Origin: Phycisphaerales bacterium | GTDB taxonomy: Bacteria; Planctomycetota; Phycisphaerae; Tepidisphaerales; Tepidisphaeraceae | DNA length: 48,628 nt | Direction: 5' to 3' | Assembly: GCA_020847545.1 (NCBI GenBank) | Contig: JADLBV010000016.1 | Span: 1-48,628, forward strand | Shown here: piece by piece, positions 1 to 48,628 of the stretch | How positions within the stretch are numbered: the stretch's first letter is position 1 | How the letters are laid out: each line of letters starts with the position of its first letter | The notes under the pieces: generated by a model | Seen by the model: only the letters and a program-made list of their open reading frames with translations | What the model was told of the DNA's origin: nothing | Databases searched by the model: none | Program-made: the position numbers and the translations under genes

Positions 1-7
1 CGAAGGG

Positions 8-108
8 CGACACGCTTTTCGCCCGCCCTCGGCGGCGCTCCTCCTCAACGACTCTTTATGTTGAGTCGCCTCGTCGTCGCTACTTGATGGCGGGCGAAAA
101 TCGTGTCG
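8..108. repeat. Long imperfect inverted repeat downstream of the RNase E/G gene
   Basis: Arms at 8-27 and 89-108 are complementary at 19 of 20 positions and enclose a 61-nt spacer that holds a smaller hairpin (CGACTC at 50-55 pairing with GAGTCG at 63-68). It starts about 30 nt past the stop of the minus-strand RNase E/G gene. It could be a transcript 3'-end structure or a dispersed palindromic element. No uridine tract follows, so a simple Rho-independent terminator is not clear. Confidence 0.5.
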
Positions 109-139
109 TCGCAGGTTCATTAGGTTCTGAGATAGATTC

Positions 140-2545
140 TTAATCCAGATCATCCGGAATCGCATCCAGGTCGCGATAAGAGCGTGGCCGGCGGACAGGC
201 TCCGGGTTGACCGGTTCATCAGACATCAGATGACGGTCTGTGGAACCGGTGCGGACCACCGGCATGGGTGGTGGCGGCGCGGGGCGTTGGGGGGTGACGG
301 TGGATTGAGGTTGTTGCCGGGGTGATTCGGCAGGTTCGGCGGGAGCATCGCCATTGCGGCCGGTTTTTGAGCCGGATCGATGACGCCGGCCGCCACGACG
401 ACGACGACGGCGGGGGGCGGAGGATTCATCATCGGATTCTCCCGAATCGACGGGTTCATCGGAATCGGAAGAAGTATCGGAGGAGTCCTGATCGGGTTGC
501 TCCGCGGAAGGTGATTCATCCAAATCGGTGGAATTCTCGTCTTGTGAGTCTTCGATGGGAGAGCTCAATTCCGATTCGGCATCGCGGGTGGGAGATTGAC
601 CACGCCCTCGGCCACGTCGTCCTCGTCGGCCCCTACGACGGCCTCTTCGCGGAGCATCGGGTTCAGCATTGTTCTCATCCGAGGTCTCATTCGATGCCTC
701 ATCCGAGTCATTTTCGGAGGATTCTGACGATGATTGCAGATTTTCCTGATCGTCCGAATCCTCGTCGGCCGGCATCGGTGGGGGTGGCGGCAGGATGCGG
801 GAAGGGGCCTGTGACTGGGTGATTTCGCGCTCCTCGACCGCATCTTCAGCATTATCAAGCAGATAGCGTTCATCCATCGCGACTTCGGGTTCGTGGCGAC
901 GTTGGGGTTGTTGCTGCGATTGGCCGCGCCGGCCGCGTTGATCGCGTTGATCACCACGACCCTGACGGCGTTGCGCGTTCTGGTTGTTGCCGTGGGCATC
1001 CTGAGTGGACATGCCCAAGGCATCGATGAAGACCAGACCATCGCGGGCATCAAAGAGGGTCAGGCGGATTTCATCCAGCCCCATGGACGTATCGGCGCGA
1101 ACGACGATGCGTTTGCGGCTGTGGGATTCCAATTGTGAAAGCTGGGCGCGTTTTTTGTTTTGCAGGTAGAAGGCGACCTCGTTGCAGACCGACATTTCGA
1201 TGCGGGCCACGCGCTGGTCATGTGCGGCGATGGCGAGTCGGCGCATGACATCGAGGCTCATGCTTTCGGGGGTTTTGACCAGTCCCGATCCCTTGCAATG
1301 GGGGCAGTCGAAATAGATGGACCGTTTGAGACTGGGGCGCATGCGCTGGCGGGTCAGTTCGATGATGCCGAACTGGCTCATGCGCAGGACTTTGGTCTTG
1401 GCGCGGTCCTTTCGGAAATTGTCATGCAGGCGTTTTTCAAGGTCGCGGCGGTGGCGTTCAAATCGAAGGTCGATGAAGTCGCAGATGATGACGCCGCCCA
1501 GGTCGCGCAGTTTGAGCTGGCGGGGGATTTCATCGGCGGCTTCCAGGTCGGTCTTGAAGGCGGTGGTTTCGGCGTCGCTGTGTTCGCGGAATTTGCCGGA
1601 GTTGACGTCAATGGCGACGATCGCTTCGGTGGAATCGATCACCAGTGAACCGCCCGATGGCAGCGGCACATGCCGGCTGTACATCTGCTCGATTTCGCGC
1701 TCGATGCCGTATTTATGAAAAAGCGGCACTCCCTCCTCGTACAGATCGACCTTGTTGCGCGTGCGCGGCATGGCGATCTTGAAAAATTCCTTGATTTTCC
1801 GGGCCACTTCCTTGTTGTCGACGATGATGCGGTCGATTTCGGTGGTGAAAACATCCCGCACGGTGCGCGTCACCAGATCCCCTTCGGTGTATAGTTCGAG
1901 GGGCGCGGAGGATTCGGCTTTTTTCTCGATGTTTTCCCACAGCCGGGTGAGATATTTCAGGTCGCGTTCGATTTCGGCCTTGGTTTTGCCGACGCCGGCG
2001 GTGCGGATGATGAACCCGACATCGCGCGGCGGCTTGAGGCCGTCGAGAATCTGGCGCAGACGACGGCGTTCCTCCTCATCCTCGATCTTTCGGCTGACGC
2101 CCATCTTGCCCATGCCGGGCATCATCACCAGAATGCGGCCGGGGATGGACAAATAGGTGCTGAGGGTGGGGCCTTTGGTGCCGATGCCTTCCTTGATGAT
2201 CTGCACGATGATCTCATCGCCCCGGCGCAGGCAGCGCTGAATGGGCGGACGGTCGCGGCGGGCCATTTTGCGCCCCACCGATTCGTGAACATCCTCCCGG
2301 CCGCCGCCAAAATAGCTGGGCATCACATCCGAGATGTGCAAAAACCCGTTGCGGCCAAGTCCAAAATCGACGAATGCCGCCTGAATGGAGGCCTCGACGT
2401 TGGTGACCCGACCCTTGTAGATGTTGCCAACGTGGGAGGTGGAGCTGGTGCGCTCCATGTAAAGCTCTTCGAGCTTGCCGTTGTCCAGAAGGGCGATTCT
2501 GCATTCCTCGCCCTCTGAGACATTGATTAACATTTCTTTTGACAT
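140..2545 (-). CDS. rne: Ribonuclease E/G family endoribonuclease with long disordered tail
   Basis: Single-strand endoribonuclease of mRNA decay and rRNA/tRNA processing. The catalytic half (residues 1-430 of 801) carries an S1 RNA-binding domain (about 38-128) interrupted by a basic insertion, then the DNase I-like core with the two metal-binding aspartates in AIDVNSG (D313) and ICDFIDL (D356), then the Zn-link CPHC (C414, C417), which in E. coli RNase E ties two protomers together. Residues from about 515 to the end are low complexity, alternating acidic/serine stretches with Arg/Gly blocks such as RRGRRRGRRGRR, a likely RNA- or protein-docking scaffold. The catalytic domain alone does not separate RNase E from RNase G; total length is closer to RNase E. 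It lies 115 nt after ptsI on the same strand and may be cotranscribed with the PTS genes. Confidence 0.93.
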   Translation of the reverse strand: MSKEMLINVSEGEECRIALLDNGKLEELYMERTSSTSHVGNIYKGRVTNVEASIQAAFVDFGLGRNGFLHISDVMPSYFGGGREDVHESVGRKMARRDRPPIQRCLRRGDEIIVQIIKEGIGTKGPTLSTYLSIPGRILVMMPGMGKMGVSRKIEDEEERRRLRQILDGLKPPRDVGFIIRTAGVGKTKAEIERDLKYLTRLWENIEKKAESSAPLELYTEGDLVTRTVRDVFTTEIDRIIVDNKEVARKIKEFFKIAMPRTRNKVDLYEEGVPLFHKYGIEREIEQMYSRHVPLPSGGSLVIDSTEAIVAIDVNSGKFREHSDAETTAFKTDLEAADEIPRQLKLRDLGGVIICDFIDLRFERHRRDLEKRLHDNFRKDRAKTKVLRMSQFGIIELTRQRMRPSLKRSIYFDCPHCKGSGLVKTPESMSLDVMRRLAIAAHDQRVARIEMSVCNEVAFYLQNKKRAQLSQLESHSRKRIVVRADTSMGLDEIRLTLFDARDGLVFIDALGMSTQDAHGNNQNAQRRQGRGDQRDQRGRRGQSQQQPQRRHEPEVAMDERYLLDNAEDAVEEREITQSQAPSRILPPPPPMPADEDSDDQENLQSSSESSENDSDEASNETSDENNAEPDAPRRGRRRGRRGRRGRGRGQSPTRDAESELSSPIEDSQDENSTDLDESPSAEQPDQDSSDTSSDSDEPVDSGESDDESSAPRRRRRRGGRRHRSGSKTGRNGDAPAEPAESPRQQPQSTVTPQRPAPPPPMPVVRTGSTDRHLMSDEPVNPEPVRRPRSYRDLDAIPDDLD

Positions 2546-2660
2546 AGATGCGATGTCGCCTGTCGCCGGTTGACTGTTGTTCGTTCAATTCGCAAAGCGT
2601 CGCACGTCTGACCGGCAACCGGCGGCCGGCAATCAGCAACTGCCTTGCTCCCTTGGAATC

Positions 2661-4400
2661 TTAAAATGCCTCCGGGATGATTTTCCTGGTCTCCTCACGC
2701 AGGAAATGCATCACCTGTCGTTCACTGTCAAAGCTCATCACACGGCGGGCCACCTGTTTGGCGTGTGCCATCGTGGTTGAGCGGATGATTTTTTTAACCT
2801 CCGGAATATCCGGCCCGTTCATGCTGAAAATCGTCAATCCCAGTCCCAGCAGCAATAAAGTGTACAACGCCTCACCCGCCATTTCACCACATACGCTGAC
2901 GCTGATCGAATTTCTGACGCCGGCGCGGATGACATCCCGGATCAACGCCAGCACGGCCGGATGGGCCGGGCAAAACAGCCCCGCCACCTTTTCGTTGGTC
3001 CGGTCGCAGGCCAGCGTGTACTGGATGAGGTCGTTGGTCCCGATCGAGAAAAAGTTCACCTCGCGTGCAAAATGATTGGCCATCAGGGCGGCCGACGGAA
3101 CCTCGATCATGATGCCGATGGGAATGTCCTGCCGGAAGGGCTGGTTTTCATCCTCCAGTTCCTCGGTGACATCCTTGAGGACCATCTTGGCCTGGCGCAG
3201 CTCCATCAACGTCGAGATCATGGGGAACATGATCCGCACATCCCCCAGCACGCTGGCGCGCATGATCGCCCGCAACTGCCGTTTGAACATGGGAATGTCA
3301 TGCAGGCACATGCGGATGGAGCGGTCGCCCAGGAACGGGTTGCGTTCGGGATTGGCGGCTTTTTCCTGTGTGTATTTGTCCGCGCCCAAATCCAGCGTGC
3401 GGATGACCAGCGGCCTGCCTTTAAGCAGCCGGATGGCCTCGACGTAGGAATTGTAATGATCCTCCTCGGTCGGCTCCTGGGCGGAGGCGAGATATAAAAA
3501 TTCGGTGCGGTACAGACCGATCCCCTGCGCGCCGCGGTGGGTGGCGTCCCGTACTTCCTCGGGAAATTCGATGTTGGCCTGAAGGCTGACAACGTGGCCG
3601 TCGAGGGTTTGCGCGGGCAGGTCGCGCAGCTCGGCCAGTTCGGTTTCGAGGCGGATGAGCTTGCGTTCAAATTCGCGGTGCTCGATGAGTTGATCCTCAT
3701 CCGGATTGATGATCAGCACGCCGCGATTGCCGTCGATGATGACGGTGTCGCCACCGGAGACTTCGGAGGTGATGTCCCCCAGCCCGACGACCGCTGGAAT
3801 CCCCATGGCGCGGGCGACGATGGCGGTGTGGCTGGTGCGTCCGCCGACATCCGTGGCGAACCCGCGCACATGGGCGCGGTCCAGCGCGGCTGTTTGCGAG
3901 GGGAGCAGGTCGTGGGCGATGACGATGACATCCTGCTTCAATTGCCCCAGCCCCTTGTGTTTTTGGCCGATCAAGTTGCGCAGGATGCGTCGTTCGACGT
4001 CGTAAACATCCTTGACCCGTTCCGACAGGTATTTGTCGGACATTTTCAGGAAGTTGGCGGCGAATCGTCGCATCACGACGCTGACGGCGTATTCGGCGGT
4101 GGTCTGGTTGGTCTGGATTTCGGTCAGGAGCTGCTTGAGCGTGGTCTTGTCGCGCAGGATGCCCAGGTGAAAATCGAAGATGTTGCCGATTTCCTTGCCG
4201 TGTTTGGCGGCCGTCTCCTTGCGCAGGCGGGTCAGGTCGGCCACGCTTTCGGCCAGCGCCTTTTCCACCCGTTTGATCTCGGCGGGCACATCGGCGGTTT
4301 CAACCTGTCGGCGCGGGATAAGCAAATCCTCCGCGTCCAGCACAACCGCGGTGCTGATGACGACGCCGGGGGAAACGCCTATGCCTTTCTTTATCTCCAT
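2661..4400 (-). CDS. ptsI: Phosphoenolpyruvate-protein phosphotransferase (PTS Enzyme I)
   Basis: Cytoplasmic first step of the phosphotransferase system: autophosphorylates with phosphoenolpyruvate and passes the phosphate to HPr. The length of 579 residues matches the family (about 570-580). The N-terminal domain holds the phosphohistidine motif GGRTSHTAIVARAMG with His191; the C-terminal PEP-binding barrel shows GIGLYRTEFL, RTLDLGADK, the metal/PEP loop FFSIGTNDLIQYT and the catalytic cysteine in VSVCGEMAG. It follows ptsH by about 80 nt and forms a regulatory PTS cluster with HPr and an EIIA protein. No sugar-specific EIIB or EIIC is encoded nearby, so its output here is probably signalling rather than sugar import. 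Confidence 0.96.
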   Translation of the reverse strand: MEIKKGIGVSPGVVISTAVVLDAEDLLIPRRQVETADVPAEIKRVEKALAESVADLTRLRKETAAKHGKEIGNIFDFHLGILRDKTTLKQLLTEIQTNQTTAEYAVSVVMRRFAANFLKMSDKYLSERVKDVYDVERRILRNLIGQKHKGLGQLKQDVIVIAHDLLPSQTAALDRAHVRGFATDVGGRTSHTAIVARAMGIPAVVGLGDITSEVSGGDTVIIDGNRGVLIINPDEDQLIEHREFERKLIRLETELAELRDLPAQTLDGHVVSLQANIEFPEEVRDATHRGAQGIGLYRTEFLYLASAQEPTEEDHYNSYVEAIRLLKGRPLVIRTLDLGADKYTQEKAANPERNPFLGDRSIRMCLHDIPMFKRQLRAIMRASVLGDVRIMFPMISTLMELRQAKMVLKDVTEELEDENQPFRQDIPIGIMIEVPSAALMANHFAREVNFFSIGTNDLIQYTLACDRTNEKVAGLFCPAHPAVLALIRDVIRAGVRNSISVSVCGEMAGEALYTLLLLGLGLTIFSMNGPDIPEVKKIIRSTTMAHAKQVARRVMSFDSERQVMHFLREETRKIIPEAF

Positions 4401-4483
4401 GCGATCATCGCCGATTCAAAGGCCATTGCCTGTTTCGACCCGCCGATTGTCGGTGGGGCCGCTCGCCGCATCGTCGCGGCATT

Positions 4484-4768
4484 TTATTCATCTTCCCCAA
4501 AACCGGAGTCAAACAAATCCCCCAGCCGCCGCACCGCCTCATCGGCGTCATCGCCACTGGCTTCGATGGTCAGCGGGGTTCCTTCAACCGCCGCCAGAAT
4601 GATCATCTGCATGACGCTTTTGCCATCGGCCTCGCACGGCTCCTCGCCACCCTTGAGCACCTTGATGTCGGAGGTGAACTGGTTGGCCATGTCCACAAAC
4701 TGCATCGCGGGGCGCGCGTGCAGGCCCAGCTTGTTTTTCACCAGAACCTGTTTGCAAGCATTGGGCAT
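4484..4768 (-). CDS. ptsH: HPr phosphocarrier protein
   Basis: Small phosphocarrier between Enzyme I and EIIA. The active-site motif is GLHARPA, with His17 counted from the chosen ATG. The regulatory serine region reads GKSVMQMIILAA, matching the Ser46 site that HPr kinase/phosphorylase modifies in other bacteria. The C-terminus has a short acidic extension. The ATG at 4768 places the histidine near the usual position 15; an in-frame TTG at 4792 would add eight residues and cannot be excluded because neither start has a strong ribosome binding site. It lies between the EIIA gene and ptsI. Confidence 0.93.
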   Translation of the reverse strand: MPNACKQVLVKNKLGLHARPAMQFVDMANQFTSDIKVLKGGEEPCEADGKSVMQMIILAAVEGTPLTIEASGDDADEAVRRLGDLFDSGFGEDE

Positions 4769-4843
4769 GGTAGAGCGTGGTGTTGCGATCAAGGATGAAC
4801 ATCTCTCCCGCGGGCCGATACGCTAGGGAGGATTGTCACGGGG

Positions 4844-5311
4844 TTATTTGCCCTGGTCGGCCTCGTCGAGCAATTCCACAATCGCCTGGCGGGTGGTGCT
4901 TTGGCGAATAAAACGTCGGAACATGTCCTTTTGCAGGTTGCTGAAGACGATGTTCATCGCCTGGAGATGCTGCTGGGGCTGGTTTTCCGGCGAAAGCAGG
5001 AGAAACACCGTGTAGACCGGCTGCTGATCGAGCGCGGCAAAGTCAATTCCCGCATCGCTGCGCCCGATCGCGCCGACCATTTTTGTGATTCTGGGATGCT
5101 TGACGTGCGGAACCGCAACGCCTTTGCCGAAGCCGGTAGAGCCGGTCTGTTCGCGTTTGATCAACGCGGCGACCACGTCTTCCACGGCGTCGGCCGGCAG
5201 CGCGCCGGCGGCCGCCAGCGAATTCACCAGCTCGCGCAGGACCGCGTTGCGATCGGCTCCCTGCAATTCGGCGACGATGGCGTCGGATACGATGAAATCT
5301 TTCAACTTCAT
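4844..5311 (-). CDS. ptsN: PTS EIIA domain protein, fructose/nitrogen type (PtsN-like)
   Basis: Single EIIA domain of the fructose/mannitol/PtsN family, 155 residues. The phosphoacceptor is His69 in GVAVPHVKHP, and the family signature TGFGKGVAVPH is intact. It receives phosphate from HPr and, with no EIIB or EIIC partner visible, most likely regulates target proteins by its phosphorylation state, as PtsN (EIIA-Ntr) does in proteobacteria. The gene sits between the hibernation factor and HPr on the same strand; hpf-ptsN adjacency is also familiar from proteobacterial rpoN operons, although rpoN is absent here. The final choice between PtsN and a fructose EIIA cannot be made from sequence alone. 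Confidence 0.9.
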   Translation of the reverse strand: MKLKDFIVSDAIVAELQGADRNAVLRELVNSLAAAGALPADAVEDVVAALIKREQTGSTGFGKGVAVPHVKHPRITKMVGAIGRSDAGIDFAALDQQPVYTVFLLLSPENQPQQHLQAMNIVFSNLQKDMFRRFIRQSTTRQAIVELLDEADQGK

Positions 5312-5400
5312 AAAGAATCGAACCTCTCAATGGGCCGATGGCGGGCAGTCCGGCCCGCCCAGCGGCGATGCGGCGAAGTTTCCTGATTCCGGCGGGGGAT

Positions 5401-5739
5401 TCAACCCACGGCGCCGGCGCCCCGGTCGCCGCGCGTTTCCTCGGGGTGTTTTCGGTTGCGGTACATTTTCTTGTGATCGCTGAGCTGGCGTTCCAACTTG
5501 TGAACACACTGGTCAACACAGGCGTAGGCGTCGCCAACATCGTGGTTGGCGATGAACATGTTCTTATGTTCGGCGTTGACGATCACCTCAACGCGGGTGG
5601 TGTCCTTTCCGGCGTCAAAAATGACCTCGATTTCCTGAATCCGGTCGTAATATTTAAGCAGTTTGCCGGCTTTTTGCTCGGCGTACTGTTTGAGCGGCTC
5701 GGATACGTTCATGTGTCGGGAAGATACGGTCACCAGCAC
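5401..5739 (-). CDS. hpf: Ribosome hibernation promoting factor (HPF/RaiA family)
   Basis: Short-type hibernation factor of 112 residues that binds the 30S decoding centre in resting cells. The fold signature is clear: VSSRHMNVSEPLKQYAEQK at the N-terminus, then the beta strands containing EIEVIFDAGKD and VEVIVNAEHKNMF, and the helix DVGDAYACVDQCVHKLERQL. An ATG at 5910 would add 57 residues unlike the family and overlap the preceding DUF502 gene. The GTG at 5739 is preferred because AAGGAG lies seven nt upstream and the HPF domain begins at once. It lacks the C-terminal dimerisation domain of long HPF. First gene of the hpf-ptsN-ptsH-ptsI group. Confidence 0.9.
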   Translation of the reverse strand: MLVTVSSRHMNVSEPLKQYAEQKAGKLLKYYDRIQEIEVIFDAGKDTTRVEVIVNAEHKNMFIANHDVGDAYACVDQCVHKLERQLSDHKKMYRNRKHPEETRGDRGAGAVG

Positions 5740-5746
5740 AAGTATA

Positions 5747-5752
5747 CTCCTT
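5747..5752 (-). promoter_or_regulatory. Ribosome binding site that fixes the hpf start
   Basis: AAGGAG on the minus strand, seven nt before the GTG at 5739. It supports the short form of HPF over the longer open frame beginning at 5910. Confidence 0.75.
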
Positions 5753-5863
5753 GTCGAAACATCAGCCGACCATGCCCGGCCGGCTCTTTGGGCATTGTAC
5801 AGGAAAACCATAAAAAAGAATGCCGCGCAAATGATGAAAATGAAAGGGAATTTCCCCATGCGA

Positions 5864-6655
5864 TCAGGTGGTGGTTGAGGCGGGGAGCGGTGTCGCGGCC
5901 GGTTGGCCAACCGATGGCGGGCCAGATGGGGTAATGACGCCGCCGCTGATCAGCAATCGCATCGCCTCCTCCACCGTCAAAGGCAGTTCCACCACCGATT
6001 CCTTTGGCACAACCAATACATAACCGCTGAATGCCGTGGGGGATGAGGGGATGAAGACCGTCACCATCTCCTGGCCAACCTGACTGCTCAGTGGCGCCAC
6101 CCCCGGCCCGGTGACCAGCCCGATGGACCAGATCGCCTGTGCGTGCGGCTGAACCGCCACCACCCTGCTGTCGCTGAACTGGCTTTTGCGGTCGGCGAGG
6201 ACGAAATCAGTGATCTGCTTGACGGCCGGATAAATCGCCCGCACCACCGGTATGCGCATCACACCCACCTCGGTGATTCGCCACAGTGTCCGTCCGATCA
6301 AATTACCCACCAGCAGGCCGACGATGTAGACCAGGATGATCGCCAGCACCACCCCCAGCACTTCGATTTGCCAGGGGGACATTAAACCCCAAAGGTGGTC
6401 CCAGTATCGATCGATGTACCCGCTTTGCTGGTTGGAGGTGGTCGCCCAGACCCATTTCACCCCGTAGCGCAGGCCGGTGATGATGTGTCGGCCCAGTTTG
6501 TCGCTTAATTGGTTCCAGACCCACGACAACAGAAAAATCGTGATCAGCGTCGGGGTGAGTGTCGCCAGTCCGCGCAGAAAAAAACGCCTGAAATCATCCG
6601 CGAAGCCGATGCGCTGGCGCGGAGGGCGTTTCGACGGGTTTTTTCGTGCGCTCAC
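5864..6655 (-). CDS. DUF502 family inner-membrane protein
   Basis: Integral membrane protein of 263 residues resembling the DUF502 family, whose function is unknown. The N-terminus is basic, then a first membrane helix at about residues 30-48 (LATLTPTLITIFLLSWVW) and a second at about 98-122 (IEVLGVVLAIILVYIVGLLVGN) followed by GRTLWRITE, the usual family pattern. The C-terminal part is a soluble beta-rich region with VTVFIPSSPTAFSGYVLVVPK and ends in a Pro/Thr-rich tail. It starts four nt after the stop of the TPR gene, so the two are translationally coupled or at least cotranscribed. Confidence 0.82.
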   Translation of the reverse strand: MSARKNPSKRPPRQRIGFADDFRRFFLRGLATLTPTLITIFLLSWVWNQLSDKLGRHIITGLRYGVKWVWATTSNQQSGYIDRYWDHLWGLMSPWQIEVLGVVLAIILVYIVGLLVGNLIGRTLWRITEVGVMRIPVVRAIYPAVKQITDFVLADRKSQFSDSRVVAVQPHAQAIWSIGLVTGPGVAPLSSQVGQEMVTVFIPSSPTAFSGYVLVVPKESVVELPLTVEEAMRLLISGGVITPSGPPSVGQPAATPLPASTTT

Positions 6656-6658
6656 CGT

Positions 6659-9154
6659 TTACCCTCCGGTCGGTGCGGGTTCGCTGGTCGGAGGCAATTG
6701 GTCGATGGTCGGCTGGGTCGCCGATGGCTGCGTGGTGGCAACTTTGAGCAGCGAGGCCATTGAGGCGGCATATTGCTTCACCACCGGATCGGCATCGTTT
6801 TTGGCCGCGCTCTCCAGCAGTTGAAGATGTTGCTTCTGTTCCATGCCATTGGTCGCAACCAAGGCCATCAGCCGCACCAGCCAGTTGGCATCACCCAGCA
6901 GCGGCTTGATTTCATCGCCACGCTTGTCCGGCGGCAGCAGGATCACCCGTTGATAATTGGCCCAGGCGCGGATGGATGTTGACATTGGCTCACTGCCGGC
7001 CCGTCGCAACGCGGCGGTGAATTCATCCACCAGCGGGCGGTATTGGGCATCCTGCGTCATGAAAAACCGGGTGTAAGTGGTCAACAACTCAATGGCATGA
7101 ACGCGGTCGGCGCCGCTGCCGTTGTTGACGCGGTCCAGGAGCTTGCGTTTGGCTTCCTCGCTGGTCAGCGGATATCCGGCCCGTTCAAAAATCCGGCTGA
7201 ATTGCACCACATTGCCCGCCGGCCCCGGCCCCACGCCGCCGTGGAAGGTGATCGGGTTGGTCATGATGTTGGCGTAAACCTGCACGGAAATGGAGGGGTT
7301 GGTGGCAAACAATTGATCCAGCGCCCCCTGATCAACCCGCACGGTTTGTGTCATGCTCTGGCCGGGCAGCAATAAAATCTGCTGCGCGAACCGATCAAAG
7401 ACCGGCGGCACACCCTGCTGGGTTGCGCCGCGAAGCTGCGCATTGATCCACAAGTCAGGCCGGATCACGCCGTCGGACGAGACGGTCAGAGGATAATTGC
7501 TGATGTTGCGCAGCGTAATCTGGGCGAACATCGGTTCGCCAAACTGGTGCGACACCTGCACCGGCATGGCGCGCAGGATGTAAAAGCCATCGGGTGAATC
7601 GATGATCTTCAACCAGTCGGTGGGGAATTTCTCCAGTTCCATCTTGATCCCCACCGCCTGTTGCGATTGGATCAGTTGCACCCCTTTGGACTGCAATTCA
7701 CCCCACAACAACGCCCCCAGCACGCCCGAAGGATTGTCGTTGAAGATTCGCCGGGCAATCGCCCCGGCCGACTGTTCGCCGGCGGCATTTTTGTCGGTAA
7801 CGCGAATCAAACCCAGCGCCGCCAGCGGATCGTGATCCGACACCGCCGACAGTTTGACGCTCGCCTCATCTTTTTTCCCCTCCAGCAGCAAGGCCCACCC
7901 TTCTAGCCGTGCCAGTGTGACATTGTCGGCCGGCAACAGCGACTTCAGCGGTTCCAGCAGTTTTCGCACCTGTGCCGGCTGTTCGTTGAAATAGGCCTCA
8001 AACCAGGCCAGATCGATCAGCGACATGGTGTATGCCGATCGGATTTCCTGCGCGGTCTGCTGGCCCATGATGGCCTTGGCCTCGGCCGTCACATCCGGAA
8101 TCATCACCTCGCCGGGTGAATCAATCGGTTGGGTGGTCGCATCCTTGTGGCCTGCCGCCTGTCGGGCCATTTGCAGGCGGTTGTTCAGTGCGACAAGGGC
8201 TTCCTGTCGGGCCTTGGCGTATAAATCCTTGTTGCCGTTGCTTCGTTCAATTGCCAGTCGCAAAAACCACGCATCCACGTTGGTGGGGTCGAATTGCAGC
8301 AGTTGGGTCACCCATCCGATGGCGGCGGGGGATTGGCCGCTGATGAACAGCTCGGCGGCATAACCGATGGCCGTTTGCGGCGGCGGAAGCTGCCCCAGCC
8401 GGTTGTAAACGTTCAACGCGACGCCGTACCAGCTTAAGGAATCATCCATCAGCCCCACCCCGGCGGCCTCTGCCGCCAAGGCGGCGGCCTTTGCCGGCTG
8501 TGCGGGATTGGCCCGAAGCATCGCCATCAGCACCTTGGCCCGTTCCAGCGGGCTGCCGTTGGCCAGTAACATCTCATATCGCATCTGCAACGCGGCGAGA
8601 TTTTGGGCATTGAGCCTCACCGCCTGGCTGAGCATATTCAAGGCTTGATCGGATTGGGATCGCTCCGAATAGAGCCGCGCCAGCCGCAACGCCACGTGTG
8701 AGCGAACCGGTTCCGGGATGCTCTGCACATCAAGAAGTTTTCTCAGATATTCCATCCGCGCATCGGCGGTCTGGAGACGGGACTGATACAAATCGATCAA
8801 CTGAATCTGCGCGGTCTGACTGTTGGGATCCTTGGCGACCAGTTGCCGCAGCGTGTCCAGCGCCCCGGCCTCATCGCGGGACTGCAACTGGGCCTCGCCA
8901 AGCAGCCGCAGATAACGCGGGTCATCCGGATTCAGTCGCTGCGCCGCCTGCAACAGGACGGCGCTGGCCTGCCATGCGGGGTCGGTGATGTTGCGGATAT
9001 GCAGCAGTTCCTGTGCAAATTCCGCGCATTGCTCGGCCATGGCGGCGTCGGCCGAGTCACGATTGCGGTTCTCCTGCGAGAGCGCGGGGGATGAAATCCA
9101 TCCCAGCGCCATCAACAGCGTCACGATCCACACCCCCGGTCGCCTTTGAATCAT
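6659..9154 (-). CDS. Secreted or periplasmic TPR-repeat protein
   Basis: Large tetratricopeptide-repeat protein of unknown role, 831 residues from the ATG at 9154. That start gives a typical signal peptide (MIQRRPGVWIVTLLMALGW then ISSPALSQ); a longer open frame reaching 9289 would hide it. TPR units are visible at about residues 50-260 (for example LNPDDPRYLRLLGEAQLQ and AVRLNAQNLAALQMRYEML). The middle is alpha-helical, and a beta-rich part (LEKFPTDWLKIID to FHGGVGPG) separates it from a second helical region. The C-terminus is Thr/Pro-rich. It lies between the DUF4159 membrane protein and DUF502, suggesting a shared envelope role; no enzyme motif is seen. Confidence 0.8.
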   Translation of the reverse strand: MIQRRPGVWIVTLLMALGWISSPALSQENRNRDSADAAMAEQCAEFAQELLHIRNITDPAWQASAVLLQAAQRLNPDDPRYLRLLGEAQLQSRDEAGALDTLRQLVAKDPNSQTAQIQLIDLYQSRLQTADARMEYLRKLLDVQSIPEPVRSHVALRLARLYSERSQSDQALNMLSQAVRLNAQNLAALQMRYEMLLANGSPLERAKVLMAMLRANPAQPAKAAALAAEAAGVGLMDDSLSWYGVALNVYNRLGQLPPPQTAIGYAAELFISGQSPAAIGWVTQLLQFDPTNVDAWFLRLAIERSNGNKDLYAKARQEALVALNNRLQMARQAAGHKDATTQPIDSPGEVMIPDVTAEAKAIMGQQTAQEIRSAYTMSLIDLAWFEAYFNEQPAQVRKLLEPLKSLLPADNVTLARLEGWALLLEGKKDEASVKLSAVSDHDPLAALGLIRVTDKNAAGEQSAGAIARRIFNDNPSGVLGALLWGELQSKGVQLIQSQQAVGIKMELEKFPTDWLKIIDSPDGFYILRAMPVQVSHQFGEPMFAQITLRNISNYPLTVSSDGVIRPDLWINAQLRGATQQGVPPVFDRFAQQILLLPGQSMTQTVRVDQGALDQLFATNPSISVQVYANIMTNPITFHGGVGPGPAGNVVQFSRIFERAGYPLTSEEAKRKLLDRVNNGSGADRVHAIELLTTYTRFFMTQDAQYRPLVDEFTAALRRAGSEPMSTSIRAWANYQRVILLPPDKRGDEIKPLLGDANWLVRLMALVATNGMEQKQHLQLLESAAKNDADPVVKQYAASMASLLKVATTQPSATQPTIDQLPPTSEPAPTGG

Positions 9155-9239
9155 GCTTTGAGGTCCTCGTGAAATAAATGCCTTTGCGTCAATCGGCGAA
9201 GCGCCCAAGCGCAAGTGTCGCCCTGATCGTACTATATCG

Positions 9240-12023
9240 TCAATCCCGCGCCCTTTCACGCGATCCATCCCAGGTCCACAGGATTGCATTTTTCAACAGG
9301 TCGTGTGCCCAGGCCGCCTCATATCCCACAACCCCCCAGGCCATCGAAGCGGTCAGGCCGGTGGAGAAGTCGATGGGACACATCAGCACAACTCCTTTGC
9401 CGGCACGAAACCACATCGGCCGGGCCTCGGATGGTTTGATTCGCAGCCGTGCGAATTTTCGCAATTTCACTTCGCCAAGATCGACCATCCCCGGCGCGGA
9501 TGCGTTCATCAGTGGATGATCCGCCGGCAGGGGAGATGGGGATTCGTTAAAAGCCTTGTTGAGCAAATTATCACGAACAGTCCGGGCAAACGCTGGATCG
9601 CCGCCGCACGGGTCGATCAGAAGAACACCGCCGTTTGTCACAAAATTGCGGACCGATTCGATTTGTTTCTCATCGGGTGTGATTTCTCCCGTTCCGGTCA
9701 GATGGGCAAATCGCAGACCCGATTGGGCCAGATTCGCCAGATCGATCGTTTGAGGTTGAATGTCGTAACTGGTTTCCCGCATGATCTGCCGGGAGAATCG
9801 TCGCCAAGCGCCAGGTTCGGGATCCCAATTGCCGGCGAAGCGAACCCGCGCCAGTTTCATGCGGGCAATCGGTTTGGCATCAACGGGAGCAATCGCCCAG
9901 CTTTTGAGCCGGTTTCGCACGCCGCTTTTGCCGCCGGCGTAGGCATAGAGATTCACGCCCAGGTCAAAAACGGGGCGGTGCTCTTTTTGTTCCTTGAGTT
10001 GCCAGTATTGCGCCAAATCGGCCTCGCTGTGAACCATCAACACACGCGATCCATTTGTAATCATCCGCAGAGGCGGTTTCTGTTTCATGCGAAAGACGGC
10101 CGAGTAGAACCAATGGTCTTCCGGCACGATATGCCAGGTGTATTGAGGAAACTGCCGCGGCCCCAATTTATCGATAAATTGATTGAATTCCGCACTGTCG
10201 CCATCCGCCTGTGTAAAGATCATCCCGCCTGCTTCGACATATTCGCGGAGATTGTTTTCCTGACTTTCGGACCAATTGGGGGCCTGGTGGCTGGCCAGAT
10301 AGAGGATGGGTGCGTCCATCCAGTCGGGCGCGTCCAAGTTCAGGTTCACCACCTGCCAGTTCAATGGTTGTTCCAGTTCATAGGAGGCAAATCGGCTGAG
10401 ATTGGCCATGTCGCGCGGGCGGTTGGCCCAGAAGCCGTCAAACCGGCCTTTATTCATCATGATGGGATGTCGGCCGCGCGATAAGAACAATGTGGCGAAG
10501 GAGGTATCGACCAGGCTTCCCCAGTCGCCGTTGGCGCTTTGTCGTTCCAAGACTCTGGTGGCGAGGATTCGATACCAGTCGTGTTGGCCGATGTATTTGA
10601 ATCCGCAAGCCAGCCCAACCCGTTCGATGCCATAGAGGGCGTATCCCCATGAACTGCTGTTTTCCGGGGTGATGATGTTGTTACCTTTTTCCAGCCAGGC
10701 GAGGCCGCGCGCCAAGGCGGGCGAGAATGGCTCGCGGCCGACGTTGTTGCCATATCGCGGGCCGTCCAAAATATCGTGTGCGACAAATAGTGACGCCACA
10801 CCGGCGCAGGTCATGGTCAAGGTGGGATCGTTTGATCGTTGGTATCCCCAGCCACCGGTGGAGTGTTGGGTGTCATCCCAGTGCGATTGGACATCATTCC
10901 AGTAGGAGGAGGGAATGGACAATCCGGCGTCAGCGCCGGCCCAGACGCCAAGTTGGCCGTACTGGGTATTGGAATGATCCCATCGGATTTGCCCGGAGGG
11001 TCGTTGCTCGCCTGTCGGTAGGCCATAGGTGTATGTCCCCACCTGCGCGGCCTCCAGCAGGTATTTCACATCCGCCGACAAGGTTGGTCGATCCTGTGGG
11101 CGGTTGTAGACCGCCAATGCGGTGGCGCGAAGCGAATGGGCATAAGTGCCGACGTGGCCATCCATCGACAATTGTTTGAGTTCATCGATCAACTGTCGCA
11201 TCAATTTGCCGTTGATGGAGAGGCGTTCGTCGCCGGTGGCCTGGCCGGCTTGAAGCAGGGCGTAGACGCACAGGGCGTTGAGGCCGTTTTGTTGATCCGG
11301 GGAGCTGGCGGAGTTGGGTTTGAGTTTTCCCTGTTCAAAATGGGAGAGGATGAAATTGATCGCTTTGGTCAGGGCTTCCCCGATACGCTGGTCGTTGACG
11401 ATGGAGGATTCCACCACCACAGGTTGTGGCGCGGGGCGCTGGCCGGTGGGGGTTTGCAGGTTTTCATCTTCGGCGACGGTTGGGGCGGGAGGAGGTGGCG
11501 GGACGGCCGGGGTTGGTGTGGACGGCTGCGGCGGGGGAGTGGCGGCCGATAGCTGCTGTCGGGCGGCCAATTGGGCGGCCAGTGCCAATTCCCGTCTTCG
11601 CGCGGCGTTGACACGGGATTGCAGTATCGGATCGTCAAGCGAGCGGCCGAGGATCAGTTGATCCAACTCGTGATAGCGGTCATACGCCTCTGAGGTGTTC
11701 CCCTGTTTGTCCAGCGACTCGGCCTGATTTAACAGTGCGACGATTTGCTGGCGGTGTTCATCCTCCCAGGTGGGTTTTGGAGCGGTCAGGTAGCTGTGGA
11801 GCCAGATGGACAATGCGATGAAAAACAAAGCCAACAGGCCGTAAGCGCTGTAGCGGGCGATGTGGCGCCAGTCTTTTGGGGGTGGGGGAGCGGCTTCGTC
11901 GTCGCGAAGGATGGGGCAGAAGGGGCAGCGCATCGCCCGGCTTTCGCCCACGCGAACGAGGCGCAATGGTCTTCCGCAGCGCGGGCAGGTGGGGCGTTTG
12001 ATTGGGCCGGTGTCCAGCGGCAT
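9240..12023 (-). CDS. Zinc-ribbon, membrane-anchored alpha-toroid protein with DUF4159 domains
   Basis: Multidomain envelope protein of 927 residues. Residues 14-36 form a zinc ribbon (CPRCGRP, then CPFCP). A single membrane helix at about 57-72 (YGLLALFFIALSIWL) is followed by a helical stretch, a Pro-rich linker (about 150-185) and a squalene-cyclase/prenyltransferase-like toroid (about 210-540) with repeats such as GLAWLEKG and STGGWGYQRS. The rest holds two DUF4159-like modules: DAPILYLASHQAP with LREYVEAGGMIF, then VRFAGNWDPEPGAWRRF with LTGTGEI and VRNFVTNGGVLLIDPCGG. This combination occurs in planctomycetes and related bacteria; its biochemical function is unknown. No cyclase DXDD motif is evident, so an enzymatic role in hopanoid synthesis is unlikely. 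Confidence 0.78.
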   Translation of the reverse strand: MPLDTGPIKRPTCPRCGRPLRLVRVGESRAMRCPFCPILRDDEAAPPPPKDWRHIARYSAYGLLALFFIALSIWLHSYLTAPKPTWEDEHRQQIVALLNQAESLDKQGNTSEAYDRYHELDQLILGRSLDDPILQSRVNAARRRELALAAQLAARQQLSAATPPPQPSTPTPAVPPPPPAPTVAEDENLQTPTGQRPAPQPVVVESSIVNDQRIGEALTKAINFILSHFEQGKLKPNSASSPDQQNGLNALCVYALLQAGQATGDERLSINGKLMRQLIDELKQLSMDGHVGTYAHSLRATALAVYNRPQDRPTLSADVKYLLEAAQVGTYTYGLPTGEQRPSGQIRWDHSNTQYGQLGVWAGADAGLSIPSSYWNDVQSHWDDTQHSTGGWGYQRSNDPTLTMTCAGVASLFVAHDILDGPRYGNNVGREPFSPALARGLAWLEKGNNIITPENSSSWGYALYGIERVGLACGFKYIGQHDWYRILATRVLERQSANGDWGSLVDTSFATLFLSRGRHPIMMNKGRFDGFWANRPRDMANLSRFASYELEQPLNWQVVNLNLDAPDWMDAPILYLASHQAPNWSESQENNLREYVEAGGMIFTQADGDSAEFNQFIDKLGPRQFPQYTWHIVPEDHWFYSAVFRMKQKPPLRMITNGSRVLMVHSEADLAQYWQLKEQKEHRPVFDLGVNLYAYAGGKSGVRNRLKSWAIAPVDAKPIARMKLARVRFAGNWDPEPGAWRRFSRQIMRETSYDIQPQTIDLANLAQSGLRFAHLTGTGEITPDEKQIESVRNFVTNGGVLLIDPCGGDPAFARTVRDNLLNKAFNESPSPLPADHPLMNASAPGMVDLGEVKLRKFARLRIKPSEARPMWFRAGKGVVLMCPIDFSTGLTASMAWGVVGYEAAWAHDLLKNAILWTWDGSRERARD

Positions 12024-12068
12024 CGCAGGGTATTTTAGCCGCTGAAAAGGTTCTGCCCATCCGTGTGG

Positions 12069-13220
12069 TTATTTTACCAATTCAATTCGGCCGGGTCGGG
12101 AAAACCGGTAGGTGCGATTGCCGGTGTTGTTGTTCCATTCGTATTCATCCATCTGCCCGATGAAAAGCCGGGTGGCGCCGGAGGGGATGATGAATTGCTG
12201 GACGATTTCGTCGGAGGTCATGCCGTCGCCGATGAAAAAGACCTGTTTGAGTTGCGGTGACAGCGTGGTGAAATCACGACTTTCCGGGGTGGAGAAATTC
12301 AGCGTGGGGGGAGGAGAGGTCATGTTGGGTTTGCTGTCATCCAGAAACACCCCGACAATCGCGTTGATGGGGGCGTACATGTCCGACATGCCATTTTCCG
12401 GGCCGCCACTGGAACTGTAACGATTGTGGACGATCCATGAACCGTTTCCATCCGGGTCGTAAATGGGATCCCAGTCGTTGTCGTTGTTGGAATATCCGCT
12501 GACCGAGCTGAAGTTGATGGCGGTTCCTGGTTGCAGGGGGAGGTCGGTTATGAGCGTGGGGCTGGGGTCGAGATAACCGGCGCTGGGTTTGGATTTGCCG
12601 GCGATGTCGGGGTTGTGGTGGGGGTTGTTGGGGTTGGCAACCGTTCCACTGGGCATCCCGGCCAGCCAGGGGTTGGCGGCCGAGGAGATGTCGCCGGTCA
12701 CGTCGATGGGGGTGATGTAGGCGGCGGTGGCCGTGGCGTGGATGGACTGATATTGACGTCCAAGCAATGCGCCGAAAATCAGAGGGATTCCATTGGTCCC
12801 TTCCAGCTTCGCCGTCACGATTACGGCATTGAGCGGGGTTTGCGAGGGTTTGAATGTTCTGGTGGTCTCATCATAAAAGGTGTAGGTGATATTCGAGTTG
12901 GCGAGGATCAGTTGGTTGCCATCGACCAGATTGAGCTTGGCCACCTGTTTGGCGGCGTTGCGGGCGGCTTTTTTGCTGCCTGAGATTTTGGCCGCGCCGG
13001 CGCGGGCGGCGGCATCCACCGCTCGTTGCAGTTCGGATTTGGCCAGTTGCACCCGTCCCAGGTCGACTGCCAGCGAGCAGACACCCACCAGCATGACCAG
13101 CACGACGATGGCGTACATGACGCTGATGCCACGACGCGCCGGCCGCGCGGCAACCCGTTGAATGGCGCTATTCCACATCGCTTTCATAAATCTGGTATCG
13201 GAACGTTGGGGGAGGGGCAT
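12069..13220 (-). CDS. TadE/TadG-like pilus assembly protein
   Basis: Resembles the TadG/TadE group of Flp-pilus minor components. The N-terminus has a short basic leader ending ARPARRG, then the helix SVMYAIVVLVMLVGVCSLAVD and the conserved DLGRVQLAKSELQRAVDAAARAGA, the usual pseudopilin-like start of TadG proteins. The following about 300 residues are beta-rich, secreted-looking and poorly conserved. The start is uncertain: ATG at 13220 or 13187 both precede the leader, neither with a clear ribosome binding site; longer frames upstream run over the opposite-strand Cys-rich gene. It is upstream of the DUF4159 gene by 45 nt. No other tad genes are present. Confidence 0.7.
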   Translation of the reverse strand: MPLPQRSDTRFMKAMWNSAIQRVAARPARRGISVMYAIVVLVMLVGVCSLAVDLGRVQLAKSELQRAVDAAARAGAAKISGSKKAARNAAKQVAKLNLVDGNQLILANSNITYTFYDETTRTFKPSQTPLNAVIVTAKLEGTNGIPLIFGALLGRQYQSIHATATAAYITPIDVTGDISSAANPWLAGMPSGTVANPNNPHHNPDIAGKSKPSAGYLDPSPTLITDLPLQPGTAINFSSVSGYSNNDNDWDPIYDPDGNGSWIVHNRYSSSGGPENGMSDMYAPINAIVGVFLDDSKPNMTSPPPTLNFSTPESRDFTTLSPQLKQVFFIGDGMTSDEIVQQFIIPSGATRLFIGQMDEYEWNNNTGNRTYRFSRPGRIELVK

Positions 13221-13380
13221 TATCGAGGTCTTGCCGGGTGGTGATAAAAAGCTCATTGGCGGCCGGTGCAACGTCCGATAACAGTTGTTGATGGGATGTA
13301 CGTTTTGTCGAACCGGGGTATTTGCGACCTTGTCGCGCGCCGCCGCCAAGTCGGCCGCGGCACGGTTAAGGCGCATCCAA

Positions 13381-13653
13381 TTGCTGGCGGTGGAGCCGAC
13401 GTGGGCGCAGCGGGCGGCCATTTGTGAACGATGCCCATTGCGGGTGGTGCATCGCGGGGTGTCCTATTGCGGCCGACCGTTGACGCAGCAGGTGGAGAGG
13501 GATTTGGCGGCCGATGGGTGTGGTTGCCCGACGAAGGACAAGGCCAAGTCGCCGGAAGAGCATTGTCCGTTGGCGATGAACCATCGTCCGGCCATTAAAA
13601 TCGGGGATCGGTGCAATTGTAAATGGTGTGTCGCGGCCGGCAGTGCCAATTAG
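13381..13653 (+). CDS. Small cysteine-rich protein, function unknown
   Basis: A compact frame of about 90 residues rich in cysteine: CERCP near the N-terminus, SYCGRPL, DGCGCPT, EHCPL and a terminal CNCKWC, nine cysteines in all. The pairs suggest bound zinc or an iron-sulfur cluster. I think it is real because the cysteines are spaced as in small treble-clef or rubredoxin-like proteins, and the frame opposes no other well-supported gene except a 4-nt tail overlap with the RyR gene at 13650. The start is uncertain: TTG at 13381 has AAGG nine nt upstream; GTG at 13390 is also possible, and the open frame extends to 13285. No function can be assigned. Confidence 0.55.
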   Translation: MLAVEPTWAQRAAICERCPLRVVHRGVSYCGRPLTQQVERDLAADGCGCPTKDKAKSPEEHCPLAMNHRPAIKIGDRCNCKWCVAAGSAN

Positions 13654-15449
13654 GCCGCGTTATTGCTTTGCACAATTCGCATTCCCATTTCCCTGGCAAG
13701 AGCAGGCAGGTTGCGAACGGGTTCGCGGTCGTAGTCGCGGATTTCTTCGCTGAGTTCCTCCCAAGACACAAGGTAGGGGGTTTTGAGTTCGGCGGTGTTT
13801 TTATCCCCCAATGTCCAACCGGCCAGAAATCGGTCGGCGTTCCAGCGGGCGTGTTCCATTTTCGCCAGCACTTCAAGTTCGGACGCGTTGATGGTTCGCT
13901 CAGGCCGGTTTGCGGATGAATCGGCCGGTATCATCCCGCATCCGATTGCCCGCAGTTTGACGGCGATGTGATCCGCCTGCTGACGGTTGGATTCCTTCAA
14001 TCCCTCACCCAATTGCCCCCAGGGGACCAACGCGGGGTCCGATTGCGGTTTGGCCCCTTCGCGTGTCCGTTTGTTGATATAAGATTGATGAACCATTTTG
14101 GCCAGTTGGTCCAGTTTTTCACGCAGTACCAGTTCCAGCGAGCAGACTTTTTCAACTTCGCCAAATGGATTGATATTTCGGCCCACGGCGGCCGAGCGTC
14201 GATCCCCTTCCAGCAGGCTCGCCAATCCGGTTCGTTCCGACAACCAGACATGAACCGGAATATTACGGCGATGAACCACGCGGGGCAGATTCAACGCCAC
14301 CGGCAGGTTTCGATCCCGTTCATCGAGGCAGACCGCGACGGTGGTGATCCATGATTCATCGGATGCCAGTTCCTCAAGTCTTGTTCTCGGTTGGGGGTCT
14401 TCCACATCCTGTGCCATCCAATGCACATCGATGACCCGCTCCAGTTGAGGATATTGAGCGATAAAATGACGTCGTTGAGATTCCAGATCGGCCGCCGCGA
14501 CCGTGACGGCCAGTTTTCGGCCATTGGCGTAATGCCCCACTTTGGCGGCCGCCAGCAGCACCGATTGCCCCATCGGACCAAACCCCAAAACCACCAGATG
14601 TGGCACGCGCGCATCATCCGGGCCGATCCGCACCCGATCCAGCGGATTATTGTTCCACAACAACCGGGCGGCGTTGGCGTAGGTGTTGAAGACCACCGCC
14701 TCAAATCGATCATCGTGCCGGGCAAAGAGGGTGTGTTGTTTGAACAATTCGCACAATTTGCCATCCACCAGATGAACCCGACAGGAAAGGGTTCCCGATG
14801 AGGCGTTCGCGGGAATTGTGTTGTCAATTTGTTCAAACGCCCGAACGGCCGATTCGACGTTCACCCCATCCTCGCCGCAGACGCACAACACCCGGCCGGC
14901 CTTATTGATGCCCGCCCGCCGCAGCATCAGTTCATCGGCCGCATCCCCCACCAGCACCACCGCGCCGAATGTGCGGGCGGTGGGGATGTCGTCGTTCCCC
15001 TCATTGCATTCAATCGCCACCACGCGATCGCCGCGACGGCGAAATTCGCGCAGCAATTGCATCCCTTTTCGCCCCAGGCCGCAGATGATGACGTGGTTGC
15101 GCCACAACAGCCGCACGCGTAATTGCTGAATCTGACGGCGGAAAACGGCCAATACCGTCAATGCGGCCGTGTAGGCCGTCACTGCGGGAGCGAGAAATTT
15201 CGCCACCATCAACGGCCAGTTTTTCTGGCCCACGATCCAGTCTCCATCGAGTGTGAAGAGCCTGAATGTCAGATATAAAATATCCGCCGGCGTGCGATGG
15301 GGTTGATCCGGCAGGTGCTTGAGATATTCGGTGATCCCGATGTAACCCAGAATCAATGCCGCCAGCGCCGACAGCACCCCCGCCAGCCAGCGATACTCCC
15401 GCCAGCGACCGGGGCGACTTTCCGAAGACGGCCCATCTTCTGTGGCCAC
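13650..15449 (-). CDS. Two-TM, double Rossmann (TrkA-N/RCK-like) protein with two RyR domains
   Basis: Membrane-anchored nucleotide-binding protein of 599 residues. Two helices at about 21-42 and 80-103 flank a loop where a potassium channel would carry its selectivity filter, but here it reads FTLDGDW, not TVGYG. A TrkA-N/RCK Rossmann domain follows (HVIICGLGRKG, 119-129), then a second Rossmann-like module (HLVVLGFGPMG, 284-294). The C-terminus carries two RyR-type repeats, about 451-503 (VPWGQLGEGLKESNRQQADH) and 525-593 (MEHARWNADRFLAGW, VSWEELSEEIRDYDRE), a motif known from ryanodine receptors and bacterial proteins. It begins 16 nt after rex, so the two probably share a transcript. Role inferred: ligand- or NAD(H)-sensing membrane protein; ion conduction is unproven. 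Confidence 0.85.
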   Translation of the reverse strand: MATEDGPSSESRPGRWREYRWLAGVLSALAALILGYIGITEYLKHLPDQPHRTPADILYLTFRLFTLDGDWIVGQKNWPLMVAKFLAPAVTAYTAALTVLAVFRRQIQQLRVRLLWRNHVIICGLGRKGMQLLREFRRRGDRVVAIECNEGNDDIPTARTFGAVVLVGDAADELMLRRAGINKAGRVLCVCGEDGVNVESAVRAFEQIDNTIPANASSGTLSCRVHLVDGKLCELFKQHTLFARHDDRFEAVVFNTYANAARLLWNNNPLDRVRIGPDDARVPHLVVLGFGPMGQSVLLAAAKVGHYANGRKLAVTVAAADLESQRRHFIAQYPQLERVIDVHWMAQDVEDPQPRTRLEELASDESWITTVAVCLDERDRNLPVALNLPRVVHRRNIPVHVWLSERTGLASLLEGDRRSAAVGRNINPFGEVEKVCSLELVLREKLDQLAKMVHQSYINKRTREGAKPQSDPALVPWGQLGEGLKESNRQQADHIAVKLRAIGCGMIPADSSANRPERTINASELEVLAKMEHARWNADRFLAGWTLGDKNTAELKTPYLVSWEELSEEIRDYDREPVRNLPALAREMGMRIVQSNNAA

Positions 15450-15465
15450 GAATGTACTCCGTCGA

Positions 15466-16122
15466 TTACGTTTCTTTCGTTTGCCCGAGTGGCATGTTGA
15501 CCTGAAACGACAATTGTTCCATCTGTACCGCCAGGTCCACGGCGTTGAGCGCCACTTCCTCCGGCACCTTCAGCGAGAGTGGGGCGAAATTCAGCAGGCC
15601 ACGAATGCCCGCTTCCACCAGCCGGTCGGCGATATCCTGTGCCGCGTCGGCCGGCACCGCGATCATCGCCAGGCGAATGGCATGGCGGTCGATCACTTCG
15701 CGCAGATCATTCAACGATTCGATGACGAACGGGCCTTGTTTTTTGCCCACCTTGGACGGATCGCTGTCGAAGACCGCCACCAGGCGAAAACCCTTGGCGT
15801 CAAATCCCTTGTAACTCATCAGCGCCCGGCCGAGGTTGCCCGCCCCGACCAGCAGGACATTCCAGATTTTGTCGGTCCCCAGAATGCGGCGAACCTGTGC
15901 GATCAGGTCATCGACGCGATAGCCGATGCCGGGGTGGCCGAACTGGCCAAAATAGGCCAAATCCTTGCGAACCTGCGCATCGGTCAGGCCCAGGGACTGG
16001 CCCAGTTGCTTGGAGGAGATGGTTCGGCGCCCCTTGCGCGCAAATGCTTCAAGTTGGCGGAGATACAGGCTAAGCCTCCGCACCGCCGGGTTGGGGACTG
16101 ATTCAGGCCGCGTTGGATCCAT
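15466..16122 (-). CDS. rex: Redox-sensing transcriptional repressor Rex
   Basis: DNA-binding repressor that senses the NADH/NAD+ ratio. The winged-helix domain (about 15-75) has RRLSLYLRQLEAF and the recognition segment TDAQVRKDLAYFGQFG, followed by GIGYRVDDL. The Rossmann domain begins VLLVGAGNLGRAL (GxGxxG at 93-98) and continues with VAVFDSD, the acidic NAD-binding end. The length of 218 residues is typical. The final helices that swap between subunits are present (VALNAVDLAVQMEQLSF). No clear Rex operator (TTGTGAA-N4-TTCACAA type) is visible in the 84 nt before it. It heads a two-gene unit with the RyR protein. Confidence 0.95.
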   Translation of the reverse strand: MDPTRPESVPNPAVRRLSLYLRQLEAFARKGRRTISSKQLGQSLGLTDAQVRKDLAYFGQFGHPGIGYRVDDLIAQVRRILGTDKIWNVLLVGAGNLGRALMSYKGFDAKGFRLVAVFDSDPSKVGKKQGPFVIESLNDLREVIDRHAIRLAMIAVPADAAQDIADRLVEAGIRGLLNFAPLSLKVPEEVALNAVDLAVQMEQLSFQVNMPLGQTKET

Positions 16123-16206
16123 GTGTTGTATTGCCCTTCGAGCGATGCGATTATTTCAACGCAGGCGTCGTCGTCAAGTTATCCGTATCAAATCGGTGGA
16201 TTTTCT

Positions 16207-17931
16207 CTATCGCGGCAAGGCCGCCAATTCATCGCGCAACGCCCGCATCAGTGGGTGGAGCGTGCGTTGGGAGAAGTCAAAACGGATGCCGGCAGCGGCG
16301 AAGAGTTCCGGAAGGGTTTTTGTCCCCCCCAGCCGCAGGGCGGCTCGATAATTTGAGATCGCCCGCCGGGGGTCTTCCTTGCTCTTGATCCACAATTGCA
16401 ACGCGCCCAGTTGCGCGATGCCATATTCAATGTAATAAAACGGTGCGTGGAACAGATGCAATTGACGCTGCCATTGCGATTCACGCATCGCCTCGTATCC
16501 GCTCCAGTCCACCTTGCTGGAAAAACGGTTGAGGATCGCCAGCCACTGGTCGGTGCGTTGGCGGTCGCTGTGGCCGGGATGGGTGTAAATCCAATGTTGG
16601 AAGGTGTCGATGGTCGCCATCCATGGGAAGAATCGGATGATCCCCTCCAGCATCGATCGGCGGGCGCGGTTGGCATCCGTTTCCTGATAAAACACGTCAA
16701 AATGTTCGCTGCCGAGCAGTTCCATCGACATGCTGGCGACTTCGCAGAATTCCATGGGGGCGCTGCGTAAAAAGACCAGCGGCTCCTCGCGGGCGGCCAG
16801 GCAATGAAACGCATGGCCCCCTTCGTGAAGCAGCGTCTCCACATCCCGCTGCAAACCGGCAGCGTTCATGAAAATAAATGGCTCGCGGGCCTCATCCAGC
16901 GAACATTGATACCCACCTGGTTGTTTGCCCTTGCGGCTTTGCAGGTCCAGGTTGTTGCGCTGGCGAAGCACGTCAAAATCATCCGCCAGTTGGGGGGAGA
17001 GTCGATTGAAGATCGTTTTCACCTTTTGGACAAATTGATCGGTCTGGTCGTCGGCGAATGGACGCAGTGGCGGACGATTTTTCGGATCGACCGACAAATC
17101 CCACGGCCGCAGCTTTTCCAGCTTCAAATCGACCGCCCGCTGGCGATCCAGTTCATCCACCACCGGCACGCACGCCTTTTCAATCGCATCGGCGAAACGC
17201 AGGCAGTCGTCCGGCGTATAGTCGAAGCGTTTGTACGCCTTCCAGGCGTATGAGCGATAATTGTCCATGGCGGAATTGGAGGCGATCTCTTGCCGCAGCG
17301 GCAGCAGCTTGTCGAACAGTTCGTCGATTCGGCCGCGATCCTGCAACCGTCGGCCGGCGCTGGTTTCCCACGCCTCCTGTCGAACCTGTCGATCCGGCTC
17401 CTCGATGAACCGTGCCAACTGTTGCAGGGTGTATTCCTTGCCACGGAACTGCACCATCATCGCGCCGCTGATCTTGTCATATTCCGTGACCAGTTTGATG
17501 ACCTGTGTCTCCAGCGGGATGTTGATCTCGCGAAACAGCTCCACATCCGCACGCCATTTGCGTTCCAGAATGCGGTATCGCTCACCGGACAACTTTGAGA
17601 CATAAGGGCTGTCGAGCAATTTTCGCTGCAACTGGAAAAACAGCGGTTTGATCTTCGGGTCGATCTGCTCGATGAAGCGCATGTAGTCTTTTTCAATTTG
17701 CGGGTCTTCGGTGTGGCAGCTTTTGTCGATGTAGCGCCGGCTGCCATATTCATCCACCACCGATGATAATTCAGATGCATCCGCCAGCCATTGTTCCAGC
17801 TCATCGACGGATTGGATCGGACGGTCGATCAACTGGTCATAGAGCGGCTGCAATTGCGTAAAGTCCGCCACGTCGAGATTTTTCGGGACAAATCGGCGGG
17901 GATAGGTGGTGGTCATCAGTCGGGTCTCCAA
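16207..17931 (-). CDS. M3 family oligoendopeptidase (PepF-like)
   Basis: Cytoplasmic zinc metallopeptidase that degrades short peptides. The active site HEGGH (369-373) lies in LLHEGGHAFHCLAA, with the third ligand region FCEVASMSMELLGSEH following by about 25 residues, as in M3 enzymes. The 574-residue length fits oligoendopeptidase F. The C-terminal part has YIEYGIAQLGALQLW and ALRLGGTKTLPELFAAAG, also typical of PepF-like enzymes. No signal peptide. It ends 84 nt before rex and is divergent from the ABC ATPase gene. Position 17931 gives METRLMTTTYP; the second Met is equally possible as start. Confidence 0.92.
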   Translation of the reverse strand: METRLMTTTYPRRFVPKNLDVADFTQLQPLYDQLIDRPIQSVDELEQWLADASELSSVVDEYGSRRYIDKSCHTEDPQIEKDYMRFIEQIDPKIKPLFFQLQRKLLDSPYVSKLSGERYRILERKWRADVELFREINIPLETQVIKLVTEYDKISGAMMVQFRGKEYTLQQLARFIEEPDRQVRQEAWETSAGRRLQDRGRIDELFDKLLPLRQEIASNSAMDNYRSYAWKAYKRFDYTPDDCLRFADAIEKACVPVVDELDRQRAVDLKLEKLRPWDLSVDPKNRPPLRPFADDQTDQFVQKVKTIFNRLSPQLADDFDVLRQRNNLDLQSRKGKQPGGYQCSLDEAREPFIFMNAAGLQRDVETLLHEGGHAFHCLAAREEPLVFLRSAPMEFCEVASMSMELLGSEHFDVFYQETDANRARRSMLEGIIRFFPWMATIDTFQHWIYTHPGHSDRQRTDQWLAILNRFSSKVDWSGYEAMRESQWQRQLHLFHAPFYYIEYGIAQLGALQLWIKSKEDPRRAISNYRAALRLGGTKTLPELFAAAGIRFDFSQRTLHPLMRALRDELAALPR

Positions 17932-18033
17932 TTTGGTTTTTCGGACCAGTGGAGAATAGTAGGGTAATTTTCAGAAATTTCGATGCGCCAATTTTATTGC
18001 CACAAACTTGTTCATCCGACATGATCGTTTCCC

Positions 18034-18864
18034 ATGCCGAACAATCAGCCGGCCATTTCGCTTTCGGATGTGGGTGTTCTTCGCGAAGGACGATGGATTT
18101 TACGCCACATCAACTGGTCCATCCCGACAGGAACCTGCGCCGCCATCCTCGGTCCCAATGGTTCGGGTAAAAGCACCTTGGCGCGGGTGATTTGCGGATA
18201 TTTATGGCCCACCACCGGCCAGGTTTCCGTCTGCGGCCAGATTTTTGGCGAAACGGACTTGAATGACCTTCGGCAATCCATCGGGCTGGTTCAACCGGCC
18301 GGGCCGTATGAGGTGGATGCTCAATTGACCGCCCGGCAAGTGGTTTTAACCGGGTTTTTCGGCACGCTGGGGTTGTATGCGGCCGTCACATCCGCCATGG
18401 AGCAGGAATCGGAGCGGGTTTTGGCCGCGGTGGGGTTGAACAAGGTGGCCGATCGTCCCTATGCCACGCTCAGCAGCGGCGAAAAACTGCGCGGGTTGAT
18501 CGGCCGGGCGTTGGTTCGTCGGCCGCGATTGCTGTTGCTTGATGAACCCACCGCCGCCCTTGATTTGCCTTCGCGAGAACAGGTTCTGGCAACGCTGCAA
18601 CGGCTGATCCAGGACCCGCTTCACCCCACGACGATGGTGATGATCACGCATCATGTGGAGGAATTGCCGCCGGCCACGTCGCAAATCCTGCTGTTGAGCG
18701 AAGGCCGGCCGGCCGCTGTTGGTCGGCCGGATGATGTGCTGCAGGATGAGCTGGTGTCGCGCGTCTACCGCTGCCCGATTCAGGTTCGTCGGTTGGATGG
18801 GCGATATCATCTACATGTCAATCCCACCGCATGGGAACAGCTTTTGTCCGAGCCGCCCGCATAA
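18034..18864 (+). CDS. ABC transporter ATP-binding protein (orphan)
   Basis: Single nucleotide-binding domain of 276 residues: Walker A GPNGSGKST (40-48), Q-loop near GLVQPAG, signature TLSSGEK, Walker B RLLLLDEPTAALD, and H-loop MITHHVEELP. It resembles the metal/iron-siderophore or ModF/YlmA-type ATPases. No permease or binding protein gene is adjacent, so its partner is elsewhere or it acts in a non-transport role. It is followed 139 nt later by glpX with its own ribosome binding site, so cotranscription is uncertain. Confidence 0.88.
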   Translation: MPNNQPAISLSDVGVLREGRWILRHINWSIPTGTCAAILGPNGSGKSTLARVICGYLWPTTGQVSVCGQIFGETDLNDLRQSIGLVQPAGPYEVDAQLTARQVVLTGFFGTLGLYAAVTSAMEQESERVLAAVGLNKVADRPYATLSSGEKLRGLIGRALVRRPRLLLLDEPTAALDLPSREQVLATLQRLIQDPLHPTTMVMITHHVEELPPATSQILLLSEGRPAAVGRPDDVLQDELVSRVYRCPIQVRRLDGRYHLHVNPTAWEQLLSEPPA

Positions 18865-19003
18865 GCGATACAGTTGCACGCGGGTCGAGGAATTACGCAT
18901 TTATCGGACTGGTTTACACCAGAATTTTCTGTTCAGGGTTCAAAGCCAGTGGTATTCTCCCATTTGGCGTATTTGAGTTTGTTGAAGTCTATTTGGAGTG
19001 ATC

Positions 19004-20089
19004 ATGCCCAAAAACAACGCCAATGACGTTCAAGCCCATCCCACCGAAGCACCCGTTGATCTGGAACGGGTGGTGGGATTGGAATTTACCCGCGCCACAG
19101 AGGCGGCTGCTTTGAGCGCCTACAAATGGATGGGCAAGGGAGACAAGGAATCGGCCGATTTTGCCGCGTGCGATGCCATTCGCGGCCTGTTCGACACCGT
19201 CAGCGTTTCCGGGCTGGTCACCATCGGCGAAGGGATCAAGGACAACGCCCCGGGTATATTCAAAGGGGAAAAGCTGGGCAACTGGTCCGCCGGGTCGGTG
19301 CGCATGGCGATCGCGCTTGATCCGATCGACGGCACAACCATCGTCTCCAAAGGGCTACAGGGTGCGATTGCGGTCATGGCGGCCGCCACATGCGAGGATG
19401 GTGACGATCCCAATTCGCTGCTGGCCGACATTCCCAGCTTTTACATGAACAAAATCAGCTACGGCCCCCGTGTCAAACAGGGGCCGGGCCGCGTGCGGCT
19501 GGACAATTCCGTACAGGACAACATCGAAATCATCGCGCTCAAACTCGGCAAGCGCGTGCAGGATTTGACGGTCGTTATCCTCGACCGCCCGCGACACGAA
19601 CGACTGATCCACGATGTCCGTCGTACCGGGGCGGCCATCCGCCTCATCAGCGACGGCGACATCGCCGGCGCCATCGCCCCCAGCCTTCCCGGTTCGGGCG
19701 TGGACATCTACATGGGGACCGGCGGCAGCCCCGAAGCGGTGCTGGCGGCCGCGGGCATCAAATGCCTCGGCGGCGATATTTTGTCCCAAATGTGGCCGCG
19801 CGACGACGCCGAACGCAAATCCCTGCGAGAAAGCGGCGTCACTGATGCGGAACTGAATCGGGTTTATACCGCCGATGATCTGGCCCGCGGCAACCGCATC
19901 GTCTTCGCCGCCACCGGCATCAGCGATTCGGCGCTGCTCAAGGGGATTCGCTACGAAGGGACGCACGCCATCACCACCAGCATCCTGATGCGCGCCAAAT
20001 ACCATACCGTGCGTTACATTAAAACCTGTCACAACATGGACATGAAGACCATCCGGCTGCGCTCGGATCATTCAGAACATTCGTTGTAA
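19004..20089 (+). CDS. glpX: Class II fructose-1,6-bisphosphatase (GlpX)
   Basis: Hydrolyses fructose 1,6-bisphosphate to fructose 6-phosphate in gluconeogenesis. The metal and substrate motifs are intact: TIGEGIKDNAPG (about 73-84), LDPIDGTT (105-112) and a later GSGVDIYMGTGGSPE. The C-terminal metal/substrate part has YEGTHAITTSILMR. The length of 361 residues is slightly above E. coli GlpX (336). The ATG at 19004 is chosen because GGAG ends five nt upstream; an in-frame GTG at 18998 overlaps that site. Confidence 0.95.
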   Translation: MPKNNANDVQAHPTEAPVDLERVVGLEFTRATEAAALSAYKWMGKGDKESADFAACDAIRGLFDTVSVSGLVTIGEGIKDNAPGIFKGEKLGNWSAGSVRMAIALDPIDGTTIVSKGLQGAIAVMAAATCEDGDDPNSLLADIPSFYMNKISYGPRVKQGPGRVRLDNSVQDNIEIIALKLGKRVQDLTVVILDRPRHERLIHDVRRTGAAIRLISDGDIAGAIAPSLPGSGVDIYMGTGGSPEAVLAAAGIKCLGGDILSQMWPRDDAERKSLRESGVTDAELNRVYTADDLARGNRIVFAATGISDSALLKGIRYEGTHAITTSILMRAKYHTVRYIKTCHNMDMKTIRLRSDHSEHSL

Positions 20090-20117
20090 GTCACCGCCGC
20101 GCTTTGGACTCAATCGC

Positions 20118-20133
20118 AACGCGACTTCGCGTT
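20118..20133 (+). terminator. Small GC hairpin after glpX, possible terminator
   Basis: AACGCG and CGCGTT form a perfect 6-bp stem with a four-base loop, 28 nt after the glpX stop. No clean T run follows (TATGGTGCTTATC), so termination is only suggested. Confidence 0.3.
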
Positions 20134-20202
20134 ATGGTGCTTATCGTTTCGGTTCGGCCGATGTATGATAATGGCCGTGCCGGATAAGGAAGCGCAGCAA
20201 TC

Positions 20203-21909
20203 ATGGTTTGGTTCGCAACGGCGTTGCCGCAGTGGTTGGTTTCACTGTTTCAAGACAACCATTCGGCCGCCCATTCAGCGCTGTTGATCGCGTTGGTGGC
20301 GGCGATGGGCCTGGCGATCGGCAGTGTTCGCATTTATGGCTTGGGACTGGGGGTGGCCGGCGTTTTGTTTTCGGGGCTGGTGGTGGGGCATCTGTACGGC
20401 CGACAGAATTTACCCGCGCTCAATGAACCGGTGATGGAATTCGTCCGCGAGTTCGGGCTGATTCTGTTTGTCTACACCATCGGCGTGCAGGTGGGGCCGG
20501 GATTTCTGGCTTCTTTGCGCCGAAACGGGTTGCCGTTGAACCTCATGGCGGCCGCCATTGTGCTGCTGGGGGCGCTGATCGTGATCGGCGTGCATGTTTT
20601 TGGACATGTGCCCGTGCCGGCGGCGGTGGGGCTTTTTTCCGGTGCGACCACCAACACCCCCAGCCTGGGCGCCGCTCGTGAAGCACTCAAGGGGTTGAAC
20701 GTTCCTGATGAATTGATCACCCAGCCGGGAATGGCTTATGCCATGGCCTATCCCTTCGGCATCATTGGCATCATTCTCTCCATGTTGCTGATTCGGATGT
20801 TTTTCCGAATCCGCCCCCAGGCCGAATCCGAGTCCTTTGCCCGCCGACAGGAGGAGCAGACGCCCCGATTGGCCACCATGAACATCGAGATTAAAAACCC
20901 CAATTTCGACCGCAGCAAGCTGGGCCGAATCCCCACGTTGGACGATGGGGGGGTGGTCATTTCGCGCATCAAGACCGGTGGTTCGGTGGTGATTCCGCGT
21001 GATGACACCGAAGTTCGCACCGGAACCATCCTGCACGCCGTCGGCGAGCCGGATCGGCTGGAAGAACTTCGTTTGATCGTCGGCGACCAGAGCGAGGTGG
21101 ACCTCAAAACCCTCCCCAGCCCCATCACCACCCGGCGCGTGTTGGTCACGCGAAGACAGGTGTTGGGCAAAACCCCGCGGGAATTGAAACTTTCCGAACG
21201 ATTGGGCGTCACCATCACCCGCATCAACCGCGCTGAAATCGAATTGTCGGCCCATTCCAACGTGCGCCTGCAATTTGGCGACACGGTGGTCATCGTCGGC
21301 GGAGAAGAGGCCATCGCCAGGGCATCGGCCGAGCTGGGCGATTCGATCCAACGCCTCAATCATCCGCAGATCATCCCCCTGTTTGTCGGCATCGCATTGG
21401 GTGTGCTGCTGGGGAGCATCGCCATCCCGCTGCCGGGAATGCCCGCGCCGCTCAAACTCGGCCTGGCCGGCGGTCCCTTGTTGGTGGCAATCGTGCTGTC
21501 GCGGTTGGGGAACATCGGGCCGGTGGTCTGGTACATGCCGCTGAGCGCCAATTTCATGCTGCGCGAATTGGGCATCGTGCTGTTCCTCTCGTGCGTGGGG
21601 TTGAACGCGGGGCATCGCTTCCTCGACACACTGATGGGGCCGGGTCTGGTGTGGATGGGGTATGGCGCGCTGATCACGGTGGTCCCACTGATGCTGGTGG
21701 GGGTGGTGGCACGGCTTTTCATGAAAACCAATTACATGACTTTGTGCGGCCTGCTGGCCGGCAGCATGACCGATCCACCGGCGCTGGCGTTCGCCAATTC
21801 CATCGCCTCATCGACCGCGCCGTCGATTTCGTACGCCACGGTCTACCCGCTGGTGATGCTGCTGCGCGTCTTTGTGGCTCAGTTGCTGGTGCTGATTTTG
21901 ATGCGTTAA
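20203..21909 (+). CDS. AspT/YidE-type putative transporter with two TrkA-C domains
   Basis: Polytopic membrane protein of 568 residues, family of the aspartate:alanine exchanger AspT and of YidE/YbjL. Two membrane halves, each with about five helices, flank a soluble centre. First half: FVREFGLILFVYTIGVQVGPG, then SGATTNTPSLGAA. Second half: LRELGIVLFLSCVGLNAGHRF, then GSMTDPPALAFANSI, the repeated family signature. The centre (about 225-390) carries two TrkA-C/RCK-C modules, with VTITRINRAEIEL and LQFGDTVVIVGGEEA in the second. The substrate is unknown. AspT itself has the same plan. The ATG at 20203 has AAGGA at a long distance (12 nt). Confidence 0.87.
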   Translation: MVWFATALPQWLVSLFQDNHSAAHSALLIALVAAMGLAIGSVRIYGLGLGVAGVLFSGLVVGHLYGRQNLPALNEPVMEFVREFGLILFVYTIGVQVGPGFLASLRRNGLPLNLMAAAIVLLGALIVIGVHVFGHVPVPAAVGLFSGATTNTPSLGAAREALKGLNVPDELITQPGMAYAMAYPFGIIGIILSMLLIRMFFRIRPQAESESFARRQEEQTPRLATMNIEIKNPNFDRSKLGRIPTLDDGGVVISRIKTGGSVVIPRDDTEVRTGTILHAVGEPDRLEELRLIVGDQSEVDLKTLPSPITTRRVLVTRRQVLGKTPRELKLSERLGVTITRINRAEIELSAHSNVRLQFGDTVVIVGGEEAIARASAELGDSIQRLNHPQIIPLFVGIALGVLLGSIAIPLPGMPAPLKLGLAGGPLLVAIVLSRLGNIGPVVWYMPLSANFMLRELGIVLFLSCVGLNAGHRFLDTLMGPGLVWMGYGALITVVPLMLVGVVARLFMKTNYMTLCGLLAGSMTDPPALAFANSIASSTAPSISYATVYPLVMLLRVFVAQLLVLILMR

Positions 21910-21910
21910 A

Positions 21911-22894
21911 TCAGTCCCGAATTTTCAACAACACCTTGCCCAGCGGTCCCTGTGCCAGGCGGTCAAAGGCGTTGGGCAACTGTTCAAAATCAAATACGCG
22001 ATCCACCACTGGTTTTGCACCCGATTTTGCAAGCAATGCGACGACTTCCCGCCACGCAGCAGTAGTTTCGGTGGCTGTATAAGCGCCCACCGCGACACCA
22101 CCCAATCTCAGCCGTCGAAAAAACAATGTCGCGGTGTTGAATTGCGGAACCGGCCCGGCCAACCGGCCGACCAAGCTCACTCTGCCATGATCACCCAGCG
22201 TGTTGATGACCATCGGCAGCAAATCGCCCCCGATGTTGTCGATTGCCAGATCAACCCGGCGCGGCGAAATTGTTTTTTTCAATTCGTCGGGCCATTGCGG
22301 ATCGGCCGGATCATATGTGAATTGCGCCCCCAGTTTCTGCAATTCATCGCGTTTGGCCCGACTGCGCGACAACGCCACCACGGTATGTCCCATGGCACGA
22401 GCCAGTTGAATCGACGCCACCCCCACACCGCCCGATGCGCCGGTGATCAAAATGACCCCTTCGGGCAGTTCTCCCCATTGGGTCAGCGCCTGATATGCCG
22501 TCAGATAGACCAGTGCAGCGCCGGCGGCTTGTGTGGCGGTCCATTGGCCGGGAACCGCCGCCAGCGACTCAACCGGCACGGCCACCAATTGTGCAAACGT
22601 TCCCGCTCGATTCACCCCGATCTCACTGCGCAAAATGATGCACTCCTGACCCACCTGAATCCCTTTCACCCCATGCCCGATCCGGCGGACAATCCCCACA
22701 CCATCACGCCCCAGGATGTGCGGCAACGGCGGCTTGGCCGGATATTGCTTTTCAGCCAGATACCGGTCGGCCGGATTGAGCGCGGCATACCGCATCTCCA
22801 CCAAAACCTCACCCTCACCCACGATCGGATCAGGAACCTCGGCCAGATGAATCGACCCAATGCCGGAAAATGTATCCAACAACCATGCTTTCAT
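21911..22894 (-). CDS. MDR-superfamily oxidoreductase, quinone-oxidoreductase-like
   Basis: Medium-chain dehydrogenase/reductase of 327 residues. The N-terminal GroES-like fold has ALNPADRYLAEKQYP and HILGRDGVGIVRRIG. The Rossmann part shows ITGASGGVGVASIQLARAMG, the NAD(P)H-binding signature of quinone oxidoreductases. Cysteine and histidine ligands for catalytic and structural zinc are missing at the usual places, so it belongs to the zinc-free quinone oxidoreductase/enoyl reductase branch. It is convergent with the AspT-like gene (stop to stop separated by one base) and divergent from the RHH operon. The substrate cannot be predicted. Confidence 0.88.
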   Translation of the reverse strand: MKAWLLDTFSGIGSIHLAEVPDPIVGEGEVLVEMRYAALNPADRYLAEKQYPAKPPLPHILGRDGVGIVRRIGHGVKGIQVGQECIILRSEIGVNRAGTFAQLVAVPVESLAAVPGQWTATQAAGAALVYLTAYQALTQWGELPEGVILITGASGGVGVASIQLARAMGHTVVALSRSRAKRDELQKLGAQFTYDPADPQWPDELKKTISPRRVDLAIDNIGGDLLPMVINTLGDHGRVSLVGRLAGPVPQFNTATLFFRRLRLGGVAVGAYTATETTAAWREVVALLAKSGAKPVVDRVFDFEQLPNAFDRLAQGPLGKVLLKIRD

Positions 22895-22994
22895 GGCATG
22901 AATCGTAGGCCAGGCATGGTTTGCGACGCAATGCCGACTCCAACCGCACTGATAAGGAGATGGTTGCCGAACTTACGAATCAACAGCTCATCAC

Positions 22995-23020
22995 CAACTG
23001 TCGATATATATAAATAGTTG
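22995..23020. promoter_or_regulatory. Dyad operator candidate upstream of the RHH-GNAT-XRE operon
   Basis: CAACT (22995-22999) and AGTTG (23016-23020) are inverted around the same centre (23007.5) as the palindrome ATATATAT (23004-23011). The right half overlaps the -35 box at 23018-23023, so a bound regulator would block RNA polymerase. The likely ligands are the RHH or XRE proteins of the operon; this is inferred from position. Confidence 0.45.
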
Positions 23021-23045
23021 ATATTGTGGCCAAATATGGTATAAT
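23018..23045 (+). promoter_or_regulatory. Sigma-70 promoter of the RHH-GNAT-XRE operon
   Basis: -35 TTGATA (23018-23023) and a perfect -10 TATAAT (23040-23045) with a 16-nt spacer, followed by GGAGG (23053-23057) six nt before the TTG start at 23064. Confidence 0.75.
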
Positions 23046-23063
23046 CTATTTTGGAGGCAGACG

Positions 23064-23279
23064 TTGAGTAACGATAAACGAACCATGACTCTCAACCTGA
23101 CGGCGGCCGAGATGATGGTGTTGGAGGAGCTTGCTCAGCGAAAAGAATTGACCAAGACCGCGTTGATTCGACAGGCCCTCCGCCTCTATCAGTTGGTCGA
23201 TTTACGTTTGAGCCAAGGGGAGAAGCTCTTTTTCGAGGATGAACAGAACAAGAAAAAGGCCGAGGTGATGGTCTTATGA
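23064..23279 (+). CDS. Ribbon-helix-helix (CopG/Arc-type) regulator
   Basis: A 71-residue protein with a ribbon-helix-helix fold: the strand RTMTLNLTAAE, helix MMVLEELAQRKE and helix TKTALIRQALRLYQLV. A charged tail follows (EDEQNKKKAE). Such proteins are dimeric DNA binders and often antitoxins or autoregulators. The start is TTG because GGAGG lies six nt upstream; the first internal Met (MTLNL, residue 8) is an alternative. It overlaps the next gene by four nt (ATGA), so translation is coupled. Confidence 0.82.
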   Translation: MSNDKRTMTLNLTAAEMMVLEELAQRKELTKTALIRQALRLYQLVDLRLSQGEKLFFEDEQNKKKAEVMVL

Positions 23280-23923
23280 GCGAGTCAAAGACAACACTCA
23301 AAGCCGGATCATCCACAATCGACGCGGAGGTTCACGATGATTTGGAGATCAGCAATTTGTTCGATGCCGAAGAGACATGGGCGCCGGCTCGCGTTCGGAT
23401 GCTGCGTGAGTTGACCCACCGGTATGTCCCTCAGACCTCCTGGCCGGAAAGTCTGCATTGGAATTGGGCAAAGAAAGCCGCCGGGATGAGTCCCGCGCGG
23501 CTCGGTGCCCTGGGAGATATCCGCATCTTCGGGATTCATGCGGACTCTGCCTGGCAGGGAATATTGCTCGCAAAGGCGGCTGGATATTACACCAGGCTCG
23601 CGCCCAACGGCCGGGAGTTGATTTACGTTGAATATCTCGAAAGCGCTCCTTGGAACTGGGAACAGCCGCTGATCAATCAGGTTGCACGGTATCGGGGCGT
23701 GGGCACAAAACTTGTTGGCCTCTCGGTGCTATGGAGCCTGCAGCTTGGGTTTCAGGGAAGAGTGGGTCTTCATGCCCTGCCGCAGGCGGAAGACTTTTAT
23801 CGAAGAAGATGCGGCATGACTGATCTGGGGGCGGATAAAAATCAGGAGAGATATCGAGGCATGCGTTATTTTGAGTTTTCCGTTAAGCAGGCGAATCAGT
23901 TTTTGAAAGGAGGAATGCCATGA
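23276..23923 (+). CDS. GNAT-family acetyltransferase
   Basis: A 215-residue protein with a GNAT fold in its second half. The acetyl-CoA pyrophosphate loop is RYRGVGTKLVGLSVLWSLQ (Q/RxxGxG/A pattern), followed by GRVGLHALPQAEDFYRRRCGM, the typical strand-helix end where FY and a GM pair are conserved. The N-terminal about 50 residues are unlike common GNAT proteins. It starts at ATG with a 4-nt overlap with the RHH gene and ends with a 4-nt overlap with the XRE gene. Known RHH-GNAT pairs such as TacA-TacT are toxin-antitoxin modules that acetylate aminoacyl-tRNA; this GNAT is longer and less like them, so the substrate is unknown. Confidence 0.72.
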   Translation: MSESKTTLKAGSSTIDAEVHDDLEISNLFDAEETWAPARVRMLRELTHRYVPQTSWPESLHWNWAKKAAGMSPARLGALGDIRIFGIHADSAWQGILLAKAAGYYTRLAPNGRELIYVEYLESAPWNWEQPLINQVARYRGVGTKLVGLSVLWSLQLGFQGRVGLHALPQAEDFYRRRCGMTDLGADKNQERYRGMRYFEFSVKQANQFLKGGMP

Positions 23924-24417
23924 CACAGTTGAAAAACAAAACAATACACAAGCCACTCGACATTACGCCATTGAATAACATCGCGTTCTCGGCAAAAGCA
24001 TTCGCTGAGGCGGAGGGATGCCTGTCGGTTGGTGGGCTGCTGCATGGCGAAGAGGAGACAAAGCCATCACCAGATACGGCACGTCTTCCATTGGCACGTC
24101 TCATCGAATTGGCAAGGCGAAAGAAGCGGCTTTCGGTCGAAGATTTGGCCAGGGAGGCCGATGTTGAGTTGAGCGAGCTTGTGGCGATCGAGAATGGTGA
24201 TGACATTGAACCAGATCCGAAAACACTGCATCGACTCGCAATATTCTTCAACATCAGAGTCGAAAGCCTGATCGAGTTGGCCGGCGCGATGACCAATCGG
24301 CAGTCACGGATCAACGAGGCGGCACTGCGATTTGCAGCGCGCTCCGAACCGATGACGATGCTCACCGCCGAGGAAGAAAAGGCTCTCAATGAATTCGTCG
24401 CGGAACTGGCCAAGTAG
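23920..24417 (+). CDS. XRE-type helix-turn-helix protein
   Basis: A 165-residue protein. The XRE helix-turn-helix lies at about residues 58-112: LARLIELARRKKRLSVEDLA, then ADVELSELVAIENGDD and PKTLHRLAIFFNI. The N-terminal 45 residues (LNNIAFSAKAFAEAEGC) and the C-terminal helix after TNRQSRINEAALRFAARSE may bind a partner. It begins with ATGA overlapping the GNAT stop, so it is the third gene of the same transcript. As an antitoxin-like or promoter-binding partner it may act with the RHH protein. The operon appears lower in GC than its neighbours, with more AGA/AAA codons, hinting at transfer. Confidence 0.75.
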   Translation: MTQLKNKTIHKPLDITPLNNIAFSAKAFAEAEGCLSVGGLLHGEEETKPSPDTARLPLARLIELARRKKRLSVEDLAREADVELSELVAIENGDDIEPDPKTLHRLAIFFNIRVESLIELAGAMTNRQSRINEAALRFAARSEPMTMLTAEEEKALNEFVAELAK

Positions 24418-24474
24418 TCGAAAAAGCTTCTTGAGATATTCCGTCTTTTTGCGGTGGACAACCGCAATATTCCA

Positions 24475-27033
24475 TCATTTTGGCGGCCGGCGCGATCCTT
24501 TGGCTTGCGGCGGGGCGGTCAGCGGGTCTTCCGGCCAGGAGTGCTTGGGGTACTGGGCGCGCAAGTCCTTGCGGACGTGGAAGTAAGCATCAGACCAGAA
24601 ACTTTTAAGGTCGGTTGTGATCTGCACCGGCCGATAGTTGGGGGCCAGCAGATGAAGCAGGACCGGCACGCGCCCGCCGGCCAATCGGGGGGTGTCGGCC
24701 AATCCAAACAACTCCTGCAACCGAACGGCCAGTATCGGGCTTTGGTTGTCGCCATAGGTTAATCGGATGCGATTGCCGGTGGGAACGGCCAGGGTTTCCG
24801 GCGCGTGTTGGTCGAGCAGGCGATTGAGCGGATAGGGCAGTTGGGATTCGATCAACGGGGCAAGTGGCGATTCGCGTAACTGCTGGACCGACCGCTTGCC
24901 GGCGGTGATCGTCGTCAGCAGGTCGGCCAGTGTGTTTGAATCAAACACCGGCCAAGGATGTTCGGGCATGTGAAGGCGAAGAAATTCGATGCGACTCAGC
25001 AACAAACGGGCGGCCGGGTTGTCCTGAAATATTTGCAATGCGTGCGGCCGCGCGGCCTCGGCGAGGATTTGCGCGGCCTTGTTCGGATCGACCGAAGCAT
25101 CCGCATCCTGCTGGATCAGCAGGTCATGGTAAAAAATCTGCCCAAGCCCGACGACGCGGTCCCGCTCCTGGTCATACACCGCCTCGCGAACCCGGCGGAT
25201 GGCGTGGGGAAACAGCTCATGCAGCCATGCGGGGTCGATGGCGCTGGCCAGACGGACCAGCGATTGCCGGGTGGCCGAGCGTTGGTCATGGCGGGCGTCG
25301 AGTGCGAGAAAAAACTCCGCATCCCGCACGACCGATTCAGCCGCCAGCCGAACACCGATGCCGCCGACCATGAGGGCGGTCTCCGAACCTTCGGATCGCC
25401 GACGGCAGACGCGGTCCCCATACGCCAGCAACAACAGTTTCAGCAGCGATTCGCCATGGCCCGATTTGACGATGGTGAGCCGACGGGTTAGTCGCAGCAA
25501 CTCATTGCGGATGCGCTGGGTTTGTCGAACGGCCGAATGATCCAGTTCAATCGGTGATGACGATGGGTGATCGAGCCATTGCAGGCGTTGGATCAGGTCC
25601 GATTCGCCGCGGGAATGGGGGTGGCGGGGCGATCCATCGGACGGTGGTCGAACGATCTCTTTCTCCGCCAACAGCGCCGCCAGCGAGGCTCCTTCGTGCG
25701 GCATGTTCGCCGCCGTCGCGGCGATCAGCAGCCGGGCCAGCCGGGGATGCAGTGGCAGTGACAGGATGGTTCGGCCAAGGGGGGTGATGGTGAGGGTCTG
25801 GTTGTTAAGTTGCAACGCCCCCAGCATCAGGAGCAATTCATCGGCGGCCGCGAGTGTGGCGGGGGGTGGTGATTCAAACCAGCCGAAATTCGCCGGGTTG
25901 TTGATCCCCCACGCATGGAGCGACAATACGGTGGAAGCCAGGTCCACACGCCGGATTTCGGGGGTTTCAAAATCATCGCGGGATTGATGTTCCTTGGCCG
26001 TCCAGAGCCGGATGCACCGTCCGGGCGCGGTACGGCCCGCCCGTCCGGCGCGCTGGGTGGCCGAGGCGTTGGAGATTCGATGGATCATCAGCCGATCCAG
26101 CCCGCGATCCGGATCGTAACTGGCGATGCGCGACAACCCTGAATCAATCACCATGCGGACCCCTTCAATCGTCAACGAGGTCTCGGCGATGTTGGTGGCG
26201 AGTATCACCTTTCGACGATCCGCCGGTCGCAGGGCCAGCCGCTGTTCCTCATCCGACAATGATCCATGCAACGGGAGCAGCAGCAGGTTGTGATCATTCG
26301 CCAGGGGTTGCAGGTGATGTTGCGTTCGGCGGATTTCATCGACGCCGGGCAGAAAAACCAGAACATCGCCTGCTTCCGCTTCGGGTGTATCCAGCACTTG
26401 TACCAAGGCACCGGCGATTCGGCCGGGCAATTCGGCACGGTTCATCGGCCTGGAAATTGGATCGAACTGAATATCAATCGGATACGTTCTCCCCTGTGAA
26501 TGAAGGATGGGGCATTCGCCCAGAAATTTCGCCACCGGCCCGGCTTCCAGCGTGGCGGACATCACCAGCAGAATCAGATCCGGCCGAACCGATTGCTGAA
26601 TTTCGCGCAACAAGGCGAGCGCCAGATCGCTGTGCAGGTTGCGCTCGTGAAATTCATCCAGCAACACCGCCCCGATTCCGCTCAGAAGGGGGTCATCAAC
26701 CAGTAGGCGGGTCAGAATCCCCTCGGTGAGGATGCGCAAGGGGGTGGAGGGTGAAAACTTGCGGTCGAAACGAATGTGGTATCCCACCTCCTCTCCCAGC
26801 GTCCAATCCTGCTCCTCGGCGATCCGACTGGCCGCCGCTCTGGTCGCCACCCGGCGGGGTTGCAACATGATCAGTTTCGGATGTTCCGTGGATAACAATC
26901 CGGCCTGCAGAATCGCGGGTGGGATGCGGGTCGTCTTACCCGCACCCGGTGGGGCTACCAGCACCAGCGAACGATTGGCGCGCAGGGATTGGATAACCTG
27001 TGGAATCAGAGAATCAATCGGCAATGGGAGCAT
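24475..27033 (-). CDS. hrpB: ATP-dependent helicase HrpB (DEAH/RHA type)
   Basis: Superfamily 2 helicase of 852 residues. Walker A is APPGAGKTT (27-35), motif II is DEFH in LLDEFHERN rather than DEAH, followed by motif III SATLEA. The C-terminal helicase domain has FLPGVDEIRRTQ, ATNIAETSLTIEG (motif V) and QRAGRAGRTAPG (motif VI). The HrpB-specific C-terminal region is present (PRLARLLIAA to the end). In E. coli HrpB is a non-essential RNA helicase of unknown target. It is divergent from ychF and convergent with the XRE gene. Confidence 0.95.
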   Translation of the reverse strand: MLPLPIDSLIPQVIQSLRANRSLVLVAPPGAGKTTRIPPAILQAGLLSTEHPKLIMLQPRRVATRAAASRIAEEQDWTLGEEVGYHIRFDRKFSPSTPLRILTEGILTRLLVDDPLLSGIGAVLLDEFHERNLHSDLALALLREIQQSVRPDLILLVMSATLEAGPVAKFLGECPILHSQGRTYPIDIQFDPISRPMNRAELPGRIAGALVQVLDTPEAEAGDVLVFLPGVDEIRRTQHHLQPLANDHNLLLLPLHGSLSDEEQRLALRPADRRKVILATNIAETSLTIEGVRMVIDSGLSRIASYDPDRGLDRLMIHRISNASATQRAGRAGRTAPGRCIRLWTAKEHQSRDDFETPEIRRVDLASTVLSLHAWGINNPANFGWFESPPPATLAAADELLLMLGALQLNNQTLTITPLGRTILSLPLHPRLARLLIAATAANMPHEGASLAALLAEKEIVRPPSDGSPRHPHSRGESDLIQRLQWLDHPSSSPIELDHSAVRQTQRIRNELLRLTRRLTIVKSGHGESLLKLLLLAYGDRVCRRRSEGSETALMVGGIGVRLAAESVVRDAEFFLALDARHDQRSATRQSLVRLASAIDPAWLHELFPHAIRRVREAVYDQERDRVVGLGQIFYHDLLIQQDADASVDPNKAAQILAEAARPHALQIFQDNPAARLLLSRIEFLRLHMPEHPWPVFDSNTLADLLTTITAGKRSVQQLRESPLAPLIESQLPYPLNRLLDQHAPETLAVPTGNRIRLTYGDNQSPILAVRLQELFGLADTPRLAGGRVPVLLHLLAPNYRPVQITTDLKSFWSDAYFHVRKDLRAQYPKHSWPEDPLTAPPQAKGSRRPPK

Positions 27034-27172
27034 GGGATTGGCTTATGGGCGGCGGCTTGCGGTACTTCGCTTTTTCCAGCGTCCTTGTTTTGCTGTATAG
27101 TCTCCGGCCGGTTGATCGACCGCGAAACAGTGGCCGATCTTGATAGCAAAAGTTTATTGTCACAGGAAGATC

Positions 27173-28267
27173 ATGGCATTGGAAGTGGGCATTGTCGGCC
27201 TGCCGAACGTGGGCAAAAGCACGATTTTTAACGCATTGACGGCCGCCGGGGCGCTGGCGGCCAATTATCCCTTCGCGACCATCGAACCCAACGTCGGCGT
27301 CGTGGCCGTGCCGGATGAGCGGCTCAAGACGATCAATCAATTCATCACCACCGAAAAAATCCTCCCGGCCGCGTTGCGGGTGGTGGACATCGCGGGGATC
27401 GTCCGGGGCGCCAGCACCGGCGAGGGGCTGGGGAACAAGTTTTTATCCCACATCCGCGAGGTGGATGCGATTTTGCACGTGGTTCGATGCTTTGGCGGGG
27501 GGGAGGTGCTGCATGTGGAAGGATCGGTCGATCCGATCCGCGACATCGAGACCATCGACACCGAACTGGCCTTGGCGGATCTGGAGACGGTGGGAACGTC
27601 GTTGGACAAGGCCGAAAGGCTCGCCCGTTCGGGTGACAAGGAATCGGCCGCGCGGGCGGCGGTGTTGCAGCGGTGCAAGGTGCAGCTCGATCAGGCCAAA
27701 CCTGTCCGTTCGCTGGAATTGAATGCCGAGGAACGCAAAATCCTCAAGTCGCTGGGACTGATCACCGCTAAAAAGGTGTTGTATGTCGCCAATGTCGATG
27801 AGACCGACATTCACGGCACAGGCCCATTGGTGCAGAAGGTCAAGGATCGCGCCAAGGCCGAAGAGGGTGCGGTCGTCCCCGTCTGCGGCAAGCTCGAATC
27901 GGAACTGTCCGAACTGGAGGAACAGGACCGCGCCGAGATGCTCCAGAGCATGGATTTGTCCGAGCCGGCGCTGGCGACCCTGACGCGCGAGGCGTATCGG
28001 CTGCTGGGTTTGCAGAGTTATTTCACGGCCGGTCCCAAGGAGATTCGCGCCTGGACGGTTCCCATCGGCGCCACCGCGCCGCAGGCGGCCGGTGTCATTC
28101 ACACCGATTTTGAGCGCGGTTTCATCCGCGCCAACATCTATACGCTCGATGATCTTCGTCAGCACAAGACCGAATCGGCCATCAAGGCGGCCGGAAAATT
28201 GCGTGCCGAAGGTCGCGATTACATCATGAAGGATGGGGACATCACCCATTTTCTCTTTAATGTCTGA
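27173..28267 (+). CDS. ychF: Redox-regulated ATPase YchF (Obg family)
   Basis: Universal ribosome-associated P-loop ATPase of 364 residues. G1 is GLPNVGKST (9-17), the G3-equivalent [10 protein letters not shown] is present, and the base-specificity motif reads NVDE in place of NKxD, which explains the ATP preference of YchF. The C-terminal TGS-like domain carries [20 protein letters not shown] and the family end [11 protein letters not shown]-like sequence ([11 protein letters not shown]). The start at 27173 has AGGAAGA just upstream; a longer frame from 27140 is less likely. It is 12 nt ahead of the NAD(P)HX dehydratase gene. Confidence 0.96.
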
Positions 28268-28279
28268 ACCGGATTGACG

Positions 28280-29128
28280 ATGCCCGATGTTCGACTGATC
28301 CGCCGTGTTCCCAAACTTCCCGCCCGGCCGATTGATGGGCACAAGGGATTGTTTGGCCGGGTGCTGGTGGTGGGGGGGCATGAGCAGATGATCGGGGCGC
28401 CCGCGCTGGCGGGGTTGGCGGCGCTGCGCATGGGGGCGGGACTGGTGCAGATCGCCTTGCCGCAATCGGTTTTGCCGCAGGCGCTGGGCATCGTACCGGA
28501 ATTGATCGGGCTGGGTTTGACGGGCAAATCAACCAAGGCATTGGTGGAGTCGGCCAAGGTGTCCGATGCGCTGGTGATCGGGCCGGGATTGGGGCAAAGT
28601 CCGGCCGCGCGGGCGGCGTTGTTTGCGTTGTTGAAACTGGACAAACCGGCCGTGATCGACGCCGATGCCCTCAATTTGCTCGCCACCGAAAAGCATTGGC
28701 CCACCCGCATGCCACTGGGCGCGGTCTTGACCCCCCATCCCGGCGAAATGGCCCGACTCGCACACTTCATCGGCGAAAAATCCGTCCCCATCGATCAGGC
28801 CGGCCGGTTGAAGATTGCCTCGACTCTGGCCCAAAAAATCAATCAGGTGGTCATCCTCAAAGGTCACTCCACCATCGTCACCGATGGCCAACTGGCCCAT
28901 GTCAATCGCACCGGCGACAGCACCTTGTCCAAGGCCGGTACCGGCGATGTCCTCAGCGGGATGATCGGGTGTCTGTTGGGGCAAAAGATGCCACCCCTTG
29001 ATGCCGCGATCCTGGCCGTCCATCTGCACGGTTGGGCGGGAGAAATCGCCGGGCGAAAATTTGGCCATCGCAGCGCGATTGCCCGCGAGGTGATCGACTG
29101 CATCGCCCCCGCCATCGCGCAACAGTAA
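28280..29128 (+). CDS. nnrD: ADP/ATP-dependent NAD(P)H-hydrate dehydratase
   Basis: Ribokinase-like enzyme that repairs hydrated NAD(P)H (NADHX/NADPHX) at the expense of ATP or ADP. Signatures: GRVLVVGGHEQMIGAPALAG, GPGLGQSPAAR, DADALNLLA, LTPHPGEMARL, VILKGHSTIVTDG and the catalytic GTGDVLSGMIG. About 282 residues, the C-terminal half of the fused YjeF form only; the epimerase domain (NnrE) is not here. Start ATG 28280 gives MPDVRLIRRVP; a TTG at 28274 is also in frame. It follows ychF by 12 nt, indicating an operon. Confidence 0.93.
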   Translation: MPDVRLIRRVPKLPARPIDGHKGLFGRVLVVGGHEQMIGAPALAGLAALRMGAGLVQIALPQSVLPQALGIVPELIGLGLTGKSTKALVESAKVSDALVIGPGLGQSPAARAALFALLKLDKPAVIDADALNLLATEKHWPTRMPLGAVLTPHPGEMARLAHFIGEKSVPIDQAGRLKIASTLAQKINQVVILKGHSTIVTDGQLAHVNRTGDSTLSKAGTGDVLSGMIGCLLGQKMPPLDAAILAVHLHGWAGEIAGRKFGHRSAIAREVIDCIAPAIAQQ

Positions 29129-29184
29129 ATTGTGAAATAAGAAATCCTGGCTCTCGAACATCAAATTATTGAATTGAGCTCTGG

Positions 29185-29312
29185 CTCCCTCTCCCTGTAC
29201 TCAGGGAGAGGGTTGGGGAGAGGGTGCATTTAGATTGCCAATGAGAAGGTTCTTCGTATAGAGAAATAAGAACCCTCTCCCCTACCCTCTCCCTGAGTAC
29301 AGGGAGAGGGAG
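29185..29312. repeat. Nested inverted repeat with 41-bp arms between convergent genes
   Basis: Arms 29185-29225 and 29272-29312 are complementary at 40 of 41 positions, separated by 46 nt. Each arm itself contains a hairpin (CCCTCTCCCTG with CAGGGAGAGGG). It sits between nnrD and apgM, which converge, so it may end both transcripts, or be a small non-autonomous palindromic element (BIME/MITE-like). Confidence 0.75.
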
Positions 29313-29326
29313 TCATCGCATGGAAT

Positions 29327-30526
29327 TTACAAATTCCCACCACGCAGGAAATATTCCATCAGCTCATGTCCCCGCTCGATCTTCAGATCGGATGACGCGG
29401 AGTTTTTCTCGCTGTAGGGCAGTTGCACCACCGATGTCACCCGCGTGCCGGCCATCGCGAAGCAGGTGGGATCATCCCCATGTCGGCGGGTGTCGATGTT
29501 GGTGGGATGGTCCGGCAGCACCAGAATCCGCCACTCATCGAAAGTCTTCAATTTCTCCAATACCGGGCCGACGATGTACCGGTCGATCTGTTCGATCGAT
29601 TCCACCTTGGTCTTCCAGTCCGCCTGATGGGAGGCCTCATCGGGGGCCTCGATGTGGGACAGGACCAGATCAAATTCATCCAGCGCCGCGGCCGTCGACT
29701 GCCCCTGGCCGGCATAATTGGTGTCGTGAAAACTGGTCAATCCCTCCACCTCGCGCACCTTCCATCCCAGCAGCACCGCCAATCCGCGCAGCAGATCGAC
29801 GCCGGTCATCATGCAGCCGCTTTTGATCCCGAACCGCTCGTCAAAGGTGGGCATGTTGGGGGCGTGTCCCTGCCCCCAGAGCCACACACCGCTCGCCGGG
29901 TTCAGGTTCATCTGTCGGCGGACCTGATTGATCTCATGATCGGCGAACAGCTCGGTCGAGCGCTCCATGATCCGCCTTAAAATCTCCGAACCCTTCCCGC
30001 GCGGCAGATGTTTGGCGATCGGTTGGTCGGGGATTTCGTGCGGTGGTTTGGTCGCCACCTCAAACTCCTCATCCCCGCGATAGACCAGCAGGTTGCGATA
30101 GGAGACCCCGTTGTAAAATTCAAACCCCGGCAACTCCATCGACCGCGCCAACTCCCCCAGCAGCTTCTGCGCCTCGGCGTCGGAGATCCCCCCGGCCGAA
30201 TGGTCCTTCATGATCCCATCGACCACCGTCACCAGGTTGCACCGGAAGACCCAATCGCTGGCCGACAGCGGTATCCGCTGGGCGGCCGCCTCCAACGGCG
30301 CCCTGCCGGTGTGATAGATGGCCGGGTCATACCCCAGCAGGCACATGATCGCCACATCAGACCCCGATTCAAAACCGGGGGGGATGGTGCGGGCCGTCCC
30401 CTGCCTTCCATGGGTGGTGATCCAGTCCATGTTGGGGGTGCGGGCGGCCTCGATGGGGGTCTTGCCCCCCAGTTCCTTCAACGGCCGATCGGCCGCCCCA
30501 TCGGGAATGATGATCGCGTATTTCAT
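29327..30526 (-). CDS. apgM: Cofactor-independent phosphoglycerate mutase (archaeal-type ApgM)
   Basis: Interconverts 3- and 2-phosphoglycerate in glycolysis. Alkaline-phosphatase-like fold, 399 residues: metal/nucleophile start YAIIIPDGAADRP, the nucleophile serine in ESGSDVAIMCLLGYDP (S56), and the metal cluster LPDHPTNIDTRRHGDDPT near the C-terminus with VLSHIEAPDEASH in the middle. The length and motifs fit the archaeal-type ApgM rather than the longer GpmI. GAGG lies eight nt upstream of the ATG. It is the third element of icd-tRNA-apgM on one strand. Confidence 0.94.
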   Translation of the reverse strand: MKYAIIIPDGAADRPLKELGGKTPIEAARTPNMDWITTHGRQGTARTIPPGFESGSDVAIMCLLGYDPAIYHTGRAPLEAAAQRIPLSASDWVFRCNLVTVVDGIMKDHSAGGISDAEAQKLLGELARSMELPGFEFYNGVSYRNLLVYRGDEEFEVATKPPHEIPDQPIAKHLPRGKGSEILRRIMERSTELFADHEINQVRRQMNLNPASGVWLWGQGHAPNMPTFDERFGIKSGCMMTGVDLLRGLAVLLGWKVREVEGLTSFHDTNYAGQGQSTAAALDEFDLVLSHIEAPDEASHQADWKTKVESIEQIDRYIVGPVLEKLKTFDEWRILVLPDHPTNIDTRRHGDDPTCFAMAGTRVTSVVQLPYSEKNSASSDLKIERGHELMEYFLRGGNL

Positions 30527-30574
30527 CGGACTCGCCTCACCCCATCATAATGCCACGAAATCGCCCATGACCAT

Positions 30575-30646
30575 GGGAGCACCTGGATTCGAACCAGGGA
30601 CCAAGGGTTTATGAGACCCCTGCTCTAACCGCTGAGCTATGCTCCC
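30575..30646 (-). tRNA. tRNA-Met (anticodon CAT)
   Basis: A 72-nt cloverleaf on the minus strand: acceptor stem GGGAGCA/TGCTCCC (7 bp), D arm GCTC-AGCGGTTA-GAGC, anticodon stem GGGGT/ACCCT with loop CTCATAA (anticodon CAT), T arm CCTGG-TTCGAAT-CCAGG. No CCA is encoded. CAT can also be a lysidine-modified tRNA-Ile, but no fMet-type mismatch at 1-72 is seen, so elongator Met or Ile2 are the two options. The 5' 10 nt contain the end of icd. Confidence 0.93.
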
Positions 30647-31908
30647 GACATATGCCGGATCATCTCATCGGCAAACGCGCTGCACTTGACCTCCTTCGCC
30701 CCCTGCATCAGGCGGGCAAAGTCATACGTCACCGTCCTGGCGGCGATCGCCTTCTCCAAACCCTTGATGATCAAGTCGGCCGCGCTCTGCCAACCCATGT
30801 ATTCGAGCATCATCACCGCGCTGAGAATCACCGATCCGGGGTTCACCTTGTCCTGATTGGCATATTTGGGAGCCGTTCCGTGGGTCGCCTCAAAGACCGC
30901 GTGGCCGGTCAGGTAGTTGATGTTCCCACCAGGGGCGATCCCGATCCCGCCCACCTGCGCCGCCAGGGCATCGGAGAGATAATCACCATTGAGATTCAAC
31001 GTCGCGATGACATCAAAATCCTCGGGCCTTGTCAGCACCTGCTGGAGCGTGATGTCGGCAATCGCATCCTTGATGATGATCCCGGCGCCCGGTTTGCCAT
31101 CGGGAATCTTGCACCAAGGCCCACCATCGATCTCCACCGCGCCGAATTTCTCCTTCGCCAACTGGTATCCCCAGTCGCGGAAGGCCCCCTCGGTGAATTT
31201 CATGATGTTCCCCTTGTGCACCAGCGTGACGCTCTTGCGCTTGTGCGTGATGGCATATTCGATGGCGGAGGCGATCAGCCGCTGCGTCCCCTCGCGCGAG
31301 ACCGGCTTGATCCCGATCCCGACACTCCCCGGGAACCGAATCTTCCCATACGCCTTGGCATCGGACTGCTTGAGAAATTCCAGCAACTTGACGGCCTCCG
31401 GCGTGCCGGCGGCATATTCGATCCCCGCATAAATATCCTCGGTGTTTTCACGGAAGATCACCATCTCCACCTTCTCGGGGTGTTTGACCGGGGAAGGAAC
31501 ACCATTGAAATAACGCACCGGACGCAGACAGACATACAGGTCCAGCATCTGCCGAAGGGCGACATTCAACGATCGAATCCCGCCACCCACCGGCGTGGTC
31601 AGCGGACCCTTGATCCCCACCAGAAACGTCCGAAACGCCTCCACGGTTTCATCCGGCAGCCAGGTGTCGAACTTGTCCTTGGCGGTTTGGCCGGCATACA
31701 CCTCCATCCACGCGATCTTCTTCTTGCCGTTAAAGGCCTTCTCCACGGCCGCATCGATCACCCGCACACTCGCCCGCCAGATGTCCGGCCCGGTCCCATC
31801 CCCCTCGATGAAGGGGATGATCGGCTGGTCGGGCACATTCAGCTTCCCGCCGCTCAGGGTGATCGGTTTTCCGTGGGGTGGCACAACGGTGGTGGTCAAC
31901 TTCGACAT
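30637..31908 (-). CDS. icd: NADP-type isocitrate dehydrogenase
   Basis: TCA-cycle enzyme that oxidatively decarboxylates isocitrate to 2-oxoglutarate. The 423 residues match E. coli Icd. Motifs: [10 protein letters not shown] with Ser113 (the site phosphorylated by AceK in E. coli), [18 protein letters not shown], the Mg-binding [14 protein letters not shown] and the NADP-specificity region [15 protein letters not shown]. The start is ATG 31908 (AAGGA nine nt upstream); a longer frame to 31953 is less likely. The final codons and the TAG stop lie inside the tRNA-Met gene (30637-30646). Confidence 0.96.
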
Positions 31909-32030
31909 AACAAATAATCCTTGTTTGATGTTCGCATGGAGTTTTATGCGCAAGGGGTAGGGGGGTCAAGCGGGCGGGGGATGGGAGTTGGGGGTCAGGG
32001 GCTGGGAGTTGGGGGCAAGGGGCTGGATTG

Positions 32031-32150
32031 TAGGTCCGGCTCTGCCGGATGGTGATTTTGCGGCCAAGGGATCAGGTGCGGGAAGATCGTTCCGGCCAAG
32101 CCGGATGGGGAGAAGGCCCCATAATCTCCGTCCGGCCGAGCCGGACCTAC
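32031..32150. repeat. REP-like palindromes (three copies)
   Basis: Copies at 32031-32050, 32091-32106 and, inverted, 32131-32150 share TCCGGC(N3)GCCGGA or close variants with TAGG flanking in two of them. The first and third form an inverted pair, as in a BIME. A further copy lies at 48377-48395. Confidence 0.7.
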
Positions 32151-32164
32151 AAATTTTGGACTTT

Positions 32165-32395
32165 CACGAGGCTGTTTTGAACCTCCACGAGACTATTTTG
32201 GACACCCACGAGGCTACTTTAAGGTTCCACGAGACTGTTTTAGACTCCCACGAGACTCTTTTAGGGTTCCACGAGACTGTTTTGAACCTCCACGAGACTG
32301 TTTTGAACCTCCACGAGACTGTTTTGGACTCCCACGAGGCTACTTTAGGGTTCCACGAGACTGTTTTAGACTCCCACGAGACTGTTTTGAACTTC
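32165..32395. repeat. Tandem array of eleven 21-bp units
   Basis: Eleven head-to-tail units of exactly 21 bp, each starting CACGAG followed by R-CT-variable-TTT and then one of a few endings (GAACCTC, GGACTCC, GACTCC, GGGTTC). Units 6 and 7 are identical; units 3 and 9 and units 4 and 10 are close pairs, so a larger order repeats about six units apart. No spacers of unequal sequence are present, so this is not a CRISPR. Confidence 0.9.
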
Positions 32396-32463
32396 CCGCC
32401 TCGTGCTTTAACGGCTCCGCCTCCTGCTTTTGCCCGTTCCAGAGTGGTTATCGGGTCAAAATC

Positions 32464-32562
32464 CCCATTCGACTCGCTTCGCTCGCTCAGGGCAGGCCCA
32501 TTCGACTCGCTTCGCTCGCTCAGGGCAGGCCCATTCGACTCGCTTCGCTCGCTCAGGGCAGG
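32464..32562. repeat. Three 33-bp tandem units
   Basis: Three copies of a 33-bp unit start at 32464, 32497 and 32530 (CCCATTCGACTCGC then TTCGCTCGCTCAGGGCAGG). The unit contains short CGCTTCGCTCGC repeats that can pair with themselves. The copies appear identical, implying recent duplication. Confidence 0.9.
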
Positions 32563-32678
32563 CGGTATTGGCGTCCGAAAAGCCTCTCTCTACTCTCCCA
32601 CTCTCCTTGCCAACCCTTCACCCCCTCACCCCCTCACATCCTCCTCCCCACCCCGCGCAAATACCGATCGGTCGGACA

Positions 32679-34277
32679 TTACCGCAGGCTGTATCTCATC
32701 AGCAATCCTTTGAGGTTGTCTCCCAGGATTTTTCTCTTGTCCGGCTCGGGGATGCGCGACATGAGGATCGGCCCGATTCCCCAAGAGATCGGCAGGTCGG
32801 TCAGGTCCGATCCGAATAAAAACCGGTCCGCGCCCACCGTAGACACCACCGTCTCCACGATTCGCGGTTCCAGCACGGGGCACGAACAGACGAACAGGTT
32901 TTGATGATCCTTCATCACCTCCGCGTACAGCGGCGTGGTGTGTCCCGTGAAAAAGCAGGCATCGGGAAAGGCGCCCACCAGCCGCCGCACCTGCTGGGCA
33001 CCGCCCCACCAGTGGTTCAGGATGAGTTGTTGGTGGTCATGCGCCCACTGGCAGGCCACATCGATGTTAGGCCCTTCCTCCGGATACCCCTGATAGCTGG
33101 GGATCAGTTTGATGCCGCGCATCCCCAGTTTGGCGCATCGTTCCAGTTCTTTGCGCATGAAATCAGGCCCGCGATGAAGATTCAATAATGTAAATCCGAC
33201 AAACCGATCTGGAAATTGGCGGATGTATTCCAGCGTGCGGTCATTGCCGTAGGTTTCATCCGTGAAGACACCGCTAAGGCTGAAAAGGCAAACCTGCTCG
33301 ACACCGAACCGGTCCATCTCGCGGATCAATGATTTGGCATCCCCATCGGGGACATGATAATGTCCGCTGGTGCCCCCCGCATGGCCATGGTTGTCGTATA
33401 GTTTGATCCCTGGCGGCTTAATGCCGGTTTGGCCCCATTGAACCAGTGGGTCGGCCGGTGGTTTCAGCTCGATTTTGGGATGCTCCGGCTCACACCATCG
33501 GATCAGGTTTCGCAGGTTGTCGCCGGCGATGTTGCACTTGTCCTGATCGTCTATTTGTGCGCACGCCACCGTCGGCAGGGTCAGGCCGATGCCATGCGTC
33601 GGCCAGTTGGAACCGAAGATCAGCCGCTGTGATCCCCATCGTTGTGTGATGTATTCAATGCCGCGATGCAGCCAATAGGCGCTCACCTCCAACCGCAGAT
33701 TGGGGCAGGCGTCAAACGCCTTGTATAAAATTCGCTGCGTCCGCCGAATGCGATATTCGCTGATGATCACCGGTAAATTCGGCCATCTTCGGCACAGCCT
33801 CACCACCGCTCGCCAATCGGTCTGGTCCGTGCCAAAGTGCAACGGACCCACTTCATCGTAGCTGATGAAAATCGGAACCCCCGCACCATTCATTGGCTCC
33901 AGCAATTCATCCATGCACCAGTCATCGAGCGTATGACGAAACTGGTTGGGCAGCAGGTACAACGCCGCCACCCTGTGTTGACGCATCAGACGCAGCATTT
34001 CGGCCGGCTCGGGCGTCTCATCCGTCCCTGTTGGCAATGCCACCCACACCGGATGCAGCCGCGGGTGGCCTTTCACCTGTTCGAGCACGCGCGGGTTGCC
34101 ATCCTTTGGACTGACCTCCATGCTCAGACAATCCAACACCATCGCCTCGTACACGCCGCACTGGTCCATGTCTCCCAGCAGTTCATCAACTGAATAGGGG
34201 CTGTTTGGACCGGGCGCCTGCTTGACATTCAGCCCGACCTTGCAGCGCGCGTCAAAAAATTTCCAATCGGTGGACAT
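32679..34277 (-). CDS. Tandem amidohydrolase-2 protein with degenerate N-terminal domain
   Basis: Two amidohydrolase_2 (TIM-barrel, PF04909-like) domains in 532 residues. The C-terminal domain (about 290-530) keeps the expected metal ligands: YDNHGHAGG, LNHWWGG, FFTGHTTP and LFGSDLTDLP. The N-terminal one (about 1-270) has the same layout but the first ligands read FDARCKVG in place of DxHxH, and the final aspartate is replaced in IFGSNWPTHG, so it probably has no metal. The start MSTDWKF at 34277 follows AGGAG closely. Substrate unknown; a decarboxylase or hydrolase of an aromatic or sugar-derived acid is typical for the family. It may belong to the carbohydrate locus by position. Confidence 0.82.
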   Translation of the reverse strand: MSTDWKFFDARCKVGLNVKQAPGPNSPYSVDELLGDMDQCGVYEAMVLDCLSMEVSPKDGNPRVLEQVKGHPRLHPVWVALPTGTDETPEPAEMLRLMRQHRVAALYLLPNQFRHTLDDWCMDELLEPMNGAGVPIFISYDEVGPLHFGTDQTDWRAVVRLCRRWPNLPVIISEYRIRRTQRILYKAFDACPNLRLEVSAYWLHRGIEYITQRWGSQRLIFGSNWPTHGIGLTLPTVACAQIDDQDKCNIAGDNLRNLIRWCEPEHPKIELKPPADPLVQWGQTGIKPPGIKLYDNHGHAGGTSGHYHVPDGDAKSLIREMDRFGVEQVCLFSLSGVFTDETYGNDRTLEYIRQFPDRFVGFTLLNLHRGPDFMRKELERCAKLGMRGIKLIPSYQGYPEEGPNIDVACQWAHDHQQLILNHWWGGAQQVRRLVGAFPDACFFTGHTTPLYAEVMKDHQNLFVCSCPVLEPRIVETVVSTVGADRFLFGSDLTDLPISWGIGPILMSRIPEPDKRKILGDNLKGLLMRYSLR

Positions 34278-34370
34278 ACTTCTCCTGACCAAATCAACTA
34301 CAGGGAGAGTCGCATTACGCCTGAGGTATAATCCATTATCAAAAGCCATCTGATTTGGCCGACATAAATA

Positions 34371-34395
34371 CGGCGTGACCCGATGGGCCACGCCG
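34371..34395 (-). terminator. Rho-independent terminator of the discoidin-like PEP-CTERM gene
   Basis: On the minus strand CGGCGTG-G-CCC-ATC-GGG-T-CACGCCG forms a 7+3 bp stem, followed by TATTTAT. It starts 36 nt after the stop at 34431, so the PEP-CTERM transcript probably ends before the amidohydrolase gene. Confidence 0.65.
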
Positions 34396-34430
34396 CTGAA
34401 ATTCCTCGCTTGTCAAAATCCTCGACCAAA

Positions 34431-35435
34431 TTAATTGCGCTTGCGGCGTCGAATCAACATCAAGGCAGCGCCGGCGAACAACCCCAGCGATGCCGGCTCG
34501 GGAACCGCGGAATAGGTTGCCCCGATCTCGGCGATCTGCGTGACACCCTGTCCCGGCTCATTGGTGTTTGCCCAGACCAGCTTGAAATACCGTGCGTCAA
34601 CCGGCGAACTAAACGTGATCGTCTGCGTCGCGGCCGTCTCCGGCAGCGTCGCGCTGGCCAACAAGGTGGTCAGGTTGTTCACATCGTCGGTTGGGCTGTA
34701 GAAAACCTGCACATCCTTAGGGCCGTTCCAAAAGGCGGCCTGTCGTGCGGCGATGGTCAAGCCGCTGATATCCTGGCCGGCCTGCTGAAGCACATCCAAG
34801 ACATAATTGCCCGATTCGCCGGAGTTGTTCGCGAACGAGTTAATGTCTCCATCCGTGCTGTTATTGATCGGAAAGTTGTTGTTCGTATTATTCGCCGCGG
34901 AAAGTACCACCACCGGCCGCTGAAGCTGCAATTCCGTCAACCACAGTGAATATGGCCCGCTGGGATTGTCATTGACGTATCGGAAATACCGTTTGGTCTG
35001 TTCGGGGAAATAAAACCGCTGTCCGATGTTTTGCTCACCGGAGATGTTGGGATTGTTGGGAAACAGGTTGCTTGCGGTTCCGATCGTCACCCAGTCATTG
35101 TTGAGGGGATTGTCGCTCGTGGAAACCTGGATCTGAAAATTCCCGGCCACGCCCGCGCCGAAGCCGCCCGCCCATGTGGTAGCGCTGACATCGCTGAACG
35201 TGGTGGCGGAACCCAAATCATATGTGATGTAACTGCCATTGACGGTCGTGCCGGCGCCAGTTCCAGTGTCACCGCGACCGTCGTCTTCGTGATTGTTGAC
35301 CGTGGCTGAAGCGTTACGCCAGTTGGAACTGTCGTAAACCGCCGGCGTGATCGCCGCCCAAGACAAGCCGGTCGCCGACAACAACATGCCACCGGCAATG
35401 CCGCCAATTGTAATAACTTGATTCAACCCGCACAT
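34431..35435 (-). CDS. Secreted PEP-CTERM protein with two discoidin-like domains
   Basis: Extracellular or surface protein of 334 residues. The signal peptide is MCGLNQVITIGGIAGGMLL with SATGLSWA. Two F5/8-type-C (discoidin)-like beta sandwiches follow: about 30-170 (NASATVNNHED through YSLWLTELQLQ) and about 175-300 (NNFPINNSTDGDIN through YFKLVWANTN). The end VPEPASLGLFAGAALMLIRR and RKRN is a canonical PEP-CTERM sorting signal. ATG 35435 with GGAGG eight nt upstream fixes the start. The discoidin fold commonly binds carbohydrate; no catalytic site is seen. Promoter at 35467-35495, terminator at 34371-34395, so it is its own unit. Confidence 0.85.
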   Translation of the reverse strand: MCGLNQVITIGGIAGGMLLSATGLSWAAITPAVYDSSNWRNASATVNNHEDDGRGDTGTGAGTTVNGSYITYDLGSATTFSDVSATTWAGGFGAGVAGNFQIQVSTSDNPLNNDWVTIGTASNLFPNNPNISGEQNIGQRFYFPEQTKRYFRYVNDNPSGPYSLWLTELQLQRPVVVLSAANNTNNNFPINNSTDGDINSFANNSGESGNYVLDVLQQAGQDISGLTIAARQAAFWNGPKDVQVFYSPTDDVNNLTTLLASATLPETAATQTITFSSPVDARYFKLVWANTNEPGQGVTQIAEIGATYSAVPEPASLGLFAGAALMLIRRRKRN

Positions 35436-35466
35436 GGATATGTCCTCCGTAAAAGTGATTGTCAAC

Positions 35467-35495
35467 AATATACTCCGTCTTTGAATAAAGTTCAA
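35467..35495 (-). promoter_or_regulatory. Promoter of the discoidin-like PEP-CTERM gene
   Basis: On the minus strand, -35 TTGAAC (35490-35495) and -10 TATATT (35467-35472) with a 17-nt spacer. Half-sites CCTGAA/TTCAGG like those of the LacI operator lie upstream at 35535-35540 and 35653-35658. Confidence 0.6.
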
Positions 35496-35684
35496 GTAAA
35501 ATTTTACGATTGCCTTGAAATTTATTTGAAATACTTCAGGATGCCTGTTTGGGGTCAGTTCACCGAGAATTCATTTATTCAATTTTTATTCACAATGTTC
35601 CATTATATCATAGATCGGAATATCTCAGAATGACTGAAAACTATAGTTGTATCCTGAAAATATGGCTTAAAAAATGAGTATTCG

Positions 35685-37664
35685 TTATTGTTCCAGCCGA
35701 TAAACCCCGACGCCGAATGGGGCCAATTGATCGATGACCGCGCCGTTGGCAATTTTGGGCTGTCGGCCAGAATCCAACAGATATTCGGCTTTTCGGATTG
35801 TTTTGCCGGGGATGCTCAATCGCATCTTATCCACGGGTGTTTTGCCATAATTGACGATGACCACTTCAGTTTTTCCGTTCACATCCCTGGCCAGATGCTT
35901 GAGGTTTTCACCTTCAACCTTCACTTCAACGGGTTTGGAACTGAACAAAAACGGCTCCATGACGATGGATTCGTGATTGACCAGGCGCACAGAGGCCTGC
36001 AACTGGGGCATGTTGTCCAGGAAGCTGGAGGTGGGGATGGATTCCGACCAGGAGTAATACCAGAAGGAATTCATCCCGTCGCAGATGTTGAAATAGGCTT
36101 CCGCGCGGAGCTGTGCCGGCGTGGGGATTCCCGCTCCCGTGTTGCCGAAGGTTTGAAGTATCGAGATCAGCGGCTTGCCGGGATTGGCCTTCTTGATCGC
36201 AACGTTGTAATCGTGCAGTGCGTTGATGCCCACCGTCGGCATCGGGTAATAGTCATACGAGGCCAGGTCGGACATGCCGGCATATTGATCAAACAATGGA
36301 ACCTGACAGTAATTGACAAAGACGATGTGGTTGGGGTCCAGCTTGCGGACCAGTTCATACCCCCTGCGAACCTCGGCGGGGTCCATGCGATGGGCATCCG
36401 GCTCATCAATTAAATCCCACATGAGCAGGCCGGGATGATTCTTCAGGCGGTTGACCGTTTCAGTCAGCTTGTCGGTCTTCCAGGTTTTCGTACTCCAGTC
36501 GAACATCGCATCGTGGAACAGGACGCCCTCGGAATAGATGCCGCCGTTCTGGTAAAGATCGTCAATTCGCTTTTCCAGCTCGTTGATGCTGTTGCCACCC
36601 CAGGTCTGGGAGAAATTGATTCCAAACATCTTTCTGAGTTTGGTGATCCCCTCCGATTCCTGCGGGTTGTGAAAGAGCATGATCGACACAAACGGCTTGC
36701 CGTTGACCAGAAAATTGCCATCCGGGCCGATTTCCGTTCGTCGGATCGGCGGTAATTTCTCCATGCTGATCGGCGGCACCACCACCAATGAACGCTCGTA
36801 ATGGAGTCGTTCCGATCCATCCAGGCGGACAAAATCGATGTTGATGCGGTAACGGCCTTCTTTCAGGTTGTCGGTGGGAATTTCCCAGTAACTGGGGCCG
36901 GCGCGCTCAATGAGCGGGTTGCCGCTTTTCCAGATGGGCTGTTCATCAGCGATGCCGGTGGACAATACGCGCTCAACCGAAATTTCGACCTTGCCGCCGG
37001 TGGCTTCCCGTCCCACATTCATCCAGAGCGGCAACAGCTTGGGGGTGTTGCCGGTGGGGCATGTCTCGACAATGCCGTTTTCCTGGTCGGACACCTGTAA
37101 CAGCGAATAAGGTGAATTGAGAAACGGGTCTTGGATGGCCGTCAGACGAACATCATCCCACCAGATATCGCCGGTGTTGGCATCCGCCATGCGCAGGCCC
37201 ACTTGGAGCGAAGCGGTGTTGTCGCCCGGCCGCACCAGCGCCACCCGGCGTTGCCACTCCTTGTTTCCGCTGCTCAGCCAGGTCCAGTGATCGGCGATCG
37301 GATTGCCTTGAGCGTTTAATTCCCGCAATTCGATGCCGGAGCTTTTGGCGGGATCAATGGTATCACGATAGTAAAATTCAAGTTTGTAGATCATTCCCGG
37401 TCTAACCTTGACCGGGTTTGAAAATGCGACGTTCCATCGGGTCAGCCCCTTGGCCGACTGCTTCAGGCTGAATTTGCCTTCATGAGGCCGATCCGTGTCG
37501 ATGCTGATGGCGCCGCCACCCTGAGGATCGAGCGTATAGCCTTCGACATTTCCCTGTTCAAAACCGGGATTGACCAGCAGATTCGTTACTTGTGTGGCGC
37601 CTTGGGTACGGGATGTTGCGGCCATTAAGACACTCGCGATGGCGAGGATAATCATTCGATACAT
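35685..37664 (-). CDS. Secreted glycoside hydrolase, clan GH-A-like with N-terminal carbohydrate-binding domain
   Basis: Secreted protein of 659 residues. Start ATG 37664 has GGAG eight nt upstream and gives the signal peptide MYRMIILAIASVLMAATS. Residues about 25-175 resemble a CBM_4_9-type module (LLVNPGFEQG, WTWLSSGNKEWQRR, WWDDVRLT). A beta-sandwich linker precedes a (beta/alpha)8 barrel from about 300, with NGKPFVSIMLFHNPQ and the acid/base position in LLMWDLIDEPD. At the strand where a nucleophile Glu is expected the sequence reads KPLISILQTFGN, a glutamine. Substrate unknown. It is on the same strand as the pseudopilin and PEP-CTERM genes. Confidence 0.75.
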   Translation of the reverse strand: MYRMIILAIASVLMAATSRTQGATQVTNLLVNPGFEQGNVEGYTLDPQGGGAISIDTDRPHEGKFSLKQSAKGLTRWNVAFSNPVKVRPGMIYKLEFYYRDTIDPAKSSGIELRELNAQGNPIADHWTWLSSGNKEWQRRVALVRPGDNTASLQVGLRMADANTGDIWWDDVRLTAIQDPFLNSPYSLLQVSDQENGIVETCPTGNTPKLLPLWMNVGREATGGKVEISVERVLSTGIADEQPIWKSGNPLIERAGPSYWEIPTDNLKEGRYRINIDFVRLDGSERLHYERSLVVVPPISMEKLPPIRRTEIGPDGNFLVNGKPFVSIMLFHNPQESEGITKLRKMFGINFSQTWGGNSINELEKRIDDLYQNGGIYSEGVLFHDAMFDWSTKTWKTDKLTETVNRLKNHPGLLMWDLIDEPDAHRMDPAEVRRGYELVRKLDPNHIVFVNYCQVPLFDQYAGMSDLASYDYYPMPTVGINALHDYNVAIKKANPGKPLISILQTFGNTGAGIPTPAQLRAEAYFNICDGMNSFWYYSWSESIPTSSFLDNMPQLQASVRLVNHESIVMEPFLFSSKPVEVKVEGENLKHLARDVNGKTEVVIVNYGKTPVDKMRLSIPGKTIRKAEYLLDSGRQPKIANGAVIDQLAPFGVGVYRLEQ

Positions 37665-37795
37665 GAACAGATCTCCGTTCGAGCGAAATATTGTCATGGT
37701 GATGAACATTGAGGGTGAATTGGTCCCATCCCGTATTGCGCGTATCATGCTGACAGAATGGGCGAATAATCACGTTCGCGTGTGAGCGGATGCGA

Positions 37796-38539
37796 TCATG
37801 GGTTCCATTTCAACAGATTGCCGATCGCACTGGGGTCTGTTGACAATGGTGTGCTAGGATAAGCATTTACATGGCCATCCACGAACAGAACATTGATCCG
37901 GTTGGAATGTCGATAACTGTTGTACGGAACTACATCGGTGGGATGTGAATTGAAAGGGGCGGTATTGATTCCAGCGGTGGAGCCGGAGGGAACCGATTTG
38001 GAATCGATCAGCCAGACGGTCTCAGGGGCTTTGGTGATCTGTGTGATCTTGATCGGATCCTGGCCGACATTCATATCATGGCCGACATAGATATTGGCGG
38101 CGTAACACAAGGGGAAAAACCGCATGGGGTATGTTGGCAATTCAATCCACGTTCCATACCCCGTGATGATTTCCGATTCATCGGCTGCGGGACAGCGAAA
38201 GACCTCGATATTGCGGTTCAGATAGTAATAAAGCCGACTTGGCCACCAGTAATTGCCCGGCCGTTCGGGAAGCAGGACATTGGGTGGAAACCAGTTTTTA
38301 TTTTCAGCACAATACAGGGACATCGCCACGCCAAGCTGGCGCATGTTGGATGCGCAGGCAACTTGTAATGACGATTGCCTCGCCTTATTTAGTGCGGGCA
38401 TCAGAATGCTGATCAAAAGCGCGATAATGCCGATGACGACCAGCAGTTCCACGAGGGTAAATGCGCTGGCCCATGATTGGCGGCGGGACGGAATGGTGCG
38501 AGCGGTCCGATTGGAAATGATCCACCTTTTGTTGCTCAT
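37796..38539 (-). CDS. Planctomycete-type pseudopilin (prepilin N-terminal methylation motif)
   Basis: A 247-residue type II secretion-like pseudopilin. After a 25-residue basic leader comes AFTLVELLVVIGIIALLISI, with the conserved Glu five residues after the cleavage point but Ala in place of the usual Gly before it. The C-terminal globular part ends RHSNRINVLFVDGHVNAYP, the HxxxxNxLFxDGHV pattern found in planctomycete proteins of this kind. ATG 38539 has AGGAG six nt upstream. Planctomycetes often carry single such genes beside carbohydrate loci; a role in secretion or surface capture is inferred. Confidence 0.88.
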   Translation of the reverse strand: MSNKRWIISNRTARTIPSRRQSWASAFTLVELLVVIGIIALLISILMPALNKARQSSLQVACASNMRQLGVAMSLYCAENKNWFPPNVLLPERPGNYWWPSRLYYYLNRNIEVFRCPAADESEIITGYGTWIELPTYPMRFFPLCYAANIYVGHDMNVGQDPIKITQITKAPETVWLIDSKSVPSGSTAGINTAPFNSHPTDVVPYNSYRHSNRINVLFVDGHVNAYPSTPLSTDPSAIGNLLKWNP

Positions 38540-38699
38540 CTGAAACTCCTGTTCTGACGGCAAATAGAGTTGATTGCTCTGATGATGCCACTCACCTGAA
38601 CAACCCAGCAATCAGATGATAGATGGTTGGTCCGATCTTGTCAACAAAATTAAGTATGAATGGTAAATAATAATTCAGGAAGTTTCAAATAGAATTAAA

Positions 38700-38728
38700 T
38701 TGACATATTGGCGAAATTTCTTTACAAT
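38700..38728 (+). promoter_or_regulatory. Sigma-70 promoter of the beta-helix PEP-CTERM gene
   Basis: -35 TTGACA (38700-38705, consensus) and -10 TACAAT (38723-38728) with a 17-nt spacer. TTCAGG half-sites flank it at 38674-38679, 38781-38786 and 38795-38800, and ACCTGAA lies at 38594-38600. Confidence 0.75.
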
Positions 38729-38809
38729 TCCATGTGTATGGCGAATCAATCGTTTGTATCCATCCACATGAGCCGGATAATTCAGGATAAAATATTCAGG
38801 AGGGTAATT

Positions 38810-40054
38810 GTGAGGAAAACGACTTTGATTCACTCCGGTTTAATTTTGTTGTCTCCCGTGTTGTTGGCCGGCAGTGCGATATCGGCGCCGGCGGGGTTTA
38901 TCGATGCGTCAACGTATGGTGGTGGATATAACACCACGGATGCCACGGCCGCACTGCAGGTCGCCATCAACACCGGCCAGAATGTCTGGGTTCCCAACAT
39001 GGGAACGCCATGGACCATCACACCCATCACGCTCAACAATTCCAATCAGACGATCCAGTTTGAAAACGGCACGGTGGTGACGGCAAAAGAGGGGTCGTTT
39101 TTGGGAACGAGCGACAGTCTATTTACATCAACCAATACAACCAATGTCTCCGTACTCGGATATGGCGCCACATTTCAGATGCGCAAAAGCGATTACACGC
39201 AGAATCCCTATCCCGTGGGGGAATGGCGACACGGCCTACGCCTGAACAACGTCAATGGATTTCAGGTGAAAGGGTTGACGATCAAGGAGACCGGAGGCGA
39301 TGGGATTTATATCGGAGCGGCCGACACCGGCTACAGTCAGGATGTGCTGATCAAGGATGTGGTGCTGGACAACAATTACCGCCAGGGGATCAGCGTCATC
39401 AGTGCCAAGGATCTGATGATCGACAATGCGATCATTATGAACACCAATGGCACCGCGCCGGAGTCGGGGATCGATTTTGAACCCAACTTTTCCGATGACA
39501 TCCTGCAAAATATCACTGTCAAAAACAGCATATTCAGTTCCAACGACAACAATGGGATACAGTTTGCAACCGGCATGCTGGCCGACCCCAGCCAGGTGGA
39601 TATTACGATCACCAATGTGACAACCATCGGAAATGAATTCAGTGGACTGCGCATTTATTATTATCCGCTGCCGGGTGTGACGATTAAAAATTCGCTGTTT
39701 GTGGGCAACCAGCATTTTGGAGTCGCGGTGGAAGGGGATGAATCATCTGTCAAAAACAGCGTGGATTACAGTGCGTTTTGGAATAATGTAAATGACATCG
39801 GTGGCCAAGCGATTGCAGGCGCGGGGACGTTGACCGGCGCGCAGCCGTTGTTTTATTCGACCGATCCTTCGAGTCCGTGGTTTATGTATCTCGACCCATC
39901 CGTGTCCGATCTGATTTCATTGGGAGCGGACAATGGTGCGTACATGGGCGCCAGGCCGGTGTATGGGACGGTGGTTCCTGAACCGGCGATGATCGCCCTG
40001 GTGGGGTGTGGCGCATTGGTTTCGATGCTTCGGCATCCGCGAAAGTGCAACTGA
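38810..40054 (+). CDS. Secreted right-handed parallel beta-helix protein with PEP-CTERM-like end
   Basis: Extracellular protein of 414 residues with a pectin-lyase-like fold: repeated short strands such as QVKGLTIKETGGDGIYIG, NNYRQGISVISAKDLMI, NSIFSSNDNNGIQFA and TTIGNEFSGLRIYYY. The start is GTG 38810 because AGGAGG ends six nt upstream and the signal peptide follows (KTTLIHSGLILLSPVLLAG). The C-terminus VPEPAMIALVGCGALVS with MLRHPRKCN resembles a PEP-CTERM signal but with a weaker basic end. The fold suggests polysaccharide binding or cleavage (pectate lyase or GH28-like); active-site residues cannot be named. It is followed after four nt by a glycosidase gene. Confidence 0.8.
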   Translation: MRKTTLIHSGLILLSPVLLAGSAISAPAGFIDASTYGGGYNTTDATAALQVAINTGQNVWVPNMGTPWTITPITLNNSNQTIQFENGTVVTAKEGSFLGTSDSLFTSTNTTNVSVLGYGATFQMRKSDYTQNPYPVGEWRHGLRLNNVNGFQVKGLTIKETGGDGIYIGAADTGYSQDVLIKDVVLDNNYRQGISVISAKDLMIDNAIIMNTNGTAPESGIDFEPNFSDDILQNITVKNSIFSSNDNNGIQFATGMLADPSQVDITITNVTTIGNEFSGLRIYYYPLPGVTIKNSLFVGNQHFGVAVEGDESSVKNSVDYSAFWNNVNDIGGQAIAGAGTLTGAQPLFYSTDPSSPWFMYLDPSVSDLISLGADNGAYMGARPVYGTVVPEPAMIALVGCGALVSMLRHPRKCN

Positions 40055-40058
40055 TCAC

Positions 40059-41501
40059 ATGCGAGAGATATCATTTGACATCATTGACGAGGGGCTGCAA
40101 GGCACGATTGGGCCGCGTGAGCTTGGTTTTATGCCGTCGGCCGTATGGAATCCCAGCCCCACCGTGCATCACAACACCGATCCCTGGCCGCTGCCCAAGG
40201 AGATGGTGATTGGTCCTGAAATTACATTGGAGACAGGCTCGCGGTTTTCACCTCCACCTTGTGCGTTTATTGTAGAAAACGGGCAACAACAGGCACTGGT
40301 GGCTGTCAGTGCCGAGCCTGGTTGGCATCGTTGGAGCGAAATGACGATCCGGGTGGAGCCGGACAAGGTCGCTGTCAAAATCGATCTGGAGGGGAAAACT
40401 CTTCCCAATCAGGTGATGGGTCACATTCGTCTGCACATCTTTGATGGCAAGCCACAAGAATCGCGGCACGCACTGCTGGCTCGCGGGTTGGAGGCGTTGT
40501 ATCCGCAAGCCTTCAAGCCGGTTGTGCCGCCGCCGGAATGGTGGCGAAAACCGATCTATTGCGGATGGGGCGATCAAGTCACGATCTCGATGTTTCTGGA
40601 AGGGGTAGGGCCGGAACCTCGTGCTGTAAATTATTGCACACAGGGGCTTTATGAACGGTGGATCAGGCGGCTGGATGAGGCGGGCGTGCCATTTGGCACG
40701 ATTTTGATCGATCATGGATGGTCGCCCGCTGGGGATTGGAGGCCATTGTTGACGCGTTGGCCTGATTTGAAAGGATTTGTCCGCCGGCAACATGATCGCG
40801 GCAGGCGGGTGTTGCTCTGGCTGGCAACGTGGTTGTGGGATGGACTGGAGGATGAACTATGCATGTTTGTGGGTGACCGCAAGCTCGCTACCGATCCAAC
40901 CAATCCCAAATACATGGAGCGCATCGCTCAATGGGTTCGCGAGCTGGTCGGGCCGGATGGATACGATGCGGATGGGTTTAAGATTGACCAGCTCAATTTT
41001 GTTCCATCCTATCGTCACCCCACGGGCGGGGCGGGATTTGGAACCCATTTTCGTTACGATCAGCCATATGGGCCGATCCGTCAGCATGGGGATGGGTGGG
41101 GCCTTGAGTTGCAATATCGTCTGCAAAAACAGATTTATGATGCAGCAAAATCCGTCAAACAAGATTCGTTGATCACCAGCAGCACGGTGCATCCATATTT
41201 TCATGACACATTTGACATGATTCGGCTGCATGACATGGCGTTATTCACGCCGGACATTTTTGCGGCAATGAAAGCGCGAGCCGATCTCGCCCGCGCAGCG
41301 CTTCCGGGAAAGCTGATCGATGCCGACAACTGGATTCATTCCGATTATGACATGTGGGTGCGTTACACCTGCGGAAGTCGGGAGATCGGTGTGCCGTGCA
41401 TTTTCTTTGCCGAACGGTTCATGATGGACTGGAAAAATGAACCAGCGACAAAGCTGGTGGAGATGGCCGACTTGCGCCGGATCGCCAGGGCGTGGTCATA
41501 G
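40059..41501 (+). CDS. GH36/GH31-like glycosidase, no signal peptide
   Basis: A 480-residue protein resembling clan GH-D alpha-galactosidase-type barrels. The N-terminal beta-sandwich (1-150) is followed by TILIDHGWSPAGDWRP, GRRVLLWLATWLWDG and the nucleophile region GYDADGFKIDQLNF, where the Asp of DGFKID matches the catalytic nucleophile of GH36/GH31. The later RLHDMALF and KLIDADNWIHSDYDMW hold candidate acid/base residues. No signal peptide, so it probably acts in the cytoplasm. ATG 40059 follows the beta-helix stop by four nt, so the two are cotranscribed; an overlapping earlier ATG at 40008 is unlikely. The exact family and linkage are uncertain. Confidence 0.75.
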   Translation: MREISFDIIDEGLQGTIGPRELGFMPSAVWNPSPTVHHNTDPWPLPKEMVIGPEITLETGSRFSPPPCAFIVENGQQQALVAVSAEPGWHRWSEMTIRVEPDKVAVKIDLEGKTLPNQVMGHIRLHIFDGKPQESRHALLARGLEALYPQAFKPVVPPPEWWRKPIYCGWGDQVTISMFLEGVGPEPRAVNYCTQGLYERWIRRLDEAGVPFGTILIDHGWSPAGDWRPLLTRWPDLKGFVRRQHDRGRRVLLWLATWLWDGLEDELCMFVGDRKLATDPTNPKYMERIAQWVRELVGPDGYDADGFKIDQLNFVPSYRHPTGGAGFGTHFRYDQPYGPIRQHGDGWGLELQYRLQKQIYDAAKSVKQDSLITSSTVHPYFHDTFDMIRLHDMALFTPDIFAAMKARADLARAALPGKLIDADNWIHSDYDMWVRYTCGSREIGVPCIFFAERFMMDWKNEPATKLVEMADLRRIARAWS

Positions 41502-41521
41502 GGGCGAACCATGCGATAACA

Positions 41522-42577
41522 TCAGGGAAAATTGAGCATGATCGGCGCGATTGTGAGTTGGGTGGGTTGTGGTAGTGGGTTCATTCGCAGTTCGGCGAGG
41601 CGGTTGACGGCGGCCGTAACCAGCATGTCCGCGTTTTCCATGACCACCGGATAGTCGTTCATGCCGAAAATTTCGAGCATTTCGGGATTTCCGCCGCAGA
41701 TGAGCGATTTGTGCAGCGGGCCGGCATCAGGGAACGCCGCGGCATGGGCTTGAACCAGTGAATGAGCGGTGGTGATGTCAGGAACCAGATAGGCGGTGGG
41801 GGGGTCGCCAAGCGCACTGAACTGCTGGACGATCTGAGGGCCGGCAAACTTTCGGCCGGTGATGGCGATGAGTTGAGGGTCGATGGTCTGCCCATGCTCC
41901 ATGAGCGCCAACTTGTACCCCATGAGCCACTGCCAGTGGCATAGACCGCGCGGAGCGTTTTCGCTGGCGAATGCGATGCGACGATGGCCCAGTTCAATCA
42001 ACCGTCCAACAACGGCTTGGCTGGCATACATTTCATCGCTGGCGACGGTGTGGCCGACACGGTGAATCCGGCCAAGATCGGCATCATTCAACAAGATGTG
42101 GCCGATGATGACACAGGGGATGTTTTTTTCGTTCAAGGCTTCCAGCAGGCGTTCATCGGCATATCCGCTGATAATCAGGCCGTCGAGCATTTTGCCAAAG
42201 TTCACGGTCTGTTCGATGACCTGGCCTGGGTCTTCGATTGATTCAATATCAATGATTTCCAACCTGAAATTATTTTGCTGGGCCTGACGGGCCAGGGCGC
42301 GGGGGAGGATGCTGTGGGGTTGGACGGCCGATCGACCTCCGATAAACACCAGGCCAATACGTTCAAGCCGTCGCTGCGTGGATTCACCCTTCATATAGAC
42401 GCCCGCGCGACGGTATCCAAGCACCTGGCTCAGCTCGCGAACCTGACGTTTGGTCTCTGTACTGATGTCGGGATGATCCGCCAAGGCCATGGAGACCGCG
42501 GCAACTGAAATTTCAGCCCGGGTTGCGATATCTTTGAGTCGAATGGGTCTAGTTGTGGTCGATTTCATAAGTTTCAT
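41522..42577 (-). CDS. LacI-family transcriptional regulator
   Basis: A 351-residue repressor. The N-terminal DNA-binding domain has RLKDIATRAEISVAAVSMAL, then LSQVLGYRRAG as the hinge-helix region. The periplasmic-binding-protein-like domain (about 70-340) has the sugar cleft motifs IGLVFIGG, DGLIISGYADE, VASDEMYASQAVVGRLIELGHRRIAF and GNPEMLEIFGMND. The effector is probably a sugar from the neighbouring pathway, rhamnose or an oligosaccharide. It diverges from GH78 and converges with the GH36-like gene. A perfect 17-bp palindrome at 42625-42641 lies inside its own promoter, indicating autoregulation. Confidence 0.9.
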   Translation of the reverse strand: MKLMKSTTTRPIRLKDIATRAEISVAAVSMALADHPDISTETKRQVRELSQVLGYRRAGVYMKGESTQRRLERIGLVFIGGRSAVQPHSILPRALARQAQQNNFRLEIIDIESIEDPGQVIEQTVNFGKMLDGLIISGYADERLLEALNEKNIPCVIIGHILLNDADLGRIHRVGHTVASDEMYASQAVVGRLIELGHRRIAFASENAPRGLCHWQWLMGYKLALMEHGQTIDPQLIAITGRKFAGPQIVQQFSALGDPPTAYLVPDITTAHSLVQAHAAAFPDAGPLHKSLICGGNPEMLEIFGMNDYPVVMENADMLVTAAVNRLAELRMNPLPQPTQLTIAPIMLNFP

Positions 42578-42619
42578 TGATTATTACCATTTCCGTTACA
42601 TTATCATCGGCACCCTTGA

Positions 42620-42647
42620 AGTATACCTGAAATTTTCAGGTTGTAAA
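42620..42647 (-). promoter_or_regulatory. lacI-type promoter with embedded 17-bp palindromic operator
   Basis: Minus strand: -35 TTTACA (42642-42647), 16-nt spacer, -10 TATACT (42620-42625). The palindrome ACCTGAAATTTTCAGGT (plus strand, 42625-42641) is perfect with a central T and occupies the spacer. This is the textbook arrangement for repression by a LacI-type regulator; the operator is assigned by position and symmetry. Confidence 0.72.
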
Positions 42648-42676
42648 TTGATTTATTTGAAAGAATACGGTAATCT
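42648..42676 (+). promoter_or_regulatory. Putative promoter of the GH78 gene
   Basis: -35 TTGATT (42648-42653), 17-nt spacer, -10 TAATCT (42671-42676). The 17-bp operator ends seven nt upstream of the -35 box, so one bound repressor could cover both divergent promoters. Confidence 0.45.
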
Positions 42677-42718
42677 TTGCGAATTCCGCCATATTTGGTG
42701 AAAGGTAGTTGAAAAATC

Positions 42719-45454
42719 ATGAGGGTACATACGGGAATTCTGGGTGCTCCCGGTCGATTGCGGTGCGAATATCTTGAAAATCCGCTGGGGATTGATGAAA
42801 CACGCCCGCGATTGAGCTGGCAGGTTCGTGATCCCCGGCGAGGCGCGGTTCAGAGCGCGTATCAGATTCAGGTGTCATCCTCGCGTCGGTTGCTGGAGGA
42901 GGGTTCGACTGACCTATGGGATAGTGGCAAGGTTGAATCCGATCGGACAATTCAGGTGGAATATGCCGGAAGTGGGTTGGAATCGCGCAAGCGATATTAC
43001 TGGCGGGTACGCAGTTGGGATGCGCTGGGAGAGGACTCTCCATGGAGCCGTACACAATGGTGGGAGATGGGGTTACTTGAGAATGGGGATTGGAAGGGGC
43101 AATGGATCGGGCCGGTGGCCCCGGAAGATGACAGTACATACATTCCATGTCCGTTTTTGAGGCGGGAATTTGAGGTCAAGGGACGCATCACGCGCGCGAG
43201 GATTTATGCTTCGGCCAGGGGGTTGTATGAGTTGCAACTCAACGGCAGGCGGGTGGGGCGGGATTACTTCACACCGGGTTGGACGGAATACCAACATCGC
43301 ATCGCCTATCAGACATATGATGTGACGGAACTGATACAGGATGGGTCCAACGCATTGGGGGCGATCCTGGGCGATGGGTGGTATGGGGGTCATGTGGGTG
43401 GGTTCATGCGCATGAGGCTGTACGGACCAACACCCCGGCTTCTGGCGCAACTTGAATTGCAGTATGAGGATGGGAGTACACAGGTCATTGCCACGGATTC
43501 AAATTGGCGCATGAGCAACGGGCCGATCCTTCGCAGCGATTTCATGCGGGGTGAGCGGTACGATGCCCGATTGGAGTTGCCCGGCTGGAGCGAAGCCGGA
43601 TTTGATGATTGCAAATGGTTCGCGCCGGAGGCGGATCCATTGGATCAGGTCAAATTGGTCGCTCAGGCGATGCCGCCGGTTCGGCAGATGGCAACGCTGC
43701 TCGCCAAAAGCCGAGTTCAGATTCGTCCCGGAGTCTGGGTTTTTGACATGGGGCAGAACATGGTGGGGAATGTCAGGCTGGAGGTGCAATGTCGCACCAG
43801 CGCCACCATTCAATTGCGATACGCGGAGGCGTTGAACGCCGATGGCACGTTGTACACCGAGAACTATCGCACCGCTCAGAGCGTTGATCAATACATCAGC
43901 AAAGGGGATGAGGATCGCGAATATGGACCCCGGCACTATCTCGATGTGCCGATTGAAACTTATCAGCCACGGTTTACCTTCAAGGGGTTTCGATATGTCG
44001 AGCTCAGCGGACTTGCCGGCGAACCGCCGTTGTGGACCGTCAAAGGGGTCGTTCTGTATTCGGCCAACGAAGCCACCGGCGAATTTGAGTGTTCAGACCC
44101 GCTGCTCAACCAATTGTACAGCAACATCGTCTGGAGCCAACGCGATAATTTTCTGGAAGTTCCCACCGATTGTCCGCAGCGGGATGAACGGCTGGGATGG
44201 ATGGGGGATGCGCAGGTTTTCGCCTCCACCGCCTGCTTCAACATGGACACCGCCGCGTTTTTCGCCAAGTGGATGCGGGATGTCGAGCTGGCCCAGCGTG
44301 ACGATGGCGCTTTTCCGGATGTGGTTCCCAATGCGCTTGGGATGCGACAGTTCGGCCACCTGAATTACGACCACCACGCATGGGCGGATGCCGCACTGGT
44401 CATTCCGTGGACGGTATATCTTTACTATGGCGACAAGCGCATCCTCCATCGCCATTATCAGGCGATGTCCCGCTGGGTTGAATATTGCCGCAAAAACAGC
44501 GATGGGCTGATCCGGCCCGCGGGCGGATTCGGCGACTGGCTTTCCAATGAGGCCTCCACGCCGACGGACCTGCTGAATACCGCGTGGTTTGCCCGCAGCG
44601 CCTGGCTCATGCACAGGATCGCCGCCATTCTCGAACTCAGGGATGATGCCGATCGCTACAAGACTCTGTTTCAGGATATCCGCTCCGCGTTCATCCGGCA
44701 GTTTGTCACTCCGAATGGCCTGGTTGGCGGCGACACGCAGACCGGCTACTTGTTGGCACTGGCATTTGACCTGCTGCCACAGGAATTGCGAGCGGCGGCC
44801 GTCAATCGGCTGGCGCATGACATTCAGCAGCGGCACAACCATCTTTCCACGGGGTTTGTCGGCACGCCCTGGCTGCTGCCTGTCCTCAGCGAGAACGGAC
44901 GGGATGAGATTGCCTACACCCTGCTGCATCAGACTTCGTACCCCTCGTGGCTTTTTGCGGTGACGCACGGAGCCACCTCCATCTGGGAGCGATGGGATGG
45001 ATGGACGCCGCTGAATGGATTTCAGAATCCTCATATGAACTCACTGAACCATTATGCTTTTGGCGCGGTGGGGCAATGGATGTATCAGAACATCGGCGGC
45101 ATCAATCCGGATGAGAATCATCCGGCTTTTGGGCGCATCATCATTCATCCACACCCATTCAAAAGCAAACTGACCAGCGCCCGCTCAGTTTATCATTCGA
45201 TTCAAGGTACAATCTCCACCGAGTGGAAAGTGCACGACGATCACTGGACATTGAAGGTGGTCATCCCACCGAACACGGAAGCGGAGATTCGACTCCAGAC
45301 CCACGCGCTGGAGGCCGTCACGGAGCGTGGAATGCCATTAAATCAGACCCTTGGCCTGTCCCGGTGTCACTTTGAGAACAACCTGGTTCACTTTCATGTT
45401 GGTGCGGGCCAGTATGAGTTTATCATCAACTCCAATGCGAAAGATTCGGCGTGA
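42719..45454 (+). CDS. Alpha-L-rhamnosidase, GH78 family
   Basis: A 911-residue enzyme with the GH78 order: N-terminal Bac_rhamnosid-N beta sandwich (LRCEYLENPLGIDETRPRLSW, then YQIQVSS, YYWRVRSWD), a second beta domain with LRREFEVKGRITRARIYAS and GWYGGHVGG, and the (alpha/alpha)6 catalytic barrel with PTDCPQRDERLGWMGD at about residues 482-498 carrying the general acid. HYAFGAVGQWMYQNIGGI near the end is also typical. No signal peptide is seen, so it acts on imported oligosaccharides. Cleaves alpha-L-rhamnosyl bonds. It overlaps the next gene by four nt (GTGA). Promoter and operator lie at 42625-42676. Confidence 0.94.
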   Translation: MRVHTGILGAPGRLRCEYLENPLGIDETRPRLSWQVRDPRRGAVQSAYQIQVSSSRRLLEEGSTDLWDSGKVESDRTIQVEYAGSGLESRKRYYWRVRSWDALGEDSPWSRTQWWEMGLLENGDWKGQWIGPVAPEDDSTYIPCPFLRREFEVKGRITRARIYASARGLYELQLNGRRVGRDYFTPGWTEYQHRIAYQTYDVTELIQDGSNALGAILGDGWYGGHVGGFMRMRLYGPTPRLLAQLELQYEDGSTQVIATDSNWRMSNGPILRSDFMRGERYDARLELPGWSEAGFDDCKWFAPEADPLDQVKLVAQAMPPVRQMATLLAKSRVQIRPGVWVFDMGQNMVGNVRLEVQCRTSATIQLRYAEALNADGTLYTENYRTAQSVDQYISKGDEDREYGPRHYLDVPIETYQPRFTFKGFRYVELSGLAGEPPLWTVKGVVLYSANEATGEFECSDPLLNQLYSNIVWSQRDNFLEVPTDCPQRDERLGWMGDAQVFASTACFNMDTAAFFAKWMRDVELAQRDDGAFPDVVPNALGMRQFGHLNYDHHAWADAALVIPWTVYLYYGDKRILHRHYQAMSRWVEYCRKNSDGLIRPAGGFGDWLSNEASTPTDLLNTAWFARSAWLMHRIAAILELRDDADRYKTLFQDIRSAFIRQFVTPNGLVGGDTQTGYLLALAFDLLPQELRAAAVNRLAHDIQQRHNHLSTGFVGTPWLLPVLSENGRDEIAYTLLHQTSYPSWLFAVTHGATSIWERWDGWTPLNGFQNPHMNSLNHYAFGAVGQWMYQNIGGINPDENHPAFGRIIIHPHPFKSKLTSARSVYHSIQGTISTEWKVHDDHWTLKVVIPPNTEAEIRLQTHALEAVTERGMPLNQTLGLSRCHFENNLVHFHVGAGQYEFIINSNAKDSA

Positions 45455-48354
45455 ACAGCAATCCAGCCAATAATCGATCCGGCCCCGCCGCATTCTGGTT
45501 CATGAATGACACGATGGATGAACCAAAGATGCGCCATCAGCTCGACGAGTTGGCGGACAAGGGATTTGGCGGCGTGTTGATTCATCCGCGTGACGGGATG
45601 ACCACGCCGTTCTCATCACGGCGGTGGTATGAACAGTCGGCATTTGTCATCAATGAGTGTGTCAAGCGGGGATTGAAGCCATGGTTTTACGATGAAAACC
45701 CCTGTCCCAGCGGATCGGCCGGGGGGATGGTCTCTGATATCTATCCGGAACTGGTCTGCCAGGTGTTGTCGTGGGAACAACGGATTCTTCGCCCTGAAAA
45801 TGGCGTGATTCGCACGGTGTTCAAGAATGCCAAACGGCTGTTGCGGATTTATGCGGCCAAGGTTGATGAAACCGGTAGACGGATCGAACCGTGGCGGGAT
45901 GTGACCGATTGCGCCGGCATGGTGGGGGATCGCTGGTGTGTGCAGGGTGCCAGGACGCGCGGATATGGGCCGGCGCATGTGGACGATGTGTGCGACTCGC
46001 ACTGGCGGGCGTGGGTGGACCGCATTCGCTGGGTGCTGGAATGGCGGCCACCAGAGGATCGGGCGTATCAGATCATGGCGGTGTGGCGGGAAACAATAAT
46101 GGAAACCCGGCCGATTTATTATGTCGATCTGATTCATCCCGATTCGACCAAACGATTCATCGAACTGACCTATCAAAGGGCATATGACCGGCTGGGACCG
46201 GAATTGTTCAGCCAATTTGAGGCCGGTTTTACCGATGAACCCAAGCTGTTTGGTCCATATCACTGGTCAAACGTTCTGCAGGATGATTATCAGAAGGCGT
46301 ATGGACGGGATTTGCTGGCCGACCTTCCGATATTGATTGAAGATCCAGGGCTGGAAGGTGAGATCGTCCGGCTGCGGTATCGGCGATTGCTGGGAAGACT
46401 CTGGAAGGAACGTTTCTGGGATGTGATGGCCGACTGGTGCCACAAACATGGGATGCCGTTGGTGGGTCATTCTTCGCCGGAGGAAGACCCGGTAATGCAG
46501 GCTGTTTATACGCCGGGGTTGATGCAGGGTCTGTCAATGATGGACTGGCCGGGTTGCGATCAGATCACCTCGCGGTTCGAGAAGTTACAGGATGAGTTGT
46601 GCCCGTTGATCGCGGCATCGGTGGCCCATCAGCATGGCAAGGAACATGTGCTGGTGGAGAGTCTTGGGGTGTCGGGAGAGGGGATCACCATTTCGCGGAT
46701 GCGCCGGATTCTGGATCATCTGTCGATTCTTGGCTGTGATCGATACACCCTGCATGGGCAGCTATACAGCATGGCCGGCCACCGCAAGCGTGAAGCGCCT
46801 CCGTCGATTTTCGTTCAACAGCCGTATTGGCCGTTCATCAGGGAATTGAACGATCACTTGGCTGAATGGACGCGCTGGCATGGGTTGGGGGAGGCGGTTC
46901 GGCCGATTGGATTGGTCTATCCCACGGCCGCGTTTGAATCCGCCCGGCCGAACGATCCACAGGCCGGAAAATGGGCGGCCATGCTGGATCAGATCATCCA
47001 AAGTCTGTTAAAGGCGGGGTTAAGCTTTGATCTGGTGAGCGATCTGGACATCGCCAATCCGGCAATGGCCCGGTGCGACGGCGGCCGATTGCACATCGGC
47101 AAGGCTTGTTACGAATCACTGGTTCTGCCGGACATTGGCCTGCTGGAAAAGCCAGCGGTTGATGCGATTACCGAGTGGGCCAAGGGTGGGTTGAGCGTGT
47201 TGTCCCTTGGCAAGATTCGGCCGGCCGGTATGGACCAGATGATCCGGTTGGGCGAAATCGTCACCCTTGATGCGATGGTCGATCTGCTGGTCCGGCGACA
47301 TCGGGCGTGGCTGAAGTTGCGCGAGGGGGACATCATTTATACCCACACCCGCATCCGGGATGGTCGATTTTATCGTGCAGTATGGAATCCGGGAGATCAT
47401 CCTGCAAAGGTGACATTCACCCAAACGGGCAAGTCGATGGAGCTGGATGCGGATGGCTTGGAATTTGTGGTCGATGACCATGTGCCAACCTCATCCTCCA
47501 TGCCTGATTCCGCCAGGGTTGTTCAACTCAACGGGCCGTGGCGTATGACTCCCATGCAACCCAATGTCCTGCGTCTTTCCCATTGGCGGATGCGCACGCC
47601 CGATGGTGATGAACAGAACGTGAGCGTGCCGGCCAAGACCCATGAAATGGACTGGATGCCGGCCAAATTCATCTCCAGCGGATATTTTCCACCGACGCCC
47701 AAAGGGTGCATCCTTGAATGTGAGGTTGAGGTTGAAGGTTTAATCGAGGATTTGCGACTCAATTGGGATGTTGAAGCGATTGGCGCGCCGGCGAGGTTGT
47801 GGATCAACGACCGCACGGTCGATTTAAGCGAACGGCGGGAAGGACTCTGGTTTGATTCGTCCAGCCGACCATTGGATGGGTATTTCAATGAGGGAACCAA
47901 CTCCATTCGCCTGGAGATCGATCCCACGGCGGCCGATGAACGCGCGTTGATCGATCCGCTTTTTCTATGCGGTCAGTTTCATGTTCCCGATCCAGGGCGA
48001 TTGCGCATCTTGGGTGGCAATGAGGTGACAAGCGAATCACCACTGGACTGGACCAAGGCGGGTTATCCACACTATTCGGGTGAGATGACTTACAGCACCC
48101 GATTTTCCGTTTCCAGATGTAACCGCATCTGGTTGGACCTGGCCCAGGGCCAACATGACCCGCTGGAGGTCCGTCTTAATGGCAAATCGCTCGGCCGGCG
48201 CTGCTGGGGGCCGTGGCATGTGGAATTGACTGATGCGATTCAAGTTGGCCAGAACCAACTGGACCTGATCTGCGCCAACACGCTGATCAACCGCCTCGAA
48301 GGCATCGCTCAACCCAGCGGCATCGCCAGCCAACCTTGGCTGAGGATCACATAA
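45451..48354 (+). CDS. GH106-like alpha-L-rhamnosidase
   Basis: A 967-residue glycosidase that starts with FWFMNDTMDEPKMRHQLDEL and GFGGVLIHPRDG, the barrel opening of GH106 and related families. Candidate catalytic acids lie in FTDEPKLFGP (about residue 260) and HVLVESLGVSGEG (about 400), and the following LDHLSILGCDRYTLHGQLYS matches the family layout. The C-terminal third is made of beta sandwiches, the last resembling a galactose-binding domain (GQHDPLEVRLNGKSLGRRCWGP). No signal peptide. The start GTG overlaps the GH78 stop. The pair GH78 and GH106 points to a rhamnose-rich polymer; exact linkage unknown. Confidence 0.82.
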   Translation: MNSNPANNRSGPAAFWFMNDTMDEPKMRHQLDELADKGFGGVLIHPRDGMTTPFSSRRWYEQSAFVINECVKRGLKPWFYDENPCPSGSAGGMVSDIYPELVCQVLSWEQRILRPENGVIRTVFKNAKRLLRIYAAKVDETGRRIEPWRDVTDCAGMVGDRWCVQGARTRGYGPAHVDDVCDSHWRAWVDRIRWVLEWRPPEDRAYQIMAVWRETIMETRPIYYVDLIHPDSTKRFIELTYQRAYDRLGPELFSQFEAGFTDEPKLFGPYHWSNVLQDDYQKAYGRDLLADLPILIEDPGLEGEIVRLRYRRLLGRLWKERFWDVMADWCHKHGMPLVGHSSPEEDPVMQAVYTPGLMQGLSMMDWPGCDQITSRFEKLQDELCPLIAASVAHQHGKEHVLVESLGVSGEGITISRMRRILDHLSILGCDRYTLHGQLYSMAGHRKREAPPSIFVQQPYWPFIRELNDHLAEWTRWHGLGEAVRPIGLVYPTAAFESARPNDPQAGKWAAMLDQIIQSLLKAGLSFDLVSDLDIANPAMARCDGGRLHIGKACYESLVLPDIGLLEKPAVDAITEWAKGGLSVLSLGKIRPAGMDQMIRLGEIVTLDAMVDLLVRRHRAWLKLREGDIIYTHTRIRDGRFYRAVWNPGDHPAKVTFTQTGKSMELDADGLEFVVDDHVPTSSSMPDSARVVQLNGPWRMTPMQPNVLRLSHWRMRTPDGDEQNVSVPAKTHEMDWMPAKFISSGYFPPTPKGCILECEVEVEGLIEDLRLNWDVEAIGAPARLWINDRTVDLSERREGLWFDSSSRPLDGYFNEGTNSIRLEIDPTAADERALIDPLFLCGQFHVPDPGRLRILGGNEVTSESPLDWTKAGYPHYSGEMTYSTRFSVSRCNRIWLDLAQGQHDPLEVRLNGKSLGRRCWGPWHVELTDAIQVGQNQLDLICANTLINRLEGIAQPSGIASQPWLRIT

Positions 48355-48376
48355 CCCACCCAACAACCATCTTCCG

Positions 48377-48395
48377 TAGGTCCGGCTCCGCCGGA
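48377..48395. repeat. REP-like palindrome
   Basis: TAGG followed by TCCGGCTCCGCCGGA, the same family as the copies at 32031-32150. It lies 22 nt after the GH106-like gene and could act as a transcript end. Confidence 0.65.
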
Positions 48396-48459
48396 CAATT
48401 ACGATAATGCCCACGTCCATTGTTGGCGGACAAACGCAAGAGAACCTATCATTCCCCCG

Positions 48460-48628
48460 ATGCCATCCGAAAAATCGACCGTGGAGGAGATTCGCCGCCG
48501 ATTTGACGCCGATGTCGAGCGGTTCAGCCAGTTGCGGACCGGCCAATCGGCCACCATGGATGCGCCGTTGGTGCTGGAACTGATCTCCCGCTCGGCGGCC
48601 GCCACCACCCCCAATGCCCGGCATCTGC
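48460..48628 (+). CDS. Partial gene, probable class I SAM-dependent methyltransferase
   Basis: The first 56 codons of a gene that runs off the window. It begins MPSEKSTVEEIRRRFDADVE and continues through LRTGQSATMDAPL, which I recognise as the start of a conserved methyltransferase family; the SAM-binding motif would lie beyond the end, so the assignment rests on the N-terminus alone. It is 105 nt after the rhamnosidase stop, with a REP palindrome in between, so it is probably a separate unit. Confidence 0.5.
   Translation, partial: MPSEKSTVEEIRRRFDADVERFSQLRTGQSATMDAPLVLELISRSAAATTPNARHL

Follow-up and report, generated by a model that had tools for sequence, protein, structure and literature searches.

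The window analysed here, a stretch of 48,628 nucleotides, carries three overlapping genes that we regard, with somewhat better than even confidence, as a free-standing and protease-less derivative of a mobile four-gene RHH-GNAT-HTH-M78 controller cassette, whose parent form controls CBASS and Bub operons. The reading draws on computed results, namely the conserved gene order, the insertion, the conservation of an operator, the linkage to immune operons, the fold of the GNAT and the relationship to CapH and CapP. Since most relatives are wired to CBASS or Bub operons, the main theme of the cassette appears to be immune-operon control rather than a free toxin system, and the three-gene form in the window appears to be a cut-down derivative that stands by itself. 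The initial annotation had proposed an undescribed three-part module. Its gene order is indeed conserved, its acetyl-CoA loop is kept and it is mobile, but most relatives have four genes, including one for a CapP-like peptidase, and are wired to CBASS or Bub.

Results

The first gene (23064..23279, forward strand) encodes an RHH (CopG/RHH_1) protein of 71 aa, with a TTG start behind GGAGG and a match to Pfam RHH_1 at E=1.7e-4. The second (23276..23923, forward) encodes a 215-aa GNAT-fold acetyltransferase of a divergent family, recognised by alignment, AlphaFold and Foldseek, and the third (23920..24417, forward) a 165-aa XRE/HTH protein, CapH/DdrO-like, that matches Pfam HTH_19/HTH_3. The open reading frames and the ATGA sequences at both junctions (23276-23279 for RHH/GNAT and 23920-23923 for GNAT/XRE) bear out the three genes with 4-nt overlaps that had been described, and the Pfam matches of the outer two agree with the placing of the GNAT between two different DNA-binding proteins. 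Behind the operon lies a hairpin with a 7-bp stem, TTGCGGT-GGACA-ACCGCAA (24449..24467, forward), a possible weak terminator that is absent from the terminator scan output. No M78 (CapP) peptidase gene follows; the next gene is that of an HrpB-like helicase, and no immune operon adjoins the cassette in the window.

Is the arrangement found elsewhere? A search for the order RHH-GNAT-XRE found it at many loci, on plasmids and on chromosomes of several classes. Plasmid searches begun independently with the GNAT, the HTH protein and the RHH ended at the same loci: all 16 records retrieved with the HTH protein (E<=1e-6) were GNAT-cassette records. With the RHH protein (E<=1e-10), 18 of 19 records were cassettes, the 19th being an RHH alone that faces a Bub operon; the window RHH is 56-72% identical to these 19 plasmid RHHs. 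Our survey covered 27 loci with the cassette (the window, L001-L003, L012-L019, L021-L026, L030, L032, L033, L067-L070, L085 and L086). The RHH is present in all of them except L070. A fourth gene for a CapP-like M78 (ImmA/IrrE) peptidase is present in most, and is absent in the window, L002, L030 and L033, the last of which has a third gene of only 60 aa. Two copies are broken: L070 (9061-9785) lacks the RHH and the N-terminus of the GNAT and has a truncated HTH, and in L068 (9896-10817) the peptidase is split across two frames.

An immune system adjoins 19 of the 27 loci. Type III CBASS (CD-NTase, bacHORMA, AAA, SAVED) stands beside the cassette at five loci (L001, L003, L012, L013, L014), Bub operons (Multi_ubiq, ThiF, DUF6527 or Prok-E2_E/JAB) at L002, L015, L016, L018, L019, L021-L023, L025, L026, L067, L085 and L086, and a Cas9 gene at L017. 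The Bub/multiubiquitin loci total 14 if L087, which has the RHH alone, is counted. In most relatives the CBASS or Bub operon is divergent from the cassette. On a distant cyanobacterial branch, one copy (L029) lies inside a DISARM locus. Free-standing copies predominate in the class to which the window belongs; L067, which at 47% identity is closest to the window copy, has four genes and adjoins a Bub operon. A quick tree of the GNATs groups the CBASS-linked copies in a single clade and scatters the Bub-linked and free copies, as would be expected if immune linkage had changed several times.

What might the cassette act on at these loci? The cassette promoter TTGATA-16-TATAAT (23018-23045, forward; -35 box 23018-23023, -10 box 23040-23045) has 11 of 12 matches and is the sole sigma-70-like match in 22880-24520. 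As 0.9 matches are expected there by chance, the weight of this near-consensus promoter, which had been noticed in the initial annotation, comes from its position before the operon and not from its score. The dyad claimed over the -35 box fared less well. One half-site of the consensus TRGCYA, TGGCCA (23027-23032, forward), lies in the promoter spacer and a degenerate one, TAGTTG (23015-23020, forward), over the -35 box, but the dyad is weak and has no consensus pair.

The operator is far clearer in the relatives than in the window copy. Upstream of the RHH gene, 14 of 25 loci have TRGCYA sites in tandem at a spacing of exactly 11 bp (18 pairs overall), while 300 dinucleotide shuffles gave a mean of 0.02 pairs per set and a maximum of 1; the loci in this count are not independent because the sequences are related, although diverged intergenic regions are among them. 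At divergent loci (e.g. L003, L012, L014) a promoter of the type TTGAMT-n17-TATATN points towards the immune operon, and the two sites are located between its -35 and -10 boxes; in L019 the promoter so placed is TTGACT-n18-TATAAT. At free-standing loci, the window and L069 among them, a related half-site is found between the boxes of the promoter that serves the cassette itself. The window and L069 share TTGATATTGTGGCCA there, and half-sites at the same place are TAGCCG in L032, CGGCCG in L067 and TAGCCG in L068. In L087 the RHH and TAGCTAGTTTTTAGCTA are kept, facing the Bub operon, and GNAT, HTH and peptidase are not detectable. Because this locus keeps only the RHH and the operator, the RHH is the likely operator-binder.

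Could the window module instead act in trans on immune operons elsewhere in its genome? This candidate role was rejected. SMODS was not found elsewhere in the genome, nor was Multi_ubiq or a CapP-like protein, the latter two in searches that had no positive control, and the promoter/operator has no further copy there. As the window has neither a peptidase nor an immune operon, the module would act only on itself, its control being limited to its own promoter and its own GNAT.

The cassette in the window is a discrete insertion of 1566 bp (22909..24474), since a same-genus genome lacks this stretch. The flanks, a quinone oxidoreductase gene on the left (21911-22894, reverse strand) and the HrpB-like helicase gene on the right (24475-27033, reverse), align to contig 38 of that genome (G404; locus L079) with 79% and 83% identity, and the empty site has 49 bp against 1566 bp in the window. 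No transposase is encoded in the insert, which contains the promoter, the three genes and the 3' hairpin. The GC content of the insert is 52.2% versus 57.5% for the window, and no other 1566-bp stretch in the first 33 kb is as GC-low; the region had been called poorer in GC than its neighbours, and the calculation agrees. The mobility suggested on that ground is supported chiefly by the empty site, GC being the weaker evidence. Farther along, at 35001-40000, the GC content falls to 0.49-0.55, below most of the window. Members of the GNAT family are present in 17 of 298 genomes of the window's class. Low GC and patchy presence together favour a gain in the window's genome rather than a loss in G404.

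One may ask whether the window copy is merely decaying, its peptidase and immune operon lost and its three genes persisting with no function. Both are absent here, and the related copies L070 and L068 are broken. Nevertheless the window has three intact open reading frames with their overlaps, a near-consensus promoter and the conserved GNAT residues, and we think such decay improbable.

The third protein and the fourth gene connect the cassette with known immune controllers. The PADLOC capH model is matched at E<1e-3 by 9 of 19 HTH members (best 1.9e-8), the window HTH reaching only E=0.014, and the capP model is matched by the cassette peptidases (best 4.8e-17). By these matches the HTH and the peptidase are relatives of CapH and CapP. 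The canonical pair in L022 scores 3.5e-26 and 3.2e-61, and the cassette versions have diverged from it; at that locus (6747-13037) one Bub operon lies between a cassette and the canonical pair. For the window HTH, AlphaFold gives a modest model (pLDDT 65). Its N-terminus is disordered apart from a single short helix over a conserved motif, an XRE core occupies about residues 58-120 and two helices form the C-terminal part; DdrO is among the best structural matches of the model. M78 peptidases encoded in the window's own genome were considered as partners of the HTH and rejected, for they are HTH-M78 fusions with no match to the cassette peptidase profile. These fused peptidases (L035, L036) are followed by a 174-aa ORF, PIN-like by eye, and are probably separate modules.

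The conserved N-terminal motif, in the NIAFSAKAFAEAEGCLSVGGLL region (23977..24045, forward), has the pattern W-x-x-x-x-A-x-x-E ... I/V-G-A-G and is proposed as a segment that docks on the GNAT. It also occurs without an HTH, in the 60-aa protein of L033 and in cyanobacterial third proteins. Shuffled sequences scored as high on the motif in 0 of 1000 cases for L033, L027 and L029 and in 1 of 1000 for L020; for the third protein of L028 the number was 101 of 1000, so that its score is not above shuffles. Because the motif comes after the GNAT in each of three architectures, it likely contacts the GNAT, though an A2/A3 profile probability of only 12% counts against docking. A strong homology of the cyanobacterial third gene to the HTH protein beyond this motif was unsupported.

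What kind of enzyme is the GNAT? The window protein matches no Pfam or NCBIfam model, and 11-12 of 24 relatives match GNAT models. The acetyl-CoA pyrophosphate loop (R/Q-x-x-G-x-G) is RYRGVG at 23687..23704 (forward), and its last glycine, G143, is invariant in 24 of 24 sequences. W35, W62, W64, Q94, APWN at 124-127, GRxGLHxL and YFE are also invariant in the alignment. The AlphaFold model (pLDDT 82, pTM 0.83) is GNAT-like and matches solved GNATs in Foldseek. The acetyl-CoA loop that a GNAT ought to have is retained. The best Foldseek matches are the protein N-terminal acetyltransferases KKT23, NatD and Naa50, and one solved bacterial toxin is also among the matches; with TM-scores of only about 0.4-0.5, the substrate class cannot be read from the fold.

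Other searches gave little. A PDB sequence search with the GNAT returned xylanases, which are chance matches only, and a PDB profile search returned none. Phage relatives were not found by tblastn, and a profile scan of viral contigs gave distant GNATs only. The same GNAT family is also seen fused into large proteins on phage or prophage contigs (L049 at 4699-6285, L041 and L044), and in L049 the GNAT is the C-terminal part of a head protein of the MuF type (PF04233). Distant relatives within the window's class (L074:5497-7315 and L077:3629-5462) form an operon of GNAT, a protein of about 91 aa and an M78 peptidase. In another GNAT lineage (L072:8521-11169 and L037:5743-7280) a peptidase-like gene comes next, confirmed as PF06114 in L072, where a Beta_protein (PF14350) gene also follows the GNAT and peptidase.

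One alternative is that the genes form a plain GNAT-RHH type II toxin-antitoxin pair of the TacAT/AtaRT/KacAT kind with an HTH autoregulator, the immune neighbours being coincidental company in defence islands. The GNAT would then acetylate aminoacyl-tRNA, and the RHH would neutralise it through its C-terminal tail. The RHH gene stands directly before the GNAT gene and overlaps it, and the tail, GEKLFFEDEQNKKKAEVMVL, is strongly conserved among relatives in the alignment. Every intact GNAT of the close family is accompanied by an RHH, the sole RHH-less copy (L070) having a truncated GNAT and HTH, and an RHH can stand alone; this fits a toxin-antitoxin relation, on few cases. A solved bacterial toxin is among the fold matches, and in known GNAT-RHH pairs the GNAT is toxic and is neutralised by the RHH (PMC9431474). 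However, the cassette GNAT matches no known GNAT-toxin family in Pfam, NCBIfam or PADLOC, and in the same resources the RHH is RHH_1/CopG with no match to the DUF1778 antitoxins. The closest folds, albeit at low TM-scores, are those of NatD, Naa50 and similar protein N-terminal acetyltransferases. The operator occurs in the immune-operon promoter and not just in the cassette's own, and many loci share the same two types of operon. We consider this toxin-antitoxin reading unlikely.

Another possibility is an acetylation switch without any toxin. Here the GNAT would acetylate the N-terminus of the third protein or the RHH, and repression would vary with the acetyl-CoA level. Consistent with it, the GNAT stands between two DNA-binding proteins in a conserved order, the N-terminal motif of the third protein is conserved across architectures, and the top Foldseek matches are protein N-terminal acetyltransferases. 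Yet the TM-scores leave the substrate class unreadable, and L087 does without the GNAT. This version is also doubtful, at about one chance in a few; it is a variety of the controller reading itself, so that the confidences given to the two overlap.

Discussion

The controller-cassette reading gives the following scenario. In the parent form, the RHH, possibly together with the GNAT, would sit on the tandem TRGCYA sites and repress both the divergent CBASS or Bub promoter and its own. The third protein would be a CapH-like repressor that adds a second, protease-sensitive layer, with its N-terminal motif docked on the GNAT. Once DNA damage is signalled, this repressor would be cleaved by the CapP-like peptidase, by analogy with the action of CapP on CapH. 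For the GNAT we infer an active enzyme that the RHH holds, and its most probable role is that of a conditional toxin or of a modifier of partner proteins. A bolder statement can be offered only tentatively, as something a little short of an even chance: the RHH shuts the CBASS or Bub promoter, the GNAT tethers or modifies the CapH-like repressor through the N-terminal motif, and the CapP-like protease opens the system, which would make an undescribed class of controllers with the window copy as a mobile three-gene offshoot that keeps the GNAT core but not the immune operon. What speaks against the preferred reading in the window itself is the lack of a peptidase, the lack of an immune operon and the single consensus half-site.

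Why would such a cassette be of interest? To our knowledge, few controllers that silence suicidal immune systems until infection have been described, namely CapW, CapH+CapP and CapK+CapS. With the cassette, an acetyltransferase and an RHH repressor would join these, along with a defined candidate operator. Nature offers it in reduced forms, with the RHH only, with three genes or with four, so that its parts can be tested one by one. The cassette further ties GNAT-RHH modules, which are commonly taken for toxin-antitoxin systems, to the direct control of immune operons. No description of an RHH-GNAT pair together with CapH/CapP was found in the openly readable literature, and the novelty is relative to that.

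How does the cassette compare with known systems? CapH and CapP are an HTH repressor and an M78 peptidase that control CBASS and Bub operons (Lau et al. 2022, as cited in PMC13373217). Like them, the cassette has an HTH protein and a peptidase that match the capH and capP models and stand beside the same immune operons. Unlike them, it has an RHH and a GNAT in front, its HTH has an extra N-terminal motif, and the conserved operator is apparently that of the RHH. The window copy, having no CapP-like peptidase and no immune operon, is outside the CapH+CapP family. As in TacAT, AtaRT and KacAT, the RHH gene is directly upstream of the GNAT gene and overlaps it, autoregulation is likely, and the GNAT fold and acetyl-CoA loop are present; the differences are a GNAT that is by sequence in no known toxin family, RHH_1 in place of DUF1778, a third HTH gene and the immune linkage. 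CapK+CapS and CapW are also modular controllers beside CBASS, Bub and other immune operons (PMC13373217). They are kinase/STAS or WYL proteins, however, without RHH, GNAT or M78 peptidase. With DdrO-PprI (IrrE) of Deinococcus the cassette shares an XRE repressor with C-terminal helices and, when complete, an M78 peptidase. DdrO-PprI itself controls a chromosomal DNA-damage regulon and is not known to have a GNAT or RHH. Among these systems the cassette is best filed as a variant of the immune-operon controllers, one that combines CapH/CapP-type and GNAT-RHH parts.
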